Assembly: GCF_003574835.2 (NCBI RefSeq)
Contig: NZ_CP063196.1
Location: 1,922,001-1,986,000 of the forward strand
Length of the DNA stretch: 64,000 bases
Source of the DNA: Thermobifida halotolerans
GTDB taxonomy: Bacteria; Actinomycetota; Actinomycetes; Streptosporangiales; Streptosporangiaceae
Direction: 5' to 3'
Part shown: piece by piece, positions 1 through 64,000 of the stretch
Layout: every line of letters starts with the position of its first letter
Position numbering within the stretch: position 1 is the stretch's first letter
Translations under genes and position numbers: made by a program
Notes under the pieces: generated by a model
What the model saw: the letters and a program-made list of their open reading frames with translations, nothing else
What the model was told of the DNA's origin: nothing
The model's database searches: none

Positions 1-1217
1 AGCCGCAGCGCCTCGGTGATGTGGTGGACCGAGGACTCGGCGCTTCTGCGCCTGGCCGCCGGGTCGTCCTGGCCCTGCGCGAGGTCCCGGTAGCGCGCTC
101 CCACCACCCCCGACAGCTCGGCATGGTCGAACGTCCTCGCCCACTCCGGCAGCGACTCGCGTGCGCCGCCGTCGATGGCCTCCTCGGCCTGCGCGACGGT
201 GCGGCGGTAGGCCTGGGCCCGCCCCATCCGCGCGTACGCCCACCCCTCGCGGGTGTACAGCATCGCCGTCAGCACCGCCGGGGCCTTGCGGGACCGCGCG
301 CCGTCCAGCGCCAGGCGGGAGATCTCCAGCGCGTCCTGGGGCCGGTGCAGGTCCAGCATCTGCCGGGCCATGTCCGCGAGGACGCCCACCCCGTAGAGTC
401 CGTACTCGGGCCCCGCCTGGTGGGCGGCCCGCAGCGACAGCGTGTAGTACTTCTGCGCGGCCGGGTGGTGGCCGTCGTCGTAGAACATCGACGCCGCGAT
501 CCGCGACAACTCGGCCATCGCCAGGAACAGCCGGGGCTGCACCGCCGCGGGCTGCGACCTCCCGGCCAGCTCCGCCACCTCCGACAACTGGGCCACCACC
601 GCCTTGCGGCCGATACCCAGACGCCACCGGTCGTCCCAGCGGCGCAGGGTGGCCACCCCCGCCTCGATCCGTCCCAGTTCCGCCTCTCCCAGGACTCCGC
701 GTCCCGACGCGGTCGGCCGCCGGTCGGGAACGAGCCAGCGCTCCAGTGTTTCGGTCAGTGCCGTCCCGACGACCAGCGCGCCTCCCGCCGCCAGCGCCTC
801 TCTGCGTTTCATCAGGTCATTCACCGTGGTCTCAGCGATGTCGTGGATCGTTCCCGATGCCGACCAAAGGTCACGGTGCGACTCTAGAGGCGCGGTTTCG
901 GAGGCGACAGAACACGCTGTCGGGTTTTTGACACTGTCCGATTCGGTGGCGGATTCCCCGTCGGCCGCGGTGACCAGCCTCAGCGCGCGGGCGAGCACTC
1001 CCCCCGTGTCGAGGACTCTGTCGAGGCGCCACGCCAGATCGGGCGGGCAGGACCGCTCGGCGACCTCGATCCGTCCGACCAGACTCGTGCTGACCCACAC
1101 GTGCCGGGCGAGTTCCCGTTGGGTCAGCTTCCGGTGTTCTCGCCAGTACCGCAGTTCCGCGCCGAACCAGTCAGCGGGCGACCGTTCCGGCCGTAGTGGC
1201 TTCGGGGGGCGGGGCAC
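1..1217 (-). CDS. XRE-family DNA-binding regulator with TPR-like C-terminus (partial, runs off window)
   Basis: The minus-strand reading frame is open from a GTG at 1217 to base 1, so the C-terminus lies outside. The start is set by a GGAGGAG site just upstream and by the position of the helix-turn-helix. Residues about 25-80 form an XRE HTH (LTQRELARHVWVSTSLVGRIE), followed by a variable linker. A long alpha-helical region then includes RLFLAMAELSRIAASMFYDDGH and YYTLSLRAAHQAG, the pattern of the TPR-like domains that follow HTH_3 in many actinomycete regulators. These proteins are cytoplasmic and usually tied to development or secondary metabolism; the target here is unknown. The direction leaves open whether it is in an operon with genes beyond base 1. 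The family call is confident, the role is not. Confidence 0.85.
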   Translation of the reverse strand, partial: MPRPPKPLRPERSPADWFGAELRYWREHRKLTQRELARHVWVSTSLVGRIEVAERSCPPDLAWRLDRVLDTGGVLARALRLVTAADGESATESDSVKNPTACSVASETAPLESHRDLWSASGTIHDIAETTVNDLMKRREALAAGGALVVGTALTETLERWLVPDRRPTASGRGVLGEAELGRIEAGVATLRRWDDRWRLGIGRKAVVAQLSEVAELAGRSQPAAVQPRLFLAMAELSRIAASMFYDDGHHPAAQKYYTLSLRAAHQAGPEYGLYGVGVLADMARQMLDLHRPQDALEISRLALDGARSRKAPAVLTAMLYTREGWAYARMGRAQAYRRTVAQAEEAIDGGARESLPEWARTFDHAELSGVVGARYRDLAQGQDDPAARRRSAESSVHHITEALR

Positions 1218-1777
1218 CGGCTCCTCCTCCGCGGATCGGACCAACAGGACGGACTGTCGGATTCAGCATCCCGTTTTCCCGGGAGGCGATCCACCGACCA
1301 GAAGGGATTATTCGCGATTGGACTGAAGTTATGCCGATTTCAGGGTACCGGTCACTTCTCCGTCCGGCATTTCCTCTCCCTGCTGACCAGGAAAAATGTC
1401 GGCCACCTGCGCTTCCTGCCGTTTCCGGGAATTCCTCGCGGGAACCGCGCCGCAGGACCCCGTTACGGTTTCCCCCGGCTTACCTGCACTGATGCGTTCC
1501 GCGGCGGAATTGCGCGGCTGAGTTGCCTCCGGCCGCGGGTTGTGAGATGCGTGGCCGATGGCGGTGGGGGGAGGAGTCCGCCGCCGTCTCCGTCCCGGTC
1601 GTCGGCCGGTGGTGTCCGGGCGCGCGGCGGGAGATGCCGGTTTCCGACGGATCGGGTTGTCCGTTTCCGCCTCTCGACCCCGGGCGGTGCCGTGCCGCTC
1701 AATAGGTGTGGTGGCGACGGGACCGGAGACAGCACCGCGCCGCCCGGTCCCCCGAGAACTCCAGAAGGAAGAAGAAC
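1218..1777. other. Gene-free divergent intergenic region
   Basis: This stretch separates the XRE gene from the DUF742-like gene. It is locally less GC-rich (AT-rich patches near 1300-1340 and 1390-1400) than its surroundings, as expected of promoters. The open frames that cross it have no recognisable protein and no good ribosome site. I could not identify a specific operator. Confidence 0.5.
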
Positions 1778-2290
1778 ATGCGCGGCGGCAGGCAACCCGA
1801 GCGACCGGCCGGGGACTGCGTTCAGAAACTCCTCGGGACACGGCGGACCACGGTGGCGTGGGCCGAGGGGGCCATCGGCCTCTTCGCCTCCTCACCGTCG
1901 GCAGGGGGGCACGGGGCGGCCGTGCGGTGGGAGATCGGCACGGGGCCGGACCGGTGTGCCTTCAGGACCGACGCCTACGTGGGGCGGCGTCGCCGGTCCC
2001 GGCCTCCGGTCACCGGTCTGCACCGGGTGCGGGTGCGTGACCCGGAGACGTCCCTGCCCGCCGACCTGCCCCGGTCCGCGGCGGTGGTCTACGCGGCCTG
2101 CCTGCGCGCCGGGCCCGCCGGGGCGCAGGTGCTGGACCTCGCGGCCGACACGGGCACGCCGCTGGGCGCGGCGGTGGAGCTGGTGGGTCTGCTGCGGGAC
2201 GCTGCCCTGGTGGTCGACGCGCACCACCGTCCCTCCAGGGTCGACCGCCACCTGCTGGAGCGGGTGCTGGAGGGACTGCACCGCCTGTGA
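1778..2290 (+). CDS. DUF742-like protein (stand-alone)
   Basis: A protein of 170 aa. The ATG at 1778 has a purine-rich site (GAAGGAAG) upstream. The C-terminal half, from about residue 85, reads like DUF742 (the CvnC type of actinobacterial conservons): a predicted winged-helix segment with LGAAVELVGLLRDAALV, then the characteristic end LLERVLEGLHRL. The N-terminal half is unlike the usual DUF742 N-terminus. In conservons this protein sits with a sensor kinase, a roadblock protein and a small Ras-like GTPase. None of these is nearby, so this is an orphan or divergent copy. Function is unknown; DUF742 proteins are thought to act in signalling complexes at the membrane. Confidence 0.6.
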   Translation: MRGGRQPERPAGDCVQKLLGTRRTTVAWAEGAIGLFASSPSAGGHGAAVRWEIGTGPDRCAFRTDAYVGRRRRSRPPVTGLHRVRVRDPETSLPADLPRSAAVVYAACLRAGPAGAQVLDLAADTGTPLGAAVELVGLLRDAALVVDAHHRPSRVDRHLLERVLEGLHRL

Positions 2291-2381
2291 GCGGCGGCGC
2301 GGCGGACCCGGCTCACGCCCGGCGGCGTTCTCGCCCGGCCCGCCGGGGAGGGACCGTTTCCCGCGTTGTCGCCCCTCGGGG

Positions 2382-3389
2382 TCAGGTGCCGTCGTCGGTC
2401 ATCCGGAGAACGACCTTCTCACCGGGAGCCGGCCGTTCGGCGAGGCGGTGGGCGGCCTCGATCCCGGCGAACGGAGCCACCCGCACCGAGGGCGGAACGA
2501 GTCCCCCGGCCGCGACGAGAGCGAGCTGCTCGCCGAGCAGCCGTCGATACGCGGCACGCCGGACGGACGTGTGGACGGGTACCGAGCACAGCCGCTCTGC
2601 GGGACGCGCGGCGAATCGGGCGGCCGTGCGCACGGTTCCCGTGAGGGCGTCGATCCGCTCGTGGCCGGGGCGCCCGGCGAAGGCGATCCGCACGACACGG
2701 CCGCGCGGTGACGTGGCGCGGCGGACGGCCGCGCCGCCGGTGTGGTCGACGCTTCCGTCGACACCGCCGGTGACCGCCCGCACCTGTTCGGCCCAGTCCG
2801 GGGCCCGGTAGTCGAAGACCTGCACCCCGAGCGCCTCGGCGAGGCCGCGGCCGCGCTCCGAGGCGGTGCCGTGGACCCGGACGCCCCGGCGCGCGGCGTG
2901 CTGGGCGATGAGCAGTCCGACGGCCCCGGTCACTCCCTGGACGAGAACGCTTCCCCGCTCGGGAAGTGAGAGCAGGTCGAGCGCGTGCCGGGCGGTGACC
3001 AGGTCGAGCGGGAGCGCGGCGGCGACGGCGGAGGGGATCTCCTCGGGGACCGGGACGAGCAGGGACGCGGGAACGGTGACGTGCGAGGCGTGGGCCCCCA
3101 TCCCCGGGAGGATCCCGGCCACACGCGTCCCCTCCTCCAGGCCGTACCGCGCGGCCTCGTCGTTGACGGTCTCGACCCGTCCGACGAAGTCGTAGCCGGG
3201 GGTGAAGCCCGGGCGCGGCTGGAGGAGGTACCCGCCGCGTCGGGCCATGACGTCCGTGGAACCGAGCGACGCGTGGGTGACGCGCACCCGGACCCGTCTC
3301 CTGCCCGGGGGGCGGGTCTCCTCGCGGTCCACCCGGACCACCCGCGCAGTGCCGAAGGCGGTGACGCGGGCCACCAGACGGTGATGCAT
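2382..3389 (-). CDS. Zinc-independent MDR-family (quinone reductase-like) oxidoreductase
   Basis: A protein of 335 aa. The start at 3389 is chosen because GGAGGGTCC directly precedes this ATG; a longer frame to 3443 would run through the promoter. It has a GroES-like N-terminal domain (GFTPGYDFVGRVE) and a Rossmann domain with VLVQGVTGAVGLLIAQHAARRG, the NADPH-binding signature of quinone oxidoreductase-type MDR enzymes. Zinc-binding cysteines are absent. Such enzymes reduce quinones or enones with NADPH in the cytoplasm. It is divergent from a MarR gene with a palindrome between them, which suggests MarR repression relieved by an electrophile or quinone. The substrate is not predictable. Confidence 0.85.
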   Translation of the reverse strand: MHHRLVARVTAFGTARVVRVDREETRPPGRRRVRVRVTHASLGSTDVMARRGGYLLQPRPGFTPGYDFVGRVETVNDEAARYGLEEGTRVAGILPGMGAHASHVTVPASLLVPVPEEIPSAVAAALPLDLVTARHALDLLSLPERGSVLVQGVTGAVGLLIAQHAARRGVRVHGTASERGRGLAEALGVQVFDYRAPDWAEQVRAVTGGVDGSVDHTGGAAVRRATSPRGRVVRIAFAGRPGHERIDALTGTVRTAARFAARPAERLCSVPVHTSVRRAAYRRLLGEQLALVAAGGLVPPSVRVAPFAGIEAAHRLAERPAPGEKVVLRMTDDGT

Positions 3390-3407
3390 GGACCCTCCGG
3401 AAATAGG

Positions 3408-3417
3408 TAACATGTTA
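3408..3417. promoter_or_regulatory. Palindrome TAACATGTTA between MDR and MarR genes
   Basis: A perfect 10-bp palindrome lies in the 54-bp divergent intergenic region, 26 bp upstream of the MarR start and 18 bp upstream of the reductase start. It is in an AT-rich patch that must hold both promoters. MarR dimers bind such sites, so autoregulation plus control of the reductase is the likely arrangement (inference). Confidence 0.55.
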
Positions 3418-3443
3418 TGTAAATCGTCCTCAGGATACGACAC

Positions 3444-3917
3444 ATGTCACCTAGTTCCACGCCGGTCCCGTCGGCCGCCGCCTTCGCCCACGAACTCAAG
3501 GCGCTCGTGCCCGAGCTCAACGCCGCCCTCGCCGAGGCGTTCCGTCCGCTGGGGCTGACCTGCGTCCAGGCGGACGCGCTGATGGCGCTGCGCCGTTCCG
3601 GTCCGGTCACCCTCAAGGAGCTGTCGAGGCTGCTCGTCGCCGAGTCGGGGCATCCGAGCCGACTGATCGGCCGCCTGGAGTCCGCCGGGCTCGTCCGCAG
3701 GGAGAGGTCCCCGGCCGACGGGCGGGCCGTCCTCCTGTCCCTGACCCCCGAGGGCGAGGCCCTCGCCGTCGACGCGGAGCGGGCCCGCGAGCCGCTGGTC
3801 CGACGGTTCGCCTCGCGGTACGGGGACGAACTCGACGCGGTGACGGCGTTCCTGCGGCGCGTCCGCCGGGACCTCGCAGACGGCCTGGCGCTCGCCGAGG
3901 CGGAGGAGAGCACCTGA
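3444..3917 (+). CDS. MarR-family transcriptional regulator
   Basis: A protein of 157 aa, the normal MarR size. The winged helix spans about residues 35-105: LTCVQADALMALRRSGPVTLKELSRLL, the recognition region ESGHPSRLIGRLESAGLVRRE, and the wing SPADGRAVLLSLTPEG. Flanking helices give the dimer interface. No conserved redox cysteine pair is present (one Cys, in LTCVQA), so sensing may be by ligand binding. It is divergently transcribed from an MDR oxidoreductase and probably represses both genes through the palindrome at 3408-3417. Confidence 0.9.
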   Translation: MSPSSTPVPSAAAFAHELKALVPELNAALAEAFRPLGLTCVQADALMALRRSGPVTLKELSRLLVAESGHPSRLIGRLESAGLVRRERSPADGRAVLLSLTPEGEALAVDAERAREPLVRRFASRYGDELDAVTAFLRRVRRDLADGLALAEAEEST

Positions 3918-3972
3918 GCGGCCGTGCGGCGGAGGTCCCGCGGGCGCGGTGGCGGCGTGCGCAGCGGACCGG

Positions 3973-5097
3973 TCAGCGCGGGGCGGCGCGGAGCGCGGAG
4001 AGCGGTCCGGCGGCCGCTTCCTCCAGGGCCGGGTAGTCGGTGTAACCCCTGGGCCCCGGGGTGTACAGGTGGGCCCTGTCGACCGTGTTGAGCGGGGCGC
4101 CGCGGGCGAAACGCTCGGGCAGGTCGGGATTGGCGATGAACGCGCGGCCGTAGGAGACGAGGTCGGCGGATCCGGAGGCGAGGACCGACTCGCCGTCCCG
4201 TCTGGTCGTGGGGGCGCGGTTCTCCCCGACGTTGGCGATGAGGGGGCCGTGCCAGCGGGGGCGCAGGTCCGCCAGGGCCGGGTAGCGGTCGTTGTCGGTG
4301 AGGTGCAGGTAGGCCAGCCCCAGACCGTCCAGGGCCGCCAGCAGGCTCCGGTAGACCGGCGCGGGGTCGTTCTCGACCATTCCGGCCTGCGGGTTGCCGG
4401 GGGACAGACGCAGGCCGGTGCGTTCGGCGCCGACGGCGTCCGCGACGGCGGTGAGGACCTCGACGGGGAAGCGGACGCGGCCGGCCGGCGTCGCGGGGCC
4501 GTACTCGTCGTCGCGCAGGTTGGTGTTGTCGGCGAGGAACTGGTGGATGAGGTAACTGTTCGCGCCGTGCAGCTCCACGCCGTCGAAGCCCGCGGCGACG
4601 GCGTTGCGGGCCGCCGCGACGTGGTCGAGCACGGCCTGGCGGATGTCCTCGCGGGTCATCGTGCGCGGTGTGGGCGGGTCCGCCTTCGCGCCGCCGCGCA
4701 GGCGCAGCGGCCCCGGCGCCGCCACCGCCGAGGGGCCCGCCGGGACGTCCCCGGACAGGCGGGCCAGCGGATGTCCGATCCGTCCGCCGTGCATCAACTG
4801 CGCGAAGATCCGCCCGCCGGCCGCGTGCACGGCGTCGGTGACGACCCGCCAGCCCCGGACGTGCTCGGGTGTCTGCAATCCGGGGATGCGCCATCCCGAC
4901 TGCCCCCGGCGGCTGGGCCAGATGCCCTCGGTGATGATGAGGCCCGCGCCCGCGCGTTGGGCGTAGTAGTCGGCGACGATCGGTTGCGGGGTGCCGTCCT
5001 CGGCGGCACGGAAACGGGTCATCGGCGCCATGACGATGCGGTTGGGCAGGTGCAGGGGTCCCAGTCGGTAGGGCGTGAGCAGCGGTGTGGTTCTCAT
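3973..5097 (-). CDS. Old Yellow Enzyme-family alkene reductase (NADH:flavin oxidoreductase)
   Basis: A protein of 374 aa. The start at 5097 (RTTPLLTPYRLGPLHLPNRIVMAPM) matches the conserved N-terminus of classical OYE enzymes, where FMN binds. The HGANSYLIHQFL motif carries the His and Asn pair that binds the substrate oxyanion. The C-terminal barrel strands include LIANVGE and SYGRAFIANPDLPERF, as in NemA and xenobiotic reductases. It reduces activated C=C bonds, nitro compounds or nitrate esters with NAD(P)H in the cytosol. It is divergent from a MerR gene; a MerR-type inverted repeat lies in its promoter, so induction by electrophiles is likely. Confidence 0.92.
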   Translation of the reverse strand: MRTTPLLTPYRLGPLHLPNRIVMAPMTRFRAAEDGTPQPIVADYYAQRAGAGLIITEGIWPSRRGQSGWRIPGLQTPEHVRGWRVVTDAVHAAGGRIFAQLMHGGRIGHPLARLSGDVPAGPSAVAAPGPLRLRGGAKADPPTPRTMTREDIRQAVLDHVAAARNAVAAGFDGVELHGANSYLIHQFLADNTNLRDDEYGPATPAGRVRFPVEVLTAVADAVGAERTGLRLSPGNPQAGMVENDPAPVYRSLLAALDGLGLAYLHLTDNDRYPALADLRPRWHGPLIANVGENRAPTTRRDGESVLASGSADLVSYGRAFIANPDLPERFARGAPLNTVDRAHLYTPGPRGYTDYPALEEAAAGPLSALRAAPR

Positions 5098-5113
5098 GCC
5101 GCCACGGTAGAGT

Positions 5114-5129
5114 CTGACATCAATGTCAG
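5114..5129. promoter_or_regulatory. MerR-type operator CTGACAT-CA-ATGTCAG
   Basis: A perfect 7-bp inverted repeat with a 2-bp centre lies between the OYE and MerR genes. On the minus strand it sits between a TTGAAC hexamer and a weak -10-like TCTACC about 18 bp apart. This long spacer and central dyad are the layout of MerR-activated promoters, here reading toward the OYE gene. Confidence 0.7.
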
Positions 5130-5159
5130 GTTCAAGTGCTGATCGGGCGGGGGTGGGTG

Positions 5160-5546
5160 GTGCGCATCGGTGAACTGGCCCGGCGTACGGGGGTGAGCGA
5201 GCGCTCGCTGCGCTACTACGAGCAGCGGGGACTGCTGGAAGCGGGGCGCACCCCGGGCGGCCACCGCGACTACCCCGAGGGCGCGGTCGACCGGGTGATC
5301 CGCATCCAGGAGCTGTTCGCGGCCGGGCTGGGCAGTGCGAAGGTCGCCGAGATCCTGCCCTGCTCACGGGACGGCGACGGCGGTCCGGCCGCGACCGCCA
5401 CCCCCCGCCTGGTGGCCGAACTCGTCGCGGAACGGGAGCGGATCGACCGCATGATCAGGGACCTGGTGCGCTCCCGCGAGGTCCTGGACGAGGTGATCGA
5501 CGCGGCGTCCGGCAGCGGACCGGACGCTCCGGGTCCCGGAGCCTGA
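5160..5546 (+). CDS. MerR-family transcriptional regulator
   Basis: A protein of 128 aa from the GTG at 5160, chosen because MerR proteins begin almost exactly with RIGELARRTGVSERSLRYYE; in-frame GTGs at 5136 and 5157 are alternatives. The winged HTH spans residues 1-70 and includes the wing GGHRDYPEGAVDRV. A dimerisation coiled coil follows near residues 85-120 (LVAERERIDRMIRDLVRSREVLDEVI). One Cys (ILPCSRDG) sits where thiol- or electrophile-sensing MerR proteins often carry a sensor residue. Divergent orientation and the inverted repeat suggest that it activates the OYE gene. Confidence 0.88.
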   Translation: MRIGELARRTGVSERSLRYYEQRGLLEAGRTPGGHRDYPEGAVDRVIRIQELFAAGLGSAKVAEILPCSRDGDGGPAATATPRLVAELVAERERIDRMIRDLVRSREVLDEVIDAASGSGPDAPGPGA

Positions 5547-5576
5547 CCCCGCCCCGGCCTGCGGCGCCGACGCGGG

Positions 5577-6578
5577 TCAACTGGAGGCCCGCTCCACCAG
5601 ACGGGGGGAGAACAGCAGCCGCCGGTGGCGGTGCTCGTTGGGGTTGGTCACCTCGTCCACGAGGAGGCGGGCGGCGGCCCGGCCCAGTTCGTGGCCGTCG
5701 ACGTGCACGGTGGTCAGCGGAACCCCCGCCGTGGCCGCCGCGTCGATGTCGTCGTAGCCGACGACGGCCAGGTCCTCGGGGACGCGCAGGCCAGCCCTGG
5801 TGACCACCTGCATCACACCGAGCGCCAGCAGGTCGTTGGCGCAGAACACGGCCGTGGCCGAGGTCGCCGACGTCAGGATGCGCTCCCCCGCCCGGCGGCC
5901 CTGGTCGAGGGTGAACGCCCCCACCTCGACCACCTCCACGGAGTCGGCGGGCAGCCCGGCGCGGGCGACGGCCCGGTGGCAGCCCTCCAGGCGGTCGATG
6001 GACTGGCGCATGTCGGAGGGGCCGGTGACGCAGGCGATGTGCCGGTGGCCGCGCGCCAGCAGGTGGGTGGCCGCCAGCTCGCCGCCGCCCACGTCGTCGA
6101 CCGCCACCGAGCAGATGTGGGGATAGTCGGTGGAGTTGTGGAACAGAACCGCCCGCAGGCCGCGGTCGCGCAGGCCGTCGAGCCACTCCCCCGTCAGGGC
6201 GGCCGGGGTGACCAGCACCCCCTGGGCGCGCTGCTGGGCGAGCATGTCGAGGTAGCGCTGCTCACGGTCGGCGTCGACGTCGGTGTTGCACAGCACGGCG
6301 GTCTGCCCCACGCCGTACAGGAAGTCCTCGGCTCCCCGGGCGACTCCGGCGAGGAAGGGGTTGCGCACGTCGAACAGGACGATCCCCACGGCCGTGCTGC
6401 TTCCGTTGCTGAGCTGCCGGGCGGCCAGGTTGGGCACGTATCCCAGGGCCTCGATGGCCGCCTGCACCCGGTTGCGGGTACGGGAGGCGACGATCTCGGG
6501 GCGGTTCAGCACGTTGGAGACCGTGGCGACGGAGACGCCCGCCTCCCGCGCGACCTCCCTGATACTGACGGTCTTCAT
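5577..6578 (-). CDS. LacI-family transcriptional repressor (probable regulator of the rhamnoside locus)
   Basis: A protein of 333 aa. The ATG at 6578 begins the LacI HTH (VSIREVAREAGVSVATVSNVLNR), followed by the hinge helix NLAARQLSNG. The periplasmic-binding-protein-like sensor domain spans about residues 60-330, with VFCANDLLALGVMQ and PEDLAVVGYDDI. The gene lies 91 bp downstream of the GH78 rhamnosidase on the same strand. LacI-type operator-like sites are found at 9386-9399 and 9667-9680 in the GH78/ABC divergent promoter and at 50309-50322 upstream of GH106. The most economical reading is a repressor released by rhamnose or a rhamnosyl oligosaccharide; the effector is inference. Confidence 0.9.
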   Translation of the reverse strand: MKTVSIREVAREAGVSVATVSNVLNRPEIVASRTRNRVQAAIEALGYVPNLAARQLSNGSSTAVGIVLFDVRNPFLAGVARGAEDFLYGVGQTAVLCNTDVDADREQRYLDMLAQQRAQGVLVTPAALTGEWLDGLRDRGLRAVLFHNSTDYPHICSVAVDDVGGGELAATHLLARGHRHIACVTGPSDMRQSIDRLEGCHRAVARAGLPADSVEVVEVGAFTLDQGRRAGERILTSATSATAVFCANDLLALGVMQVVTRAGLRVPEDLAVVGYDDIDAAATAGVPLTTVHVDGHELGRAAARLLVDEVTNPNEHRHRRLLFSPRLVERASS

Positions 6579-6669
6579 GGTCGCGCTCTCCGGTCCCCCG
6601 CGGACGGACATGGGTTTGGCACGCTTCAATTCTCGTCCTCGATGGTAGTGCTCGACACGCCCGGAGCGG

Positions 6670-9315
6670 TCACCGTCCGCGTCCGGCGGCCTGCGCCGGG
6701 ACCTCGTCGGCGTCGGCGGGAGGGTGCGGTACGCGGAAACCGTGCCGTCCGCCGGCGACCTCCACGGGCGGTGTCCCCGGCAGGTCGACGACCGCCGTGG
6801 TTCCCGTGGGGACGGTGACGTCGACGAGCAGTTCACCGCCTCTCCGCCGCCAGCGGACCTCGGCCCGGCCGTAGGGCGTCAGGTGGCTCGCCCCGGCGTG
6901 TTCGAGTCCGCCTCCCGGCCTCGGGGCGACGCGCAGCCTCCGGTAGCCGGGCGCGTCGGGGGCCAGGCCCGCGACGGTGCGGTGCAGCCAGTCGGCGACG
7001 GCGCCCAGGGCGTAGTGGTTGAAGGAGGTCATCTCGCCGGGGTTGACCCGTCCGTCGGGCAGCAGGCTGTCCCAGCGCTCCCAGACGGTGGTGGCGCCCT
7101 GGAGCACCGCGTAGAGCCAGGAGGGGCACTCGCGTTGCAGCAGCAGCCGGTAGGCGGTGGCCAGGTGGCCGTTCGCGGCGAGGACGTCGCAGACCAGTGG
7201 GGTTCCGGCGAACCCGGTGGCGATGCGGTGCCCCTCCTCCGCGACGAGCTCGGCCAGCCGGTCGGCGGCGGCGCCGCGCGCGGCCGCTCCGGGGATCAGG
7301 TCGAAGTGGAGGGCCAGCGTGTAGGCGGTCTGGGTGTCGCTGGTGAGTCGGCCGCCGGGGCGTACGAAGGCGGCGCCGAAGGACGCGCGGGCGCGCTCGG
7401 CGAGCCCGGAGTAGCGTTCCTGGTCCCGGGTGCGGCCCAGGACGCGGGCGGTGTCGGCCATCGTCCGCGCGGACGCGGCGAAGTAGGCGGTGGCGACGAG
7501 GGTGGGATCGGTGCGCGCCTGGAAGGGGTCCTCGGGCGGGGCCGCGGGGTCCAGCCAGTCGCCGAGCTGCCGGTCGGCGCGCCAGACGCCGTCGGCGTCG
7601 AGGCGGCTCGCGACGAGGTCGACCCACGCGGTGGCGCTGGCGTACTGGTCGCGCAGCACCCGGTCGTCACCGAAGCGCTGGTAGAGCGTCCAGGGCAGCA
7701 GCACCGCGACGTCCCCCCAGACGGCGGCGGGCCAGGCGGGCGTCCAGGTCGGCGCGTCGATGGTGGGGACGACGAAGGGAACGGTGCCGTCGGGGTACTG
7801 TTCGACGGCCAGGTCGGCGAGCCAGGAGGCGAGCATGCCGGAGCAGTCGTAGAGGAAGGACGCCGTCGGCGCGAACACCTGGATGTCGCCGGTCCAGCCC
7901 AGTCGTTCGTCGCGCTGGGGGCAGTCGGTGGGGATGTCGACGAAGTTGCCCCGCATGCTCCACACGACGTTGTCGTGGAGGCGCTGCAGCAGCGGGTCGG
8001 AGCAGGTGAAGGAGCCGGTGGGGCGCAGGTCGGTGTGGAGGACGCGGGCCACGACCGCGCCGTCGGTCCACTCCCCCGGCCAGCCGGTGACCTCGGCGTA
8101 GCGGAAGCCGTGGTAGGTGAACCTGGGCTCCCACTCCTCGACCCCGTCGCCGGAGAGCACGTAGCGGTCGGTGGCGGCGGCGTGGCGCAGCGGCCGCGTG
8201 CACAGTTCGCCGTCCTGGAGCACCTCGGCGTGGCGCAGCGTGACCTCGGTTCCGGCCGGTCCGCTGACGCGCAGCCGCAGCCGTCCCACCAGGTTCTGGC
8301 CGAAGTCCACGATGCGCCGCCCCGAGGGGGAGGTCCAGGTGGCGACCGGCGCGACCTCCTCCACGCAGCGCACCGGCGGGGAGAGGGGGGCCACCAGGGT
8401 GGCGCGGTCGCGTTCCACCGTGCGGACGCCGCTCCAGTGGGAGTCGTCGAAGTCGGGCAGGGACCAGCCGGGCGTCTCCAGTCGGGCGTCGTGGTGCTCG
8501 CCGTCGTAGAGGCCGGAGAAGAGGATCGGCGAGGGGGCGGCCTTCCAGTTCTCGTCGGTGCCGAAGCGGACGACGCTGCCGTCGGCGCACTCCACCTCCA
8601 GTTGGGCGAGCAGTCCGGTGCGGTCGCCGTAGACGGCGCGGCTGCCGCCGTGGAAGCCCAGTCGGCCGCGGTACCAGCCCTCCGCGAGCCAGACCCCCAG
8701 CGCGTTGCGGCCGGGGCGCAGCAGGCGGGTGACGTCGTGGGTGCGGTAGCGCAGTCTTTGGTGGTAGCTGGTCCAGCCGGGGTCGAGTTCCTCGTCGCCC
8801 ACCCGGACTCCGTTGAGTTCGGCCTGGTAGAGGCCGTGGGCGGTGATGTAGAGCCGGGCCGAGCGCGCCGGGGCGGGCAGTTCGAGGACGCCGCGCAGCA
8901 GGACGGGCCGCTCGTCGTCGCCGAGGCCGTCCGCGGGGGTCACCATCCGGGCGGACCAGTCGTCGGGGCGCAGCAGCCCGGTCTCCAGGTCGAGGGGCGG
9001 GCTCCACGGGGACGGCCCGTCCGCCCCGCCGCCCCACACCCGCACCCGCACCGTCCGGCGCTCCCGCGAGCCCAGGGGGGCGGTCGGCCAGGGCACCAGC
9101 ACCGACTCGGCGCCGGGGACGCGTCCGCTGCGCCGCGTCTCGCCGCCACCGCCGATCTCGATCTCGTAGGCGTCCTGGGTCCAACCGGGGGGAGCGCTGC
9201 GCACCGTCCACGACAGTCGGGGCGCGGCCTCGCCTATGCCGAGCGCGACGCGGTGGTGTTCGGCGGTCGGCGCTTCGAGGGACACGCCGGAGGGGACGCT
9301 GTGCTGCTGGGGCAC
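6670..9315 (-). CDS. GH78 alpha-L-rhamnosidase
   Basis: A protein of 881 aa. The GTG at 9315 has GAGGAGA upstream. N-terminal beta-sandwich domains come first (about residues 1-390, including LYITAHGLYQAELNGVRVGDEELDPGW). An (alpha/alpha)6 barrel follows, with CPQRDERLGWTGD near residues 463-476, the hallmark of GH78. A C-terminal beta domain has SFNHYALGAVADWL upstream. No signal peptide is visible, so it probably acts in the cytoplasm on imported rhamnosides. It hydrolyses terminal alpha-L-rhamnose. It is divergent from the sugar ABC importer and followed by the LacI gene, so uptake, hydrolysis and control sit together. Confidence 0.93.
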   Translation of the reverse strand: MPQQHSVPSGVSLEAPTAEHHRVALGIGEAAPRLSWTVRSAPPGWTQDAYEIEIGGGGETRRSGRVPGAESVLVPWPTAPLGSRERRTVRVRVWGGGADGPSPWSPPLDLETGLLRPDDWSARMVTPADGLGDDERPVLLRGVLELPAPARSARLYITAHGLYQAELNGVRVGDEELDPGWTSYHQRLRYRTHDVTRLLRPGRNALGVWLAEGWYRGRLGFHGGSRAVYGDRTGLLAQLEVECADGSVVRFGTDENWKAAPSPILFSGLYDGEHHDARLETPGWSLPDFDDSHWSGVRTVERDRATLVAPLSPPVRCVEEVAPVATWTSPSGRRIVDFGQNLVGRLRLRVSGPAGTEVTLRHAEVLQDGELCTRPLRHAAATDRYVLSGDGVEEWEPRFTYHGFRYAEVTGWPGEWTDGAVVARVLHTDLRPTGSFTCSDPLLQRLHDNVVWSMRGNFVDIPTDCPQRDERLGWTGDIQVFAPTASFLYDCSGMLASWLADLAVEQYPDGTVPFVVPTIDAPTWTPAWPAAVWGDVAVLLPWTLYQRFGDDRVLRDQYASATAWVDLVASRLDADGVWRADRQLGDWLDPAAPPEDPFQARTDPTLVATAYFAASARTMADTARVLGRTRDQERYSGLAERARASFGAAFVRPGGRLTSDTQTAYTLALHFDLIPGAAARGAAADRLAELVAEEGHRIATGFAGTPLVCDVLAANGHLATAYRLLLQRECPSWLYAVLQGATTVWERWDSLLPDGRVNPGEMTSFNHYALGAVADWLHRTVAGLAPDAPGYRRLRVAPRPGGGLEHAGASHLTPYGRAEVRWRRRGGELLVDVTVPTGTTAVVDLPGTPPVEVAGGRHGFRVPHPPADADEVPAQAAGRGR

Positions 9316-9385
9316 CGGGTTCTCCTCGTCTGGGGGCCGGTGCTGGTCCGGTGGGGATGCGGACCAGCACCGGGAAACAGGTTAC

Positions 9386-9399
9386 TTGAAACGGTTAAA
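9386..9399. promoter_or_regulatory. LacI-type operator-like site 1 (TTGAAACGGTTAAA)
   Basis: It lies 70 bp upstream of the GH78 start, in an AT-rich patch of the divergent region. The core TTGAAACGGTT also occurs at site 2 (9667-9680, opposite strand), and a perfect-palindrome version occurs at 50309-50322. It resembles LacI/CcpA-class operators with a central CG. Confidence 0.6.
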
Positions 9400-9624
9400 T
9401 CAGAAGAATCAAGATGCAACGGTAGGAACCAGAAACGGCTCCGTCAAGATCGACGTCAGAGCGCCGTCCCCTCGGAAGCACTCCCGGCCGCGCGCACCCC
9501 GGAGAAAATCTCCAGTACAGAGCGGATATATCCGCTCTTCTCGACGTTTCCGCGCACCGCCCCCACCCCGCCGCGCACCTGCGGCCGCCGAGGGGCCGAA
9601 TGTGATCCCTTCCACGCACCGGGG

Positions 9625-9654
9625 TTGACTCGGTTACGTACCAGGGTCTAACTT
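9625..9654 (+). promoter_or_regulatory. Candidate promoter of the ABC importer operon
   Basis: TTGACT (9625-9630) and TAACTT (9649-9654) are separated by 18 bp. The predicted start would fall near 9661, so operator-like site 2 (9667-9680) covers the start of the transcript, the classical position for a repressor block. Confidence 0.5.
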
Positions 9655-9666
9655 CACCCCATCGCA

Positions 9667-9680
9667 TGAACCGTTTCAAA
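9667..9680. promoter_or_regulatory. LacI-type operator-like site 2 (TGAACCGTTTCAAA)
   Basis: This is a near-palindrome (GAACCGTTTC, one mismatch) just downstream of the candidate ABC promoter and about 90 bp before the first permease gene. On the opposite strand it shares TTGAAACGGTT with site 1. Confidence 0.65.
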
Positions 9681-9771
9681 CCAGTTAAACCCGGAAGAGC
9701 CGCGCACCGCACCGGGCGCCCCGCCACCTGACGGCGCTTTCCGGGCACGATCAGACGGAGGACCATCCGAC

Positions 9772-10743
9772 ATGGCCTCACCAGCCCCACCGGCCGCGTC
9801 CGTGAAGACGGGCGGGCCCCCACCGCGGCCCCGAACCCCCGGTCCGCGACCCCGGCCGCACCGCGCGCTGCGCACCGGGGTGTCGGTCCCGTGGTGGTTC
9901 ACCCTTCCGGCACTCGCCTTCTTCGGCTTCGCCGTCCTCGTGCCGAGCGCCCGAGGCGCCCTGTACGCCTTCACCGACTGGAACGGCATCTCCGCCGACT
10001 ACGCGTTCGTCGGCCTCGACCGGTTCCGCGAACTCCTCGGAGACGAGAAGGCCCGCGACGCCCTCGGCAACACCCTGCTCGTCGCCGTGGCGGTCACCCT
10101 GGTGCAGAACGCCGTGGGCCTGCTGCTGGCGCTCGGGGTCAACAGCAGGATCAAGTCGCGCAACGTGCTGCGCGTCTTCTTCTTCGCCCCGGCCGTCATC
10201 ACCCCGGTGGTCACCGCCTACCTGTGGAAGTACCTCTACTCCCCCGAGGGGGCGATCAACGCGGCCTTCGAGGCCGTCGGCCTGGGCGCGCTGCGCCAGG
10301 ACTGGCTCGGCGACCCCGACATCGCCCTGTGGTCGGTCGTCGCCGTCATCGTCTGGCAGTTCGCCGGCTACTCGATGGTGATCTTCCTGGCCGGACTCCA
10401 GTCCATCCCCCGGGAGATCCACGAGGCCGCCGATGTCGACGGGGCGGGGGCGGTCCGCCGGTTCTGGTACGTCGTGCGCCCGATGCTCGCCCCGGCCACG
10501 ACCATCAACCTGATGCTGTCGATGATCGGCGGCCTGAAGCTGTTCGACCAGGTCTGGGTGATGACCCAGGGCGGCCCCGGCAGGGCCACCGACACCCTGT
10601 CGACGGTCATCTACCGCGAGGCGTTCCAGTTCAACGAGTACGCCTACAGCACGGCGATGGCCGTGGTGCTGACCCTGTTCGTGATCGTCATCAGCGGTTT
10701 CCAGTACGGCTACCTCAGCCGCCAGGAGAGGAGGGCGTCGTGA
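9772..10743 (+). CDS. Carbohydrate ABC transporter permease 1 (MalF-type)
   Basis: A protein of 323 aa. A proline/arginine-rich cytoplasmic N-terminus (about 40 aa) is followed by six predicted membrane helices. The EAA loop, EIHEAADVDGAGAVRRFWYVVRP, binds the ATPase. The gene ends in GTGA, overlapping the next permease start, so the two are translationally coupled. It is the first gene of a permease-permease-binding-protein set. No ATPase gene is present; in actinomycetes such importers commonly share the MsiK ATPase encoded elsewhere. The substrate is probably a rhamnosyl sugar, judged from the neighbouring GH78 gene and shared operators. Confidence 0.92.
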   Translation: MASPAPPAASVKTGGPPPRPRTPGPRPRPHRALRTGVSVPWWFTLPALAFFGFAVLVPSARGALYAFTDWNGISADYAFVGLDRFRELLGDEKARDALGNTLLVAVAVTLVQNAVGLLLALGVNSRIKSRNVLRVFFFAPAVITPVVTAYLWKYLYSPEGAINAAFEAVGLGALRQDWLGDPDIALWSVVAVIVWQFAGYSMVIFLAGLQSIPREIHEAADVDGAGAVRRFWYVVRPMLAPATTINLMLSMIGGLKLFDQVWVMTQGGPGRATDTLSTVIYREAFQFNEYAYSTAMAVVLTLFVIVISGFQYGYLSRQERRAS

Positions 10744-11561
10744 AGCGCTACACCTGGAGGACCGCGCTGCTGGAGGCGGTCATGATCGGCGCCGGTCTGC
10801 TGTTCGCCTTCCCCGTCTACGTACTGGTCGTCCTCGCGCTGCGTTCCGAGGACTCCACCGCCTCGCCCCTGGCCCCGCCGACCGAGCCGACCCTGGCGAA
10901 CTTCGGCGACGCCTGGCGCGAGGCGGGGCTGGGCGCCGCGACGCTCTACAGCGCGCTGGTGACCGTCTCCAGCGTGACGCTGCTGGTGGTGCTGTCGGCC
11001 CTGGCCGCCTACCCGATCGCGCGCTCGACCCGGCACTGGTCCCGGGGCGTGTTCGCGCTGTTCATGCTGGGCCTGCTGCTGCCGTTCCAACTCGCCCTCA
11101 TCCCGCTGTACCAGACGATGCGCGACCTGGGCCTGCTCGGCAACCCGCTCGCCCTGACCATCTTCTACACCGGGGTGCAGATGCCGTTCTCGGTGTTCCT
11201 CTACACCGGGTTCCTGCGCACCCTCGACCGCGGCTACGAGGAGGCCGCGCTGATGGACGGCTGCGGGCCGGTGCGCGCGTTCGTCCGGGTCGTCTTCCCG
11301 CTGCTGCGGCCGATCACCGGGACCGTGGTCATCCTCAACGTCATCTTCGTCTGGAACGACTTCCTCACCCCGCTGCTGTACCTGAGCGGCACCGGCCAGC
11401 AGACCATCCCCGTGGCCCTGTTCGGCTTCGTCGGCCAGTACGTCTCGCAGTGGCCGCTCGTCTTCGCCGGGCTGATCATCGGTTCGGCTCCGGTGCTCAT
11501 CGCCTACTTCGCCATGCAGAAACGCATCATCCAGGGCTTCGCCGGAGGACTGAAGGGCTGA
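10740..11561 (+). CDS. Carbohydrate ABC transporter permease 2 (MalG-type)
   Basis: A protein of 273 aa, starting at the GTG that overlaps the stop of the upstream permease by 4 bases. There are six predicted membrane helices. The EAA motif is YEEAALMDGCGPVRAFVRVVFP, followed by NVIFVWNDFLTPLLYL, typical of MalG/LacG partners. It forms the heterodimeric channel with the preceding gene. Confidence 0.93.
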   Translation: MKRYTWRTALLEAVMIGAGLLFAFPVYVLVVLALRSEDSTASPLAPPTEPTLANFGDAWREAGLGAATLYSALVTVSSVTLLVVLSALAAYPIARSTRHWSRGVFALFMLGLLLPFQLALIPLYQTMRDLGLLGNPLALTIFYTGVQMPFSVFLYTGFLRTLDRGYEEAALMDGCGPVRAFVRVVFPLLRPITGTVVILNVIFVWNDFLTPLLYLSGTGQQTIPVALFGFVGQYVSQWPLVFAGLIIGSAPVLIAYFAMQKRIIQGFAGGLKG

Positions 11562-11609
11562 CCCCGTCCCCGGCCCCGCCGCATCCCCTTCCCCGTATTG
11601 GAGAACCCG

Positions 11610-12860
11610 ATGAGAAAGCCCAGATCCCTGGCCGCGCTGGCGGCGCTGGTGGGCGTCGCCGCGCTGACCTCCTGCGGAACCGAGGAGGCCGCCGCCGACG
11701 GCATCACCGTGGCCGCCAACTCCACCGACCGCGTGCCGATGGACGCCGTCATCGAGGCGTTCCGGGAGCAGCACCCCGACATCGAGGTGACGGTCACCTA
11801 CGCCGACACCGACCAGTTGCAGAGCACCCTGCGCACGCAGTTGTCCTCCGGGACCGCCCCCGACGTCTTCACGGTCTGGCCCGGCAACGGCAACCCCGGA
11901 GCCCTGCACGTGCTCGCCCCCGAGGGCTACCTCGTCTCCCTCGACGACACCGAGTTCGCGGACAAGATCTCCGAGGGGGACAAACCCGTCACGCAGTTCG
12001 AGGGCACCACCTACGTCGTCCCCGTCACCTTCAGCGGCATCGGAGCCATCTACCGCAAGGACCTTCTCGCCGACCTCGGGGCCGAGGAGCCCGCCACCTG
12101 GAGCGAGATGCTCGACCTGTGCGCGACCGCGCAGGACAACGACATGGCCCTGTTCGCCCTGGGCAACCAGACCCCGTGGGTCACCCAACTGGTCACCTAC
12201 GCGCTGGTGGCGACCACCGTCTACGCCGACACTCCCGACTTCGACGAGCGGATGGCGGCGGGCGAGACCAGCTTCTCCGACTCCGAATGGAAGACGGCGA
12301 TGGAGAAGTACCTGGAGATGGACGAGGCCGGATGCTTCACCGACAACCCGCTGGGCACCAGTTATGAGGCGTCGATCAGCGCCGTGGCGCAGGGGCGGGC
12401 GGTCGGCCTGGTCCAGGTCGCCACCACCCTGTCCCAGGTGCGCAAGGAGGCCGGGGACGTCGAGCTGGGCCTGTTCGCCCTGCCCGCCACCGACGACCCC
12501 GAGCAGACGCGGATGCCCGCCTCGGTCTCCGCCGCCTACGGCGTCAACGCCGAGAGCACCAACCTCGGCGACGCACGCGCCTTCGCCGAGTTCCTCGGCT
12601 CCGTCGAGGGACAGGCGATCTACGCCGCCGAGGGCGGCACCCTGCCCGCGCTGCCCGACGACAGCCACGAGATCGACCCCGCGCTGTCGGTGCTCGTCGA
12701 CCACCAGGCGCAGGACCGCACCGTTCCCTTCATGGACCAGCTCTGGCCCAACCCGCGCGTCCAGCAGATCCACTTCACGGTCGTGCAGGAGTTGTTCTCC
12801 GGCGCCGCCTCCGTGGAGGACGCCCTGACCGAGATGGACGCCGCCTACACCAGCAACTGA
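11610..12860 (+). CDS. Sugar ABC transporter substrate-binding lipoprotein
   Basis: A protein of 416 aa. The ATG at 11610 has TTGGAGAACC upstream. The signal peptide ends in a lipobox, LTSC, around residues 23-26, so the mature protein should be anchored outside the membrane by a lipidated Cys. The rest is a cluster-B (family 1) solute-binding fold with VTYADTDQLQSTLRTQL, GTAPDVFTVWPGNGN and later VSAAYGVNAES. It follows the permeases by 48 bp in one operon and is followed by a strong hairpin. Ligand specificity cannot be read from sequence; context suggests a rhamnose-containing oligosaccharide or glycoside. Confidence 0.92.
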   Translation: MRKPRSLAALAALVGVAALTSCGTEEAAADGITVAANSTDRVPMDAVIEAFREQHPDIEVTVTYADTDQLQSTLRTQLSSGTAPDVFTVWPGNGNPGALHVLAPEGYLVSLDDTEFADKISEGDKPVTQFEGTTYVVPVTFSGIGAIYRKDLLADLGAEEPATWSEMLDLCATAQDNDMALFALGNQTPWVTQLVTYALVATTVYADTPDFDERMAAGETSFSDSEWKTAMEKYLEMDEAGCFTDNPLGTSYEASISAVAQGRAVGLVQVATTLSQVRKEAGDVELGLFALPATDDPEQTRMPASVSAAYGVNAESTNLGDARAFAEFLGSVEGQAIYAAEGGTLPALPDDSHEIDPALSVLVDHQAQDRTVPFMDQLWPNPRVQQIHFTVVQELFSGAASVEDALTEMDAAYTSN

Positions 12861-12874
12861 TCCCTCTCCCCCCG

Positions 12875-12926
12875 GCCGCGTCCGGCCCCGCCCCCTCCCC
12901 TCTCCCGGGGCGGGGCCGGACGCGGC
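12875..12926 (+). terminator. Strong GC hairpin after the ABC operon
   Basis: A perfect 20-bp inverted repeat (12875-12894 with 12907-12926) with a 12-base C/T-rich loop stands between the binding protein and GH3 genes. There is no U tract. It may end the ABC transcript or dampen read-through into the GH3 gene. Confidence 0.7.
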
Positions 12927-12966
12927 GCCCCCCCACTCGCTCCCCCCACACTTCGGAGCCTTCACC

Positions 12967-15465
12967 ATGGAACGACGTGCCTTCCTCACCGCCGCCGCCC
13001 TCTCCGCGCTGGCCGCGTCCGTGCCGCTGCGCCCCTCCGCCGCCCTCGCCGACTCCCCGCCCTGGACGGACACCGCCCTGAGCGCGGCCGAGCGCGCCGA
13101 CGCGCTGCTGGCCGCCATGACCCCCGACCAGAAGACCGCGCTGATCTGCTGCGACTTCGACGCCGTGGCGGACCTGGGCGTGCCCCGCCCGGCCTTCGCC
13201 GACGCCTCGGCCGGAGTGCGCGGCGAGACGGGGGTGACCGCCTTCCCGGTCCCCCTCGCCCAGGCCGCCACCTTCTCCCCCGACCTGCTTCGTCAGCTCG
13301 GCTCCGCCATCGCCGCCGAGGTCCGCGGCAAGGCCTTCAACTCCGTTCTCGGCCCGACCGTCGACCTGGCCCGCACCTGGCGGGCGGGACGCGCCGCCGA
13401 AGGCATGGGCGAGGACCCCCTGCTGGCCGGAGTCCTCGGGGCCGAGGTGGCCCTGGGCATGCGCGAACAGCACGTCACCACCACGGTCAAGCACTTCTCC
13501 GCCTACACCCAGGAGGCCGACCGGACGACGGTCGACGTCCGCATCTCGGCCAGGGGCCTGCACGAGACCTACCACGCGCCGTTCCGCACGATCGTCGAAG
13601 TGCTCCCCGACACGTCGGTGATGACCTCCTATCCGCGGATCAACGGCGTCTACGCTCCCCAGAACCCCGACCTGATCGACGACCTGAAGGGCGACATCGG
13701 CCTAGAGGGCTACGTCGTCCCCGACTTCATGTCCGGCGACGACCAGATCGCCGCCGCCCGGGCGGGCGTGGACCTGGCCGGGCTGGGCCCCGACGCGGTG
13801 TGGATCAGCCCGTCGGTCCTCGCCGGGAGCGTCCCCGCCGACCGCATCGACGACGCCGTGCGGCGCATCCTGGTCACCATGTTCGCCGGCGGGCTGTTCG
13901 ACCACCCCGTCCCCGAGGCGCCGCAGGCCGTCGTGAGCACCGCCGAGCACCGGCAACTCGCCCACGACCTCGCCGTCCACGGCACCGTCCTGCTCGCCAA
14001 CGACGGCGTCCTGCCGCTGGCCGCGTCCGTGGGCGGCATCGCGGTGATCGGTCCCGCCGACGAGGCGGCGGTCACCGGCATCGAGGGCTCCACCTGGGTG
14101 GAGCCGGGTGAGTGGACCACCCCGCTACAGGCGATCCGCGACCGCGCCGGAAGCGGGACCAGCGTCACCCACGCCCAGGGCACGCGCGGCGACGTTGCGC
14201 TCGACCCCGTCCCCGGCGACGCCCTGACCGACCCCGACGGCGCGCCCGGCCTGCGGGGAACCTACTACGCCGGCCCCGACCTGTCGGGCTCTCCGGTCGC
14301 CACCCGCACCTCCGCGACCCTCGACTTCGACTCAGCGCCCGTCTCCGGGCTTCCCGCGGTCTGGTCGGCCCGCTGGACGGGCACCCTGACGCCGCCGGCC
14401 ACCGGGCTGTGCCGGTTCTCGCTGCTGTTCACGGGACGCGCGAAGCTGGTCGTCGACGGACGGACCGTGGCCGAGGGCGTCCGCCCCAGCCAGGACTTCA
14501 TGTTCGGCCCCCACACCTACCCCCTGCAGGGAACGGTCGAGCTGACCGAGGGCCGCGGCGTGGACGTGACCGTGGAGTACACCAACGAGGGCTCCTTCCT
14601 CGGCGCCGTGGGCCTGCACCTGGGCTGGCAGCCCGTCTCGGTGATCGACGGGGCGGTCGAGGCGGCCCGCGACGCCGACGTGGCCGTCGTCATGGTCAAC
14701 CGGGTGGCCGGGGAGAACATGGACCACACCTCCCTCGCCCTCCCCGGCGACCAGGACGCCCTGATCAGCGCGGTCGCCGCCGTCAACAGCAGCACCGTGG
14801 TCGTGCTCAACACCGACGGCCCGGTCCTCATGCCGTGGCTGGACGACGTCGCCGCGGTGGTGCAGACCTGGTACGGAGGGCGGGGCATGGGCACCGCCCT
14901 CGCCTCGGTCCTGTTCGGCGACGCCGATCCGGCCGGGCGGCTTCCCGTCACCTTCCCCGCGGACGAGTCGCAGGGGCCGGGCTCCACTCCGCAGACCTAC
15001 CCCGGGGTGGACGGCAGGGTCGACCACTCCGAAGGGTCCGACATCGGCTACCGCTTCTACCAGCGCAACGGGCAGCAGCCGCTGTTCTGCTTCGGGCACG
15101 GCCTGTCCTACACCACCTTCGCGCTCGACGGCCTGGGCGTACGCCACGACCAGGAGGCCGGGGAGCTGGTGGCCGAGGTGAACGTGCGCAACACCGGAGC
15201 GCGCGCCGGACACGAGGTCGTGCAGCTCTACGTCGGCCTGCCGGAATCGGCCGACGCCGCGCCCAAGCAGCTCAAGGCGTTCCGCAAGGTCCGGCTGGAT
15301 CCCGGCGAGCTGCGGCGGGTGGAGCTGCGGGTGGCTCTCGACGAGCTGAGGGTGTGGGACGAGACGGCGGGAAGGTGGCGGTTCGTCGACGGCCTCTACC
15401 AGGTGCACGCGGGCCGCTCCTCGACCGACACCCCGCTGCACCGCACCATCCACCTCAACCGCTGA
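12967..15465 (+). CDS. Secreted GH3 beta-glycosidase with PA14 insertion
   Basis: A protein of 832 aa. The N-terminus ERRAFLTAAALSALAASVP, ending at ALA around residue 28, is a twin-arginine-like signal, so the enzyme is probably exported folded. The GH3 N-domain carries VVPDFMSGDD; D253 is the expected nucleophile (most relatives have SDW). The GH3 C-domain is split by a PA14-like module at about residues 430-560 (LRGTYYAGPDLSGSP). A fibronectin III-like domain ends the protein (HEVVQLYVGLPES). It likely removes beta-linked sugars exposed on plant glycosides and works with the adjacent importer and rhamnosidase. Beta-glucosidase is the usual activity, but beta-xylosidase or others are possible. 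Confidence 0.9.
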   Translation: MERRAFLTAAALSALAASVPLRPSAALADSPPWTDTALSAAERADALLAAMTPDQKTALICCDFDAVADLGVPRPAFADASAGVRGETGVTAFPVPLAQAATFSPDLLRQLGSAIAAEVRGKAFNSVLGPTVDLARTWRAGRAAEGMGEDPLLAGVLGAEVALGMREQHVTTTVKHFSAYTQEADRTTVDVRISARGLHETYHAPFRTIVEVLPDTSVMTSYPRINGVYAPQNPDLIDDLKGDIGLEGYVVPDFMSGDDQIAAARAGVDLAGLGPDAVWISPSVLAGSVPADRIDDAVRRILVTMFAGGLFDHPVPEAPQAVVSTAEHRQLAHDLAVHGTVLLANDGVLPLAASVGGIAVIGPADEAAVTGIEGSTWVEPGEWTTPLQAIRDRAGSGTSVTHAQGTRGDVALDPVPGDALTDPDGAPGLRGTYYAGPDLSGSPVATRTSATLDFDSAPVSGLPAVWSARWTGTLTPPATGLCRFSLLFTGRAKLVVDGRTVAEGVRPSQDFMFGPHTYPLQGTVELTEGRGVDVTVEYTNEGSFLGAVGLHLGWQPVSVIDGAVEAARDADVAVVMVNRVAGENMDHTSLALPGDQDALISAVAAVNSSTVVVLNTDGPVLMPWLDDVAAVVQTWYGGRGMGTALASVLFGDADPAGRLPVTFPADESQGPGSTPQTYPGVDGRVDHSEGSDIGYRFYQRNGQQPLFCFGHGLSYTTFALDGLGVRHDQEAGELVAEVNVRNTGARAGHEVVQLYVGLPESADAAPKQLKAFRKVRLDPGELRRVELRVALDELRVWDETAGRWRFVDGLYQVHAGRSSTDTPLHRTIHLNR

Positions 15466-15478
15466 AAGCCCTCTCCCC

Positions 15479-15513
15479 GGCGGGTCCGGTTCTGTGCGGG
15501 GGCCGGACCCGCC
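15479..15513 (+). terminator. Hairpin terminator after GH3 gene
   Basis: An 11-bp perfect stem (15479-15489 with 15503-15513) begins 13 bases after the stop codon. There is no U tract, as usual at this GC content. Confidence 0.7.
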
Positions 15514-15692
15514 GCCCGGGGACGGGGTGCGGACCCGTCCCCGGGCCTCTTCCACCGGGGCGCCGTCGGGGATCCGGTGTCTCCGGGACGCGCGGGAATT
15601 CCGGCAGCGGTCCGACCGCGCCCGCGAAGTCGTCGGACCAGCCGTGCAGCAGCCCGGCGGCGCGGCGTCCGGCCGCGTGTGCGGACCGTCGG

Positions 15693-15815
15693 GACCTGGT
15701 CGCGCGGCACCCGGGTGTTCGAGCGCAGAGGCGGCGCGTGGGCGACGGCGCACCAGCACCTGTCCTACCCGTACGATCCGGACACCGGCGAGACGCGGGC
15801 CGACCTGCGGCCCCG
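15693..15815 (+). pseudogene. Orphan copy of the 3' end of the double-SnoaL gene
   Basis: This segment is nearly identical to 22566-22687, the last 40 codons of the SnoaL-like gene at 21853-22689. It has a 49-base identical run, then a few substitutions, then a 42-base identical run. The frame still reads TWSRGTRVFERRGGAW and HQHLSYPYDPDTGE, but the stop codon is lost and nothing upstream matches the rest of the gene. It is a remnant of a second copy lying 6.9 kb from the intact gene, in the same orientation. Confidence 0.85.
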
Positions 15816-15951
15816 GCCCCGCCCGCCGGGACGGCCGCATTGCGGGACCAGGGGGCGACGAACCGGACCGGTAGGCAAGAACGACCGACTGGGCCCGGTC
15901 CCGCGCCGGGAGTCTGACCGTGGCCCGGTACAGGGCCGCGCGGCCGTACTT

Positions 15952-16188
15952 CTACCCGGCGCTGCGGGTCCGTCCGGCGGCCTCGTCTTCCTGGGCCATC
16001 TCCACCAGGTGTTCGGCCACGGCCGACCAGGACGCGAAGAACTCCTGCGTTCCCGCGCCCTCTCCCCGCCGCGCCGCCTCACGCGGGGGGCGGCGGGCCC
16101 GGTCCACCTCGTCGATGCGGGCGCCGCTGTTCAGCGCGCCGACAGCGGCCGGGTTCCACATGTAGTCGCCCGGAAAGTACTCGAACAC
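15952..16188 (-). pseudogene. N-terminal fragment of an alpha/beta hydrolase (dihydroxypseudooxynicotine hydrolase-like)
   Basis: A frame of 78 codons from a GTG at 16188 reads FEYFPGDYMWNPAAVGAL and then SWSAVAEHLVEMAQEDEAAGRT before a stop. The second stretch resembles the cap-domain start (xxWxxxAxxLxxxAxxxxAAGHxxSA) of the 2,6-dihydroxypseudooxynicotine hydrolase-type family. The whole catalytic alpha/beta domain is missing. It lies directly after an SDR stub and downstream of the dioxygenase, in the same direction, so it was probably the last gene of the aromatic operon. The family match is from memory of motifs and is moderate. Confidence 0.5.
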
Positions 16189-16193
16189 CGTCT

Positions 16194-16316
16194 TCAGTTC
16201 TTTTCCCGTGGCGGGGTGGGAAACAGGGGTTTGGCGCCGCCGTGCGCGCTGAACCCGCCGTCGACGGGGATCTCGGCGCCGGTCACCACGACGGTCCTTC
16301 CGGTCAGGTCGGTCGT
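16194..16316 (-). pseudogene. Gutted short-chain dehydrogenase (first ~12 codons joined to last ~25)
   Basis: The frame reads TDLTGRTVVVTGA, the first strand and start of the glycine motif of an SDR. It passes straight into EIPVDGGFSAHGGAKPL, the C-terminal end of an SDR (VDGGxxAH), then a stop. About 200 codons between are gone. The expected start codon is ACG instead of ATG, 4 bases after GGGGAGAC. It is clearly non-functional and marks internal deletion within the aromatic operon. Confidence 0.75.
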
Positions 16317-16397
16317 GTCGTCTCCCCGTCCGGTCGGCGCCGATGACGCGGGCCCGGGGCGGTGGCGGCGCGGTCCCCGCCCCGGGCCGGAGCACGG

Positions 16398-17336
16398 TCA
16401 CACGGGCGGAGCGACGAACCCGCCCCGGTCGGGGTCGTTGAAGGACTCGGCCGCCACGAACTCGTCCATCGGGTTGGCGGTGCCCCACTGGTCGCTCACC
16501 TGGGGGTCGGAGAAGTCGTACAGGTGGGGGTGCCAGGTGTCCTCGTCCAGCAGTTCCAGCTCGGTGGTGTACTCCATGGTGTTGCCGTGCGGGTCGAGGA
16601 AGTAGGAGAAGGTGTTGTTGCCCGCGAGGTGCCGCCCCGGCCCCCACACCTTCCTGGTCCCGGCGCGCAGCAGCCGCCCGGTGCCGCGCATGTACTCGTC
16701 GATGCCGCGCATCTCGAAGGAGGCGTGGTGCAGGGAGACGTGCGGGCCGCGCGCGATGGCGAGACTGTGGTGCTGGGGGTTGCACCGCATGAAGTACATC
16801 GCCTCGCCGATCCTGGGATGGGTCAGCGTGTCCGACAGCGCGAAGTCGAGGTGCCGCTCGTAGAAGGCGCGGGTCCGCTCCGGGGCCGGGGAGTTGATGA
16901 CCACGTGGGAGAGCTTGACCGGGATGGCCTCCTGCTCCTCGACCCTGCGGTGCCGGCGGACGGCCACGTCGCTGGACACCTCGACGGTGCGGCCGTCGAC
17001 GTCGAAGAAGCGGAAGCCGTAGCCGCCCCCGGGGGTCTGGAGCGGCCCCGGCTCGCTGACCAGGGGGACCCCGGCGGAGGCCAGCCGCTGCGCGAGCGCG
17101 TCGACCGAGCGCGGGTCGGCCGCGCCGAACGCGATCAGGTCGAGGCGCTTCTCCTCTGCCCTGCGCAGCCGCATGACGTACTGCTCGGGCGACCCCTCGG
17201 CCGCGAGGAACGTGATGTCGCGGTCGTCGGCGACCGGGGTCAGGCCCCACAGGTTGGTGTAGAACTCGACCTGCTTGGCGTAGTCGGGCACCGCGATGTC
17301 CAGGTGCCGCAGGTGGGTGATGAGGCGGTCGGTCAT
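16398..17336 (-). CDS. Two-domain extradiol ring-cleavage dioxygenase (VOC superfamily)
   Basis: A protein of 312 aa. The ATG at 17336 has AGGAGGAG upstream. It has two vicinal-oxygen-chelate domains (about residues 5-125 and 140-265), the layout of type I extradiol dioxygenases such as BphC. The catalytic domain shows the 2-His-1-carboxylate set: H144 in KLSHVVI, H204 in HHASFEM, and E255 in GNTMEYTTE. It should cleave a catechol-type ring meta to the hydroxyls with Fe(II) and O2 in the cytosol. It lies 20 bp after the flavin monooxygenase gene, which would supply the diol. The exact substrate is unknown. Confidence 0.85.
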   Translation of the reverse strand: MTDRLITHLRHLDIAVPDYAKQVEFYTNLWGLTPVADDRDITFLAAEGSPEQYVMRLRRAEEKRLDLIAFGAADPRSVDALAQRLASAGVPLVSEPGPLQTPGGGYGFRFFDVDGRTVEVSSDVAVRRHRRVEEQEAIPVKLSHVVINSPAPERTRAFYERHLDFALSDTLTHPRIGEAMYFMRCNPQHHSLAIARGPHVSLHHASFEMRGIDEYMRGTGRLLRAGTRKVWGPGRHLAGNNTFSYFLDPHGNTMEYTTELELLDEDTWHPHLYDFSDPQVSDQWGTANPMDEFVAAESFNDPDRGGFVAPPV

Positions 17337-17356
17337 GGTCGGGTCTCCTCCTGGGA

Positions 17357-18484
17357 TCAGGCCGGTTCGGTGACCAGTCCGGCGACACGGGCCATCAGGC
17401 CGGGCACGTCGGCGTCGGCGGAGCGGTCGAGCATCCACCGGGTGAGCTGCAGGGAGCCGTCGACGACCGTACGGACCCGGTCGAAGCGGCGGGCGGTGAA
17501 CCGGTCCCACAGCCCCTGGTCCACCCGGTCGGCGAAGAGCAGGAGCTCGGCCAGCACCCAGGCGTCCTCCAGGCACATGGCCGCGCCCTGGGCGAGGGTG
17601 GGCGGGCAGGCGTGCGCGGCGTCCCCGACGAGTACGACCCGGCCGCGGTTCCACGGGGCGGGCACCAGCAGCGACTCGAACGCCGTGTGGTTGATGGCCG
17701 CCGGGTCGTTCATCCCGGCGCGGATCTCGTCCCAGAAACCGTGGTAGGAGGCGGCCAGGCGCAGCACGAGGTCCAACTGCTCCTCGCGGGAGAGGTCCGC
17801 GTGGTCCCGGCTGCCTTCCACCAGGTAGGCGTAGATGGTGTCGTCGCTGGTGGGACAGTATCCGGCGATGTAGCAGGGGCCGTCGTAGCACAGGTCGGTG
17901 TGGTCCAGGCCGACGGGGCGCCGGGTGTGCACCCGCCAGATCGACATCCCGGTGGGCCGGGGCTCGACATCGAAGCCGAGCAGGGAGCGCATGTGCGAGC
18001 GGATACCGTCGGCGGCCACGACCAGGTCGTAGCGGGCGGCGGTGCCGTCGGTGAAGACGACGTCCACACCCGAGTCGTCCTGCTCCAGGGTCCGGACCGT
18101 GACGCCGAGGCGGACCTCCGCGCCCGCAGCCCTGGCCGCCTCGGACAGGATCTCCGCCAGCCTCGGGCGGTTCATGCCCACGGTCGCGGGCAGGTCGGGT
18201 CCGCCGGTGCGGAAGTCCGGCAGCTTCGTCAGCAGCTCACCGGAGGCCGAGCGCAGGCCCAGCACGTCGAAGGCGCACCCGCTCTCCAGCACCTGGGGCA
18301 GCACGTCGAGTTCGCGCAGCACCCGCAGGGCGTTGCCCTGCAGCGTGATGCCGGAACCGTGCACGGTCCAGTCCGTCTTGATCTCCGCGATCTCGACTCT
18401 GACCCCGGCACGGGCCAGCAGGACGGCGAGCGAGCATCCGGCGGTTCCTCCGCCGACGATCAGTACGGTGTTCACAGCGGGCAC
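17357..18484 (-). CDS. Class A FAD-dependent aromatic monooxygenase
   Basis: A protein of 375 aa. The GTG at 18484 follows AGGA, 7 bp after the stop of the cyclase gene; a GTG at 18475 is an alternative. It has all three flavoprotein hydroxylase fingerprints: the Rossmann GxGxxG (VLIVGGGTAGCSLAVLLARAG), the DG motif (DLVVAADGIRSHMRSLLG) and the GD motif (RVVLVGDAAHACPP). It hydroxylates a phenol or related ring with NAD(P)H and O2. The operon order cyclase, hydroxylase, ring-cleavage dioxygenase suggests sequential steps of one catabolic path. Confidence 0.9.
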   Translation of the reverse strand: MPAVNTVLIVGGGTAGCSLAVLLARAGVRVEIAEIKTDWTVHGSGITLQGNALRVLRELDVLPQVLESGCAFDVLGLRSASGELLTKLPDFRTGGPDLPATVGMNRPRLAEILSEAARAAGAEVRLGVTVRTLEQDDSGVDVVFTDGTAARYDLVVAADGIRSHMRSLLGFDVEPRPTGMSIWRVHTRRPVGLDHTDLCYDGPCYIAGYCPTSDDTIYAYLVEGSRDHADLSREEQLDLVLRLAASYHGFWDEIRAGMNDPAAINHTAFESLLVPAPWNRGRVVLVGDAAHACPPTLAQGAAMCLEDAWVLAELLLFADRVDQGLWDRFTARRFDRVRTVVDGSLQLTRWMLDRSADADVPGLMARVAGLVTEPA

Positions 18485-18491
18485 GGGGTCC

Positions 18492-19466
18492 TCATTTCAC
18501 GGCGACGGGGTTGACGGGGGAGCCGACGGCGCCGGTGATCGGCAGCGGCACGGCGGTGAGCCAGAACTCGTAGACGCCGTCGGAGGCGCAGTCGGCGGCC
18601 AGCGCGTCCAGGTCCCACATCTCGCCGATGAACAGTCCGATGTTGGGGATGGCGACCTGGTGCAGGGGCTGGAAGGCGTGGTCGAACTCGTTGGGGCGCA
18701 CCTCGAAGCCCCAGGTGTCGGTGGCGACGGCGGCGATCTCGGTGCGGTGCAGCCAGTCGGCGGTGCTGAACGACAGTCCGGGGGCCGCTCCGCCCGCGTA
18801 GTCGCCCCAGCCGTCGCGGCGGGCCCGGGTGAGCTGGCCGGTGCGCACGCACACGATGTCGCCGCGCCCCACCCGCGCGGTCCCGCCCTGGCGGGCGATC
18901 GTCTCGGCGAGGTGCCGTTCGGTGATCGCGAAGCCGTCGGGCAGTTCCCCGGCCTCGCCCACCGCCCGGCCCACGTCCAGCAGCACGCCCCGGCCGACGA
19001 TCGCCGCGGCGGCGGTCTCGATCCCGGTGACCTGGTCGCCCTCGCTGGTGACGACCTTCTCGGCGGGGCGGCCGTTCCAGGCGCGGCCGTGGTCGAAGAT
19101 GTGGCCGAGGCCGTCCCACTGGGTGGAGCACTGCAGCGGCATGGCGATGACGTCGTCGGCGCCGCCGAAGCCGTGCGGGAAGCCCTGCACGCCCGCGGCC
19201 GCGTCCAGGCCGGTGTCCAGCATCGTGTGCACCGGGTTCGTGCGGCGCCGCCAGCCCTTCTGCGGGCCTTCGGCGTCGAAGCGCTGCGCCAGCGAGAAGA
19301 CCGCGCCCCGGCGCACCAGGCGCGCGGCGTGGGCGCGTTTGGCGTCGTCGATGAAGTTGAGGGTGCCGAGGACGTCGTCGTCGCCCCACCGGCCCCAGTT
19401 CGAGTAGGCGGCCGCGGCTTCGGCGATGGCCCGTTCGGCCCCGGCCAGATCGGTCCCGGTCTCCAC
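18492..19466 (-). CDS. Cyclase-family (PF04199) metal-dependent hydrolase
   Basis: A protein of 324 aa, the long form of the kynurenine formamidase/cyclase family. DDVLGTLNFID lies near residue 30. The metal-site region STQWDGLGHI replaces the usual HxGTHxDxxxH pattern, as in the longer actinomycete relatives. GDIVCVRTG and FIGEMWDLDALA follow. Members hydrolyse amides or lactones or cyclise polyketides. In an aromatic catabolic operon a hydrolytic or ring-opening step is most likely (inference). It is first in its operon and divergent from LysR. Confidence 0.8.
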   Translation of the reverse strand: METGTDLAGAERAIAEAAAAYSNWGRWGDDDVLGTLNFIDDAKRAHAARLVRRGAVFSLAQRFDAEGPQKGWRRRTNPVHTMLDTGLDAAAGVQGFPHGFGGADDVIAMPLQCSTQWDGLGHIFDHGRAWNGRPAEKVVTSEGDQVTGIETAAAAIVGRGVLLDVGRAVGEAGELPDGFAITERHLAETIARQGGTARVGRGDIVCVRTGQLTRARRDGWGDYAGGAAPGLSFSTADWLHRTEIAAVATDTWGFEVRPNEFDHAFQPLHQVAIPNIGLFIGEMWDLDALAADCASDGVYEFWLTAVPLPITGAVGSPVNPVAVK

Positions 19467-19539
19467 CGGCCCTCCCTTCGAGTGACTTGCATCACGATGA
19501 CGCGGACGGGCAGTATCAGGGAAGACGAAACCGCTAATG

Positions 19540-19564
19540 GCGCATATCAGCCACGGTTATGTGC
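19540..19564. promoter_or_regulatory. LysR-type inverted repeat GCGCATA-N11-TATGTGC
   Basis: The 7-bp arms match at 6 of 7 positions. The repeat lies in the divergent region between the cyclase operon and the LysR gene, 18 bp before the LysR start. The inner ATC-N9-TAT is close to the ATC-N9-GAT box of NodD-type LysR proteins. Confidence 0.5.
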
Positions 19565-19581
19565 CGAACGCGAGGAGGGCG

Positions 19582-20490
19582 ATGCGGCTCGCCAACGTGG
19601 ACCTGAACCTGCTGGTCACGCTCCAGGCCCTGCTGCGGGAGCGCAGCGTCACCCGCGCCGCGGCCCGCCTGGGGGTGAGCCAGCCCGCGGTGAGCGCGGC
19701 GCTGGGGCGACTGCGGCGGCACTTCGACGACGAACTGCTGACCCGGGTGGGCAACTCCTACGTGCTGACCCCGCTGGCCGCGCAGCTCGTCGAACGCACC
19801 GACCTGGCGGTCACCAACGTGCGCCAGGTGTTCAGCGCCCAGCCCCACTTCGACCCGGCCGTCTCGGAACGGGAGTTCGTCGTGGCCATGTCGGACTACT
19901 CGCTGACGATGCTGGGGGACGCGCTGTCCGGGCTGGTCGAGGAGCGGGCGCCCGGTGTGAGACTGCACATCCAGCAGTTGGTCAGCGCGGACGTCAACCA
20001 CGCCGCCGAGGCGCTGCGCACCCTCGACGCGATGGTCCTGCCGCACGGCTTCCTCAGGGACCTGCCCTGCCTCGACCTGTACACCGACGACTGGGTGTGC
20101 CTGGTGTCGGCGGACAACGAACGGGTCGGCGAGAAGCTCACCCCGGACCTGTTGGCGGAGCTGTCCTGGGTGTTCACCTTCCACCGGCCGACGGCCTACA
20201 CCCCCGCCGACTGGAAGATGCGGGCCCTGGGAATCGAACCGAACGTCCGCGTGGTCGCCGAGTGGTTCGTCGCGCTGCCGCTGCTGGTCCGCGGCACCGA
20301 CCGGATCGCACTGATCCAGCGGGGACTCGTCGACCGGTTGGACGGCATGGACGGACTGCGCGTGCTGGAGTGCCCGTTCGAGCCCGACCCCCTCGTCATG
20401 GCCCTGTGGTGGCACCCGATGAACAGCCACGACCCGGCGCACCGCTGGCTGCGCGGGATGGTCGCGGAGGCGGCGGAGCGGGTGGGGTGA
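19582..20490 (+). CDS. LysR-family regulator (NodD-like) of the aromatic operon
   Basis: A protein of 302 aa. The ATG at 19582 follows GAGGAGGGCG and starts with RLANVDLNLLVTLQALLRERSVTRAAARLGVSQPAVSAALGRLR, the LysR HTH. An upstream in-frame ATG at 19537 would overlap the likely operator and is less probable. The C-terminal effector domain starts near residue 90. Divergence from the cyclase/monooxygenase/dioxygenase genes suggests that it activates them in response to an aromatic inducer. Confidence 0.9.
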   Translation: MRLANVDLNLLVTLQALLRERSVTRAAARLGVSQPAVSAALGRLRRHFDDELLTRVGNSYVLTPLAAQLVERTDLAVTNVRQVFSAQPHFDPAVSEREFVVAMSDYSLTMLGDALSGLVEERAPGVRLHIQQLVSADVNHAAEALRTLDAMVLPHGFLRDLPCLDLYTDDWVCLVSADNERVGEKLTPDLLAELSWVFTFHRPTAYTPADWKMRALGIEPNVRVVAEWFVALPLLVRGTDRIALIQRGLVDRLDGMDGLRVLECPFEPDPLVMALWWHPMNSHDPAHRWLRGMVAEAAERVG

Positions 20491-20755
20491 ACCGGCGGTG
20501 GCGTGGAGGTGCGGCCGGGCGGGGACGGCGGCCATCCGGTTTCCCCGGGCCTGGCTGGAGGAACCCGTCCCGCCCGTGCCGGAGGATCTGGCCCGTCCGG
20601 AACGCCCCGAGGACTCCGGGGACGGTTCCGTGGCCGCCGCGCCGGAGCCCCAGCCCTGACCGTCCCCGTCCGCCGGTACGGGCCCGGTGCCTCCGGGCAC
20701 GGGAGCGCGCCCTGCCCTAGCCTGGCCCGCACAGGAACGAGGCGGAGGGAGTGGG

Positions 20756-21817
20756 ATGGAACCGGGACGCGGGGACGAGCCCGCCTCGGCCGATCTGCTG
20801 GCCGCGGCTCGGGCCGGTGACGGCGCGGCCTTCGGCCGTCTGGTGGGGCCGCTGCGGGACGAGCTGCACGCGCACTGCTACCGCATGCTGGGGTCGGTCC
20901 ACGACGCCGACGACGCCGTGCAGGACACGCTGGACCGGGCCTGGCGGCACCTGGACCGGTTCGAGGACCGCGGCTCGCTGCGGCCGTGGCTGTACCGGAT
21001 CGCGACGAACCGGGCGCTGACGCTCATCGAGCGGCGCGGGCGGCGCGAACTGCCCACCGACCTGAGCCCGCGGGGCGCGCCGGCGGCCGAGGCCGCCTGG
21101 CTGGAACCGTACCCCGACCGCAGGTTGGGATGGACGGCCGAGCTGGCCCCGGAGGCCCGCGCCGTGGTGCGCGAGAGCGTGGAACTGGCGTTCGTCGCCG
21201 CGTTGCAGCACCTGTCGGCCCGGCAGCGGGCCGCGCTGCTGCTGTGCGAGGTCCTCGGCCACAGCGCCCGGGAGACCGCCGATTTGCTGGACACCACGGT
21301 CGCCGCGGTCAACAGCGCCCTGCAACGGGCCCGCCGGGCCCTCGCCGAGCGGCTGCCCGACTCCTCCCAACTGCGGACCCTGCGCGCGCTGGGCGACGCG
21401 GCAGTGCGCGACCTGGCCCGGCGGTACGCGGCGGCCTGGGAGGCCGGGGACGTCGACGCCATCGTGGCGCTGCTCACCGAGGACGCGAGGTACTCGATGC
21501 CGCCGCTGCGCGCCTGGTACGAGGGCCGCGGCGGTGTCCGCGGCTTCCTGCTCGACGGGCCGCTGCGGGAGCGGTGGCGCTTCCTGCCGACGCGGGCCAA
21601 CGGGCAGGTGGCGTTCGGCACCTACCGGTGGGAGGAGCGCCGGGCCCGCTACGTCCCGGCCGGGCTGGACCTGCTGGTGCTGCGCGGCGACCGGATCGCC
21701 GAGGTGGTGTCGTTCCTGGACGCCGACTTCCCGGCCCACGGCCTGCCGCTGGAACTTCCGGCGACCGGTCGCGGAGACAGCGATGACTTCCGGGGGTCCG
21801 GCGGGTTGTTGTCCTGA
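20756..21817 (+). CDS. ECF sigma factor with C-terminal SnoaL-like domain (SigX5-like)
   Basis: A protein of 353 aa. The ATG at 20756 has GGCGGAGGGAG upstream. The sigma-2 region ([24 protein letters not shown], about residues 40-110) and sigma-4 region ([42 protein letters not shown]-like, about 155-205) are intact. A SnoaL/NTF2-like domain follows (about 215-330, including [15 protein letters not shown] and FLDADF). This is the architecture of sigma factors that lack an anti-sigma partner and are self-controlled by the C-terminal domain. It is followed 35 bp later by a separate SnoaL protein. A shrunken copy lies at 24508-24618. Confidence 0.9.
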
Positions 21818-21852
21818 CGGCATCCTTGCGATCCGGAAAGGACGGGACGACC

Positions 21853-22689
21853 ATGAATTCCGACGAAGAGATCCGCGCCCTGGTCTCACGCTGGGCCGCG
21901 GCGGTGCACGACGGCGACCTGGACGGGGTGCTCGCCGACCACGCCGAGGACATCGTGATGTTCGACGTTCCCCCGCCGCACGAGGGGGTGCGCGGGCTGG
22001 ACGCCTACGCGCGAACCTGGCCGCCCTTCTTCGACTGGCAGGCGCGGGGCGCGGTGTTCGAGGTCGAGTCGCTGGACGTCACCGCCGGGGACGACGTCGC
22101 GTTCGCGCACGCCCTGCTGCGGTGCGGCACCCCGGAGCGGTTCGCCGACGCCCCGGACGAGCGCCTGCGGCTCACACTCGGTCTGCGCAGGCGGGACGGC
22201 CGCTGGGTGGTCGCCCACGAGCACCACTCGTTCGCCGACACCGGCGCCGACCGGGACGACACCGCCGCCGAGGAGGAGGTGCGCGCGCTGCACCGGCGGT
22301 GGTTCGCCGACACCGCCGCGAAGAACCTGGACGGTCTGATGGCCGCGATCGCCGACGACGTCGTCTCCTACGAGCACGACCAGCCGCTGCGGCACCTCGG
22401 AGCGGCGGCGGTGCGGCGGGTCTGCGCGCGGGGCCTCGACGAGGCCGGTGCCGGCGAGGTGAGCTGGACCGTTCCCGACCTGAGGGTCCTGGTCCGCGAC
22501 GACCTCGCCGTCGCGTGGGGCCTCAACCGGGTCAGGACCGAGCGGGCCGACGGCGGCGCCGCCGAGACCTGGTCGCGCGGCACCCGGGTGTTCGAGCGCA
22601 GAGGCGGCGCGTGGGTGATGGTCCACCAGCACCTGTCCTACCCGTACGATCCGGACACCGGCGAGGCGAGGACCGACCTGCGGCCCTGA
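21853..22689 (+). CDS. Tandem SnoaL-like (NTF2-fold) protein
   Basis: A protein of 278 aa from the ATG at 21853 (GGAAAGGACGGGACGACC upstream). There are two successive NTF2-like/DUF4440-type domains, about residues 1-135 and 140-278. Each starts with an EE(I/V)RAL helix and contains a bulky pocket strand (DIVMFDVPPP and DDVVSYEHDQP). Each ends with a strand such as WVVAHEHHSFA or WVMVHQHLSYPYD. Such folds bind small hydrophobic ligands or act as isomerases. Because the upstream sigma factor itself ends in a SnoaL domain, ligand sensing or interaction with the sigma factor is an attractive possibility. Its last 40 codons are duplicated at 15693-15815. Confidence 0.75.
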   Translation: MNSDEEIRALVSRWAAAVHDGDLDGVLADHAEDIVMFDVPPPHEGVRGLDAYARTWPPFFDWQARGAVFEVESLDVTAGDDVAFAHALLRCGTPERFADAPDERLRLTLGLRRRDGRWVVAHEHHSFADTGADRDDTAAEEEVRALHRRWFADTAAKNLDGLMAAIADDVVSYEHDQPLRHLGAAAVRRVCARGLDEAGAGEVSWTVPDLRVLVRDDLAVAWGLNRVRTERADGGAAETWSRGTRVFERRGGAWVMVHQHLSYPYDPDTGEARTDLRP

Positions 22690-23217
22690 ACCGGACGCGC
22701 CGGGCGGGGGTTCCCGCCGCGGGAGTCCTCGTGTCGCGGGGTGCCGGGCTGCCGGTCCGGCTCCGCGGCGGGGGCGGACGGCCTCGTCGGGTGCCCGGGG
22801 AGGAGGACCGTGGCGGCGGGGGAGGCCGGGACGGAGCCGGTGACGAACCGGTAGGCGCCGTGGAAGCCGAGTGTCGGATCACCGGCGCCCCGGTCGACCG
22901 CCTGGCGCGGCTCTCACTCCCCGGCCGCCTGCGCACCGGTCCCGCCGCCGCCCGTTCCCGCCCGGAAACCCGGGAGATCCCGGAACCGAACCGCGCCCCG
23001 TCGCGGCGGGGCGCGGTCGACACGTTCCTGCGCGCCCACCGTTCGGACACCGCAGAAAAGCGGCCCCTTGCTCTTTCCGGAAGCCCGGGCAGACTCTTTG
23101 GGTGAAGACAGTCCTGGAATTCCGAGGCGCCGGGGCACCACGGGCGGACATGTCGTTCGGCATCACCGAGGCCCCCGGACGACACGCTGCCCGTCCGAAC
23201 CACCGGAGGCCACCGCC
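22690..23217. other. Gene-free region before the zeta-toxin gene
   Basis: 528 bases with no frame I can support on either strand. An antitoxin gene would be expected just upstream of a zeta-type toxin but is not evident here. Confidence 0.5.
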
Positions 23218-24465
23218 ATGCTCCGTCAACCGCCCTCCGCAGAAACCACGTTCTACTCCTACTCCCCCACCTCGGTGCTCTACGACGTCTTCGACAGCAC
23301 CGCCACCCAGCTCAGCGGTGCCCACCTCACGCTGATCCGCCGGGCCGCCGACGACGGGGAAGGCCAGACCTGGCGCACCAGGCGCCGCGCCGTGGAGGAG
23401 CGGCGGCGCGCGGTGGACCCCGACGACCGCGACGCCCTCGTCCAGCACACCAGGCTCTGGCTCTCCGAGATCGCGGCGCTGCGGGGGCGACTGTCCGAGG
23501 CCGCCGCCCCCGAGAGCCACCACGTGTCCCCTGAGGACCTCGAAAGCGTCTTCGAGGACCCGGACGACGGGGTCAGGGAGTTCGTCTTCCACGGACACGC
23601 CCCCTCCCCCTCCCCCGTACTGGTCCTGCTCGGAGCGCAGCCCGCGGCCGGCAAGTCGAGGGTGCAGGCCGCCCTCGTCCGCCGCCGTCCCGACCTCGTC
23701 CCGGTGACCGGGGACCGCCTGCGCGCGTTCCACCCCCACCACAGCGACCTGATGCGGCAGGATCCGCTGGCCATGCCCAACGCCACGGCCCAGGCCTGCG
23801 GCGCCTGGGTGCGGATGTGTATCGGCCACGCCCTCGACAACCGCCACAGTCTCCTGCTGGAGGGGACCTTCCGCGATCCGCGGACAACCCTCGCCACCGC
23901 GGAGCGCTTCGCCGGTGCGGGATACCGCGTCGAGGTCGTCGCCATCGGTGTGCGCGAGGAGGTCAGCCGGCTCGACTCGGTCAACCGCTACCTCTCCCCC
24001 GGCTCTGTGGTCAACCGGTGGACCCCCGCCAACGCGCATGACCTCGGCTACCGCATGTGCCCGCGGACCGTGGCGGCCTGCGAGGCGAGCCCGCACGTGC
24101 ACCGGATCACCGTCGTCGACCAGTCCGGTGCCGCCCACTTCGACAACGAGCGCGGCCCCGACGGGGCCTGGACCGGTCCGCCCGGAGCCGAAGCCGCCCT
24201 GCTGCGCCTGCGGGAGCGACCGTTCGATTCGGAGGAGGCGCGTATTTGGCTGTACCGCCGCGACGACTACACGGCCGCCGTGGCCGGACGCGGCGAACTG
24301 ACCCCGACCACGCTTCCCACCTTCGCAAGCCTCTGCGCCGACGCCGACCGCGTCGCCGAGTACGCCTACTCCGGCCCCTGGGACTTCCGGCTGCGGCGGC
24401 GCAACGCCGCCCGGCAGCGCATGTACCGCCGTCTCCTCGACTCCGCCGCTCGGAATACGGGGTGA
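23218..24465 (+). CDS. Zeta-toxin-family kinase
   Basis: A protein of 415 aa. The ATG at 23218 has CCGGAGG upstream. The first 130 residues are helical and unrecognised. The zeta-toxin P-loop kinase domain follows: Walker A GAQPAAGKSR at about 139-148, VTGDRLRAFHP, and LLLEGTFRDPRTTLATAERFAGAG, where zeta proteins place the substrate-binding Asp/Glu. VEVVAIGVREEVSRLDSVNRY follows. Zeta toxins phosphorylate UDP-N-acetylglucosamine, but chromosomal actinomycete members may have other targets. No epsilon-like antitoxin gene is adjacent, so it may be self-contained or inhibited by its own N-terminus (inference). Confidence 0.8.
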   Translation: MLRQPPSAETTFYSYSPTSVLYDVFDSTATQLSGAHLTLIRRAADDGEGQTWRTRRRAVEERRRAVDPDDRDALVQHTRLWLSEIAALRGRLSEAAAPESHHVSPEDLESVFEDPDDGVREFVFHGHAPSPSPVLVLLGAQPAAGKSRVQAALVRRRPDLVPVTGDRLRAFHPHHSDLMRQDPLAMPNATAQACGAWVRMCIGHALDNRHSLLLEGTFRDPRTTLATAERFAGAGYRVEVVAIGVREEVSRLDSVNRYLSPGSVVNRWTPANAHDLGYRMCPRTVAACEASPHVHRITVVDQSGAAHFDNERGPDGAWTGPPGAEAALLRLRERPFDSEEARIWLYRRDDYTAAVAGRGELTPTTLPTFASLCADADRVAEYAYSGPWDFRLRRRNAARQRMYRRLLDSAARNTG

Positions 24466-24507
24466 GCGGGGGCGGCCGGTCGGGACCGGTGCGCGCCCCG
24501 GTCCGGT

Positions 24508-24618
24508 GCGGCCTTCGGCCGTCCGGTGGGGCCGCTGCGGGAACGGCGGCGCTTCCTGGCGCCCCGGGCCAACGGCCACCCGGCGTTCGGCACCTACCGG
24601 TGGGAGGAGCGCCGGGCC
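24508..24618 (+). pseudogene. Deletion remnant of an ECF sigma/SnoaL gene copy
   Basis: Bases 24508-24542 match 20825-20859 of the sigma gene with one mismatch. Bases 24529-24618 match 21557-21646 of the same gene without gaps. The shared 14-mer GGGCCGCTGCGGGA occurs once here but twice in the intact gene (20846-20859 and 21557-21570). The copy therefore lost exactly the 711 bp between these direct repeats. The deletion is in frame, but no start or stop survives. Confidence 0.9.
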
Positions 24619-24824
24619 TCCGGGCCGGGGGGCGGTTCCCCGGCCGAAGAACCGGAAACCGCCGGAAAAGAGAACAGGCCGGATCCCGGGTGTTCTTGGC
24701 GGCTCCCCGAACCGGGTTCTCCGGTCGAGATCCTCGTCGCACGCCGAACAACCGGGTATCGAGCACAGGAGGAGTCAGCGTCTCCCCGCTGTCGGGCTGA
24801 TGCCGAAAACCAGAGGAGCCCGGA

Positions 24825-25535
24825 ATGAATCCGGAAAGGACACAGAAGTACGGCGGGACCAACGACGTCCTGAGCACGTGCCCGCGCTGCGAGAGGTCGC
24901 CGGACACCCACGAGGTCCGGTGGATCCCCTCCGACGGAGGGAGTCAGCGGCTGCTCGAGAGCTTCGTCCGGACACTCGACGACCTGTCCCGGGAGACCAT
25001 GGAGAGCCACAACCTCCGTGAGGCCTACCTGGCACTCGCGACCTCCCGCACTCAGGCCGGGGAGGAGAAGGTCTACTCGAGGAGCATGATGGGAACCGCG
25101 GTGGCCACCATCGGCACGCGGGTGCGGAAGTACGCCACCCTCTCCGGCCCGGGGCCGGGGATCTTCCTCCGGTGGATCAACCACTCCCGGCTGCCCAAGG
25201 ACCTCACGGTGGTGGACACGAACAACGCGCTGGACGCGCGGGGGAAGATCATCGACATCCGGGGGAGGTACTTCGCTCCGGTCCACACTCCGCAGCGAAG
25301 GGACAAGGACTACCCCGCGGGATCCTGCGCGGCGCAGAAACTGCTCGACCAGATCTTCACCGAAGCGAGCGCGGCGGGAGAGAAGGTCGGGAGGATCGAT
25401 CTCAGCGAGATGTTCTGGCGGGACTTCGGAACCGGGGAACGCGGCACCAAATGGTCGACGATCGACGTCGTCCCGTCGTGCGACACCTGCAAGCAGATCC
25501 TTCCCCAGATGCTCTGCTCCAACGCCGGCGACTGA
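24825..25535 (+). CDS. Unrecognised protein with deaminase-like Cys motifs
   Basis: A protein of 236 aa. The ATG at 24825 follows AGAGGAGCCC. It is lower in GC than its neighbours. A CPRC motif near residue 18 looks like half a zinc knuckle. The C-terminal part has SCAAQKLLDQIF and, about 40 residues later, PSCDTCKQILPQML. This spacing and the C-x-x-C pair resemble YwqJ/DYW-like members of the cytidine-deaminase superfamily, whose first motif is (H/C)AE. Here CAE would be CAA, so the catalytic Glu appears to be missing. It may be an inactive or divergent relative, or an unrelated zinc protein. Lower GC suggests transfer. Confidence 0.45.
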   Translation: MNPERTQKYGGTNDVLSTCPRCERSPDTHEVRWIPSDGGSQRLLESFVRTLDDLSRETMESHNLREAYLALATSRTQAGEEKVYSRSMMGTAVATIGTRVRKYATLSGPGPGIFLRWINHSRLPKDLTVVDTNNALDARGKIIDIRGRYFAPVHTPQRRDKDYPAGSCAAQKLLDQIFTEASAAGEKVGRIDLSEMFWRDFGTGERGTKWSTIDVVPSCDTCKQILPQMLCSNAGD

Positions 25536-25549
25536 CCGGAGTCGGACCA

Positions 25550-25577
25550 CCCCCACCGGGCCGGATCCCGGTGGGGG
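25550..25577. terminator. Hairpin terminator
   Basis: A perfect 11-bp stem (25550-25560 with 25567-25577) with a 6-base loop lies between the deaminase-like gene and the convergent oxidoreductase gene, so it may serve both. Confidence 0.75.
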
Positions 25578-25655
25578 TCAACGCGGCGAGATCGGCCAAC
25601 GCGTCGCCTCCGAGGTGCACGCCCGCCCCGATCCGCCGCCGTCGGGCTCGGCCGC

Positions 25656-26429
25656 TCACTCCGCGCGGTGCACTCCCAGTCCGCGGCGCCCCGGGGCGAG
25701 GTGGGGGCGCAGCACCAGGTCGTCGTCGTAGTCGCCGCGGTTCTGGTGGCGGAAGGCCACGGGCGCTTCGGTCTCCAGCGTGCGCAGCCGGTTCCGCAGG
25801 CGCGCGGCGTACTCCGCGAAGTCCGCGTCCCCGGCGCGGTCCGCGCCGGGGACGACGAGAGGGGCGACCACCGACATCCCCGTGTACCACAGGGTGCCGT
25901 GCTGCAGCGGGAACAGCAGTTCGCCGATGTCGCCGTTGATCCCGCGCGGCCCCAGGGAGCTCTCCCGGGCTCCCGCCGTCACCACGACCATCGCGCGCTT
26001 CCCGGCCAGCCGCCCCTCCCCGTAGCGCAGAGAGCGGCCCGGACGGGCGGGATCGGTGACCCCGTAGGCGAACCCCTTGACGAAGACGCGGTCGAACCAG
26101 CCCTTGAGGATGGCGGGCATCCCGTACCACCACAGCGGGAACTGCACGACCAGCGTGTCGGCCCAGGCGAGCTTGTCCTGCTCGGCGCGGACGTCCGCGC
26201 TCAGCCGCCCCGACTCCCACGCCCGTCGGGAGGCCTCGCCCACCACCAGCCGCTCCGCGGGGTCGTGACCGAAGTCCGCGCCGCTGACCACCGGATTCCA
26301 GCCCATCGCGTACAGGTCGGACTGCCGGTGGTCGTGTCCGAGGTCGTCGAGTGCGCGCAGTCCCTCGTCCCTGAGCGCCCCGCCCAGCGAACGCCGCTCC
26401 GGATGGGCGAACAACCACAGCACCTTCAC
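25656..26429 (-). CDS. Flavodoxin-like NAD(P)H dehydrogenase (quinone) / NADPH oxidoreductase
   Basis: A protein of 257 aa. The GTG at 26429 follows GGAG and opens with KVLWLFAHPERRSLGGALRDEG, the phosphate-binding loop of the Flavodoxin_2 (MdaB/NQO) family. VVQFPLWWYGMPAILKGWFDRVFVKGFAYG is the family signature near residues 90-125. It transfers hydride from NAD(P)H through FAD or FMN to quinones in the cytosol. It is divergent from an AraC-type regulator at 26545, a common pairing, so that regulator may control it. Confidence 0.9.
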   Translation of the reverse strand: MKVLWLFAHPERRSLGGALRDEGLRALDDLGHDHRQSDLYAMGWNPVVSGADFGHDPAERLVVGEASRRAWESGRLSADVRAEQDKLAWADTLVVQFPLWWYGMPAILKGWFDRVFVKGFAYGVTDPARPGRSLRYGEGRLAGKRAMVVVTAGARESSLGPRGINGDIGELLFPLQHGTLWYTGMSVVAPLVVPGADRAGDADFAEYAARLRNRLRTLETEAPVAFRHQNRGDYDDDLVLRPHLAPGRRGLGVHRAE

Positions 26430-26544
26430 CGTTCCACTCCCCTGCTCCGCACGTGCGGCGGAACAGGACCGGCCGCCGCCTCCGGCATCACACCGACGAT
26501 CCTGCGGCAGACACCACGGAGCCGACAGTGGCCCGAAAGCCAGC

Positions 26545-27636
26545 ATGCGAAAGAATCCGGCCATGTCCGTCTTCACCCGCCCCGGCCGCCACCGGGTCGC
26601 CGTCCTCGTCCGCCACGGCGCCCTGCCCATCGAGTTCGGCATCGTGCACCGGCTGTTCGGCCAGGCCGTCGACCCCGCCACCGGAGCACCGCTGTACGAG
26701 GTGGCCACGTGCGCGCTGGCGCCCGGCGAGGTCGCCACCGACGCCGACTTCACCGTCACCGTCGCCCACGGCCCCGAGGCCCTGGAGGAGGCCGACACCG
26801 TCGTCGTCCCGGCCGCCACCGAGGACTACGACGCCCGCGGACGCGGGTGGATCAGCGCGTCCCTCGCCGACGCCCTCGCCCGCATCCGCCCCAGGACCCG
26901 CACCGCCTCGATCTGCACGGGCTCCTTCGTCCTGGCCGACGCGGGCTTGCTGGAGGGGCGCCGCGCGACCACCCACTGGAAGTCCGCGCGGCTGTTCCGG
27001 GCGCTGTACCCGGAGGTCACCCTGCTGCCCGACGTCCTCTACACCGACGACGGCGACGTCCTGACCTCGGCCGGGGTCGCCTCGGGAATCGACCTGTGCC
27101 TGCACATGATCCGGTGCGACCACGGTTCGGCGGTGGCGGGCGACGTCGCGCGCGGCACGGTCGTCCCGCCCCACCGCGACGGCGGCCAGGCGCAGTTCAT
27201 CAGGCATCCCGTGCCCGACCCGCCGCACTCTCCCATCGGCGCGGTCCGCGCCTGGGCGCTGCGGCGCCTCGACCGTCCCCTCACCCTGCGCGACCTGGCC
27301 GAGCAGGCGTCGATGAGCGTGCGCACCCTCACCCGCCGGTTCCGGGAGGAGACCGGCCTGTCCCCGCTGCGGTGGCTGACCCACCAGCGGATCGACCACG
27401 CCCGCACCCTGCTGGAGGAGACCGACCTTCCGGTCGAGCAGGTCGCCGCCGAGTCGGGGTTCGGCACCGCGGCCTCGCTGCGTCAGCACATGCACGCCCA
27501 CATCGGCGTCTCCCCCAGCGCCTACCGCGCCACGTTCCGCGGCGCGGAACGGGCGCGGGAGGACGGGCACCGCCCGCGCTCCGCGTCCGTCCCGGCGGGG
27601 ACGGCGCGGGCGGACCACCGGAGCAGACGGGGATGA
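26545..27636 (+). CDS. GlxA-type regulator: DJ-1/PfpI domain plus AraC HTH
   Basis: A protein of 363 aa from 26545; an ATG at 26563 is equally possible, and neither has a strong ribosome site. The N-terminal DJ-1/PfpI domain (about residues 10-190) has TASICTGSFVLADAGLLEGRRATTHW with the nucleophile-elbow Cys. The C-terminal AraC/XylS double HTH (about 230-330) contains RDLAEQASMSVRTLTRRFREETG and VAAESGFGTAASLRQHM. Such proteins respond to small metabolites or oxidative signals. It is divergent from the flavodoxin-type reductase and probably controls it. Confidence 0.9.
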   Translation: MRKNPAMSVFTRPGRHRVAVLVRHGALPIEFGIVHRLFGQAVDPATGAPLYEVATCALAPGEVATDADFTVTVAHGPEALEEADTVVVPAATEDYDARGRGWISASLADALARIRPRTRTASICTGSFVLADAGLLEGRRATTHWKSARLFRALYPEVTLLPDVLYTDDGDVLTSAGVASGIDLCLHMIRCDHGSAVAGDVARGTVVPPHRDGGQAQFIRHPVPDPPHSPIGAVRAWALRRLDRPLTLRDLAEQASMSVRTLTRRFREETGLSPLRWLTHQRIDHARTLLEETDLPVEQVAAESGFGTAASLRQHMHAHIGVSPSAYRATFRGAERAREDGHRPRSASVPAGTARADHRSRRG

Positions 27637-27651
27637 TCCCCGCAGACACAG

Positions 27652-27686
27652 CGCCGCCCCACTCCCGGTCCGGGAGTGGGGCGGCG
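27652..27686. terminator. Bidirectional hairpin terminator
   Basis: A 17-bp perfect stem (27652-27668 with 27670-27686) and a 1-base centre lie between the convergent GlxA-type and cold-shock genes. Confidence 0.85.
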
Positions 27687-27726
27687 GAATCCGAGACACA
27701 CCGGCCGCGTCCGCGGCGCGTGTGTC

Positions 27727-27930
27727 CTACAGGACGCGGACCTGCTCGGCCTGCAGGCCCCTCGGGCCCTGCGCGATCTCGAACTCCACGCGCTGGTTCT
27801 CGTCAAGGTTGCGGAAACCGGCGCCGACGATGTTGCTGTAGTGCACGAACACGTCGGGGCCGCCTTCGTCCTGGCTGATGAAGCCGTAGCCCTTGTCACC
27901 GTTGAACCACTTGACGGTTCCCTGGGTCAT
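27727..27930 (-). CDS. Cold-shock protein (CspA family)
   Basis: A protein of 67 aa, the standard Csp length. The ATG at 27930 has AGGAGACAGAC upstream. [18 protein letters not shown] carries RNP1 (KGYGFI) and DVFVHYSNI carries RNP2 (VFVHY). It is a single OB-fold that binds single-stranded RNA or DNA and acts as an RNA chaperone. The 266 bp upstream up to the next gene are relatively AT-rich for this window and may hold a long 5' leader, as is common for csp genes; I did not identify a defined thermosensor. Confidence 0.95.
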
Positions 27931-28196
27931 GTCTGTCTCCTGACAGGTTGCTGGGTTGCGGGCCCGCAGCGCGGACCCCGATCGCACTCGAACCGCGGCG
28001 CGCCCCACCATCCCTGGTCAGACAACCGCCCGCCTCGACTTCCGCGAGCGTCGAACACGTGCACAGAAAATCTACGATCACCGATTACAACAACGCCGCC
28101 CACCGGTTATTCCTCTCGTTGCGGCGCCTCCCCGTGGCCGGGTCGGACCGCGCGGGCACGGTCGGATCCGGCGGGCACGCCGTCCGGAGAACGCCC

Positions 28197-28427
28197 CTAG
28201 GCGACGCCGTAGGGGCGGCCCCGGCGCTCCGGCACGGTCGGCTCGTCCTTCTTCTCCCACTCTCCGGGCAACTGCTCGTCGCCCTCGGGGACGTCGGGAC
28301 GTCCCGCGTACGGATGGTCGATCGGGGTCATGCCCGGTCGGCCCCCGCCCTGTTCGGGCTCGCCGTGCTGTTCGGAGCGCTCCTCGGGCTCGCGCGGGTC
28401 TGGTGAGGATCCGGACTGCTCGGCCAT
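28197..28427 (-). CDS. Small hydrophilic hypothetical protein
   Basis: 76 aa from the ATG at 28427, preceded by GAGGGGGCGGCA. It is rich in Glu, Pro, Gly and Arg, with no predicted helix-rich core, membrane segment or known motif (EPEERSEQHGEPEQGGGRPG). It is probably disordered. It stands alone between the cold-shock and DUF421 genes. Confidence 0.5.
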   Translation of the reverse strand: MAEQSGSSPDPREPEERSEQHGEPEQGGGRPGMTPIDHPYAGRPDVPEGDEQLPGEWEKKDEPTVPERRGRPYGVA

Positions 28428-28555
28428 TGCCGCCCCCTCGGTCCGATGCGGTTCTTTCCGCTCCTCTGCCCGTACCCGTGACCTGTTATGCGAGCTCAGT
28501 GCGCCGCGGCGGCAAAAAACGCGCTCCGGCACGCGGATACGCCGGTCCGCCGGGA

Positions 28556-29029
28556 CTACTGCTGGCGGGTCTGGCTCTTGGGCAGGACGCTGATGGTTCC
28601 CGACTGCTCCAGGATGGCGTAGTCGATCTGGGCCATGCTGGAGATGCCCTGGCTGCTGCGGGCGGCCGCCAGGATCTCGCTCTCGTTGATGTGGTGCCTG
28701 GCCATCGGCTCACGCAGCATCTGTCCCCGGCTCACCAGCACCACCGGCACGCTCTGCGTCACCCTGGTGAACCAGCGGAACCGCCACCGCAGGAAGTCGG
28801 AGCCGCGTTCGACGGCCACCAGGGTGAGGATCACCAGCGTGGCGTTGGTGAGCGAGAAGTCGTCGCCCAGCAGCGCCTGCTGGGTGGCCTCGGAGACGAC
28901 CAGGAGCAGCAGCAGGTCGAAAGTGGTGATCTGGGCCATGCTGCGTTTTCCGGCGAGGCGGAAGATCACCAGCAGAATGACGTAGACGGCGAGGGCGCGC
29001 AGGACGGAGTCCACCGGTTTCTCCTCCAT
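28556..29029 (-). CDS. DUF421 (YetF-type) membrane protein
   Basis: A protein of 157 aa. The ATG at 29029 begins one base after the stop of the upstream gene. Two to three N-terminal membrane helices (SVLRALAVYVILLVIFRLAG and neighbours) carry the family motif GKRSMAQITTFDLLLLLVVSEATQQAL. The soluble domain after residue 90 has VPVVLVSRGQML, then HHINESEILAAARSSQG, typical of YetF proteins. Function is unknown. Tight spacing makes an operon with the gene at 29031-29534 likely. Confidence 0.9.
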   Translation of the reverse strand: MEEKPVDSVLRALAVYVILLVIFRLAGKRSMAQITTFDLLLLLVVSEATQQALLGDDFSLTNATLVILTLVAVERGSDFLRWRFRWFTRVTQSVPVVLVSRGQMLREPMARHHINESEILAAARSSQGISSMAQIDYAILEQSGTISVLPKSQTRQQ

Positions 29030-29030
29030 G

Positions 29031-29534
29031 TCAGGGATAGACGAACTGCCGGAACCGCACCGGAGCAGATCCCTCGACGCCGAGTTCCCCCTGGTGCAGC
29101 CACATCTGCTCGCCCTGAAGGTTGAAGGTGACCGTCAGGGGCGTGTCGGGCCGATCGACCTCGAATTCGTAGACCAGCGTGTCGGTGCCGCCGACCACGG
29201 TCGACGGCTGCGGCGTGATGCTTTGGACCATGAACGCCTCCAGGTAGTCCTGGGAGACCCCCAAGCGGATCCGCCCCTGCTGTGCGGCCTCGGGGGCGAT
29301 GCGTACCTCCAGGGTGGTGGGACCGCGCTCGCGGGTGAACCGCTCGTACTCCGCGTGTACCAGCCCGTCGGGGCTTCCCGCGCCGGTCCAGCTCAGCGGA
29401 CCGGCACCGAACAGCCCCAGCAGCGCCAAGGCGATCAGCACCGCGGCCAGCGCCCACGCGCCCCGCTCCACCCGCCACTCGCGTCGCTGGAACACCGCGT
29501 CGCCGTGGACCGTCACCTTCGGTTCGCCGCCCAT
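29031..29534 (-). CDS. Single-span membrane protein of unknown function, co-transcribed with DUF421
   Basis: A protein of 167 aa. The start at 29534 has GAGGGGAC upstream. One membrane helix lies at about residues 26-45 (WALAAVLIALALLGLFGAG), followed by a beta-rich extracytoplasmic domain of about 115 aa. Similar proteins are found beside DUF421 genes, but I cannot name the family. Its stop is separated by one base from the DUF421 start, so translation is probably coupled and the two may form a membrane complex. Confidence 0.75.
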   Translation of the reverse strand: MGGEPKVTVHGDAVFQRREWRVERGAWALAAVLIALALLGLFGAGPLSWTGAGSPDGLVHAEYERFTRERGPTTLEVRIAPEAAQQGRIRLGVSQDYLEAFMVQSITPQPSTVVGGTDTLVYEFEVDRPDTPLTVTFNLQGEQMWLHQGELGVEGSAPVRFRQFVYP

Positions 29535-29714
29535 CCCGGCGTCCCCTCCCCAGTACCCCGGCGGTGACCGCACGCATCGGCGGCATGCCTTTCCGCACTT
29601 GCCGGAAAGACCGGCGGCAAACAGCGCGCCCGCGACGGCTCGTCCGCCTCCGCGGAGTTCTCCCGCAGCCGCGCCGGGTTTCGACGCGGACATCCACGGG
29701 CAGTGCGCAGCCAC

Positions 29715-31034
29715 ATGAAGCCCTATCGTGTCCCTGTCCTCGACAGCACCCTGGCCATGCTGGCCGAAGGCTACGCCTGGCTGCCCGACCGTCGACGCCG
29801 CGCGGCCGGAGGCATGGTCCGCGCCCGCGTGCTGGGCCAGCACGCGGTGGGTCTGCGCGGTCCGGAGGCGGTGCGGTTCTTCTACGACGAGCGCCATGTG
29901 CGTCGGCGCACGGCCATTCCCGAGCCGGTGCTGAGCACGCTGTTCGGCCACGACGCGGTGCACACCCTCGACGGGGAGGCGCGCCGCGTGCGCAAGGCGA
30001 TGCTCCTGTCCCTGCTCGCGGACCCCGACGGCATCGCCGCGCTGGTCGACCACGTCACCGCCGCGTGGGACGAGGCGGTCGCGGCGTGGCCGGAGCGGCC
30101 GCGGATCGTGCTGTTCGACGAGGCGAGCCGGGCGCTCACCCGGGGGGTCTGCGCGTGGGTGGGGCTGCCTCTCAACGAGGCCGACGTGGCGCCACTGGCC
30201 CGCGACCTGGTGTCCATGGTCGACGGTTTCGCCACTGTGGGACCGCGCCACTGGCGTGCCCGGCGGGCGCGCCACCGCAGGGAGGTCTGGCTGGCGCGGC
30301 TGGTGAAGCAGGTGCGCTCCGGCGCGGTCACCGCCGCGGAGGGTTCGGCGGTCGACGTGGTGGCGCGGCACCGCGACGCCGAGGGACGGTCGCTGGACCC
30401 GCACACGGCCGCGGTGGAACTGCTCAACATCATCCGCCCGACCGTCGCGGTCTGCTGGTTCGTCTCCTTCTCCGCGCACGCGCTGCACCTGTGGCCGGAG
30501 CAGAGGGAGCGGTTGCGCGAGGGCGGAGCGGAGTACGCGGAGGCGTTCGTCCACGAGGTCCGCCGCTTCTACCCGTTCGCGCCGTTCGTCGGCGGCCGGG
30601 CGGTCGACGACCTGTCGTGGAACGGCGAGCCGATCCCCGCGGGCGCGCTCGTGCTGCTCGACCTGTACGGGCAGAACCACGACCCCGACCTGTGGGACGA
30701 CCCCTACGTCTTCGACCCGCAGCGCTTCCTCGGCCGACCGCCCGGACGCGACGAACTGGTTCCCCAGGGCGGCGGTGATCCGCGCGCCAACCACCGGTGT
30801 CCGGGCGAGGCCGTCACCGTCGCGCTGCTCCAGGCCCTCGTGTCCCGGCTGGCGCGTCTGGACTACGGCGTTCCCGAGCAGGATCTGACGATCTCGCTGC
30901 GGCGCGTCCCGGCCCGTCCCCGAAGCGGCGTGGTCGTCAGCGACGTCCGTCCGCCCTCCTCCGGCCCCGGCGTGCCCCCTCCGAGACGCCACCGCGTCCG
31001 GGAGGCGGACACCGGGAAGCGGGATTCCGCATGA
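29715..31034 (+). CDS. CYP152-family cytochrome P450 peroxygenase (fatty acid hydroxylase/decarboxylase type)
   Basis: A protein of 439 aa from the ATG at 29715; a GTG at 29703 is an alternative, and no strong ribosome site is seen. The haem ligand is C362 in NHRCPGEA. ExxR is present in HEVRRFYPF. R241-P242 (NIIRPTVAV) aligns with the Arg-Pro pair that binds the fatty acid carboxylate in P450-BSbeta and OleT and replaces the acid-alcohol pair of ordinary P450s. DLYGQNHDPDLWDDPYVFDPQRF is also CYP152-like. It should use H2O2 to hydroxylate (alpha or beta) or decarboxylate fatty acids. A 40-residue Arg/Pro-rich tail is unusual. Confidence 0.88.
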   Translation: MKPYRVPVLDSTLAMLAEGYAWLPDRRRRAAGGMVRARVLGQHAVGLRGPEAVRFFYDERHVRRRTAIPEPVLSTLFGHDAVHTLDGEARRVRKAMLLSLLADPDGIAALVDHVTAAWDEAVAAWPERPRIVLFDEASRALTRGVCAWVGLPLNEADVAPLARDLVSMVDGFATVGPRHWRARRARHRREVWLARLVKQVRSGAVTAAEGSAVDVVARHRDAEGRSLDPHTAAVELLNIIRPTVAVCWFVSFSAHALHLWPEQRERLREGGAEYAEAFVHEVRRFYPFAPFVGGRAVDDLSWNGEPIPAGALVLLDLYGQNHDPDLWDDPYVFDPQRFLGRPPGRDELVPQGGGDPRANHRCPGEAVTVALLQALVSRLARLDYGVPEQDLTISLRRVPARPRSGVVVSDVRPPSSGPGVPPPRRHRVREADTGKRDSA

Positions 31035-31138
31035 GGGACCGCGTCGACCGGCCGTTTGCGCGCGGGGGCGAAGGGTAGCCGCGCTCCCGTCAGCCGTGTC
31101 CGACACGAGCGCCGCCGACACCGGGAGGAGTGGTTTCC

Positions 31139-32107
31139 GTGCGGGTCAAGGACCGCGTCGCCGTCGTCACCGGCGCATCCAGCGGAATCGGACGGGCCAC
31201 CGCGCTGGCCCTCGCCGGGAGAGGCGCCGCCGTGGTGGCGGCGGCCCGGGGCGAGGAGGCGCTGGGCGAGGTCGTCCTGGAGTGCCGGGCCCGCGGCGGC
31301 CGGGCCCTCGCGGTCCCCACCGACGTGGCCGACCCCGAAAGCGTCGAGACGCTGGCACGGCGGACGGTCGAGGAGTTCGGGCGGATCGACGTGTGGGTGA
31401 ACGCCGCCGCCGCGGCCGTGTTCGGACCGTTCTCCCGGATACCGCTGGTGGACTTCCGCCGGGTCGTGGACGTGAACCTGATGGGCTGCGTCCACGGTAC
31501 CCGGGCCGCCCTGCCCCGCATGCGCGAGCGGGGACGTGGCGTCCTGGTCAACATCTCCTCGGTCGCCGGCGTGGTGGCCCAGCCCTACAACCACGCCTAC
31601 TCCGCGACGAAGTTCGCCGTGCGCGCGCTCAGCGCCAGCCTCCGCCAGGAACTCCGCCTCGAAGGCGACCGCGGGATCCACGTGTGCAGCGTACTTCCGG
31701 TCACGATCGACACGCCGTTCTTCGACCACGCCGCGAACCACACCGGACGCAGGGTGCGGGCGATGCCGCCGGTCCACACCCCCGAGCACGTGGCCCGCGC
31801 CATCGTCAACCTGGTCCGGTGGCCGCGCCGCGAGATCGTCGTCGGCCCCGGCCGCGGCGTGGTCGCCCTGTCCAGGACCGTTCCGGGAACGACCGAGCGG
31901 ATCATGGGAGCGCAGGCGGACCGCGCCCAACTGTCGCGCACCGAACCGGCGGCCGTCACCAGCGGCATCCTCTACCGGCCGACTCCGGGGACCGGGGCGG
32001 TGCGCGGGGACTGGCACGGCGGGCGCCGTACCGCCGTGCGCCGCCTCGCCGCGGCGGCGGCGCTGGGCGGGCTCACCGCCGCGGCCGTGCGCCACTACCG
32101 GCGCTGA
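31139..32107 (+). CDS. Short-chain dehydrogenase/reductase with C-terminal membrane anchor
   Basis: A protein of 322 aa. The GTG at 31139 is 8 bp after GGAGGAG. The NAD(P) motif TGASSGIGRA, the NAA motif (VNAAAAAVFG), the catalytic Ser (NISSVAGV) and YSATK are all intact. The chain is about 70 aa longer than a classical SDR and ends in a hydrophobic segment (RRLAAAAALGGLTAAAVRHYRR), a probable membrane tail. It follows the CYP152 gene by 104 bp on the same strand, so it could oxidise a hydroxy-fatty acid product; this is inference. Confidence 0.87.
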   Translation: MRVKDRVAVVTGASSGIGRATALALAGRGAAVVAAARGEEALGEVVLECRARGGRALAVPTDVADPESVETLARRTVEEFGRIDVWVNAAAAAVFGPFSRIPLVDFRRVVDVNLMGCVHGTRAALPRMRERGRGVLVNISSVAGVVAQPYNHAYSATKFAVRALSASLRQELRLEGDRGIHVCSVLPVTIDTPFFDHAANHTGRRVRAMPPVHTPEHVARAIVNLVRWPRREIVVGPGRGVVALSRTVPGTTERIMGAQADRAQLSRTEPAAVTSGILYRPTPGTGAVRGDWHGGRRTAVRRLAAAAALGGLTAAAVRHYRR

Positions 32108-32134
32108 GTCCGGCGCGGACCCGGCGCCGTGGCC

Positions 32135-32170
32135 GCCGTCCCGGCCGCCCCCAGGGCAGCCCGGGACGGC
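32135..32170 (+). terminator. Hairpin terminator after SDR
   Basis: A 10-bp perfect stem (32135-32144 with 32161-32170) begins 28 bases after the stop codon. The remaining sequence to 32412 holds no gene I can support. Confidence 0.55.
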
Positions 32171-32412
32171 GCGCAGGGGCGTCGAGGAACCGCAGAAGCT
32201 CCTGACGTCGGACCGTCCCCGTCCTCCCTCCCGGTGTCCGTCGCTCCGGTTCGGTGTCCCGTCCTGCTCCGCAACCGGCGCCGCCGGGGCCGCTGAGCGG
32301 TGTCCCCGGTCATGGGCGGGGCCGCTTCCCACCCTTCCCCGGAAGACCGATTGAGGCATTTATGTCTGCTTTTTGCTGCTCTTGGACGTACCAGCCAGGG
32401 CTGGCGGTAGGA

Positions 32413-32450
32413 GCGGTCACCGAGACGCCGCCCGGCGCCTCGGTGACCGC
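32413..32450 (+). promoter_or_regulatory. Perfect 12-bp hairpin in the leader of the first Rho-N-like gene
   Basis: GCGGTCACCGAG pairs with its exact complement at 32439-32450 across a 14-base GC-rich loop. The hairpin ends 8 bases before AGGAG and 16 bases before the ATG at 32467, so it could control access of the ribosome or end an upstream transcript. Confidence 0.6.
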
Positions 32451-32466
32451 TTCGAAAGGAGATGGC

Positions 32467-32658
32467 ATGGCCGAGCACCAGAACCCGCACGCCCAGCACG
32501 GTGACCAGCGTGTGGAGGCGCTGCGGGAGAAGTACGGCGACCTCGCCAACCTCACCGTCGACGAACTGCAGGAGCGAGCGCGCCAGCAGGGCGTCAAGTC
32601 GCCGTCCGGCCTGCGCAAGGAGGAACTGCTCGAAACCCTCACCGGCAAGGGACGCTGA
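32467..32658 (+). CDS. Small Rho-N/SAP-like protein 1
   Basis: A protein of 63 aa. The ATG at 32467 has AGGAG 6 bases upstream; an in-frame ATG at 32362 would place the hairpin inside the gene and is unlikely. The C-terminal 35 residues (NLTVDELQERARQQGV then GLRKEELLETL) match the Rho termination factor N-terminal (SAP-like) helix-extended-loop-helix fold, a nucleic-acid-binding module. The N-terminal 25 residues are polar (HQNPHAQHGDQRVEALREKYGD). A paralogue follows at 32734, 75 bp downstream. Confidence 0.8.
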   Translation: MAEHQNPHAQHGDQRVEALREKYGDLANLTVDELQERARQQGVKSPSGLRKEELLETLTGKGR

Positions 32659-32663
32659 CCCGT

Positions 32664-32700
32664 CGGCCGCCCCGGCACGGCCACCGTGCCGGGGCGGCCG
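32664..32700 (+). terminator. Perfect 17-bp hairpin between the two Rho-N-like genes
   Basis: Bases 32664-32680 pair exactly with 32684-32700 across a CCA loop, then CAAAACCC. It begins 6 bases after the stop of gene 1 and ends 33 bases before gene 2, so it may separate the two transcripts or stabilise the first. Confidence 0.75.
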
Positions 32701-32733
32701 CAAAACCCACGACAAGCAGCACTGGGAGGAACC

Positions 32734-32934
32734 GTGGCCAAGGAGCAGAACAGCGAGAACGCTCGCGCCCAGCACGGTGACCGCCGTCTTGAGGAGAAAC
32801 GCGGGAAGTACGGCGACCTCGCGAACCTGACCGTGGAGCAGCTCCAGCAGCGCGCCGAGGAGCAGGGCATCCAGGGCCGCTCCGGGATGCGCAAGGAGGA
32901 GCTGCTCGAAGCCCTCTCCGGCGGCAGCAGGTAG
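32734..32934 (+). CDS. Small Rho-N/SAP-like protein 2
   Basis: A protein of 66 aa. The GTG at 32734 follows GGGAGGAACC. It is clearly paralogous to the preceding gene: both have AQHGDxR, KYGDLANLTV and RKEELLE in the same order. It carries the same short Rho-N/SAP-like fold. Tandem duplication with divergence is visible; the role is unknown. Such mini-proteins could bind nucleic acid or act as a nucleoid or stress factor. Confidence 0.8.
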   Translation: MAKEQNSENARAQHGDRRLEEKRGKYGDLANLTVEQLQQRAEEQGIQGRSGMRKEELLEALSGGSR

Positions 32935-32938
32935 CCCA

Positions 32939-32992
32939 GGACAGCAGAACGCGGGCCCGGCAGTCTCCTGCCGGGCCCGCACTCTGCTGTCC
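32939..32992 (+). terminator. Long near-perfect hairpin terminator after Rho-N-like gene 2
   Basis: Two stacked perfect stems: 32939-32948 with 32983-32992, and 32951-32963 with 32968-32980. They are separated by symmetrical AC/AC positions, giving about 25 paired positions around a 4-base loop. It begins 4 bases after the stop codon. Confidence 0.85.
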
Positions 32993-33046
32993 GGCGGGGA
33001 TTCCGCCGCCCGCGCCGCGCGGCCACCGACCCGCGGACACGGCACG

Positions 33047-34006
33047 TCAGGCGTTCACCTCGGTGAGCACCCGCTCGCCGAAGACGTCGAGGAAGCGCTC
33101 CTGGTCCAGGCCGACCTGGTGCAGGTAGACACGTTCGACCCCCAGGTCGGCGTAGGAGGCCAGTACCTCCGCGTGCCGACGGGGATCGGCGGACATGACG
33201 ACGCTGCTGCGCAGCGCCTCGCCGGGAATGTGTGCCGTGGCGGCGTCGAACTGCTCGGGCAGTTCCAGTTCCTCGTTCAGCATCGGTGGGAGGGCGTTGA
33301 GGCGCCACTGGTCCACGGCCTGCGCGCGGACCAGTTCCTCGTTCTCGGCCCACGACAGGTGCACCTGCACGTGGACCGGCCTGCCCTCGCCGCCGCCCTC
33401 GCGGAACGCGTCGATGACCTGACGGAGCCGGTCCAGGGGTGCGTTGACCGTGACGAGCCCGTCCGCCCAGGACGCCACCTCGCGTGCGGTCTGCGGGGTG
33501 AGTGCCGCGGCCAGCAGGGGCGGCCGCCGTTCGGGCAGGGTGTGGACGCGCGCGGCCCGCACCGTCACCAGGCCGTCGTGGTCGACCGTCCGCCCTGCCA
33601 GAAGCCGCCGCACGATGTCGGCGCACTCCCGCAGCCGCGCGTTGCGCACCGGTTTGCGGGGCCACATCTGCCCGGTCACGTGCTCGTTGAGCGCCTGTCC
33701 GGAGCCGAGTGCCACGGCGAAGCGCCCCGGGAACATCTCCGCGAGCGTGGCGACGGCCTGCGCGACGACAACCGGGTGGTACCTGCCTCCGACGGCTGTG
33801 ACGACGCCGTACGGCAGGGAGGTCTGCGCCATCGCCGCGCCCAGCCACGTCCAGGCGAACCCGGACTGCCCCTGCCGCTCACTCCACGGGGCGACGTGGT
33901 CGGAGGAGAGCACCGCGGCGAACCCCGCCGCCTCGGCCCGGCGGGCGAGACCCAGCAGCCGTGACGGCGGGAACTGCTCGTGGGAGGCGTGGAACCCGAT
34001 CTCCAT
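33047..34006 (-). CDS. LLM-class flavin-dependent oxidoreductase (TIGR03885-like)
   Basis: A protein of 319 aa. The ATG at 34006 follows GAAGGAGACGACC. It has the luciferase-like TIM barrel: GFHASHEQFPPSRLLGLARRAEAAGF at the N-terminus, SSDHVAPW, and FPGRFAVALGSGQALNEHVTG. This N-terminus is that of the subgroup annotated as probable non-F420 flavinoid oxidoreductases. The cofactor (FMN or F420) is not settled by sequence alone. It is divergent from an esterase-like gene at 34247. Confidence 0.87.
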   Translation of the reverse strand: MEIGFHASHEQFPPSRLLGLARRAEAAGFAAVLSSDHVAPWSERQGQSGFAWTWLGAAMAQTSLPYGVVTAVGGRYHPVVVAQAVATLAEMFPGRFAVALGSGQALNEHVTGQMWPRKPVRNARLRECADIVRRLLAGRTVDHDGLVTVRAARVHTLPERRPPLLAAALTPQTAREVASWADGLVTVNAPLDRLRQVIDAFREGGGEGRPVHVQVHLSWAENEELVRAQAVDQWRLNALPPMLNEELELPEQFDAATAHIPGEALRSSVVMSADPRRHAEVLASYADLGVERVYLHQVGLDQERFLDVFGERVLTEVNA

Positions 34007-34246
34007 GGTCGTCTCCTTCGTGACAGGCCAGGTCCGGTACCGGCGCGGACATGCTTCGGATGCCCGGGGAACACCTTCCGGACCACCGACGTCGGCCGCG
34101 TCGGCCGGTCCGTGTCCGGCTTCCGGGTTCTTCCGTGGACGCGCTGCCCCTCCGCGCCCGTCGGCAAACGAGAAACCGCCGGTTGGAGCGCCGACCTCGG
34201 GGGCAGGCTCCGTGGTGAGCGGAGAAGACGACGGAAGGAGACCGCG

Positions 34247-34957
34247 ATGTCGGTTCCGGAAGAGGCTCCCGCCCACCGGGCACCGGAGGAGAACACGCGA
34301 CACGGCCGACTGGCCGCCCGTCCGTCCCCCGCCCCGGCGGCTCCGTGGCCCCCGGGCGTCCACCCCGTGGCCGGAGGCGCGCTGCTGCGCGTTCCCGCCG
34401 CCCCGGGACCGCACCGGCTGGCCGTGGTCCTGCACGGTGCGGGCGGTACCGCCGAGCAGGCCCTGGAGTGGCTGGCCCCGCACGCCGAGGACGCGCGGCT
34501 GCTGCTGCTCGCCCCGCGGGCCGCCGACTCGACGTGGGACGTGATCGTGGGCGGCTACGGTCCCGACGTGGTCCGGATCGACGCGGCGCTGGCGGAGGTC
34601 TTCGCGCGCTTCGCGGCGGTTCCGTCCGGGGTGGCGGTGGCCGGGTTCTCCGACGGCGCCTCCTACGCGCTGTCGCTGGGCGTGGCCAACGGGGACCTCT
34701 TCGGCGCGGTGCTCGCCTTCTCCCCCGGCTTCTCGGCCCCGCTGCTGCGCCACGGCCGTCCCCGGATCTTCGTCTCGCACGGCGTCGGCGACCGGGTGCT
34801 GCCCGTCAACACGTGCAGCCGCCGCCTCGTCCCCGACCTGGAGGAGGCCGGATATCCGGTCACCTACCGGGAGTTTCCCGGCGGCCACGAGGTTCCGCCC
34901 GAGGTGGCCGCCGAAGCGATCCGGTGGTGGTCGGCCGACGGGGAGCCGACTCCTTGA
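34247..34957 (+). CDS. Alpha/beta-hydrolase (phospholipase/carboxylesterase type)
   Basis: A protein of 236 aa. The ATG at 34247 has GGAAGGAG upstream. After a polar N-terminus of about 50 residues, the fold shows the oxyanion strand LAVVLHGAGG. The nucleophile elbow is GFSDGAS (Ser), the acid is in HGVGDRVLPV, and the catalytic His is in FPGGHEVP. There is no signal peptide. It is a small cytoplasmic serine esterase or lysophospholipase-like enzyme. It converges on the carbamoyltransferase gene with only 21 bp between the stops. Confidence 0.88.
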   Translation: MSVPEEAPAHRAPEENTRHGRLAARPSPAPAAPWPPGVHPVAGGALLRVPAAPGPHRLAVVLHGAGGTAEQALEWLAPHAEDARLLLLAPRAADSTWDVIVGGYGPDVVRIDAALAEVFARFAAVPSGVAVAGFSDGASYALSLGVANGDLFGAVLAFSPGFSAPLLRHGRPRIFVSHGVGDRVLPVNTCSRRLVPDLEEAGYPVTYREFPGGHEVPPEVAAEAIRWWSADGEPTP

Positions 34958-34978
34958 CGTCCTCCCCGGCTCCGGGGC

Positions 34979-36568
34979 TCATCCCGCCGCCGCGGGCCCG
35001 ACGGCGGGGGCGCGGTCGCCGCGGCGGAACCAGACGCCGTCGACCACCATGCCGTCCAGGCCGCGGGCCTCGCAGAACTCGACCAGGTCGGACATGCGGT
35101 TGATGAAGCCCATGCCCTTGAAGTTCAACGACGTGTTGCACAGGACGCCCACGCCGTGGCGTGCGGCGAACGCCGAGAGCAGCGCGTGCAGCGGCGCGTT
35201 GTCCTCGCGGCGCACGGTCTGTGCCCGCGCCGTCCCGTCGACGTGCGTGACCGCCCGCACGTCGGGGGAGCGCAGCCTGCGGAAGTAGAGCATGTACGGG
35301 TCGGCGAAGTCCTCGACGAAGACCCGTCCCGTGTCCTCTGCGCGGCAGCACGGCGCGATGGGGCGGTAGCTCTCACGCTGCTTGATCGTGTTGAGCCGGT
35401 CGCGGGTGGCCGCGCGGAAGGGTTCGGCGAGGATCGACCGGTTGCCCAGCGCCCGCGGACCGATCTCCCACCTGCCGCGCACCCAGGCGACGACGTCTCC
35501 GGCGGCGATCGCGTCCGCGAGCGCGCCGTGGTCCAGCGGGGTCCTGGTCCAGGTGCGGGGATCCGGGTCGGCGTCCCACTCGAACTCCAGGCCGCTGTAG
35601 ACGCTCCAGTCGACGTGGGGGTCGCCGGTGGCCGCGCACAGCGCGTCGATCGCGGTGCCGATCGCCGACCCCGAGTCGTTGGGGCACGGCGGGACGAACA
35701 CCGACGAGAAGTAGCCGGACCTGCGCCACAGCGTGTTCCAGTCGCAGTTGAGGCCGCAGCCTCCCGCGACGCGCAGCGGCAGGCCGGGCGGCAGGTGCTC
35801 CTTGGCCGCGTCGGCGAACACCTCAAAGATCCGCCGGTTCAGCAGTGCCGCGGCGGTCTTGGCGGCCTCCGACTCCACTCCCGCGTTGTGGAAGGGGGCG
35901 TCGCGGAAGGACGCCTTGGGGGCGGGGTAGATGGTGTCGACCGCGAGGATGCGCTCCACCGCCTCCGTGATCCGCTCGTCGGCGGAGTCGGCGTCGCCGT
36001 AGGCGGCCAGCGCCATGAGTTTTCCGCTGACGGCGAGGTCGGGGATCGCCCCGTGGTCGGGGAACGCCGGATCGGCGACGGCGAACAGGAACGCGTAGCG
36101 CGCTCCCGGCTCAGTGAGGACCGGGATCTCGCGGACGACGCGGAAGCCGTCGTCCACCAAGTAGAAGCCGCCGGTGATGCCCTCCCAGACGAGGACGGCC
36201 TGCTGCGGGTGCGTCTTCCGCGGCGCCATCCCGATCGCCGACATGATGTGCGAGCGGACGTGGGAGGAGGAGAAGTAGGTCGTCTCCCCGCCGAAGAACC
36301 GCATCCGCCGCTGCTGGGTGCGGTTGGGGTCGTGGTAGCCGACACCGACGGACCGGTGTCCGGAGCCGCCCACCACGCGCCATCCGCCCAGGGCGACGAC
36401 GTCGGGAATCCTGCCGACCCGCTCGGCCACCCGGAGCAGTGTCGTGGGGGCCAGGTGCCAGTGGCGTGCGAAGGAGTCCTTCTCCGACTCCAGCGCCAGC
36501 GTCAGTTCCCCATCCTCGATCACCGCCATCGACCCGTCATGGCCGGGTTTGATTCCCACCACCAGCAT
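34979..36568 (-). CDS. NodU/CmcH-family carbamoyltransferase
   Basis: A protein of 529 aa. The ATG at 36568 follows GAGGAGGTC. The N-terminal Kae1-like domain begins VVGIKPGHDGSMAVIEDGEL and includes the metal/ATP region. GGCGLNCDWN and PPCPNDSGSAIG lie mid-protein. The C-terminal domain has GRWEIGPRALGNRSILAEPF and YRPIAPCC. These enzymes use carbamoyl phosphate and ATP to O-carbamoylate small molecules such as antibiotics or Nod factors. No biosynthetic cluster surrounds it, so the acceptor is unknown. Confidence 0.9.
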   Translation of the reverse strand: MLVVGIKPGHDGSMAVIEDGELTLALESEKDSFARHWHLAPTTLLRVAERVGRIPDVVALGGWRVVGGSGHRSVGVGYHDPNRTQQRRMRFFGGETTYFSSSHVRSHIMSAIGMAPRKTHPQQAVLVWEGITGGFYLVDDGFRVVREIPVLTEPGARYAFLFAVADPAFPDHGAIPDLAVSGKLMALAAYGDADSADERITEAVERILAVDTIYPAPKASFRDAPFHNAGVESEAAKTAAALLNRRIFEVFADAAKEHLPPGLPLRVAGGCGLNCDWNTLWRRSGYFSSVFVPPCPNDSGSAIGTAIDALCAATGDPHVDWSVYSGLEFEWDADPDPRTWTRTPLDHGALADAIAAGDVVAWVRGRWEIGPRALGNRSILAEPFRAATRDRLNTIKQRESYRPIAPCCRAEDTGRVFVEDFADPYMLYFRRLRSPDVRAVTHVDGTARAQTVRREDNAPLHALLSAFAARHGVGVLCNTSLNFKGMGFINRMSDLVEFCEARGLDGMVVDGVWFRRGDRAPAVGPAAAG

Positions 36569-37305
36569 CCGTGGTCGACCTCCTCACAGGGTTCTCCTCG
36601 TCCGCGGCGCGTGGCGACCCTCCTGTTGCCGGTCGTCCGGTGAACGCGCGGAGAGGCACAACAGATAACCGGAGTCGGGGTGTCCAAACCAGTGCCGGAA
36701 AGTCAGGGGGAGGGGCGCGGCATTCCAGGCAGGCGTCCGGGGTGGGTGGGCGGTCAGGGCACCCCCGGCGCCGCGTCCGCCCGCGCCTCCACCCTCCCGC
36801 GCTTTCCGGACCGGCCCGCGCCAGAGGGGGTGCCGGATTGCGGTGTCCGATGTTCTTCCGGCCCGTTCGTCTGTGGGGGCGCGGGTGGGTCGGCTCCGGG
36901 GGCGCCTCCCACTCCGGCGCCAGCCCGTGGCGGGCCGCCTCGGACGCCGGGGTGCAACGCCCCGCCCGCCCGGCTTCCCGGCGTTGGTGGCCGAGCGCGG
37001 GGAACGGGCGGGATGCCCCGAAGAGACCGCGCGGCCCCGACCGGGGGCGATCACCGCGTGGACGTCGACGGCGGTCCCGGCGCCGACCGCGTGTGGTACG
37101 TTCGTCCCGTCGGACGGCCCCTGGCCGGTCACGGACAGAAGGGGAGGTGGGTTGATGGTTGCCGTGTGGACCGCTGCCCTGCGCAGTGCCCGGACCATCC
37201 TCACGTCCCGGGCCCCGGTCTGACCTGAGTTCTCCGCCCGCCGATCCCGTCGGCGCGGACGGTCGCCCACGTGTGCATCGGGGCCCCTTTCCTCAGGGGT
37301 ACACA
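36569..37305. other. Intergenic region with a possible leader ORF and weak repeat similarity
   Basis: There is no full gene. A 22-codon ORF at 37155-37223 (VAVWTAALRSARTILTSRA) has GGGGAGG upstream and precedes the methyltransferase fusion by 82 bp; it could be a leader peptide. Bases about 36710-36960 share scattered blocks, in the same order, with the MITE at 54725-55117, for example GGCATTCCA and GGCGCCAG. This may be a very old copy. Confidence 0.35.
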
Positions 37306-38592
37306 TTGTCCGAACCTTCAGTCGATTCCGTCACCGAGGCCTTCTTCGCCCTGCACCGCGCCCTGCCCCGCCAGGGGCCGGGATCGGACGCCACGACCCG
37401 CCGTCTGTTGGAGCTCGCCGGTCCGCTGCCGCCGCGTCCCCGCGTGCTGGACGCGGGGTGCGGCCCCGGCCGCTCCGCCCTGCTGCTGGCCGCCGAGGCC
37501 GACGCGGACGTCGTCGCCGTCGACCTGCACCAGCCCTTCCTCGACGAACTGGACGCCGCCGCGGCACGGCACGGCCTGACCGAGCGCGTCACCACGCTCA
37601 ACCGCTCGATGGCGGACCTGCCCCACCCCGACCACAGCTTCGACGCGGTCTGGGCCGAGGGGTCGGTCTACACCATCGGCTTCGACACCGCCCTGAGGGC
37701 GTGGCGCCGCCTGCTCGCCCCCGGCGGCGTCCTGGTCGTCACCGAGATCGAGTGGGCCACCTGCGCGCCCTCCCGGAAGGCGCGCGACTTCTGGGAGGGC
37801 GTCTACCCGCTGCGTACCACGCGGGGCAACGTCTCGGCGGCGGAGGCCGCAGGCTACCGGGTGGACGCCCTGTGGCCGCTTCCCGACGACGACTGGTGGC
37901 GGGAGTACTACACCCCGCTCACCGAGCGGATCGCGACGGCCGATCCCACCCGGCCCGGGATGGCCCGGGCCGTCGCCGCGCTGCGGGAGGAGATCGCCCT
38001 GCGGCGCGAGCACGGCGCGCACTACCGCTACACCGGCTACGTCCTGCGCCCCGACACCGCGGCGCAGAACGGTGCGGCCGGGCCCGCCACCTGGACCGTC
38101 CGCGCCGAGGCCCCCGGGGACGCCGCCGCGGTCCGGGACATCCACCTGGCCGCCTTCCCCACCGCCGAGGAGGCCGACCTGGTCGACGCCCTGCGCGGCG
38201 ACGCCGACGCGTGGATTCCCGGTCTGTCCCTGGTGGTCCAGGCTCCTGACGGCGCCCTCGTCGGGCACGTCCTGTTCACCCGCTGCCACGTGGACGGCCA
38301 CCCCGCGCTGGCGCTCGCCCCCTGCGCGGTGCTGCCCGCCCACCAGCGCAGGGGCGCGGGAACCTCCGCCATTCGCGCCGGTCTGGCGGCCGCCCGCGCC
38401 AGGGGCGAGAACCTCGTTCTCGTCCTCGGGCACGCCGACTACTACCCGAGGTTCGGGTTCGCTCCGGCCTCGCGCTGGGGCATCCGCCCGCCCTTCGAGG
38501 TTCCCGACGAGGCGATGATGGGCCTCGCCCTGGACCCGACCCGTCCCGTCCCCTCCGGCGTCATCGCCTATCCGGCCGCGTTCGGGGTCTGA
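37306..38592 (+). CDS. SAM-dependent methyltransferase fused to GNAT acetyltransferase
   Basis: A protein of 428 aa from a TTG at 37306 that has AGGGG upstream; the frame is open further 5' but that part looks non-coding. The N-terminal half is a class I methyltransferase (VLDAGCGPGRSALLLAAEADADVVAVDL as motif I, FDAVWAEGSVYTIGF, and LAPGGVLVVTE). Residues from about 265 are a YhbS-like GNAT domain (LALAPCAVLPAHQRRGAG, which binds acetyl-CoA, and GHADYYPRFGFAPA). Both halves look intact. Two transferases in one chain suggests successive modification of one substrate or a recent gene fusion; the substrate is unknown. Confidence 0.85.
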   Translation: MSEPSVDSVTEAFFALHRALPRQGPGSDATTRRLLELAGPLPPRPRVLDAGCGPGRSALLLAAEADADVVAVDLHQPFLDELDAAAARHGLTERVTTLNRSMADLPHPDHSFDAVWAEGSVYTIGFDTALRAWRRLLAPGGVLVVTEIEWATCAPSRKARDFWEGVYPLRTTRGNVSAAEAAGYRVDALWPLPDDDWWREYYTPLTERIATADPTRPGMARAVAALREEIALRREHGAHYRYTGYVLRPDTAAQNGAAGPATWTVRAEAPGDAAAVRDIHLAAFPTAEEADLVDALRGDADAWIPGLSLVVQAPDGALVGHVLFTRCHVDGHPALALAPCAVLPAHQRRGAGTSAIRAGLAAARARGENLVLVLGHADYYPRFGFAPASRWGIRPPFEVPDEAMMGLALDPTRPVPSGVIAYPAAFGV

Positions 38593-38619
38593 CCGGTTCC
38601 GCCCCGGGCGGCAGGCGGC

Positions 38620-38676
38620 GGGGAGGCGCGGCGGCCGGGACGCTCCGCAGGGGTGTTCCGGCCGCCGCGCCTCCCC
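38620..38676. terminator. Bidirectional terminator, 19-bp perfect stem
   Basis: Bases 38620-38638 pair exactly with 38658-38676 across a 19-base loop. The arm reaches the stop codon of the convergent gene, so it serves both transcripts. Confidence 0.85.
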
Positions 38677-39656
38677 TACTCGCCGAGGTCGAGGGTGAAA
38701 CCGTGGGCCGCGAGCTCGGTGAGGAACTCGACGGGATCGACGGCCTGCTCGACGTGCCGCACTCCGGCGGGCAGGTCGGGCAGCCGCCGGGCGAGGAGCG
38801 CGGCGGCCAGGCCGGTGGCGCGGCTCTGCCGGTGCCCGCCGAACGCCGCCCGCGCCGTCCCGGCGACGGCGGTCACGGCGAACCCGTCGCCGCCGACGTG
38901 GAGCCCGCCCAGCACGGCCAGGAGGACGCCGCGTATCCGGGGGTGCCGCAGCAGACGGGCGACCGCGGGTCGACCGCCCGCCGCGAGCAGCGCGGTGGCG
39001 GCGCGCGAGTCCAGGCACAGCCCGGTCCGGGCGTCCTCGATCCCGAGCGTGTCGGGCAGGGTGTACTGGTCGGAGAAGGGGAACCGGCGGACGGTGCGCC
39101 GCCCGTGGGGCGGGGGGAAGTCCTCGCGCCACGAGCCGGGCGGTCCGGCCAGGCCGTCCAGGGTCCAGTCGAGGGCCGCGGGGCCGTGCTCCTCGCCCGC
39201 GCCCAGCAGCACGCCGACGCGCACCTCCCGCGCCCCCGAGCGGGCGACGCAGTGCTTGGCCAGCAGGTTGGTCACCCCGGGCACCAGGCCGACGCTGAGC
39301 AGTGCCGCCGCTCCGCGCTCCCGGGCCAGGCCGTCGAGGGCGCGGACCGCTGAGAGCAGGCGGTGGTCGGCAGAGACGTCCAGGTAGTGGACGCCCCCTT
39401 CCAGACAGGTCCGGGCCACCCGGGGGTTGTCCCGGTCGACGCACATGAGGACGGCGTCGGCGCCCGCCACGGCCCGGGCCACGTCGGCCGGGTCGGAGGC
39501 GTCCAGGCGCAGCGCCTCGGTTCCGGGGACCGGTCGGGCCCGGTCCGGGTGGCGTCCGGCGACGACAACCGTCGCGCCGGGCAGGAGCCGGGTGAGCGCG
39601 GTGGCGGCCTCGCGGCCGACGGCACCGTATCCGCCGATGACGACGACGCGGTTCAC
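38676..39656 (-). CDS. Saccharopine dehydrogenase-like NAD(P)-binding protein
   Basis: A protein of 326 aa. The GTG at 39656 opens NRVVVIGGYGAVGREAATALTRLLPGATVVVAGR, the Rossmann start of the saccharopine dehydrogenase-like family. It continues with LRLDASDPADVARAVAGADAVLMCV and SVGLVPGVTNLLAKHCV. The substrate domain is divergent, so this is probably not a lysine-pathway enzyme. Its start overlaps the stop of the gutted MFS gene (GTGA), so it was once the second gene of a TetR-controlled operon. Confidence 0.82.
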   Translation of the reverse strand: MNRVVVIGGYGAVGREAATALTRLLPGATVVVAGRHPDRARPVPGTEALRLDASDPADVARAVAGADAVLMCVDRDNPRVARTCLEGGVHYLDVSADHRLLSAVRALDGLARERGAAALLSVGLVPGVTNLLAKHCVARSGAREVRVGVLLGAGEEHGPAALDWTLDGLAGPPGSWREDFPPPHGRRTVRRFPFSDQYTLPDTLGIEDARTGLCLDSRAATALLAAGGRPAVARLLRHPRIRGVLLAVLGGLHVGGDGFAVTAVAGTARAAFGGHRQSRATGLAAALLARRLPDLPAGVRHVEQAVDPVEFLTELAAHGFTLDLGE

Positions 39657-39898
39657 GGCTTCCCGGTCCCTTCGGGAGCGGCGGCGAGGAGCGGTCCCGT
39701 GGCGCCGAAGGTCGCCCCCAGCCGCCGTCCGGTGTTGGGCAGGCCCGATACGGTTCCGGACCGCCCCTCGGGCGCAGCGCGCGCCGCGGGGGCGGAGAGG
39801 GCGAGCGCCGCGGCCGTCTCCGGCAGTGCGACGTTGACGACCGGCACTTCGAGAAGGACGGCGAGTCCGACCGGGGTGAGCGGTGGCGGGGTGAGCGG
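39653..39898 (-). pseudogene. Gutted MFS (DHA2-type) efflux gene
   Basis: The frame reads PVGLAVLLEVPVVNVALPE, like the first membrane helix of DHA2 drug transporters (xLDxTVVNVALP). After about 20 low-complexity codons comes SGTVSGLPNTGRRLGATFGATGPLL, like their C-terminal motif (SGxLNTGRQxGGxxGxAxxG). About 400 codons between are missing, and the only upstream ATG (39914) is out of frame. TetR is divergent, as usual for such pumps. Identification rests on these two motifs. Confidence 0.55.
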
Positions 39899-39912
39899 CC
39901 CACCCCGACTCC

Positions 39913-39958
39913 ATGTTTTCGTAGTCACACTACAAGAATGTTTTCGTAGTGGCACTAT
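39913..39958. promoter_or_regulatory. Tandem TetR operators
   Basis: Two direct copies of ATGTTTTCGTAGT (39913 and 39938) are spaced 25 bp apart. Each leads into an inverted repeat GTAGT-N3-ACTA(C/T). They lie just upstream of the TetR gene and across the promoter of the divergent MFS stub. Confidence 0.8.
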
Positions 39959-39961
39959 AGT
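39956..39961 (+). promoter_or_regulatory. -10 hexamer TATAGT of a probable leaderless TetR transcript
   Basis: TATAGT ends 7 bases before the ATG at 39969, and there is no Shine-Dalgarno sequence. Transcription would start at or next to the A of the start codon. It overlaps the second operator, consistent with autorepression. Confidence 0.6.
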
Positions 39962-39968
39962 CAAGTTC

Positions 39969-40646
39969 ATGAGTGAGACGTCACAACCGGCTCCGCGCCG
40001 CCCGTCCCGCGCGGCCACCGACCGCGGAGACGGACGCGCCGCCCGTGCCCGGGCCACCCGCGCCCGCATCCTCGCCGCGGCCACCCGACTGTTCACCGCC
40101 TCCGGCTACACCGCCACGAGCATCGGCGCCATCGCCGCCGAGGCGGGGGTCGGCGAGCAGACCGTGTACTACTCCTTCGGCACCAAGCGCGCCGTCCTCA
40201 CCCGCGCCCTCGACGTGGCCGTGGCCGGCGACGACGCCCCGGTCCCCACGCTGGAGCGGCCGTGGGTGCGCGCCGCACTGGACACCCCCGACCCCGCCGA
40301 GCAGGTCCGACTGCAGGTGGCCGGGGCGGGCGACATCCACCTGCGCGCCGCGCCACTGCTGGACGTGGTGCGCAGTGCCGCGGCCACCGACCCCGACCTG
40401 GCCGAGGTCTGGAACACCAACGTCGAGCAGCGGCACACCGTCCAACGCGTCCTCGCCGAGGCGCTGGCGCGCAAGGCGCCGCTGCGCGGCGGCATGGGCG
40501 TCGACGACGCCGCCGACATCGCCCTGGCGCTGCTGAGTCCGGAGACCTACCACCTGCTGGTGCGCGTGCGGGGCTGGACGCACGAGCGCTGGCGGTCGTG
40601 GGCCGCCGACGCGCTCCTGCGCCAACTGCTCGACACATCCCGTTGA
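39969..40646 (+). CDS. TetR-family transcriptional repressor
   Basis: A protein of 225 aa. After a basic N-terminus of about 30 residues the TetR HTH is clear: ARILAAATRLFTASGYTATSIGAIAAEAGVGEQTVYYSFGTKRAVL. The C-terminal ligand domain is helical and not assignable. It represses itself and, originally, the divergent MFS gene and the saccharopine dehydrogenase-like gene through the tandem operators. Because the pump is destroyed, the intact repressor now has only the dehydrogenase-like gene as a visible target. Confidence 0.9.
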   Translation: MSETSQPAPRRPSRAATDRGDGRAARARATRARILAAATRLFTASGYTATSIGAIAAEAGVGEQTVYYSFGTKRAVLTRALDVAVAGDDAPVPTLERPWVRAALDTPDPAEQVRLQVAGAGDIHLRAAPLLDVVRSAAATDPDLAEVWNTNVEQRHTVQRVLAEALARKAPLRGGMGVDDAADIALALLSPETYHLLVRVRGWTHERWRSWAADALLRQLLDTSR

Positions 40647-40805
40647 CCGTTGCTGATTCCGTGGTCGGATATCAGCATTCCGCGCATTTCTGCACGGAAG
40701 GTCCGTGCCGGTGTCACCACAACGGGGGTTGGGTGTCCTGACGACGGTCTCTCGCTTCCTTCCGCGCACGCGGTTCTGCGCCACCGGCCCGCCCCGCCCC
40801 GGCCC

Positions 40806-42173
40806 TCAGGCCGGGGCGGGGAGTGCGGGTCTTAGGGTCGGCTCTGCGAGGCTTCGACACTGGCGTGTCCCGGTCTCCGGCCACTCCGGTACCGGTCGTG
40901 CTGGCCACCCAAGCGGCGAGGTTCCGTGCGGCGTTGTGGTCCCGATCCACCACCAGGCCACAGGCGTCGCAGGTGAAGGTGCGCACGACAGGGCAAGCCT
41001 GGCTTTCGCCGCCCCGCATCCGCTGCACGTCTTGGACGAGGCGAACCACCGGTCCGCCACGATGAGCCGTCCCCCGTTCCACGCGGTCTTGTAGGCGAGC
41101 TGGCGGCGGATCTCACCGAACCCGGCATCCGCGACCACACGGGACAGGCGCCGGTTGGCCAGCATCCCCGCCACGTTCAGGTCTTCCACCACCACCGTCC
41201 CGTACTCGCGGGCCAGAAACGTGGTGAGCTGGTGCAGCGCGTCGGTGCGCAGGTTGGCGACCCGATCATGGATGCGGTTGCGTTCGGCGTCGGCCCTGCG
41301 CCACCGCCTCGACGCCTCCTGACGACTACGCCGGTCGGGGCCGCGGCGGCGCGACACCGTGCGGCAGGCGCGGCGCAACCGCTTCAGCTCACCCTCCAGG
41401 TGGCGGGGGTTGGCGACGTGGCGGACCCGCCCGCTCGTGTCGGCGACCACCGCGAGGGTCCGCACCCCCAGGTCCACACCGGCCACCGCCCCGGGCCGCC
41501 CGGGGGTGGCGGTGGCGCGTTCGACCTCGACCTGGAAGGACACGAACCAGCGGCCCCGAGTGTGGCAGACGGTTGCTGACAGGATCCGCGCACTGCCGTT
41601 CGCGAGGCGGCGATGCAGCCTGCGGGTGTTCTCGTGGGTGCGGATCCGGCCGATCACGGGCAGCACCACGTGCCGCCGGTCATCGGCGACACGGAGGGCG
41701 CCGGTGGTGAACCGACACGCCAGGCGAGCCCGGTGCTTGGACGTGAACCGGGGGCGGCCCACCGGCGCTCCGGCGCGCTCGCCGCGCCTGGAGCGGGCGT
41801 AGTGGTCGAACGCCGCCGCCGCGGCGGCGAACCCGGTGTTGTACGCCTCCTTGGAATTTGCGCTCCACCAGTCACAGAACCGGGGATCATGCCTCCTGGT
41901 GGCGTTGCCCGCCCTGCGCAGAGCCGGCAGCGACCAGGCCCGCCACGGGGTGCGGTCGGCCTCGGCAATACCGTAGGACTCCTCGGCGCGGCGCTGCTCC
42001 CAGGAGGCCAGCACATGCGCCACCGCCCAGTTGTACGCGGCGCGCGCCGCCCCGCAGTGCGACCTGAGCCGCGCCCCAGCCTCGGCGCCCGGGTCCAGAG
42101 CGAACCGGTACGCCTGGACCACACGCCCCGGCGCGGGCGCGAACCCGCGCCCCTTCTTCGGCCTGGCGCTCAT
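40806..42173 (-). pseudogene. tnpB: TnpB RNA-guided nuclease, frameshifted
   Basis: The frame starts at 42173, overlapping the TnpA stop by 4 bases. The RuvC Asp motif is present (AVAGVDLGVRTLAVVAD), as are the Glu motif (TVVVEDLNVAGM) and the first zinc pair (SSKTCSGCGAAKARLAL). Near 40988 one base is missing. The second zinc pair and final RuvC Asp (FTCDACGLVVDRDHNAARNLA) therefore fall in another frame that runs on to 40714. The protein as encoded ends in an unrelated tail and should be inactive as a nuclease. Confidence 0.88.
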
Positions 42174-42739
42174 CCGTCCACCGCCGTCGCCGCATCAATC
42201 GCGGCCTGGGCGCGCCCGCGGGCCGATGGGTGCCCGTACAGGCGGGCACACAACACGGTCAGCACCTCGGTCATGTCCCGCACCAGATCATCGTCGGTCT
42301 CCTCGGCGTCCAGCACGACCAGGCGCCGCCCGCACGCCGCCAGCGCCGATTCCAGGTGTTCGACACCGAACCGTGCCAGCCGGTCACGGTGCTCGACCAC
42401 GATCACCGACACCCCGGCATCGCCCAGGAGCCGGTGCAGCTTCCCGCGCCGCCCGTTCAGTCCGGACCCGACCTCGGTGACCACCTCACACACCGCGAAC
42501 CCCCGGGCGGTGGCTTCCTGCACGACCCGGGACACCTGCCGGTCCAACTCGGCCTACTGCTCAGCCGAGGCCACCCGGCAGTAGGCCACCGTGCGGCCCT
42601 CGGCCCGGGGAGGCTCCGCAACGATCCACGTTCCGGAGGGCGCCTGGTGGACGGGCACGGGCATGCGCCCGCTCCTCACCCACCGCCACGCGGTCTGACA
42701 GCTCACGCCCCGCTGGCGCGCCCACTCCGAAAGCTTCAC
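42170..42739 (-). pseudogene. tnpA: IS607 serine recombinase (TnpA) with in-frame amber stop
   Basis: From a GTG at 42739 the frame reads a MerR-like HTH (VKLSEWARQRGVSCQTAWRW) and the resolvase start (TVAYCRVASAEQ), which contains the catalytic Ser. A TAG codon at 42554-42556 follows. Beyond it the resolvase domain continues in the same frame (LDRQVSRVVQEATARGF, then VIVVEHRDRLARFGVEHLE). A single base change explains the stop. It is a nonsense mutant unless TAG is read through. Confidence 0.88.
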
Positions 42740-42807
42740 GCCACCATTACACGACCACAGACGACTACGTCTGGTCATGAGACCTGGAACAGATGTCAAC
42801 CCCCGTT

Positions 42808-43433
42808 CCCCTCCCCACCGGGCGGGGATTCCCGCCGGGGCCGTGAGACCGCCTCGGCGGACCCCGGCCCCGGGTGCGGCACCGGGAAGCCGGGGCCGGG
42901 CCGAGGAGGTCCCGGGGGTGGTCGGGGGCGGATCACCACGGGGTGGCGGCACCCCCCTCCGGCACAGCGCCCTCACCGGTGTCCTGCCCTCCCCTGGGTC
43001 CGCGGCCGCGGACTTTCCTCCCCATTCCCGGCTGTCCGCATCCGGCCACCGGAAAATCCATCGGAGACGGCATCCCGCTGTCCAGCTTTTTCATCAGAAG
43101 TTAATAATAGTTCTCACGACGCCGCCGATTTCTCATTCATTTCCCGCTTGACAGGGCACACCCCGCAAGGCGAATATCCTGGGGGCCGAAAGAGGGAGAG
43201 AGTATCGCAATATCGCGCCTGAGGACCTTCAGCCTTTCCGGACCGTTCGGACGGATTTTTGCGTCCGACAACTCCACTGTCAGATCTTGAGCCGTGTGAC
43301 GCTCCTCACAGAGGTCGTCGCGCCTTCGAAGTCACCCTGTCAAGGCGGCGGGGATCTCTCGGACCATTTCCGCAGGAAACCAGAACGCCGTTCAGTCGCC
43401 AGCCCTTCAGGGCACTCACCGAAGGAAAAGATC
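42808..43433. other. Non-coding region with long leader of the DRE-TIM operon
   Basis: No gene is visible. The 5' half is a GC-rich flank of the IS607 element. From 43080 the sequence becomes AT-rich and contains the candidate promoter. The 250-base stretch from there to the TTG at 43434 would be an unusually long leader. It includes a 6-bp stem at 43248-43253/43262-43267 with a T-rich loop. I could not match it to a known riboswitch. Confidence 0.45.
43148..43180 (+). promoter_or_regulatory. Candidate promoter of the DRE-TIM operon
   Basis: TTGACA at 43148-43153 is a perfect -35 hexamer. GAATATCCT at 43172-43180 offers a -10 18-21 bp downstream, depending on register. It is the best sigma-70-like match in the intergenic region. 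Confidence 0.45.
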
Positions 43434-44702
43434 TTGTCTCTTTCCATGCCAGCCGGACACACTCCCCGATACACCGATTTCGAGATCGTCGGTCTCTCCG
43501 ACGAGACCATGCGCGAAGGCGGCGAAAGGGCACTCTACGGTGCCGACGACGAAAGCAAGCTGAAACTCATCGAGGCCCTCGCGGAGGCGGGTGTCCGCGA
43601 CATCGACCTCGGCTCGGGGCTCACCGAACCGAAATTCCTGCTCCGCTGTCTCCACTCGCAGCACCTGCTCGGCCGGATTCCCGAGGACACGCAGTTCGTC
43701 TTCAACCTGACACTGAAGACATGGGAGCCGCTGTGCGAGGCTCTCCAGATCATTCCCAGGGACTACCTGGCGAAGATCCAGGTCAGTCTGGGAATGGTGG
43801 AGCACCGCCAGAGCGAGAAACTCCTGGAGCGGGCGCACGAGGCGCTGTCCTCCATCGGTGTCGGCTCCTTCCGCGCCAGCATCCTCAACGCGTTCTCGCA
43901 CGAGATCGACGAGGACCGGTACGCGTTCATCAACGAGCAGATCGAACGCGTCCGCCAGTTGGGGATCTCCCTGGTCCGGGTGAACGACTCCATCGGCACC
44001 CTGTATCCGGAGTCGACGGCGGTCCTGGCCTCGAACCTGGTCAAGGACAACCCGGACATCACCTTCTACCTGCACTCCCACGACGACCGAGGGCTGGGGC
44101 TGGCCAACTCCCTCGCTTCGATCTTCCACGGCTTCCAGATGGTCGAGGGCGGAGTCGCCGGATTCGGCAACCGCGCCGGACTGGCGAACGTCGAGGTGCT
44201 GAGCCAGATCTTCGCCGAGCGCCGCATCAGCGTCGCCGGCACCGTCCTGGACACCGAGAAGCTCTCCCGAGCCGCGGCGCTCGCGGAGGAGGTCTTCATG
44301 GTGCTGCCGAACGTCTACCGCCCGGTCAGCGGCATGCTGGTGCGCAACGAGAACGCGGGCATCGTCAACGTCCCCGACTACCTGGGGGTCAGTCGACCGG
44401 TCGACTACTTCCTGAACCCCATCGGGATCTTTCCGACAACGGTCGCCCAGGTGCTGGAGAACAGCGGATTCCCCGAGGAGTACCTCCGGGACGAGGAGTT
44501 CCTCGCCGAGGTCACCCGGCGCCTCGTGGGCTACATGGAGGACACCCTCCACCCGGCCAAGCGGGAGCGCTTCGACGCGCTGCTCCACCAGGTCCGGGAG
44601 TTCTACACCGACATCGTCCGACTCGACGCCGTGCACAACGTCGCTCTGGAGGTGCTGCAGGACCGCAGCAGCACCGCGGTGGCGCTGCAGGCCGGAGTCT
44701 GA
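43434..44702 (+). CDS. DRE-TIM metallolyase (HMG-CoA lyase / citramalate-homocitrate synthase superfamily)
   Basis: A protein of 422 aa. The TTG at 43434 is preferred because GAAGGAAAAG lies 3-13 bases upstream; an ATG at 43446 is too far from it. The superfamily signature is visible: SDETMREGGERAL (Asp and catalytic Arg, with the second Asp replaced by Glu), LHSHDDRGLGLAN (the H-x-H metal ligands) and GFGNRAGLANVE. The C-terminal region is longer than in a simple lyase and lacks an obvious LeuA regulatory domain. It condenses or cleaves an acyl-CoA/2-oxo acid pair; which one cannot be told. It is the first gene of a four-gene operon. Confidence 0.82.
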   Translation: MSLSMPAGHTPRYTDFEIVGLSDETMREGGERALYGADDESKLKLIEALAEAGVRDIDLGSGLTEPKFLLRCLHSQHLLGRIPEDTQFVFNLTLKTWEPLCEALQIIPRDYLAKIQVSLGMVEHRQSEKLLERAHEALSSIGVGSFRASILNAFSHEIDEDRYAFINEQIERVRQLGISLVRVNDSIGTLYPESTAVLASNLVKDNPDITFYLHSHDDRGLGLANSLASIFHGFQMVEGGVAGFGNRAGLANVEVLSQIFAERRISVAGTVLDTEKLSRAAALAEEVFMVLPNVYRPVSGMLVRNENAGIVNVPDYLGVSRPVDYFLNPIGIFPTTVAQVLENSGFPEEYLRDEEFLAEVTRRLVGYMEDTLHPAKRERFDALLHQVREFYTDIVRLDAVHNVALEVLQDRSSTAVALQAGV

Positions 44703-44814
44703 CCCCTCCTGTCCCGGGCGCGCCGGACGGACTCACCCGCCCGGCGCGCCGCCGAGGACGCCGCAGAGATACCGATAAGCCGCTTTCCGCCGGAGTCTAG
44801 GGGGTGGACCTCTG

Positions 44815-45837
44815 ATGGGGGTCGGACCGCTGCTGTCGACGCTGGTCCCGCTGTTCGCCATCGTCCTCATCGGATACCTGGCCAGCTATTTCGGGTCCTT
44901 CCAGGGCAACGCCCAGAAGGCCATCAACGACTTCGTCTTCTACATAGCCCTGCCCGCGCTGCTGTTCGGGGCGGTCGTCAACTCCGGACTGTCCGACGGG
45001 ATCTCGTGGGCGTTCATCGGGGCGAACCTCACCAACCTGGTCATCGGATCGGTGATCGGACTGCTCGGCGGTCTGGCGCTGTTCCGCCGGGAACTGCCCC
45101 GGGCGCTGACGACGTCGATGCTCGCGGGCTACGGAAACGTCGCCTACCTCGGCGTCCCGCTGCTGGTGAGCGCGGTCGGGGCGCAGGCGGCGCTGCCCGT
45201 GGCGCTGGGGCAGCTCATACACAACATGTTCTTCATGGTCTTCTACCCCCTGTGCGTCACCCTGGCCGTGCGGCGCTCGCGCGTGGTGAACGCGGCGAAG
45301 CAGCGCGGACGGGCAGAAGGCGCGGTGGCGGTCGAAGAGCGCTCCCCCGCCCCCGGAGGCGAGAGCACGGGACGGGCCATCTTCCGCAGCGTCGTCCTCA
45401 ACCCGGTCAGCCTGTCGGTGGTCGCCGGCCTGCTCTTCGCTCTCCTCGGCCTGCGGTTGCCGGGCCCGGTGGCCGACACGGTCGAGATGCTCGGCGGTGC
45501 CGCGGCGCCCGGAGCGCTCTTCGCGGTCGGACTCACCCTGCGCCGGGCCGTGACGGCGCTCCAGGAGGGCAGCGTGAGCCCGACCGAACTGGGGTTCACC
45601 GTGGCGGTGAAGCTCGCCGTCATGCCGCTCGTCGCGGTCGGCCTGGTCACGTGGGTCTTCTCCATGCCCGAGGTGTGGGCGTTCACCACCGTCGTGATGT
45701 GCGGACTGCCCAACGCCGCGACCGCCTACGTCCTGGCGCAGCAGAAGGAGTCCGGAGCCCAGCAGGCCGCCGCGGCGGTGGTCGTCACCAGTGTGCTCTC
45801 ACTGATCACCATTCCGCTCGTCGCCGTGGTCGCCTGA
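44815..45837 (+). CDS. AEC-family (auxin efflux carrier-like) transporter
   Basis: A protein of 340 aa. About ten membrane helices fall in two halves around a charged loop near residues 150-185. LVPLFAIVLIGYLASYFGSF at the start and ALPALLF, GYGNVAYLGVPL and CGLPNAATAYVLA are typical of the family. Bacterial members export or exchange malonate, malate or other carboxylates. Between a metallolyase and an FAH hydrolase, transport of a dicarboxylic or oxo acid is likely. It is 112 bp after the metallolyase and 27 bp before the next gene. Confidence 0.9.
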   Translation: MGVGPLLSTLVPLFAIVLIGYLASYFGSFQGNAQKAINDFVFYIALPALLFGAVVNSGLSDGISWAFIGANLTNLVIGSVIGLLGGLALFRRELPRALTTSMLAGYGNVAYLGVPLLVSAVGAQAALPVALGQLIHNMFFMVFYPLCVTLAVRRSRVVNAAKQRGRAEGAVAVEERSPAPGGESTGRAIFRSVVLNPVSLSVVAGLLFALLGLRLPGPVADTVEMLGGAAAPGALFAVGLTLRRAVTALQEGSVSPTELGFTVAVKLAVMPLVAVGLVTWVFSMPEVWAFTTVVMCGLPNAATAYVLAQQKESGAQQAAAAVVVTSVLSLITIPLVAVVA

Positions 45838-45864
45838 GGCGGCGGAAAGCACAGAGGAGGAACC

Positions 45865-46161
45865 ATGCTCGTCGCGTTCTCCGTGAGCCCGCTCGACATC
45901 GGCGAGTCCGTGGGAGCGGCTGTCGCCCGAGCCGTGAAGGTCGTGCGCGACAGCGGACTGCCCAACCGCACCGACGCGATGTTCACCACCGTGGAAGGCG
46001 AGTGGGACGAGGTCATGAGGGTCGTCAAGGAGGCGGTCCAGGCGGCCGGAGAGGGATCCGGCAGGGTCACCCTGGTCCTCAAGGCCGACATCCGTCCGAA
46101 CGTGACCGACGCGCTCGACGGCAAGGTCGCCTCGGTCGAGGCGCACCTGCGCACCATGTGA
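45865..46161 (+). CDS. MTH1187/YkoF-type thiamine-binding family protein
   Basis: A protein of 98 aa, the family length, from the ATG at 45865 with AGAGGAGG upstream. The ferredoxin-like fold shows LVAFSVSPLDIGESVGAAVARAVKVVRDSGL, then TTVEGEWDEVMRVVKEAVQAA and VTLVLKADIRPN. Members bind thiamine or a related small molecule and form tetramers. Presence in this operon hints at a thiamine-dependent or metabolite-sensing step, but there is no direct evidence. Confidence 0.87.
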   Translation: MLVAFSVSPLDIGESVGAAVARAVKVVRDSGLPNRTDAMFTTVEGEWDEVMRVVKEAVQAAGEGSGRVTLVLKADIRPNVTDALDGKVASVEAHLRTM

Positions 46162-46187
46162 TCCGGAACGCCAGGAGGAGATCCCCC

Positions 46188-47048
46188 ATGCGTCTTATGC
46201 GCGTAGGCCGCGCCGGCGCGGAGATCCCGGCCGTGTACGCCGGGAAGGACCAATACATCGACGTCTCCGACCTCGTCGAGGACTTCGACGCGGCCTTCTT
46301 CGAGGCGGGTGGGTCCGCCCTGCTCGCGGACCCCGTCGCCGAACGGCTGGCCGCGGGGGCGTCCCGGCCCCTGGCGGGGCAGCGGGTGGGCGCGCCCGTC
46401 GCGCGCCCCCACCAGATCCTGTGCATCGGGCTGAACTACACCGACCACGCGCAGGCGACCGGGCAGAGCCTGCCGGAGGAGCCGGTGCTCGCCACGAAGG
46501 CCCCCAACACCCTGACGGGCCCCGAGGACCCCCTGGTCCTCCCCCGCGGCTCGACCAGGACCGACTGGGAGGTGGAGCTCGGCGTCGTCGTCGGCCGCCG
46601 CGTGAGCTACCTGCCCGACGAGCGGGCCGCGGAGGAGGCGATCGCCGGATACGTGCTCGTCAACGACGTCACCGAGCGGTTCCTCCAGTTCGAACGCGGC
46701 GGGCAGTGGAGCAAGGGCAAGTCCGCGGCCACGTTCAACCCGTGCGGCCCCTACCTGGTGACCCGGGACGAGCTCCCCGACGTCTCGGACGTGGGCCTGT
46801 GGCTGGAGGTGAACGGGCAGCGCAGGCAGCACGGGTCCACCAGGAACATGGTCTTCTCCCCCGCCCACCTCGTGTACTACCTCAGCCAGTTCATGGTGCT
46901 GGAACCCGGTGACCTGATCAACACGGGAACGCCGGCGGGCACGGGGATGTCCTCCGATCCGCCCTCCTACCTCGCCCCCGGTGACGTGGTGGAGCTGGGG
47001 GGCGACCCGTTGGGGACGCAGCGCCACACGGTCGTCGCGTCTCCGTGA
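46188..47048 (+). CDS. Fumarylacetoacetate hydrolase (FAH)-family enzyme
   Basis: A protein of 286 aa. The ATG at 46188 has AGGAGGAGA upstream, 26 bp after the previous gene. A short N-terminal domain is followed by the FAH fold from about residue 75: ILCIGLNYTDHAQATG, the metal-binding DWEVELGVVVGR, and the signature NDVTERFLQFERGGQWSKGKS. LEPGDLINTGTPAGTG closes it. These Mg-dependent enzymes hydrolyse acylpyruvates or decarboxylate/isomerise 2-oxo diacids. With a DRE-TIM lyase it could process a 2-oxo-4-acyl intermediate; this is inference. Confidence 0.9.
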   Translation: MRLMRVGRAGAEIPAVYAGKDQYIDVSDLVEDFDAAFFEAGGSALLADPVAERLAAGASRPLAGQRVGAPVARPHQILCIGLNYTDHAQATGQSLPEEPVLATKAPNTLTGPEDPLVLPRGSTRTDWEVELGVVVGRRVSYLPDERAAEEAIAGYVLVNDVTERFLQFERGGQWSKGKSAATFNPCGPYLVTRDELPDVSDVGLWLEVNGQRRQHGSTRNMVFSPAHLVYYLSQFMVLEPGDLINTGTPAGTGMSSDPPSYLAPGDVVELGGDPLGTQRHTVVASP

Positions 47049-47133
47049 GGCGGTGCGGGCCCGGCGCACCGCCGTGTCCTGCGCGGCACCCGCACCGCCC
47101 CCAGTGCGGGGTGGTGCGCGTGCCCGTGGACGC

Positions 47134-47167
47134 GGGGAGCGGGCCCCGGCTCCGAGGCCCGCTCCCC
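47134..47167. terminator. Bidirectional hairpin terminator
   Basis: A perfect 12-bp stem (47134-47145 with 47156-47167) lies between the convergent FAH and GH106 genes. A second GC hairpin at about 47178-47206 follows it on the GH106 side. Confidence 0.8.
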
Positions 47168-47209
47168 TTGCTCCCACCGCCCCGGTCCACCGCGGGCCGG
47201 GGCGGCCTC

Positions 47210-50191
47210 TCAGAGTTCGACCTGCCCGTAGGGGACCAGTCGCACCGGGCCGATGAGTCCGTACTTCTGCCGGGCCGCGCCGCCGTACACGTCGGGCCGG
47301 AAGACCCGCATGCGGTTGATCAGGGTCGTGGCGACCTCGATCTCGATGGTGTTCTTCCCCTTCACCAGGTGGGGGCCGACGTCGACGCGCCGGGTGAGCT
47401 GGTCGGCCGGGGGCAGCGGCGTGCCGTTGACCGTCACCCGGAAGGTGTCGGTCACCTCCCCCAACTCCAGGTGGGCGCCGACCCCACCGGTCCACCCCTC
47501 GCCGAGGTCGACGGTGGTGGTGTAGCGGCCGATGCCCGAGACATCGGCGAGGTCGGGCAGATCGGTCCAGGGGGCCGGGGAGTCCAGGGTCAGCTCGTGG
47601 CTGCTGATGTCGGTCTCGGTGGCGCTCGCTCCCGGACGCCAGTCCTCCACCTCCAGCGTCCAGCCGGTGAGTTCGACGGTGTCGCCGACCTTGTCGACGC
47701 GCACGCCGTCGGTGCCGCCGTCGGCGTAGGTGACGGTGTAGTCGCCCGGCTCGGCGGCCCGCACCACGGGCTTGCCGCCGGAGAGGACGACATCGTCGGC
47801 GTCGGTGCCGCTCACCACGGCCCATCCGGGCCTGCCGTCGCCCACCAGGTTGTGCTTGGCCAGGGCGATCGCGCTGGACGCCCCGGGGGCGAGCCGGACG
47901 CGCACCGTGACCCGGTCCCCGTCCACCCGGTGGACGACGATGGGGGTGATCTGGCCGCTCCACAGGTCCAGGGCGTAGGGACGGGCGTCCTTCACCTCGG
48001 TGGTGATGGTCACCTCGTGGTCGACGGCCTGGGTGTCGGAGCCGTTGGCGAAGTAGTACAGCTCCACGTGCTTGTCGCGGCGCTTGGCGTGCAGCAGCGG
48101 GGAGGACTGCGCGTAGCTGACGGCGGGCCGCAGGCCCAGCGCGGCGATGCCGTCGGCGATGTCGTCGCGGGTGGCGACCTGCTGGACGCCGGGTTGGGCG
48201 AGCAGGTCGGCCATGACCCCGGCCAGCTCGGTGTTGTCCGTCTGGTCGACGCCGGGCGCCTCGGGGGCGCTCCAGTCGCCGACGATGACCATCGGCAGCC
48301 CGTCCCGGGCGTAGCGCAGCAGGCGGCGCGCGGTCTCCAGCGGCATGGTGGTCGCGCGGCCGCTGAACGCGTCGCCCTCGAAGACGAGCAGGCGGTAGGC
48401 CGGGCCGTCGGGGGCGAGCCGCCCCTTCTTGACCTTGGGGTCGGTCACCTCCAGCAGGCGGGGGCTGACGAACTGGTGGGTCCAGCCGAGCTTGACGCCG
48501 GTGCTGCTGAAGTAGGCCGCGCCGAACCCCGAGCCGGCGTAGCCCTTCTGGCGCAGGAAGGCGACGTCGACCGTTGAGGCGCCGGTGCGCAGCAGGTACT
48601 GGGCGCGGGCGAAGAACCCGGCCACGTCGGGGGCGTGCCGCCAGGTAGGGTGGCGCGGCCCCCAGGACTCGCTGTAGCCGATGCCTCCGCTGTAGGGGGT
48701 GAAGGCGGCGAAGCCGGGCCACTGGGCGCCGGGGGCGTCGGCGTAGGAGAAGCCGTGCAGGACCGCCTGGTTGACGCCGGCCGCGTACTCGCGGGAGATC
48801 GTGCGGACCGTGCGCGCCCAGGTGGTGCTGTAGGAGCCGCCGTAGACGGCGCCCGCCTCGCTGGACAGGATCGTGTTGCCGCCCAGGTCGCGGCCGCCCG
48901 CCAGGGAGCGGAAGTCGTCGAGGTTCTTGAAGCCGAGCGACTCGCCCTCGGGGATGTCCACGATGGCGGCCTTGGTGACCGCGTCGGTCTGCAGGCCGTA
49001 GGGCTGGATCCGGTACTGCAGGCCCAGCTTGTCGGCCCACTTCTTCAGCGGCTTGATGTGCTTGTCGATGTAGAGCTGGCTGAGGGTGTCGTTGTAGTCG
49101 TCCAGCAGTCGGCGGTCGGTTGTCGAGTCGAAGGAGAACACCCGATTCTCGTCCTGCTGGATGGCCAGCGGCAGGTAGGGCTTGAGGGCGTATCCGGTGT
49201 GCCGCTCGAAGTCCTCCGGCATGGTGGTGGTCCACAGGGTGGCGTCGGTCTCCATCTCGATGGAGTCCTCGAAGAGCGCGCCGCCCGCCTTCTTGAGGAG
49301 TGCGCGGACGCGGTTGTTGAGGATCGCCTCTTCCCAGAAGTCGATGACCGCCTGGGTTCCGGTGGTGCTGAAGTGGTCGACCACGTAGGACACCGGTTCG
49401 GTGTGCGGGCCCCGTTCCGGGCGCTGGCCGGAGCCGCGCTCCCAGTAGGAGATGACCGCCCAGGTGGCGTCGTCGGGCGGGCTCCAGGTGAGGTTTCCGT
49501 CGGTGACGCGGTCGGTGACCTCCTCGACGGTGTCGGCGACGAGCTTGTAGGGCCGCTTGTCGGTGGAGGCGCCGTCGGCGAGCCGGGCGACCTGGACGGC
49601 GACCAGTCTGCGCTCGGTGACGCCCTCGGCGGGTTCGACGACCGGTTCGGGCACCGCGCCCGCGAACTCCTGTCCGCCGGAGAGGAACTCCACGCCGTGG
49701 GCGAGTTCACGCACGGCCGCGGTGTCCTGCGGGGTGATCGTGGGGACGGCGGCGGGCCAGGCCGGGCCGATGGTGAGGTCGATGGTGACGCCGCGCTTCT
49801 CGGCGCGGGCCAGTGCCGCCTCCAGTGCGCTCACCCAGGCGGGGGTGCCCCAGCCGCTGTTGGCGGGGTCGAGGTCCTCGGTGGCGCTGTGGTGGACGTC
49901 GGCGATCTCCAGACCACCGAAGCCGGCGTCGGCGACCTGGTCGACCTCGCGTTCGATCTCGGCGGGGTCGACCAGGCCGTGCGGCCACCACCAGCGGAAC
50001 TTCGCCTGCGCGGCGCGGCCCGGGGCGGGGAACTCGGCGGCGAGGTCACCGGGGGCGGCCAGTGCGGGGGTTCCGCCCAGGGCGGGCGGCACGGCGGCGG
50101 CTGCGCCCAGGGCCGCGCCCAGGCCGAGGAACAGCCGCCGGGAGGGTTGGCGAAGTGGCTTGCGGGGGTCTTCGCCGTGCGAATCGCTCAT
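47210..50191 (-). CDS. GH106 alpha-L-rhamnosidase, Tat-secreted
   Basis: A protein of 993 aa. The ATG at 50191 has GAAGGACC upstream. The N-terminus carries a twin-arginine signal (SRRLFLGLGAALGAAAAV) ending in ALAA near residue 50. FRWWWPHGLVDPAEIEREVDQVADAGFGGLEIAD is the GH106 start, and the long catalytic barrel runs to about residue 700. Beta-sandwich domains close the protein. It should remove alpha-L-rhamnose outside the cell, complementing the intracellular GH78 enzyme. Its promoter has the perfect palindrome GAAACGTTTC (50311-50320), like the sites near GH78 and the ABC importer, so the same LacI protein probably controls it. Confidence 0.88.
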   Translation of the reverse strand: MSDSHGEDPRKPLRQPSRRLFLGLGAALGAAAAVPPALGGTPALAAPGDLAAEFPAPGRAAQAKFRWWWPHGLVDPAEIEREVDQVADAGFGGLEIADVHHSATEDLDPANSGWGTPAWVSALEAALARAEKRGVTIDLTIGPAWPAAVPTITPQDTAAVRELAHGVEFLSGGQEFAGAVPEPVVEPAEGVTERRLVAVQVARLADGASTDKRPYKLVADTVEEVTDRVTDGNLTWSPPDDATWAVISYWERGSGQRPERGPHTEPVSYVVDHFSTTGTQAVIDFWEEAILNNRVRALLKKAGGALFEDSIEMETDATLWTTTMPEDFERHTGYALKPYLPLAIQQDENRVFSFDSTTDRRLLDDYNDTLSQLYIDKHIKPLKKWADKLGLQYRIQPYGLQTDAVTKAAIVDIPEGESLGFKNLDDFRSLAGGRDLGGNTILSSEAGAVYGGSYSTTWARTVRTISREYAAGVNQAVLHGFSYADAPGAQWPGFAAFTPYSGGIGYSESWGPRHPTWRHAPDVAGFFARAQYLLRTGASTVDVAFLRQKGYAGSGFGAAYFSSTGVKLGWTHQFVSPRLLEVTDPKVKKGRLAPDGPAYRLLVFEGDAFSGRATTMPLETARRLLRYARDGLPMVIVGDWSAPEAPGVDQTDNTELAGVMADLLAQPGVQQVATRDDIADGIAALGLRPAVSYAQSSPLLHAKRRDKHVELYYFANGSDTQAVDHEVTITTEVKDARPYALDLWSGQITPIVVHRVDGDRVTVRVRLAPGASSAIALAKHNLVGDGRPGWAVVSGTDADDVVLSGGKPVVRAAEPGDYTVTYADGGTDGVRVDKVGDTVELTGWTLEVEDWRPGASATETDISSHELTLDSPAPWTDLPDLADVSGIGRYTTTVDLGEGWTGGVGAHLELGEVTDTFRVTVNGTPLPPADQLTRRVDVGPHLVKGKNTIEIEVATTLINRMRVFRPDVYGGAARQKYGLIGPVRLVPYGQVEL

Positions 50192-50308
50192 GCTGGTCCT
50201 TCTCGGTTTCCGACAGTTGCGCCGGGTGTGCGGGGGGTGGCCGAGGGGTGGTCCGCGGACGTCGTCCGAGTCGGCTTCCCGGAGTCGACCGCGGACCCCG
50301 ACGGCCGG

Positions 50309-50322
50309 TTGAAACGTTTCAG
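50309..50322. promoter_or_regulatory. LacI-type operator-like site 3 (TTGAAACGTTTCAG)
   Basis: A perfect 10-bp palindrome with central CG lies 118 bp upstream of the GH106 start. It overlaps the -10 position of a minus-strand promoter (TTGTCA, 17 bp, TTTCAA). It matches sites 1 and 2 in the TTGAAACG core. Confidence 0.7.
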
Positions 50323-51017
50323 CGAAATTACTGACAAGGATTTCTTCGGCGCAACGACGTGGCCACTTCCGGCCAATTTTCCGCCCCACCCGATTCCGCA
50401 TTGCGAAATCGAGACATCCGCCACTCGGTGGCGGCGAGCCGGACCTCAGAGGATCTCCCAGATCAGAGCGGGTAGCACGCACTCGGAAGACGACTCCCCA
50501 CACCCCCGCCCACCCGATCTCCGAAGACCGGAGGTGGATGTGCTGTCAGCCACACCCCTCCGACGCGGGTAAACCACTCAGAAAGTGTGGTATTTAACCG
50601 CCGCCACCATGACCGCAGGTGAACAAGGGCGCTCAGGGGGTGAACCGCTTCCCCCACCCGCTTGGCGAACGTTTTATTCAGCGCGCCGCTCCGGCTCGCG
50701 TCGGAGAGCGGAGGGGGCGCTCCCGCTCTGGCAGGACCCCCGCCAGAGCGGCACCGGGCGGAACACGGCCGCTGCGCCGACACCGGCGGCGTCCGCGCCG
50801 CCTTCGAGGGCGTCTGGACGACCTGGAGCACCGTTCGCGCCGTCGCCACGACCGCCGCGTCCGCCTCCTGCTGCGCGCCCTGGTCCCGCGCGGCTCCGAC
50901 TCCCCGGCAGCCCGACGCGCTGGAGGGACTCGGAAGGACGCGTGCCCGTCCGGGCGCCGGGCACGCGCCGAGGGCCCACCGTCCGGTGAGCCCTCGGGAT
51001 TCCCTGCGCTCCGAGGG
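50323..51017. other. Gene-free region between GH106 and the aldo/keto reductase
   Basis: The GH106 promoter occupies the first part. An AT-rich patch near 50570-50600 could be another promoter, but no gene follows on either strand. The GC-rich part from 50690 has open frames without recognisable protein. Confidence 0.5.
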
Positions 51018-51992
51018 TCAGACGACACCCTCGGGAGTGGCGCCCTCGATCGGCACCGCGTCGGCGGTGAGCCGGTCGATTGCGGCGAGGTCCTCGGCGG
51101 TGAGGGTGGTCTCCGCCGCGGCGAGGCTGTTGTCGATGTTGTGGAGGTTGCGCGCTCCGACGATCGCCACGTGCACGCCGGGCTGCGCCAGCACCCACGC
51201 GATCGCCAGTTGGCTGACCGTGAGCCCTCCGGCCCCCGCCAACTCCGCCAGCCGGTCGACGACCGCGAGGTTGTGGCGCAGTGTCTCACCGCGGAACGCC
51301 GAGGAGTGCGCGCGCCAGTCGCCGGGCCCGAACGCGGTGTCCGCCGTCATGCGGCCGGTGAGCAGTCCGCTGGCCAGGGGGCTGTAGGCCAGCACTCCGA
51401 TGTCGTGCTTGCGGGCATAGGGCAGGATCTCGTCCTCGACCCCACGGCGGAACAGGTGGTACGGCGGTTGCAGCGTCTCGACCGGGCGGAGGGAGTCGAG
51501 GGCGGCCAACTGGGCGGCGTCGTGGTTGGACACGCCGACGTGGCGGACCTTGCCCTCGTCGACCAGTTCCTGGAGGGCGGCGGCGGTCTCCTCCGCCGGG
51601 GTCGCCGGGTCGGGCCAGTGCACCTGGTAGAGGTCGATGTGGTCGACGCCGAGAGCACGCAGGCTGGACTCGGCGCCCTGCCGCAGCCAGGCGCGCCGGG
51701 CGTCGCGCGGGCGGTCGGGATTCGTGGTGAGGCCTCCCTTGGTGGCGATCACCAGGCTGTCCCGGTCGCGGCGGAGTTCGTCGCGCAGCGCCGCGCCCAG
51801 CACCCGCTCCGCCTGTCCGAACCCGTAGGCCTGCGCGGTGTCGAAGAGGTTCACGCCGAGTTCGCGGGCGCGCCGGACGGCCCGCACCGCGTCCCGTTCG
51901 TCGAAGAACCCCCAGTCCCCGCCGAACTGCCAGGTCCCGAAGGCGATCCGGGAGACGTCCAGACCTGTCCTGCCCAACAAGGTGTAGCGCAT
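51018..51992 (-). CDS. Aldo/keto reductase
   Basis: A protein of 324 aa from the ATG at 51992 (RYTLLGRTGLDVSRIAFGTWQFGG). The catalytic tetrad is visible: Asp and Tyr in NLFDTAQAYGFGQAE, Lys in LVIATKGG, and His in LYQVHWPDP. The NADPH site SNHDAAQL and the C-terminal AIVGARNLHNIDNSLAA are typical. It reduces aldehydes or keto sugars in the cytosol. It lies alone between the GH106 and GH3 genes, on the same strand as both, but the gaps (over 200 bp) argue against one operon. Confidence 0.93.
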   Translation of the reverse strand: MRYTLLGRTGLDVSRIAFGTWQFGGDWGFFDERDAVRAVRRARELGVNLFDTAQAYGFGQAERVLGAALRDELRRDRDSLVIATKGGLTTNPDRPRDARRAWLRQGAESSLRALGVDHIDLYQVHWPDPATPAEETAAALQELVDEGKVRHVGVSNHDAAQLAALDSLRPVETLQPPYHLFRRGVEDEILPYARKHDIGVLAYSPLASGLLTGRMTADTAFGPGDWRAHSSAFRGETLRHNLAVVDRLAELAGAGGLTVSQLAIAWVLAQPGVHVAIVGARNLHNIDNSLAAAETTLTAEDLAAIDRLTADAVPIEGATPEGVV

Positions 51993-52235
51993 ACCTCCAT
52001 GACAGCCCACCGGCGGTCATCCGCCGGCAAGGCGCACCACCTCCAGGCCCCCAGGAAGGACAAAAGGTGGACAACCGGACGCGAGAGTGCCGCCCCGGCC
52101 GGTGAGCCGGAACACGGCGCACCGGGGTGAAGGCCACCTGGAGCTTCCCCGGCCTCCGTCTCTCGGCACCGGCTGGAGGCTCCACCGCCCCGCGCGGAAC
52201 CCGTGGGGCGGGCGGTGGCCCCGACGCCCTCGGGG

Positions 52236-54482
52236 TCACTCCGACCGGGGTGACCCGCTGAGCTCCATCAACTGCTCGAGCCGCTCCGCCGGGATGTCGA
52301 CACCGGTGAAACTCAGGAACTGCCGCAGCGGCATCGAGGCGACCATCGTGAGGAGGTCCTCGCTCTGCTCCGCCTGGCGGGCCTGCTCCTCGCCCATTCC
52401 GGCGGTCAGGCTCTCCAGGAACGCCAGGCCGACGACGGGATGGGAGAACCACTCCCCCACGGTGGAGTCGAGTGAGAGCACCTGCGCGACGGCGTCGCCG
52501 GTCAGGGTGACGGTCGCCTCGGCGGCGACGTGCGAGGCGTCCTGGCCCACCTGGATCCGGTACTCGCCCGGAGCGACGACCCACCGGCCGAGTTCGATGT
52601 CGTAGTAGGCGAAGGCGCGGCGGTCCAACGGCATCTCGACCGTCCGGCTCTCCCCCGGTTCCAGCGCCACCTTCGCGAAGGCGCGCAGTTCGCGGGCCGG
52701 ACGGCGCACCGGACCGGCGGCGGTGGCGACATAGACCTGGACCACGTGCTTTCCGGCCCGCCGCCCCGTGTTCGCCACGGTGACCTCGGCGACCGCGGTG
52801 TCGTCCCCGGTGACCGTGACCTCCAGGTCGCGGGTGGCGAAGGTCGTGTAGCTGAGCCCGTGGCCGAAGGGGTAGCGCACCGGCCGCTCCACGGTCTCGT
52901 AGTAGCGGTAGCCGACCATGACGCCCTCGCCGTAGCGGACGTGGCCCTGCTCTCCGGGGAAGTTGAGGTGGGCGGGGGTGTCTCGCAGCCGCAGCGGGAT
53001 GCTCTCCGCCAGGCGTCCGGACGGGTTGGCGACCCCGAAGAGGAGGTCGGCGACCGCCGGGCCTCCGGCCTGCCCGAGCAGCCAGCACTCCAGGACGGCG
53101 TCCACCTCGTCGTGCCAGCCCTCCAGCGAGACGACGCCGCCGTTGGACAGCACGACGACGGTGCGCGGCGCCGCGGCGGCGACCGCGCGGATGAGTTCGA
53201 CCTGCTCGGCGGGCAACTCGATCGTCTCCCGGTCGAATCCCTCGGACTCCTGTGCCTCCCCGAGGCCCGCGAACACGACGGCGACCTCCGCCGCCGCGGC
53301 GGCGTCGACCGCGGAGCGCCGGAGGTCGGCCGCACCGCCGGAGCCGTCGGTGGTGAAACCCCGCTCGTAGTGGACGGTCCGGCCGCGGGACTCGGCCAGG
53401 GCGCGCAGGGCGTCGAGGGCGGTGTCGACTCGGGTGGGGTTGATGTGCGAACTTCCCCCGCCCTGGTAGCGCGGTGCGGCGGCGAACTCCCCGATGACCG
53501 CGATCGTGGAGAACCGGTCGAGCGGGAGCGTGTTCCGCTCGTTTCTGAGCAGGACCGGGCACTCGGCGGCGAGCTCGCGGGCGAGCGCGTGGTGGGCGTC
53601 GGCGTCGAAGCCGTCGGCGGGCGCGGCCCGTTCGGTCAGCTCGGCCACCCGGCGCGCGCTCCGGTCCACGAGCGCCCCGTCGAGCCGCCCCTCGCGGACG
53701 GCGTCGACGATCTGCCGGTCGGTGGCGCCCCCGCTGCCCGGCATCTCCAGGTCCAGGCCCGCGGCCAGTGCCGCGACGCGGTCGTTGACCGCGCCCCAGT
53801 CGGAGACGACCGCTCCGGTGAAACCCCACTCGTCCCGGAGCACCTCGGTCAGCAGCCAGTGGTGCTCGGAGGCGTAGACGCCGTTGACCCGGTTGTAGGA
53901 GCACATCACCGTCGCCGGTCGCGCCTGCGTCACCACGCGTTCGAACGCGGGCAGGTAGATCTCGCGCAGCGTGCGCTCGTCGACGTCCGCGCTGATCCGC
54001 ATCCGCTCGGTCTCCTGGTTGTTGGCCGCGAAGTGCTTCACCGAGGCGCCGGGGCCCTCCGCCTGGAGGGCGCGGACGTGCGCGGTGGCCAGCACCCCGC
54101 TCAGCAGCGGGTCCTCGGAGTAGTACTCGAAGTTGCGGCCGCACAGCGGGGAGCGTTTGATGTTCACGCCCGGTCCGAGCACCACCGCCACGCCGAGCGC
54201 CCGCGCCTCGCGGCCGAGGGCCGCGCCGAGCCGGGCGGCCACGTCCGGGTCCCAGCTCGAACCGACCGCGGCGGCCGGTGGGAAGCAGGTGGCCGGTTCG
54301 CTGTCGTTGATGCCGAGATGGTCCGTCTCCCCCGCCTGGCGGCGGATGCCGTGCGGGCCGTCGGTGAGGACGATCGAGGGGATCCCGGCCTCCTCGACCG
54401 CCTTGGTGGTCCAGAAGTCCCGTCCCGACAGCAGCGAGGCCTTCTGTTCGAGTGTCAGGGCGTCGAGGTCGATCCGCGCCAT
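52236..54482 (-). CDS. GH3 beta-glucosidase, cytoplasmic
   Basis: A protein of 748 aa from the ATG at 54482. There is no signal peptide. The GH3 N-domain has VLTDGPHGIRR, KHFAANNQE and VVSDWGAV, with D228 as the expected nucleophile. The C-domain has a GLGEAQESEGFDR loop that normally carries the acid/base. The fibronectin III-like domain starts near residue 570. The last 90 residues are a helical extension (SLTAGMGEEQARQAEQSEDL and after), as in long bacterial beta-glucosidases. It would split glucosides released or imported by the other enzymes in this window. No GAAACG-type operator is seen upstream. Confidence 0.92.
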   Translation of the reverse strand: MARIDLDALTLEQKASLLSGRDFWTTKAVEEAGIPSIVLTDGPHGIRRQAGETDHLGINDSEPATCFPPAAAVGSSWDPDVAARLGAALGREARALGVAVVLGPGVNIKRSPLCGRNFEYYSEDPLLSGVLATAHVRALQAEGPGASVKHFAANNQETERMRISADVDERTLREIYLPAFERVVTQARPATVMCSYNRVNGVYASEHHWLLTEVLRDEWGFTGAVVSDWGAVNDRVAALAAGLDLEMPGSGGATDRQIVDAVREGRLDGALVDRSARRVAELTERAAPADGFDADAHHALARELAAECPVLLRNERNTLPLDRFSTIAVIGEFAAAPRYQGGGSSHINPTRVDTALDALRALAESRGRTVHYERGFTTDGSGGAADLRRSAVDAAAAAEVAVVFAGLGEAQESEGFDRETIELPAEQVELIRAVAAAAPRTVVVLSNGGVVSLEGWHDEVDAVLECWLLGQAGGPAVADLLFGVANPSGRLAESIPLRLRDTPAHLNFPGEQGHVRYGEGVMVGYRYYETVERPVRYPFGHGLSYTTFATRDLEVTVTGDDTAVAEVTVANTGRRAGKHVVQVYVATAAGPVRRPARELRAFAKVALEPGESRTVEMPLDRRAFAYYDIELGRWVVAPGEYRIQVGQDASHVAAEATVTLTGDAVAQVLSLDSTVGEWFSHPVVGLAFLESLTAGMGEEQARQAEQSEDLLTMVASMPLRQFLSFTGVDIPAERLEQLMELSGSPRSE

Positions 54483-54574
54483 CAGCGGCTTCCTTCCTGG
54501 GTGGGTGCCAGTGCGTCGACGGGGTCCCCGGGGCCGTCAAGGCCGGGGGCCTGCGTTGGTCGCAATACCCGGGG

Positions 54575-54655
54575 GTTGCGATCCTCAGCCACCGGGACCA
54601 CCGCGCACCCGCATAGGGGTTGCGGTCCCCAGCCACCACGGAGGGTGGCTACCAC
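54575..54655 (-). CRISPR. CRISPR-like repeat remnant, locus 1
   Basis: A 37-bp unit at 54619-54655 has an internal palindrome (AGCCACC...GGTGGCT) and on the minus strand ends in CCGCAAC. A shortened unit at 54575-54601 shares the first 19 bases and the final CCAC but lacks about 10 bp of the palindrome. The 17 bp between them is too short for a normal spacer. The same 37-bp unit with four differences is found at 62897-62933. No cas genes are in the window. The CRISPR reading is an inference from repeat shape plus the conserved flank. Confidence 0.45.
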
Positions 54656-54725
54656 AGTGTCTGAAGTGCGCAAACACCTCACTGCTCGGCGACACTCACG
54701 ACTCAGAAAGGAATGAGGGTTCTCA
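54656..54725 (-). repeat. Conserved leader-like flank, locus 1
   Basis: 70 bases next to the 37-bp unit are matched without gaps by 62934-63003 with about six differences. This is the position a CRISPR leader would occupy, upstream of the first repeat on the minus strand. Confidence 0.55.
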
Positions 54726-55117
54726 CTGATGTGTGAGTGTTCGGTTCTGCGGTGGGCGCGGGTTCTTTCCGGAGAAACCGGGGAAGGACGAGGCATTCCA
54801 CCCCGGCCGTCCGGAGCGGGCCACCACCGGCTGGCGGCGGCTGGTCGAGGCACCCCGGGCGCCGAGTCCGGGCGCGCTCTGCGGGCGGACCAGCGCCGAA
54901 GGAACACCGGCCACCCCCGGGGGCAGCACCTTGTAGTGCGGGGCCGCCTTGGAGGGTGCGGGTGGGTGGGGCCGTGTCCGGACTCGGCGCCAGGGCGCCT
55001 CGACCGGACATCGGCAGCCCGTGGTGGCCCGCTTCTGGAGGGTTCTGTGGAACGCCTCGGCCTCGCCGGAGGTGCGGCGGAATCGCATCCGCCGCGAACC
55101 CGGCTGTCAAACCTCGA
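54725..55117 (+). mobile_element. MITE-like element A (~393 bp)
   Basis: This element is homologous over its whole length, in inverted orientation, to 60484-60875. Its left end ACTGATGTGTGAGTGTTCG agrees at 15 of 19 positions with the end of the IS630 element at 60873-61837. It has no coding capacity. It separates the leader-like flank (ends 54725) from the duplicated block that starts at 55129, so it appears to have inserted into or beside an already duplicated unit. Confidence 0.75.
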
Positions 55118-55128
55118 CGAGACCAGCT

Positions 55129-55403
55129 CTCAAGCCCGAGGAAGCAAAGACCCCCGAACCAATGCGGACCCTGTTCGCTCCGTGCCGGCTCTCAGATTCC
55201 GTACACCGCTGACACCACGCGGCACGCCCCGACACTCGGCGGCACCCCGAAGCGCCGCCCCGATGCCGCAGCACCGGAAACACCCGCCCCGCCGCATGAC
55301 CGGCACTCCCCACTCCACCGGGGCTTCCGCCCTCATCCCCGCAGCACCTCCTCCCCCACTACCGAGGAGTCTTTCCCGTCCTCTCCTCAGCCTCCTCCGC
55401 GCC
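55129..55403 (+). repeat. Duplicated ~275-bp non-coding block, copy 1
   Basis: Nearly identical to 63149-63420 over most of its length, including a long run from GGAAGCAAAGACCCC through the GC-rich middle. There is no convincing frame. Together with the leader-like flank it defines a larger duplicated unit. The following bases up to the OsmC gene hold nothing recognisable. Confidence 0.85.
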
Positions 55404-55687
55404 GCGCACGTCCCCGCCACCAGCACCCGGCCGAACCAATATGTGCACGAAGAGCGGGGGCACGTCATGCAGCGTGTCGGCGGGCGGCCCACGTGAAGAG
55501 CGGTGCCGGTCCTCACCGCGCCCTGACCGGCAGCGCCGCCCGTTCGCGAGGCCTGGCCGCGCCCGGCCGCCGCAGGCGCTCGGGGGTCCCCGCCGCAAGC
55601 GGCGCTCCGTCCTGCGTACGCTCAAAAGGTCCTGAGCGGCGGCCCCGCCGCCGCGTCCCCCCTCCCCCCGACCAATCGGAGATCCCC

Positions 55688-56188
55688 GTGGCCAAGGAGC
55701 ACCACTACCGCGTCCAGCTCACCTGGACCGGCAACACCGGTACCGGCACCTCGTCCTACCGCGCCTACCTCCGCGACCACGAGGTGTCCGCCGAGGGCCG
55801 ACCGGCCATTCCCGGATCGTCCGACCCGGCCTTCCGGGGCGACCCCGCCCGGTGGAACCCCGAGCAGCTCCTGCTCGCCTCGCTCGCCCAGTGCCACATG
55901 CTCTGGTACCTGCACCTGGCCACCACCGCCGGGGTCACCGTCGTCGCCTACCGCGACGAGCCGACCGGCACCATGGTCGAGGAGGCTACGGGAGCAGGGC
56001 ACTTCAGCGAGGTCACCCTGCGACCCCGCGTCACCGTCGCCGACCCGGCGCAGGTCGAACTCGCCGAGAGCCTGCACGGACGCGTCGGGGAGTTCTGCTT
56101 CATCGCCCGGTCGGTGAACTTCCCCGTCCATCACCGGCCCGCCACCGACGCGACCGGAACCGCGGACTCCGGGACCCTCCACGACTGA
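55688..56188 (+). CDS. OsmC-family peroxiredoxin-like protein
   Basis: A protein of 166 aa from the GTG at 55688, preceded by GGAGATCCCC. It has AKEHHYRVQLTWTGNTG at the N-terminus. The two conserved Cys of the OsmC/Ohr fold lie in LASLAQCHMLWYLHLA and VGEFCFIARSVNFPV. It is a dimer that reduces organic hydroperoxides or has another thiol role in the cytosol. It stands alone, without a recognisable OhrR regulator nearby. Confidence 0.9.
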   Translation: MAKEHHYRVQLTWTGNTGTGTSSYRAYLRDHEVSAEGRPAIPGSSDPAFRGDPARWNPEQLLLASLAQCHMLWYLHLATTAGVTVVAYRDEPTGTMVEEATGAGHFSEVTLRPRVTVADPAQVELAESLHGRVGEFCFIARSVNFPVHHRPATDATGTADSGTLHD

Positions 56189-56455
56189 CGGCGACGGGAC
56201 GAGCAGGCGGCCGGTCCCCGTGGCCCCTCGGCGATTGCGGACAGTTTGCGACCGCTGTCCTTGAGAGGAGCCACACGGGCGCCGACACGGCAGCCCGGCC
56301 GTCGCTGCCTTCCGCTCCGCGGTCTGCGGGGGCTCCCCTGTCGACCTGCGGTCCCGGCCGGGGTCGCGAACCGGCTCGGCCGCCCGCACCTCGCCCCCGC
56401 CCCCGGCGCCCCGACGCGGCGCCGGGGGCGGACCACCGGCACCAAAGCCGCCCGC

Positions 56456-56608
56456 CTAGAAGCAGCAGCAGCCGGGGTGCCCCCGGAACAGGACGCACCG
56501 CGCGTCCAGGTAGTAGCGTGCGTCGCCGCTCTCGGGCCGGTCGCAGGGCGCGAGCAGACGGATCCTCGCCCCCGCTTCCGAACGCCATTCGCAGCATCCA
56601 TGTCGCAC
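56456..56608 (-). CDS. Small Cys-rich ORF (50 aa)
   Basis: A GTG at 56608 opens RHGCCEWRSEAGARIRLL; the frame ends with RYYLDARCVLF and GHPGCCCF before TAG. Seven Cys are placed in two terminal clusters. GCGAGAGA lies 3 bases before the start, so the ribosome site is weak. It may be a metal-binding mini-protein or a peptide precursor, or chance in high-GC DNA. Clustered Cys and aromatic residues are unusual for a chance frame here. Confidence 0.35.
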   Translation of the reverse strand: MRHGCCEWRSEAGARIRLLAPCDRPESGDARYYLDARCVLFRGHPGCCCF

Positions 56609-56813
56609 TCTCTCGCAGCGCGTGTCCTTCCGCGGCGAAGCTCTCACACTGCGGCTGCGTGGTTCGGGTCCCGACCGCCCGCGCCGGACCGCTCCGGTCC
56701 CCTCGGCGGACGTGGTGCCGTGCCGGTCGCACGGGCCGCTTCCCCGCCGCGGGCGGTCGGCACCGCGGTGCTCCGAGGGCACAGGGTCTCCGGAGCACCG
56801 CGGCGGTGGGCGG

Positions 56814-58286
56814 TCACACGGTGGTCGTCCGCTGGTCGCGGAGCACGACGGGCATGAGCGCGAGCGCGATGACGGCCAGCGCCAGGTTGCCGACGAGCGC
56901 GGCGGTGAACGCGGTGGTGGAGACGGCCAGTCCCGCACCGGCGCCCAGGACGACCCCGAAGACCAGCCCCAGCACGGTGACGCCGAAGGACATGCCGATC
57001 TGTGTCGTGGTCTCCAGGACCCCGGAGGCCGCCCCGGCATCCCTCTGCGGCACGTTGGCGAGGACCGCGCCGAACAGCGGACTCACCCCCAGCCCCTCGC
57101 CGAAGCCGATGACCGCCAGCGCCGGGGCCATGATCCAGCCGCTGAGACCGGTGTCGAAGGCCAGCGCGCATCCCAGCAGCATCAGGGTTCCCGCGGCGTT
57201 GACGGCGTAGCCGAGGGTCAGCACCCTCATGCCGATGCGTTCCTGGATGCGGGGCGCCAGCAGTGAGGCGGCGACGAAGGCCACCGCGAGCGGGGTGAAG
57301 GTCAGGCCCGCCACCAGCGGCGAGTACCCCATACCGCCCTGCAGGTGCAGGGTCAGCACGAAGAACAGTCCGGCGTTTCCCGCGAAGAACGCCAGCGCGA
57401 GGACGTTGCCCCCGGCGAAGCCCGGCAGTCGGAACAGCGACGGGGGCACCAGGGGGTCCCCGCCGATCGCGGCAAGGCGGCGCTCCCAGAGGGTGAAGGC
57501 GACGAAGCAGGGGACGGACAGGGCCAGCATGCCCCAGGCCCACAGCGGCCATCCGGCGGCCTGCCCCTCCACCAGGGGGATGGACACCAGCAGCAGCGCG
57601 GTGCTGAGCAGCGCGACACCGCGCAGGTCGAGGCTGGGGCGCACGGTGCCGCGCGCGGCGGGCAGGACCGCGGCGGCTATGAGGAGCGTGGCCGCACCGA
57701 TGGGGATGTTGATCAGGAAGATCGGACGCCAGGACAGTCCGAACAGGTCCGCGCTGACCAGTGCCCCGCCGACGAGCTGGCCGGCGACGGAGGCCAGGCC
57801 GATGGTGGCGCCGAAGATCGAGAAGGCGCGGGCCTGGGCTTTTCCGGTGAACGCGGTCTGCAGCACCGACAGCACCTGCGGGTAGAACAGGGCCGCGCCT
57901 GCGGCCTGCACGACGCGGGCGGCGATGAGGAGTTCGGGCGAAGGCGCCAGTCCGCACGCCAGCGAGGCCGCGGTGAACAGCGCCAGGCCCGCCAGGTACA
58001 TCCGGCGGTAGCCGAACAGGTCGCCCAGGCGTCCTCCCGTGACCAGCAGCAGTCCGTAGACAAGGACGTAGCCGGCGACGGCGAGTTCGATCTGGGCGTA
58101 ACTGGCGTCCAGGTCGGCACGGATCGACGGTATGGCGACGTTGACGATGAACGAGTCCATGATCGCGATGAACGTGCCGGCCATGACGGCGAACAGTGTC
58201 CACCTCTGGCGGGTGGACGGCTCCGTCTCTCTCGGCCGGGCGGCCGTGGTGGAGTCGGCCGTCGTGGAGGCGGTTGCTTCAGCCAC
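56814..58286 (-). CDS. MFS drug-efflux transporter (DHA2 / EmrB-QacA type)
   Basis: A protein of 490 aa. The GTG at 58286 has GAGGGGACG upstream. About 14 membrane helices are predicted. Motif D1 is AIMDSFIVNVAIPSI, motif A is GGRLGDLFGYRRMYL, and motif C is ASVAGQLVGGALV. SGVLETTTQIGMSFGVTVLG lies near the C-terminus. It is a proton-coupled exporter of amphiphilic compounds. It is divergent from a LysR gene, its likely regulator. Confidence 0.92.
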   Translation of the reverse strand: MAEATASTTADSTTAARPRETEPSTRQRWTLFAVMAGTFIAIMDSFIVNVAIPSIRADLDASYAQIELAVAGYVLVYGLLLVTGGRLGDLFGYRRMYLAGLALFTAASLACGLAPSPELLIAARVVQAAGAALFYPQVLSVLQTAFTGKAQARAFSIFGATIGLASVAGQLVGGALVSADLFGLSWRPIFLINIPIGAATLLIAAAVLPAARGTVRPSLDLRGVALLSTALLLVSIPLVEGQAAGWPLWAWGMLALSVPCFVAFTLWERRLAAIGGDPLVPPSLFRLPGFAGGNVLALAFFAGNAGLFFVLTLHLQGGMGYSPLVAGLTFTPLAVAFVAASLLAPRIQERIGMRVLTLGYAVNAAGTLMLLGCALAFDTGLSGWIMAPALAVIGFGEGLGVSPLFGAVLANVPQRDAGAASGVLETTTQIGMSFGVTVLGLVFGVVLGAGAGLAVSTTAFTAALVGNLALAVIALALMPVVLRDQRTTTV

Positions 58287-58422
58287 AGGAATTCGTCCCC
58301 TCGTGGAAAGTCTCTCGGAAGAATCGGATCACCGGGGCTCCTCCACTGTGTCGACGATTCCGGTGTGGAACAATGGCGGATCGTGAAAGCAGCGATAAGC
58401 CGGGGCAATTCTTGGGAAGACG

Positions 58423-59352
58423 ATGCTGGATCTGCGTGAGATCGAGGCGTTTCTTGCCGTCGCCGAGGAGCTGCATTTCGGACGCGCGGCCGAACGGCTG
58501 CAGATTTCCCAGCCCCGCATCAGCCAGCTCGTGAAGACGCTGGAGCGCCGTATCGGTGCGGCGCTGTTCGTCCGTTCCAGTCGGCGCGTCGACCTGACGC
58601 CGCTGGGCAGGCAGGTCCACGAGGAGATCGCGCCCGCCTACCGCCAGTTGCAGGGTGCGGTGCACCGGGCCCGTGACACCGCCCGCGGCGTCGAGGGCGT
58701 GCTGCGCGTCGGCTTCCTCGGTTCGGCGGCCAACGAGTTGACCCCGCGGATCCTGTCCGCCTTCCGCACCCGCCACCCCGGCTGCGAGGTGGTGATGGTG
58801 GAGGCGCACTTCGCCGATCCGCTCGGTCCGCTGCGCCGCGGCGAGGTCGACCTCCTGTTCACCCGGCTGCCGGTACAGGAACCGGACCTGGTGGTCGGTC
58901 CGGTCGTGGTACGCGAACCCCGCATGCTCGCGGTGAGTGCCACCCATCCCTTCGCCGGACAGGAGCGGGCCAGCCTGGAGGACCTGGCCCGCGACCGGGT
59001 CTTCGCCGTGGCCACCCCCGCCCCGGCCTACTGGTGGGACTTCCACGTTCCGCCCGTCACGCCCAGCGGGCGTGCCGTGGAACGCGGCCCGGCGGTGGCG
59101 ACCTTCCAGGAACTGCTGGCGCATATCGCCGCCGGACACGGCATCTCCCCGGTCGCGGCCTCCGTCGCCCGCTACTACGGCCGGCCCGACATCGTCTACG
59201 TCCCCATGCCCGACGCGCCGCACACCGAGGTGGCACTGGTCTGGCGCGCCCAGGACGTGACCGCGCGCGTCGAGGCGTTCATCCAGGTGACGGCCGACGC
59301 CGTCCGGCTCAACGGCGGACCCGCCGGTGCGGAGGAGGAGAAGGAGGACTGA
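58423..59352 (+). CDS. LysR-family regulator, divergent from MFS pump
   Basis: A protein of 309 aa from the ATG at 58423 (LDLREIEAFLAVAEELHFGRAAERLQISQPRISQLVKTLERRIG, the LysR HTH). The effector domain starts near residue 90 (GVLRVGFLGSAANELTPRIL). The last residues are acidic (AEEEKED). The 136-bp divergent spacer with the MFS gene should hold its operators. Confidence 0.92.
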   Translation: MLDLREIEAFLAVAEELHFGRAAERLQISQPRISQLVKTLERRIGAALFVRSSRRVDLTPLGRQVHEEIAPAYRQLQGAVHRARDTARGVEGVLRVGFLGSAANELTPRILSAFRTRHPGCEVVMVEAHFADPLGPLRRGEVDLLFTRLPVQEPDLVVGPVVVREPRMLAVSATHPFAGQERASLEDLARDRVFAVATPAPAYWWDFHVPPVTPSGRAVERGPAVATFQELLAHIAAGHGISPVAASVARYYGRPDIVYVPMPDAPHTEVALVWRAQDVTARVEAFIQVTADAVRLNGGPAGAEEEKED

Positions 59353-59355
59353 CAC

Positions 59356-59401
59356 GGACCGCCCGCCCTCTCGCGGCGGGGAGGCGGGAGGCGGGCGGTC
59401 C
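59356..59401. terminator. Hairpin terminator
   Basis: A perfect 12-bp stem (59356-59367 with 59390-59401) lies 4 bases after the LysR stop. It also faces the convergent IS701 remnant. Confidence 0.75.
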
Positions 59402-59410
59402 GACCCGGGG

Positions 59411-60483
59411 TCACAGGGGCGACAGCACGGCCTGTCTGCACAGCAGGTCGTAGGCGTAGGCCGCTGACACGAGGGTCATGTGGTGGTGCCAGCCGGGGAA
59501 GGAGCGTCCCTCGAAGTCCCGCAACCCGAACCTCTCCTCGGTCGGGTTGCGGTTGCGGCTGCTGTCGGTGTGCTGGACGGCGAGGGCGAAGACCTCGCCC
59601 ACTCGGTCGTAGGGGAGATTGGTGAGCCAGTACCGGGTCAGGTGGGGATCGTTCTGGGGGGAGGCCGCGACCAGGCGGAGGCGGGAGGGGAACGGGTCGC
59701 TCCTGGTCCTGACCGGCCGGTGCACGACGCAACTGGCGACGTGGTACTGCTGCTGTCCGCCTCCTTCCGGGACCGGGACCGTCTGGCGCCACAGTTCGTA
59801 ACCGGACCGGATGCGGTGGCGGACGGTCGTGGTCCTGGTGGGGCCCGGCCGCTCGGCCGGGCGGCCTGCCTCGGCTCCCCTGGCGGGGGCCGCGAGGGCG
59901 ATCTCCGCCGTGTCGCCCACCTCGACCAGGAACTGCAGGCCGCGTCCGAGGAGACCGCTGATCAGCGAGTCGGAGTCGGGGGTGCAGTGCAGGTCCGCGA
60001 TCACGGGTACGGGAGGAAGCCCCCAGTCACGGGCGACCGTGTCCGTGAGGTCGAGGATGTGCGCCCAGACGGGCATCTTGGTGACGCCGTCGGGGATTTT
60101 GGCCCTGCTGCGGCGCTGCTGGTCGCCCAGCCACGCGTCGGGGATCAGCAGGCGCCAGTCCGCGGGGACGGCCCCCTGGTCGGTTGCCAGGTAGAGGCCG
60201 ACGCCCACCTGGCAGTTGATGGTCTTTCCGGCGTGGGGGATGAACCGTTTGGCGACCCCCACGGAGTGGCAGCCGCGTTTGGGAATGATGGCGTTGTCGA
60301 TGACCCAGGCGCTCACCTCCGTGCGGGAGTCGACGTATTCGGCGATGGCCCTGCGAATCTCCGGCCACTCCCACGGACTCTGGTTGATGAACTGCTGAAC
60401 GGACTGGACCGCCGCTACCGGGTCGGCTTCGCCGGAACTGGCCACGATCTTGCGGACCGTTTTCTTTCCCTGGACACTCACTG
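59411..60483 (-). pseudogene. IS701-family transposase, N-terminally truncated
   Basis: The frame from 60483 to the stop at 59411 encodes an IS701 DDE transposase without its first part: VQGKKTVRKIV, INQSPWEWPEIRRAIAEYV, AWVIDNAIIPKRG (first catalytic Asp), then PVIADLHCTPDSDS and SFPGWHHHMTLVSAAYAYDLL at the end. The usual N-terminal 50-60 residues are missing. The break coincides with the edge of MITE-like element B. The frame stays open into the element, so a fused N-terminus is possible but meaningless. Confidence 0.87.
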
Positions 60484-60875
60484 ATCGAGGTTTGATGGTC
60501 GGGTTCGCCGCGGATGCGGTTCCGCCGCACCCCCGGCGAGGCCGAGGCATTCCACAGAACCCTCCAGAAGCGGGCCACCACGGGGTGCCGATGTCCGGTC
60601 GAGGCGCCCTGGCGCCGAGTCCGGACACGGTCCCACCCTCCCGCGCCCTCGGAGACGGTCCCGCACCACGGAGAAACCGGCCCGGGGCGACCGGTGTCCC
60701 CGCCCCTCATCCGCCTGTGGAGGCGCGCCCGGACTCGGCGCCCGGGGGCGCCTCGACCAGGCACGGCCAACCCGTGGGGCCCGCCCCGGACGGCCGGTGC
60801 GGAATGCCTCACCTTCCCCCGAACTCTCCGCGAAGACCCCGCGCCCACCGCAGAACCGAACACTCACACCTCACT
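60484..60875 (-). mobile_element. MITE-like element B (~392 bp), inverted relative to A
   Basis: It is homologous to 54725-55117 end to end in opposite orientation. The ends ATCGAGGTTTGATGGTCGG (60484-60502) and the complement of 60857-60875 resemble the IS630 terminal repeat at 14-15 of 19 positions. It abuts the IS701 remnant on one side and shares its last three bases with the IS630 end on the other. Confidence 0.75.
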
Positions 60876-61837
60876 GAGTTTTGACCGTTCGTTTCCTGAG
60901 TGGGTACGTGCCTACTCACTTGGGAACTCTCTTCGAGGAGGGGCGTCATGGACGCCCACGGCAAGCAGCAACGCCGCTTGACCGCGGCCGCCCTGTTCGA
61001 GCAGGACGAGAGGTCCGACACCCGTATCGGCGACCTGCTCGGCGTCACCGCCCGCGCGGTCAACCACTGGCGGCGCGCCTGGCACCAAGGCGGCACCGAA
61101 GCGCCGACGAGTAAGGGCCGCACCGGCCCCAAGGGCTGTCTGGACCCCGAACAACGCCACCGGGTGCGGCGGGTGATCGCCGAGACCTTCGGTGCCGCCT
61201 ACGCCGACCCCTCAGGAGTGCGGCGGCTGTTGAAGGCGATGGGGTGGTCGGTGCAGATCCCGGCCCGTCGCGCCGTCGAACGCGACGAGGAGGCCATCGC
61301 GGCCCGGGTCGAGCAGACCTGGCCGCGGATCGGAGAAAAGGGGCCGGGATCGTCGTCGCGGACGGGGCCGGCGCGGGACTGACCTTGTGCCGCACCTGGG
61401 CGCCGGTCGGGCAGACGCGGTGCCGCACGTGGTCAAGGGCCGCCCGGCCACGATGTCGATGGCCGCGGTGTGCTGCCACCGCCGCAGTCACGGGTCGCGG
61501 ACGCTGTTTCCGTACCCGCCCGGGGTGGTATCACGACCGTGACCTGGTCGTCTTCTTGGACGGTGTCCACCGGGTCCTGGACGCGCGCGGCGATCGAGGA
61601 TCGGGAGTGGTTGGAGATGGAGACCTGCCTTCCCATACCCCGGAACTGAACCCGGTGGAGGATGTCTACTCCCATCTCAAGGGCACAGCGTTGGCCAACC
61701 TGGCGGCGCTGTCCTCTGCGGAGTTGGGCCCAGCGGTCCGGTCGGGTCTGCGTCGGCTGCGGTACCGCCCCGATCCGGTGGACGGTTTCCTCACCCACAC
61801 CGGACTTCAACCCGGAACCAAACAATCAAACCTCAGT
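60873..61837 (+). mobile_element. IS630-family insertion sequence (decayed, ~965 bp)
   Basis: The terminal inverted repeats ACTGAGTTTTGACCGTTCG (60873-60891) and the complement of 61819-61837 agree at 15 of 19 positions. Between them lies a degraded IS630 transposase. The same terminal sequence is used by elements A and B. Confidence 0.82.
60948..61810 (+). pseudogene. IS630 transposase, frameshifted
   Basis: From the ATG at 60948 (after GAGGAGGGGCGTC) the frame encodes the HTH part (LTAAALFEQDERSDTRIGDLLGVTARAVNHWRRAW, then LLKAMGWSVQIPARRA). It stops at 61382 after losing register. Another frame continues the DDE domain: ARTWAPVGQT-like CRTWAPVGQTR, then LPSHTPELNPVEDVYSHLKG and LTHTGL near the end. 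At least two shifts are needed, and the segment around the second Asp is scrambled. It is dead. Confidence 0.85.
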
Positions 61838-62183
61838 CAGTTGCTGCCTCGCAGCCGGTCAGCCCTATCAGGCCGATCAGGAGCACGAGCGGGGGGACGC
61901 ATGCACAAACCCCAATCAGAAATTGATATTCCGATTACTTTCAGAATCGGAGCATGATTTTAGCCAGCCCTGCCCAACCGCCACAGCCGCATTCCAGGCA
62001 TTCGGCACCACCAAAAATGTAGAGAGCACCACATGATTCCGCTGCCGCACATGCAAAAGTGGCAAACTCCGGAAATACAAAGGCGCGGGAGACTGCCTCT
62101 GCGGCAACTGCCCGCGCTGTTTCGGAGTAATTGTGAGTTATCTGCCGAATGGCCTACTCGGCGGCGGCCTTGGCGCCCACATC
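61838..62183. other. Low-GC segment without a gene
   Basis: Bases about 61905-62140 are clearly richer in A and T than anything else nearby, with a 7-bp hairpin (TCCGATT...AATCGGA) near 61928-61951. No convincing frame is visible. The composition suggests foreign DNA flanking the IS630 element. Confidence 0.45.
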
Positions 62184-62255
62184 GGTCTGACCGGCCCCTT
62201 TTCGCTGCTGGAATTCGAGGACGAACCGCCTGTCGGACACACCGAGAACCAACCG
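62184..62255 (+). pseudogene. Short DUF5753-like fragment
   Basis: The frame reads GLTGPFSLLEFEDEPPVGHTEN, resembling the strand near the C-terminal part of DUF5753 domains (GPFxxLEFxDxPxVVYxE). It has no start or stop of its own. It may derive from a second regulator fused to the fragment that follows. Confidence 0.35.
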
Positions 62256-62325
62256 ATGGGAGCCGGAGAACGAGCGTGGCACTCGTCCACTCCCCGCTCA
62301 ACCGGTACGGGGCCGAACGGCACGG

Positions 62326-62896
62326 ATGACGGGTCGAGCACGGCAACCGCCTCGCCCTTCCCGCTTCGACCCGGTACGCCTGGAAGCGGCCGCCACCCAC
62401 ATCCGCACCTTCGAGCTCGGCTTCATTCCCGGCCTGCTCCAGCACGAGCGGTACGCGCGCACAGCGATCCGCGCCGCCAGTGGAGCCGGACTCAGCGAGG
62501 AGGAGCTCGACCACTTCGTCTCCGTGCGCAAGCAGCGCCAGCAGATCCTCACCAGAGACGAGAACCCCGTCGACGCCGTCGTCCACAAAGCCCTGCTCCA
62601 CCAGCACCTGGACGAACCCGACGCACCGCCCAACTCCGCCGCCTGGTGGAACACGCCAAACGCCCCAACATCACCGTCCAGGTCCTTCCGCTGACCGCCG
62701 GCACCCACCCGGCGCCTTCACCCTCCCGGCCACGTACCGGCTGGAAACCGCCCACGTCGAACTCATGACCAGCGACGTCTACATCGAGGAGCCCGCCAGC
62801 ATCCAGCGCTACCAAGCCGCGTCCACCACTCTCGCCGAGCTGCCCTTGTCCCCCGAAGCGTCGGCCAGGTTGCTTTCCGACAAAATAGACATCGAA
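62326..62896 (+). pseudogene. DUF5753-domain regulator remnant
   Basis: Three successive frames carry parts of one DUF5753 domain in order. The first is RFDPVRLEAAATHIRTFELGF-IPGLLQHERYAR to LHQHLDEPDA. The second is QLRRLVEHAKRPNITVQVLPL. The third is GAFTLPATYRLETAHVELM, then YIEEPASIQRYQAASTTLAEL. The N-terminal HTH is missing, two frameshifts are needed, and the C-terminus runs into the 37-bp CRISPR-like unit. It was once an XRE/DUF5753 regulator of the kind usually paired with a DUF397 protein. Confidence 0.75.
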
Positions 62897-62933
62897 GTTG
62901 CGATCCTCAGCCACCCCGGAGGGTGGCTGCCAC
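62897..62933 (-). CRISPR. CRISPR-like repeat remnant, locus 2 (single unit)
   Basis: A 37-bp unit with an internal palindrome AGCCACC...GGTGGCT reads on the minus strand GTGGCAGCC to GGATCGCAAC. It differs from the locus 1 unit at four positions. There is no second repeat and no spacer; the DUF5753 remnant abuts it directly. Confidence 0.45.
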
Positions 62934-63003
62934 AGTGTCTGAAGTGCGCAAACACCTCACCGCTTGGCGACGCTCACGACCCAAAAAGGAATGAGAGTTC
63001 TCA
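62934..63003 (-). repeat. Conserved leader-like flank, locus 2
   Basis: A gap-free match of 70 bases to 54656-54725. Here 145 bp of unrelated sequence, not a MITE, separates it from the duplicated block at 63149. Confidence 0.55.
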
Positions 63004-63148
63004 AGCAGACACAAACCTCCTCGAGAACCTCCCCGCAGATCCATGACCACTTCAGGTTCCGAACCACAGCACCAACAAGGCTGTCTCATGGGAGAAGATG
63101 TCAGGCCGGATGCTACCCCAGCCCTCTGCCACAGCCCCTGAGACCGGC

Positions 63149-63420
63149 CCTCAAGACCAAGGAAGCAAAGACCCCCGAACCAATGCGGACCCTGTTCGCT
63201 CCGTGTCGGCTCTCAAGTTCCGTACGCCGCTGACACCGCGCGGCACGCCCCGACACTCGGCGGCACCCCGAAGCGCCGCCCCGATGCCGCAGCACCGGAA
63301 ACACCCGCCCCGCCGCATGACCGGCACCCCCACTCCCCCGGGGTTTCGCTCGTCCCCGCAGCGCCCCCTCCCCCACTGCCGAGGAGTCTTTCCCGTCCTC
63401 TCCTCAGCCTCCTCCGCGCC
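63149..63420 (+). repeat. Duplicated ~272-bp non-coding block, copy 2
   Basis: Nearly identical to 55129-55403 in the same orientation. The match stops where a MITE fragment begins. Confidence 0.85.
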
Positions 63421-63424
63421 GGTG

Positions 63425-63540
63425 CGGACCGGTCGAGGCACCGCCCGCCCGTGCTCGCCCACCCCGGAGGCCGGGGCGGAATGCCTCGCCTTCCCCGGTT
63501 CCGCGAGAAGAACCCGCCCCACCGCAGAAACCGGTCCCCG
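63425..63540 (+). mobile_element. Fragment of the MITE-like element
   Basis: Blocks such as GGAATGCCTCGCCTTCCCC and CCACCGCAGAAACCG match the right-hand quarter of element B (about 60740-60860). The terminal repeat and the rest are missing. Confidence 0.6.
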
Positions 63541-64000
63541 CACCCCGGTGGGCGCGTCCGCCAGTTCGGCGCACATGGCCGTGTCGTACGCGTTCAGCGC
63601 TTCGGTCCGGTCGGGATGGAGCGGCCCGAGCCATCCGCCGTCCGGCACACCGCTCCCGCCTGCCTGGTGTGGACGCGGCGGTGCACGGCTCGGGCTGCGG
63701 TCCCCACCGCCGCGCGGGAAGCGCGCGGCGGGCCCCGGGGCGTCGGCGGCTCCCTGTTCCGGACACGCTCGGCGAGAGCTTCACGGCTGTCCGTCGGCCT
63801 TCTGCCGGATGCGTCCGGTGTCCTTCGGGTCCTCCTCGGACAGCCCGCCTCCTCGGCCTCGCCGAGCCGTGAAGGCCGTGTTCTGCTCCCCGCGATGGTC
63901 GTGACCGAGAGTCCTTCCGCAGTTCGGACAGGAAGTCGTTCACGGACCTGACCGCGGCCGGTGAGGCGTCCCGGCGAGCGCGGCCACCCTGCGGCACCGC
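63541..64000. other. Unassigned window end
   Basis: Minus-strand frames give short stretches with protein-like character (LHPDRTEALNAYDTAMCAEL; RSVNDFLSELRKDS), but they are in different frames and I recognise no family. This may be more gene debris or the edge of a gene beyond the window. Confidence 0.3.

Follow-up and report, generated by a model that had tools for sequence, protein, structure and literature searches.

Do four adjoining genes in a 64,000-nucleotide stretch of actinobacterial DNA (the window) form one functional unit, and what chemistry would such a unit carry out? The sequence-only reading had proposed an intact operon for a metallolyase, a carrier, a thiamine-binding-like protein and an acylpyruvase-type hydrolase. 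The genes are listed below with their family scores.

43434..44702, + strand: gene 1, divergent DRE-TIM (HMGL-like) metallolyase/aldolase (PF00682, 83.9 bits)
44815..45837, + strand: gene 2, AEC (auxin efflux carrier family) membrane carrier, 340 aa (PF03547, 126.9 bits)
45865..46161, + strand: gene 3, MTH1187/YkoF-type thiamine-binding-like protein, 98 aa (PF01910, 94.9 bits; TIGR00106)
46188..47048, + strand: gene 4, FAH-superfamily enzyme with Ala in place of the dyad Glu (H87...A90), 286 aa (PF01557, 219.3 bits)

Extent and conservation of the unit

All four frames in the window are intact and lie on the + strand, with intergenic gaps of 112, 27 and 26 nt, so that the close spacing first described for the last three genes stands. 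The conserved start of gene 1 is TTG at 43434 (422 aa), at which the lyase of locus L005 has ATG; an alternative ATG is located at 43446 (418 aa). The order and strand of the four genes are kept in three other genomes, two of Nocardiopsis and that of Marinactinospora thermotolerans (L003, L004 and L005; records G545 and G440 are identical to L003 and L005, and each is counted once). The set is thus operon-like, as had been proposed, and is co-conserved in four genomes. Similarity by blastn runs from 43434 to 47039, almost exactly the span between the start of gene 1 and the stop of gene 4, at 77–80% over 3.6 kb of DNA, and the flanks searched gave no blastn match comparable to the cassette. 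In the window, a broken mobile-element remnant is located directly upstream, and the next gene downstream, which is convergent, encodes a GH106 alpha-L-rhamnosidase; the other three loci have no long match to that flank.

The dN/dS values are 0.13–0.42 in all 24 gene-pair comparisons (0.18–0.22 for the lyase), indicating purifying selection throughout. The cassette is a rare, self-contained, patchily distributed, exact four-gene unit under purifying selection. A decaying or chance gene set, to which the patchy distribution and the upstream remnant would point, is refuted by the open frames in all four loci, the dN/dS values below 0.5 and the identical gene order in four different surroundings.

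The lyase was found in 3 of 200 family genomes sampled, 1 of 16 Tsukamurella genomes, 2 of 40 genomes from the genus of FIRDI 009 and 1 of 249 genomes from the order of Tsukamurella. As these surveys sample genomes and one screen demands short exact peptide patterns, carriers are undercounted. Beyond five genomes, no deeper relatives of the lyase were found among 394 genomes of the class (E ≤ 1e-45), 396 of the phylum (1e-60), the sample of 249 (1e-22) or the samples of 16 and 40 (1e-20). In a plasmid collection, 151 records match the lyase, none over 80% of the query, and the best listed have 26–27% identity.

The operon had been drawn from 43148, with a promoter having a perfect −35 element. 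TTGACA is located at this position, 5′ of the conserved unit, but a sigma-70 scan of 42900–47400 gave no promoter-like site on the + strand. Within 500 bp 5′ of the first gene, L003 has a single + strand TTGACN, whereas L004 and L005 have none. The four aligned leaders have 59% mean column identity, the ribosome site and start being the clearest conserved stretch, and DNA similarity between the window and its relatives begins at the first codon. A conserved promoter or operator was rejected on this basis; the promoter proposed earlier is a weak site without conservation. A known RNA element was also rejected, there being no Rfam match in window positions 42500–47400 at E ≤ 1 or in L003–L005 at the gathering score.

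Active-site residues of the two enzymes

The score of the lyase against the HMGL-like domain is well above the cut-off of 29, and its relatives share 82–85% and 55% identity. As the AlphaFold model is poor (mean pLDDT 51.4), the active sites are predicted only from alignments and motif spacing, with the lyase residues mapped via an excerpt of PMC11532901. R23, E24, E27, H210 and H212 are invariant in all five lyases, and include the catalytic Arg, the metal-binding acid and the HxH motif of the DRE-TIM enzymes (R23, E24, H210 and H212). The first motif, DETMREG, does have Glu in place of its second Asp, as had been remarked, and this Glu is invariant in 5/5 relatives; it is not unusual, since the homocitrate synthase 6ktq has Glu at the same place (DSTLREG).

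The best alignments of the lyase are with homocitrate, citramalate and isopropylmalate synthases, and the C-terminal subdomain is kept. The general-base His of the Claisen enzymes (GIH motif) is found neither at nor adjoining the expected place in any of the five lyases; the local sequence is AGIVNVPDYLG. The excerpt of PMC11532901 gives His388 of MAMS as the likely general base, with H388A, H388D and H388E having no detectable activity and H388N retaining weak activity. With this His missing, acetyl-CoA (Claisen) synthase activity, one of the roles first offered for the lyase, is unlikely on sequence grounds. As Asn308 adjoins the His place, residual Claisen chemistry may persist by analogy with the MAMS H388N variant.

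No NCBIfam cut-off is reached by gene 1 among the 25 families listed; the best of the leucine, homocitrate and citramalate synthase models gives 68.9 (cut-off 462.9), and the 4-hydroxy-2-oxovalerate aldolase model TIGR03217 gives 50.4 (cut-off 286). Two host genes were considered and rejected as identities for gene 1: LeuA is a separate gene, scoring 850 bits, above its cut-off, and gene 1 is not the citramalate-synthase-like (CimA-like) gene either. The lyase is therefore not the host's ordinary leucine pathway enzyme, an identity that would have told against the sequence-only reading.

In the FAH protein, the metal carboxylates E128, E130 and D160 are invariant in all four cassettes, and H87, R164, Q167 and K178 are also retained. 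Its closest solved relative is 8gsr. The best family, NF053535 (2,4-didehydro-3-deoxy-L-rhamnonate hydrolase), gives 284.8 against a cut-off of 500; a dyad-bearing relative (L091:7779-8639) likewise falls below this cut-off, at 319.7. Excerpts of the FAH literature link the His-Glu dyad to water (PMC6336799, PMC7116474, PMC8398924). For decarboxylation, PMC8398924 and PMC7116474 associate Lys and Gln with the conformation of the substrate and the transfer of protons. The His of the dyad is kept (H87), but the equivalent of its Glu33 is Ala90 in the four cassette proteins; Glu is kept in 26 of the 27 non-cassette FAH loci examined. Glu181, present in 26 of these 27 loci, is Ala or Pro in the cassette proteins. 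Because the water-linked Glu is replaced in every cassette copy, a hydrolase function appears unlikely from the sequence, and the acylpyruvase-type assignment is not upheld. We infer a decarboxylase or tautomerase instead.

Loss of the dyad is not in itself a decarboxylase signature, since the FAH-type oxaloacetate decarboxylases FAHD1 and Cg1458 possess it (PMC8398924, PMC6336799) and, according to an excerpt of PMC7116474, Ala variants of FAHD1 residues (unnamed in that sentence) have strongly lowered decarboxylase activity. Among relatives without the dyad, L042 is the nearest; it has a long branch, and its grouping with the cassette clade has 88/83 support. It is located 25 nt behind a fragment with a weak match to oxaloacetate-decarboxylating malic enzyme (21.6 bits, cut-off 326), a 74-residue piece at a contig edge with no Pfam match.

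An ordinary acetyl-CoA-dependent synthase (citramalate- or homocitrate-like) paired with an acylpyruvase, half suggested by the sequence-only reading, would agree with the best alignments and C-terminal subdomain of the lyase, with the intact FAH metal ligands and with the Asn beside the lost His. The missing His in 5/5 lyases, the missing Glu in 4/4 FAH proteins and the absence of any synthase model above its cut-off among the 25 families listed make this pairing improbable.

A branch of L-rhamnose- or L-fucose-type deoxy-sugar acid catabolism, in which aldol cleavage of a 2-keto-3-deoxy acid would fall to the lyase and a 2,4-diketo acid would be the substrate of the FAH protein, is doubtful. 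The best family and the best solved relative of the FAH protein both point to it, as do the IlvD/Edd-type dehydratases near two of three sampled non-cassette FAH relatives (with short-chain dehydrogenases seen by eye) and the GH106 gene of the window. The NF053535 score is, however, below its cut-off and the dyad Glu is lost; the cassette has neither a dehydratase nor a dehydrogenase, and the rhamnosidase is convergent and located in the flank with no long match in the other three loci.

Both enzymes thus keep their metal sites, but each lacks a catalytic residue that its best-known relatives possess. As this is a residue on which well-studied relatives depend, the cassette probably performs a reaction so far undescribed. 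Both belong to heavily used annotation families yet lack the residue that the named activity needs, so their automatic annotation as synthase and hydrolase is probably wrong. Multi-term literature searches gave no paper on such a four-gene set as judged from titles and abstract beginnings.

The carrier and the thiamine-binding-like protein

The AEC carrier is found in 4/4 cassettes. It scores above the PF03547 cut-off (25.7) and below that of TIGR00946 (105.3 bits, cut-off 246); a search of 197 sampled class genomes at E ≤ 1e-40 returned only the window itself. The product of gene 3 just passes TIGR00106 (MTH1187 thiamine-binding-like; 55.1, cut-off 54.7). The gene itself is widespread, and the cassette holds an additional copy, the other host copy being located at G000:C1:3409287-3409577. 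All four cassette genomes have two copies; among 150 family genomes, two do, and both hold the cassette. The cassette copies form a single clade and differ consistently from 32 relatives at three positions only. The non-cassette copy adjoins ATP synthase genes in three genomes (by eye).

The doubling and the near-invariance of this protein would also fit a biosynthetic cassette, in which the lyase and the FAH protein make a small unusual acid, the AEC carrier exports it, and the extra copy is a spare target or provides self-protection by sequestration. The accessory, patchy distribution agrees with this, and in Tsukamurella the lyase gene is followed by a PanE-type reductase gene, approximately 5.6 kb from FabH, ACP, AvrD and acyltransferase genes. 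The Tsukamurella locus is, however, not a cassette (no AEC, thiamine-binding-like or FAH gene within its 17 kb), and its lyase perhaps does not belong with the genes close by; the cassette has no resistance or regulator gene, and of the three loci sampled for non-cassette FAH relatives, two resemble sugar-acid catabolism. We regard biosynthesis as possible but unlikely.

A putative carboxylate pathway and its relation to known systems

Our preferred reading, held tentatively, is a carboxylate-metabolism cassette of a carrier, an aldol-type lyase, a decarboxylating or tautomerising FAH protein and an MTH1187-type ligand binder. The AEC protein would carry a small carboxylate across the membrane, and the DRE-TIM protein would act by aldol chemistry, forming or cleaving a C–C bond beside a 2-oxo acid chelated to the metal; its base may be Glu27, where other subgroups have Gln or His. 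The FAH protein would decarboxylate or tautomerise the resulting 2-oxo (beta-keto) acid with no hydrolysis, using the metal ligands, Arg, Gln and Lys retained after dyad loss. The extra MTH1187-type protein may bind the small ligand of its parent, as buffer or sensor. A catabolic role, by uptake, cleavage and decarboxylation, is somewhat favoured over product export. A more specific version, in which the pathway is portable, both enzymes have been repurposed (a Glu-base aldol DRE-TIM protein and a dyad-less FAH decarboxylase/tautomerase) and a duplicated MTH1187 protein binds the pathway substrate or product, is speculative; if true, it would open the MTH1187 family to physiological study. The doubling in cassette genomes ties this widespread protein to one small pathway and makes its ligand testable, and the exact unit, fixed by comparison, can be expressed as a whole.

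The lyase shares its HMGL-like domain with the DRE-TIM superfamily (homocitrate, citramalate and isopropylmalate/methylthioalkylmalate synthases, HMG-CoA lyase and 4-hydroxy-2-oxovalerate aldolase), at 20–27% identity to the annotated relatives compared. The catalytic Arg, the metal Glu/Asp and the HxH motif are common to both, and the C-terminal subdomain is placed as in the Claisen-condensing subgroup, whose general-base His the lyase lacks. Glu27 is Gln in MAMS, and GNRAG takes the place of GER in the aligned NifV and CimA-like rows. The FAH protein resembles L-2,4-diketo-3-deoxyrhamnonate hydrolase (8gsr; NF053535) and the FAHD1-type acylpyruvases and oxaloacetate decarboxylases in fold family, metal ligands, Arg, Gln, Lys and lid His; it differs from them in the dyad Glu, in Glu181 and in its gene neighbourhood. 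The thiamine-binding-like protein retains nearly all consistently conserved actinobacterial positions of the MTH1187/YkoF-type proteins (1lxn, 1yqh), from which it stands apart as an additional copy within a metabolic cassette. In carboxylate utilisation operons of the citrate/malate type, a lyase and an oxaloacetate decarboxylase are accompanied by a carrier. If our assignment is right, the cassette would share this logic of carrier, C–C lyase and decarboxylase, with its lyase and decarboxylase belonging to families other than citrate lyase and malic enzyme.

Extent, distribution and setting of the four-gene unit

The host of the window is an actinobacterium that shares its family with Nocardiopsis FIRDI 009 and Marinactinospora. 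The gaps between the four genes are 112, 27 and 26 nt. All four proteins score above the Pfam cut-offs (HMGL-like, Mem_trans (AEC), Thiamine_BP and FAA_hydrolase); an NCBIfam cut-off is reached by the thiamine-binding-like protein only (TIGR00106, 55.1 versus 54.7). A protein search of genome contigs gave four relatives of the metallolyase, and at three of their loci (L003 and L004 from Nocardiopsis, L005 from Marinactinospora thermotolerans) all four genes are present with order and strand kept. The sequence-only reading was right in gene set and order, and the operon is real. No description of such an operon was found in the literature, within reach of the paper searches made.

Cassette and adjoining features
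Window, 43434–47048, + strand: four-gene cassette, intact ORFs, all on one strand
Window, 40806–42976, − strand: mobile-element remnant directly upstream of the cassette
Window, 47210–50503, − strand: neighbouring GH106 alpha-L-rhamnosidase (PF17132, 155.9 bits), convergent with the cassette
L003: neighbouring GNAT gene
L004 (Nocardiopsis sp. ATB16-24): neighbouring P450 and, starting 36 nt past the cassette (8224–8601), a C-terminal piece of a phage integrase (PF00589, 33.2 bits)
L005: neighbouring glycosyltransferase 28

In blastn, window positions 36001–56000 give a single long match each with L003, L004 and L005 (43434–47039, 43444–47032 and 43435–47023; identity 80, 77 and 78%); the remaining matches are scattered and of 29–71 bases only. 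Among the three loci themselves, the long matches start 11–15 nt 5′ of the start codon and stop near the last stop codon, with two extra matches of 111 and 29 bases. The unit is therefore exactly these four genes, and the leader and flanks vary. dN/dS is 0.13–0.42 across all 24 gene pairs, with the lowest mean for the lyase.

The cassette is rare and patchy. Among 200 family genomes, three have the lyase at E ≤ 1e-60 (the window genome, FIRDI 009 and Marinactinospora). The other scans gave it in three of the 394 class genomes (E ≤ 1e-45), in one of 396 phylum genomes (the window genome), in 2 of 40 genomes of the genus of FIRDI 009, in 1 of 16 Tsukamurella genomes and, at 1e-22, in 1 of 249 genomes of the order of Tsukamurella. 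For the AEC carrier (E ≤ 1e-40), the window itself was the sole match among 197 class genomes. In total, at least five genomes carry the lyase and at least four the whole cassette; these are lower bounds, as the scans were genome samples or depended on short exact patterns.

The promoter proposed earlier was not confirmed: TTGACA is present at 43148, but the scan gave no promoter-like site on the + strand, and the leader differs in the relatives. No Rfam element was found in the leader. A terminator-like hairpin (43237–43251) lies between the proposed promoter and gene 1; with two such hairpins found in the region versus 1.5 expected, it was given no weight. The upstream remnant, which we take to be IS607-like, contains OrfB/TnpB (PF01385, PF07282) and a resolvase-domain ORF (PF00239, 42170–42547). 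An in-frame stop parts the latter from the preceding ORF, which has no Pfam match, and the final part of the TnpB zinc ribbon continues in another frame (by eye); the element looks inactive. The integrase fragment in L004 is a possible trace of cassette movement.

Active site of the metallolyase

The lyase belongs to the DRE-TIM superfamily as a distant member, with homocitrate, citramalate and isopropylmalate synthases as its best solved relatives. It reached no cut-off among the 25 NCBIfam families shown. A role as the host LeuA was rejected, a separate LeuA being present (850 bits, above cut-off); a citramalate-synthase-like (CimA-like) paralogue in the host shares 26% identity. Counting from the ATG at 43446, R23, E24, H210 and H212 correspond to the catalytic Arg and metal ligands of methylthioalkylmalate synthase (MAMS), as given in excerpts of PMC11532901. 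E24 had been read as odd; it is ordinary, because homocitrate synthase 6ktq shares Glu there. Three other features are unusual. E27 takes the place of Gln93 of MAMS, and GNRAG stands against GER of NifV and the CimA-like paralogue. The third is the C-terminal motif: NENAGIVNVPDYLG occurs in 5/5 relatives, whereas NifV has HESGIHTDG and the CimA-like paralogue HKAGLHASA. The 62-residue stretch around the motif is free of His in four of the five lyases; the Tsukamurella lyase has one, 19 residues N-terminal of the motif. According to the excerpted text of PMC11532901, the general base acting on acetyl-CoA in MAMS is likely His388; the Ala, Asp and Glu variants have no detectable activity, and the Asn variant keeps some (29- to 42-fold reduced). 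N308 of the lyase adjoins the expected place of this His. We infer from the sequence that the chemistry would be aldol-type and not an acetyl-CoA Claisen reaction. The AlphaFold model was too poor for an active-site check.

The FAH and thiamine-binding-like proteins

Of the NCBIfam families, 2,4-didehydro-3-deoxy-L-rhamnonate hydrolase fits the FAH protein best (284.8 versus a cut-off of 500). The nearest non-cassette relatives of the protein (L033–L041) show 60–65% identity. An IlvD/Edd-type dehydratase scores above cut-off in two of the three non-cassette neighbourhoods taken (L091–L093; none among the ORFs listed for L091), as in deoxy-sugar acid catabolism. The rhamnosidase next to a rhamnonate-type FAH protein is suggestive; its flank has no long blastn match in L003, L004 or L005.

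Residues were surveyed in the best 30 loci (124 of 296 class genomes had a match). Three cassette copies are among the 30; the fourth (L004) was examined separately. In all four, the place of FAHD1 Glu33, in the water-activating His-Glu dyad, is Ala, and position 181 is Ala or Pro. Glu occupies both positions in 26 of the 27 non-cassette loci; in L042 the dyad region is deleted and 181 is Pro. E128, E130 and D160 (metal ligands), R164, Q167, K178 and H87 are invariant in the four cassette copies; these residues were mapped to FAHD1 via motif spacing, and also to 8gsr. Excerpts of PMC7116474 and PMC8398924 tie the dyad to bound water, whilst the Lys and Gln serve in proton transfer and in control of conformation. 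Excerpts of PMC6336799 place His83 and Glu86 of a characterised 2,4-diketo-acid hydrolase in a catalytic triad with water. The cassette protein is therefore unlikely to be a hydrolase on sequence grounds, and may instead be a decarboxylase or tautomerase.

The FAH tree (31 rows) groups all cassette copies in a single clade (100/99), whose sister, on a long branch, is L042 (88/83). L042 starts 25 nt 3′ of a fragment whose sole match is a malic-enzyme model (21.6 bits, far below cut-off); the fragment, weakly similar to the end of such an enzyme, has no Pfam match.

L090 (neighbourhood of L042), 1–1103 (G246:C32), at contig edge: second dyad-less FAH protein, His-Glu lid deleted

Two copies of the thiamine-binding-like protein are present in 4/4 cassette genomes, and one in Tsukamurella. 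At E ≤ 1e-25, 112 of 150 family genomes have a match; only the window genome and Marinactinospora, both with the cassette, have two. The other copy adjoins ATP synthase genes (named by eye) in three cassette genomes (L024–L026); a cobalamin-adenosyltransferase-like gene (by eye) also lies near it. The cassette copies form a separate clade (95/91), which fits a single duplication, thereafter kept with the cassette. Consistent differences (4/4 cassette copies versus ≥85% of 32 others) are limited to positions 2, 17 and 69, so the function in binding has probably been kept; a fourth listed column was discounted, as it is the last residue, missing from the ends of the other copies.

Proposed pathway and comparison with known systems

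The annotation-type activities, synthase for the lyase and hydrolase for the FAH protein, are probably wrong, with the general-base His and dyad Glu absent. We propose, with more doubt than confidence, that the AEC protein would act as carrier, the metallolyase would perform an aldol-type reaction, the dyad-less FAH protein would decarboxylate or tautomerise, and the thiamine-binding-like protein would bind a ligand. The carrier is assigned to the AEC family only, and the main rival reading is that the cassette exports a product. Our confidence in this proposal is slightly lowered because known FAH-type decarboxylases keep the dyad: FAHD1 and Cg1458 possess it (excerpts of PMC8398924 and PMC6336799), and replacing FAHD1 residues by Ala causes a strong loss of decarboxylase activity (excerpts of PMC7116474).

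The lyase ORF of Tsukamurella sp. TY48 (55% identity to that of the window) is preceded by an MFS gene and overlaps a PanE-type reductase by 4 nt (TIGR00745, 212.6, above cut-off). A 2-oxo-acid reductase as partner would agree with a 2-oxo-acid product, in this one case. About 5.6 kb from the lyase starts a set of FabH, ACP, AvrD, acyltransferase and FAD-binding monooxygenase-type genes.

L006, 14846–17237, and L094, 3176–9264 (one region, Tsukamurella sp. TY48): methylenomycin-like set

The lyase may belong to this set or be separate from it. The set resembles the core of the methylenomycin cluster (MmyC, MmyA and the AvrD-like MmyD), as described in excerpts of PMC12593393.
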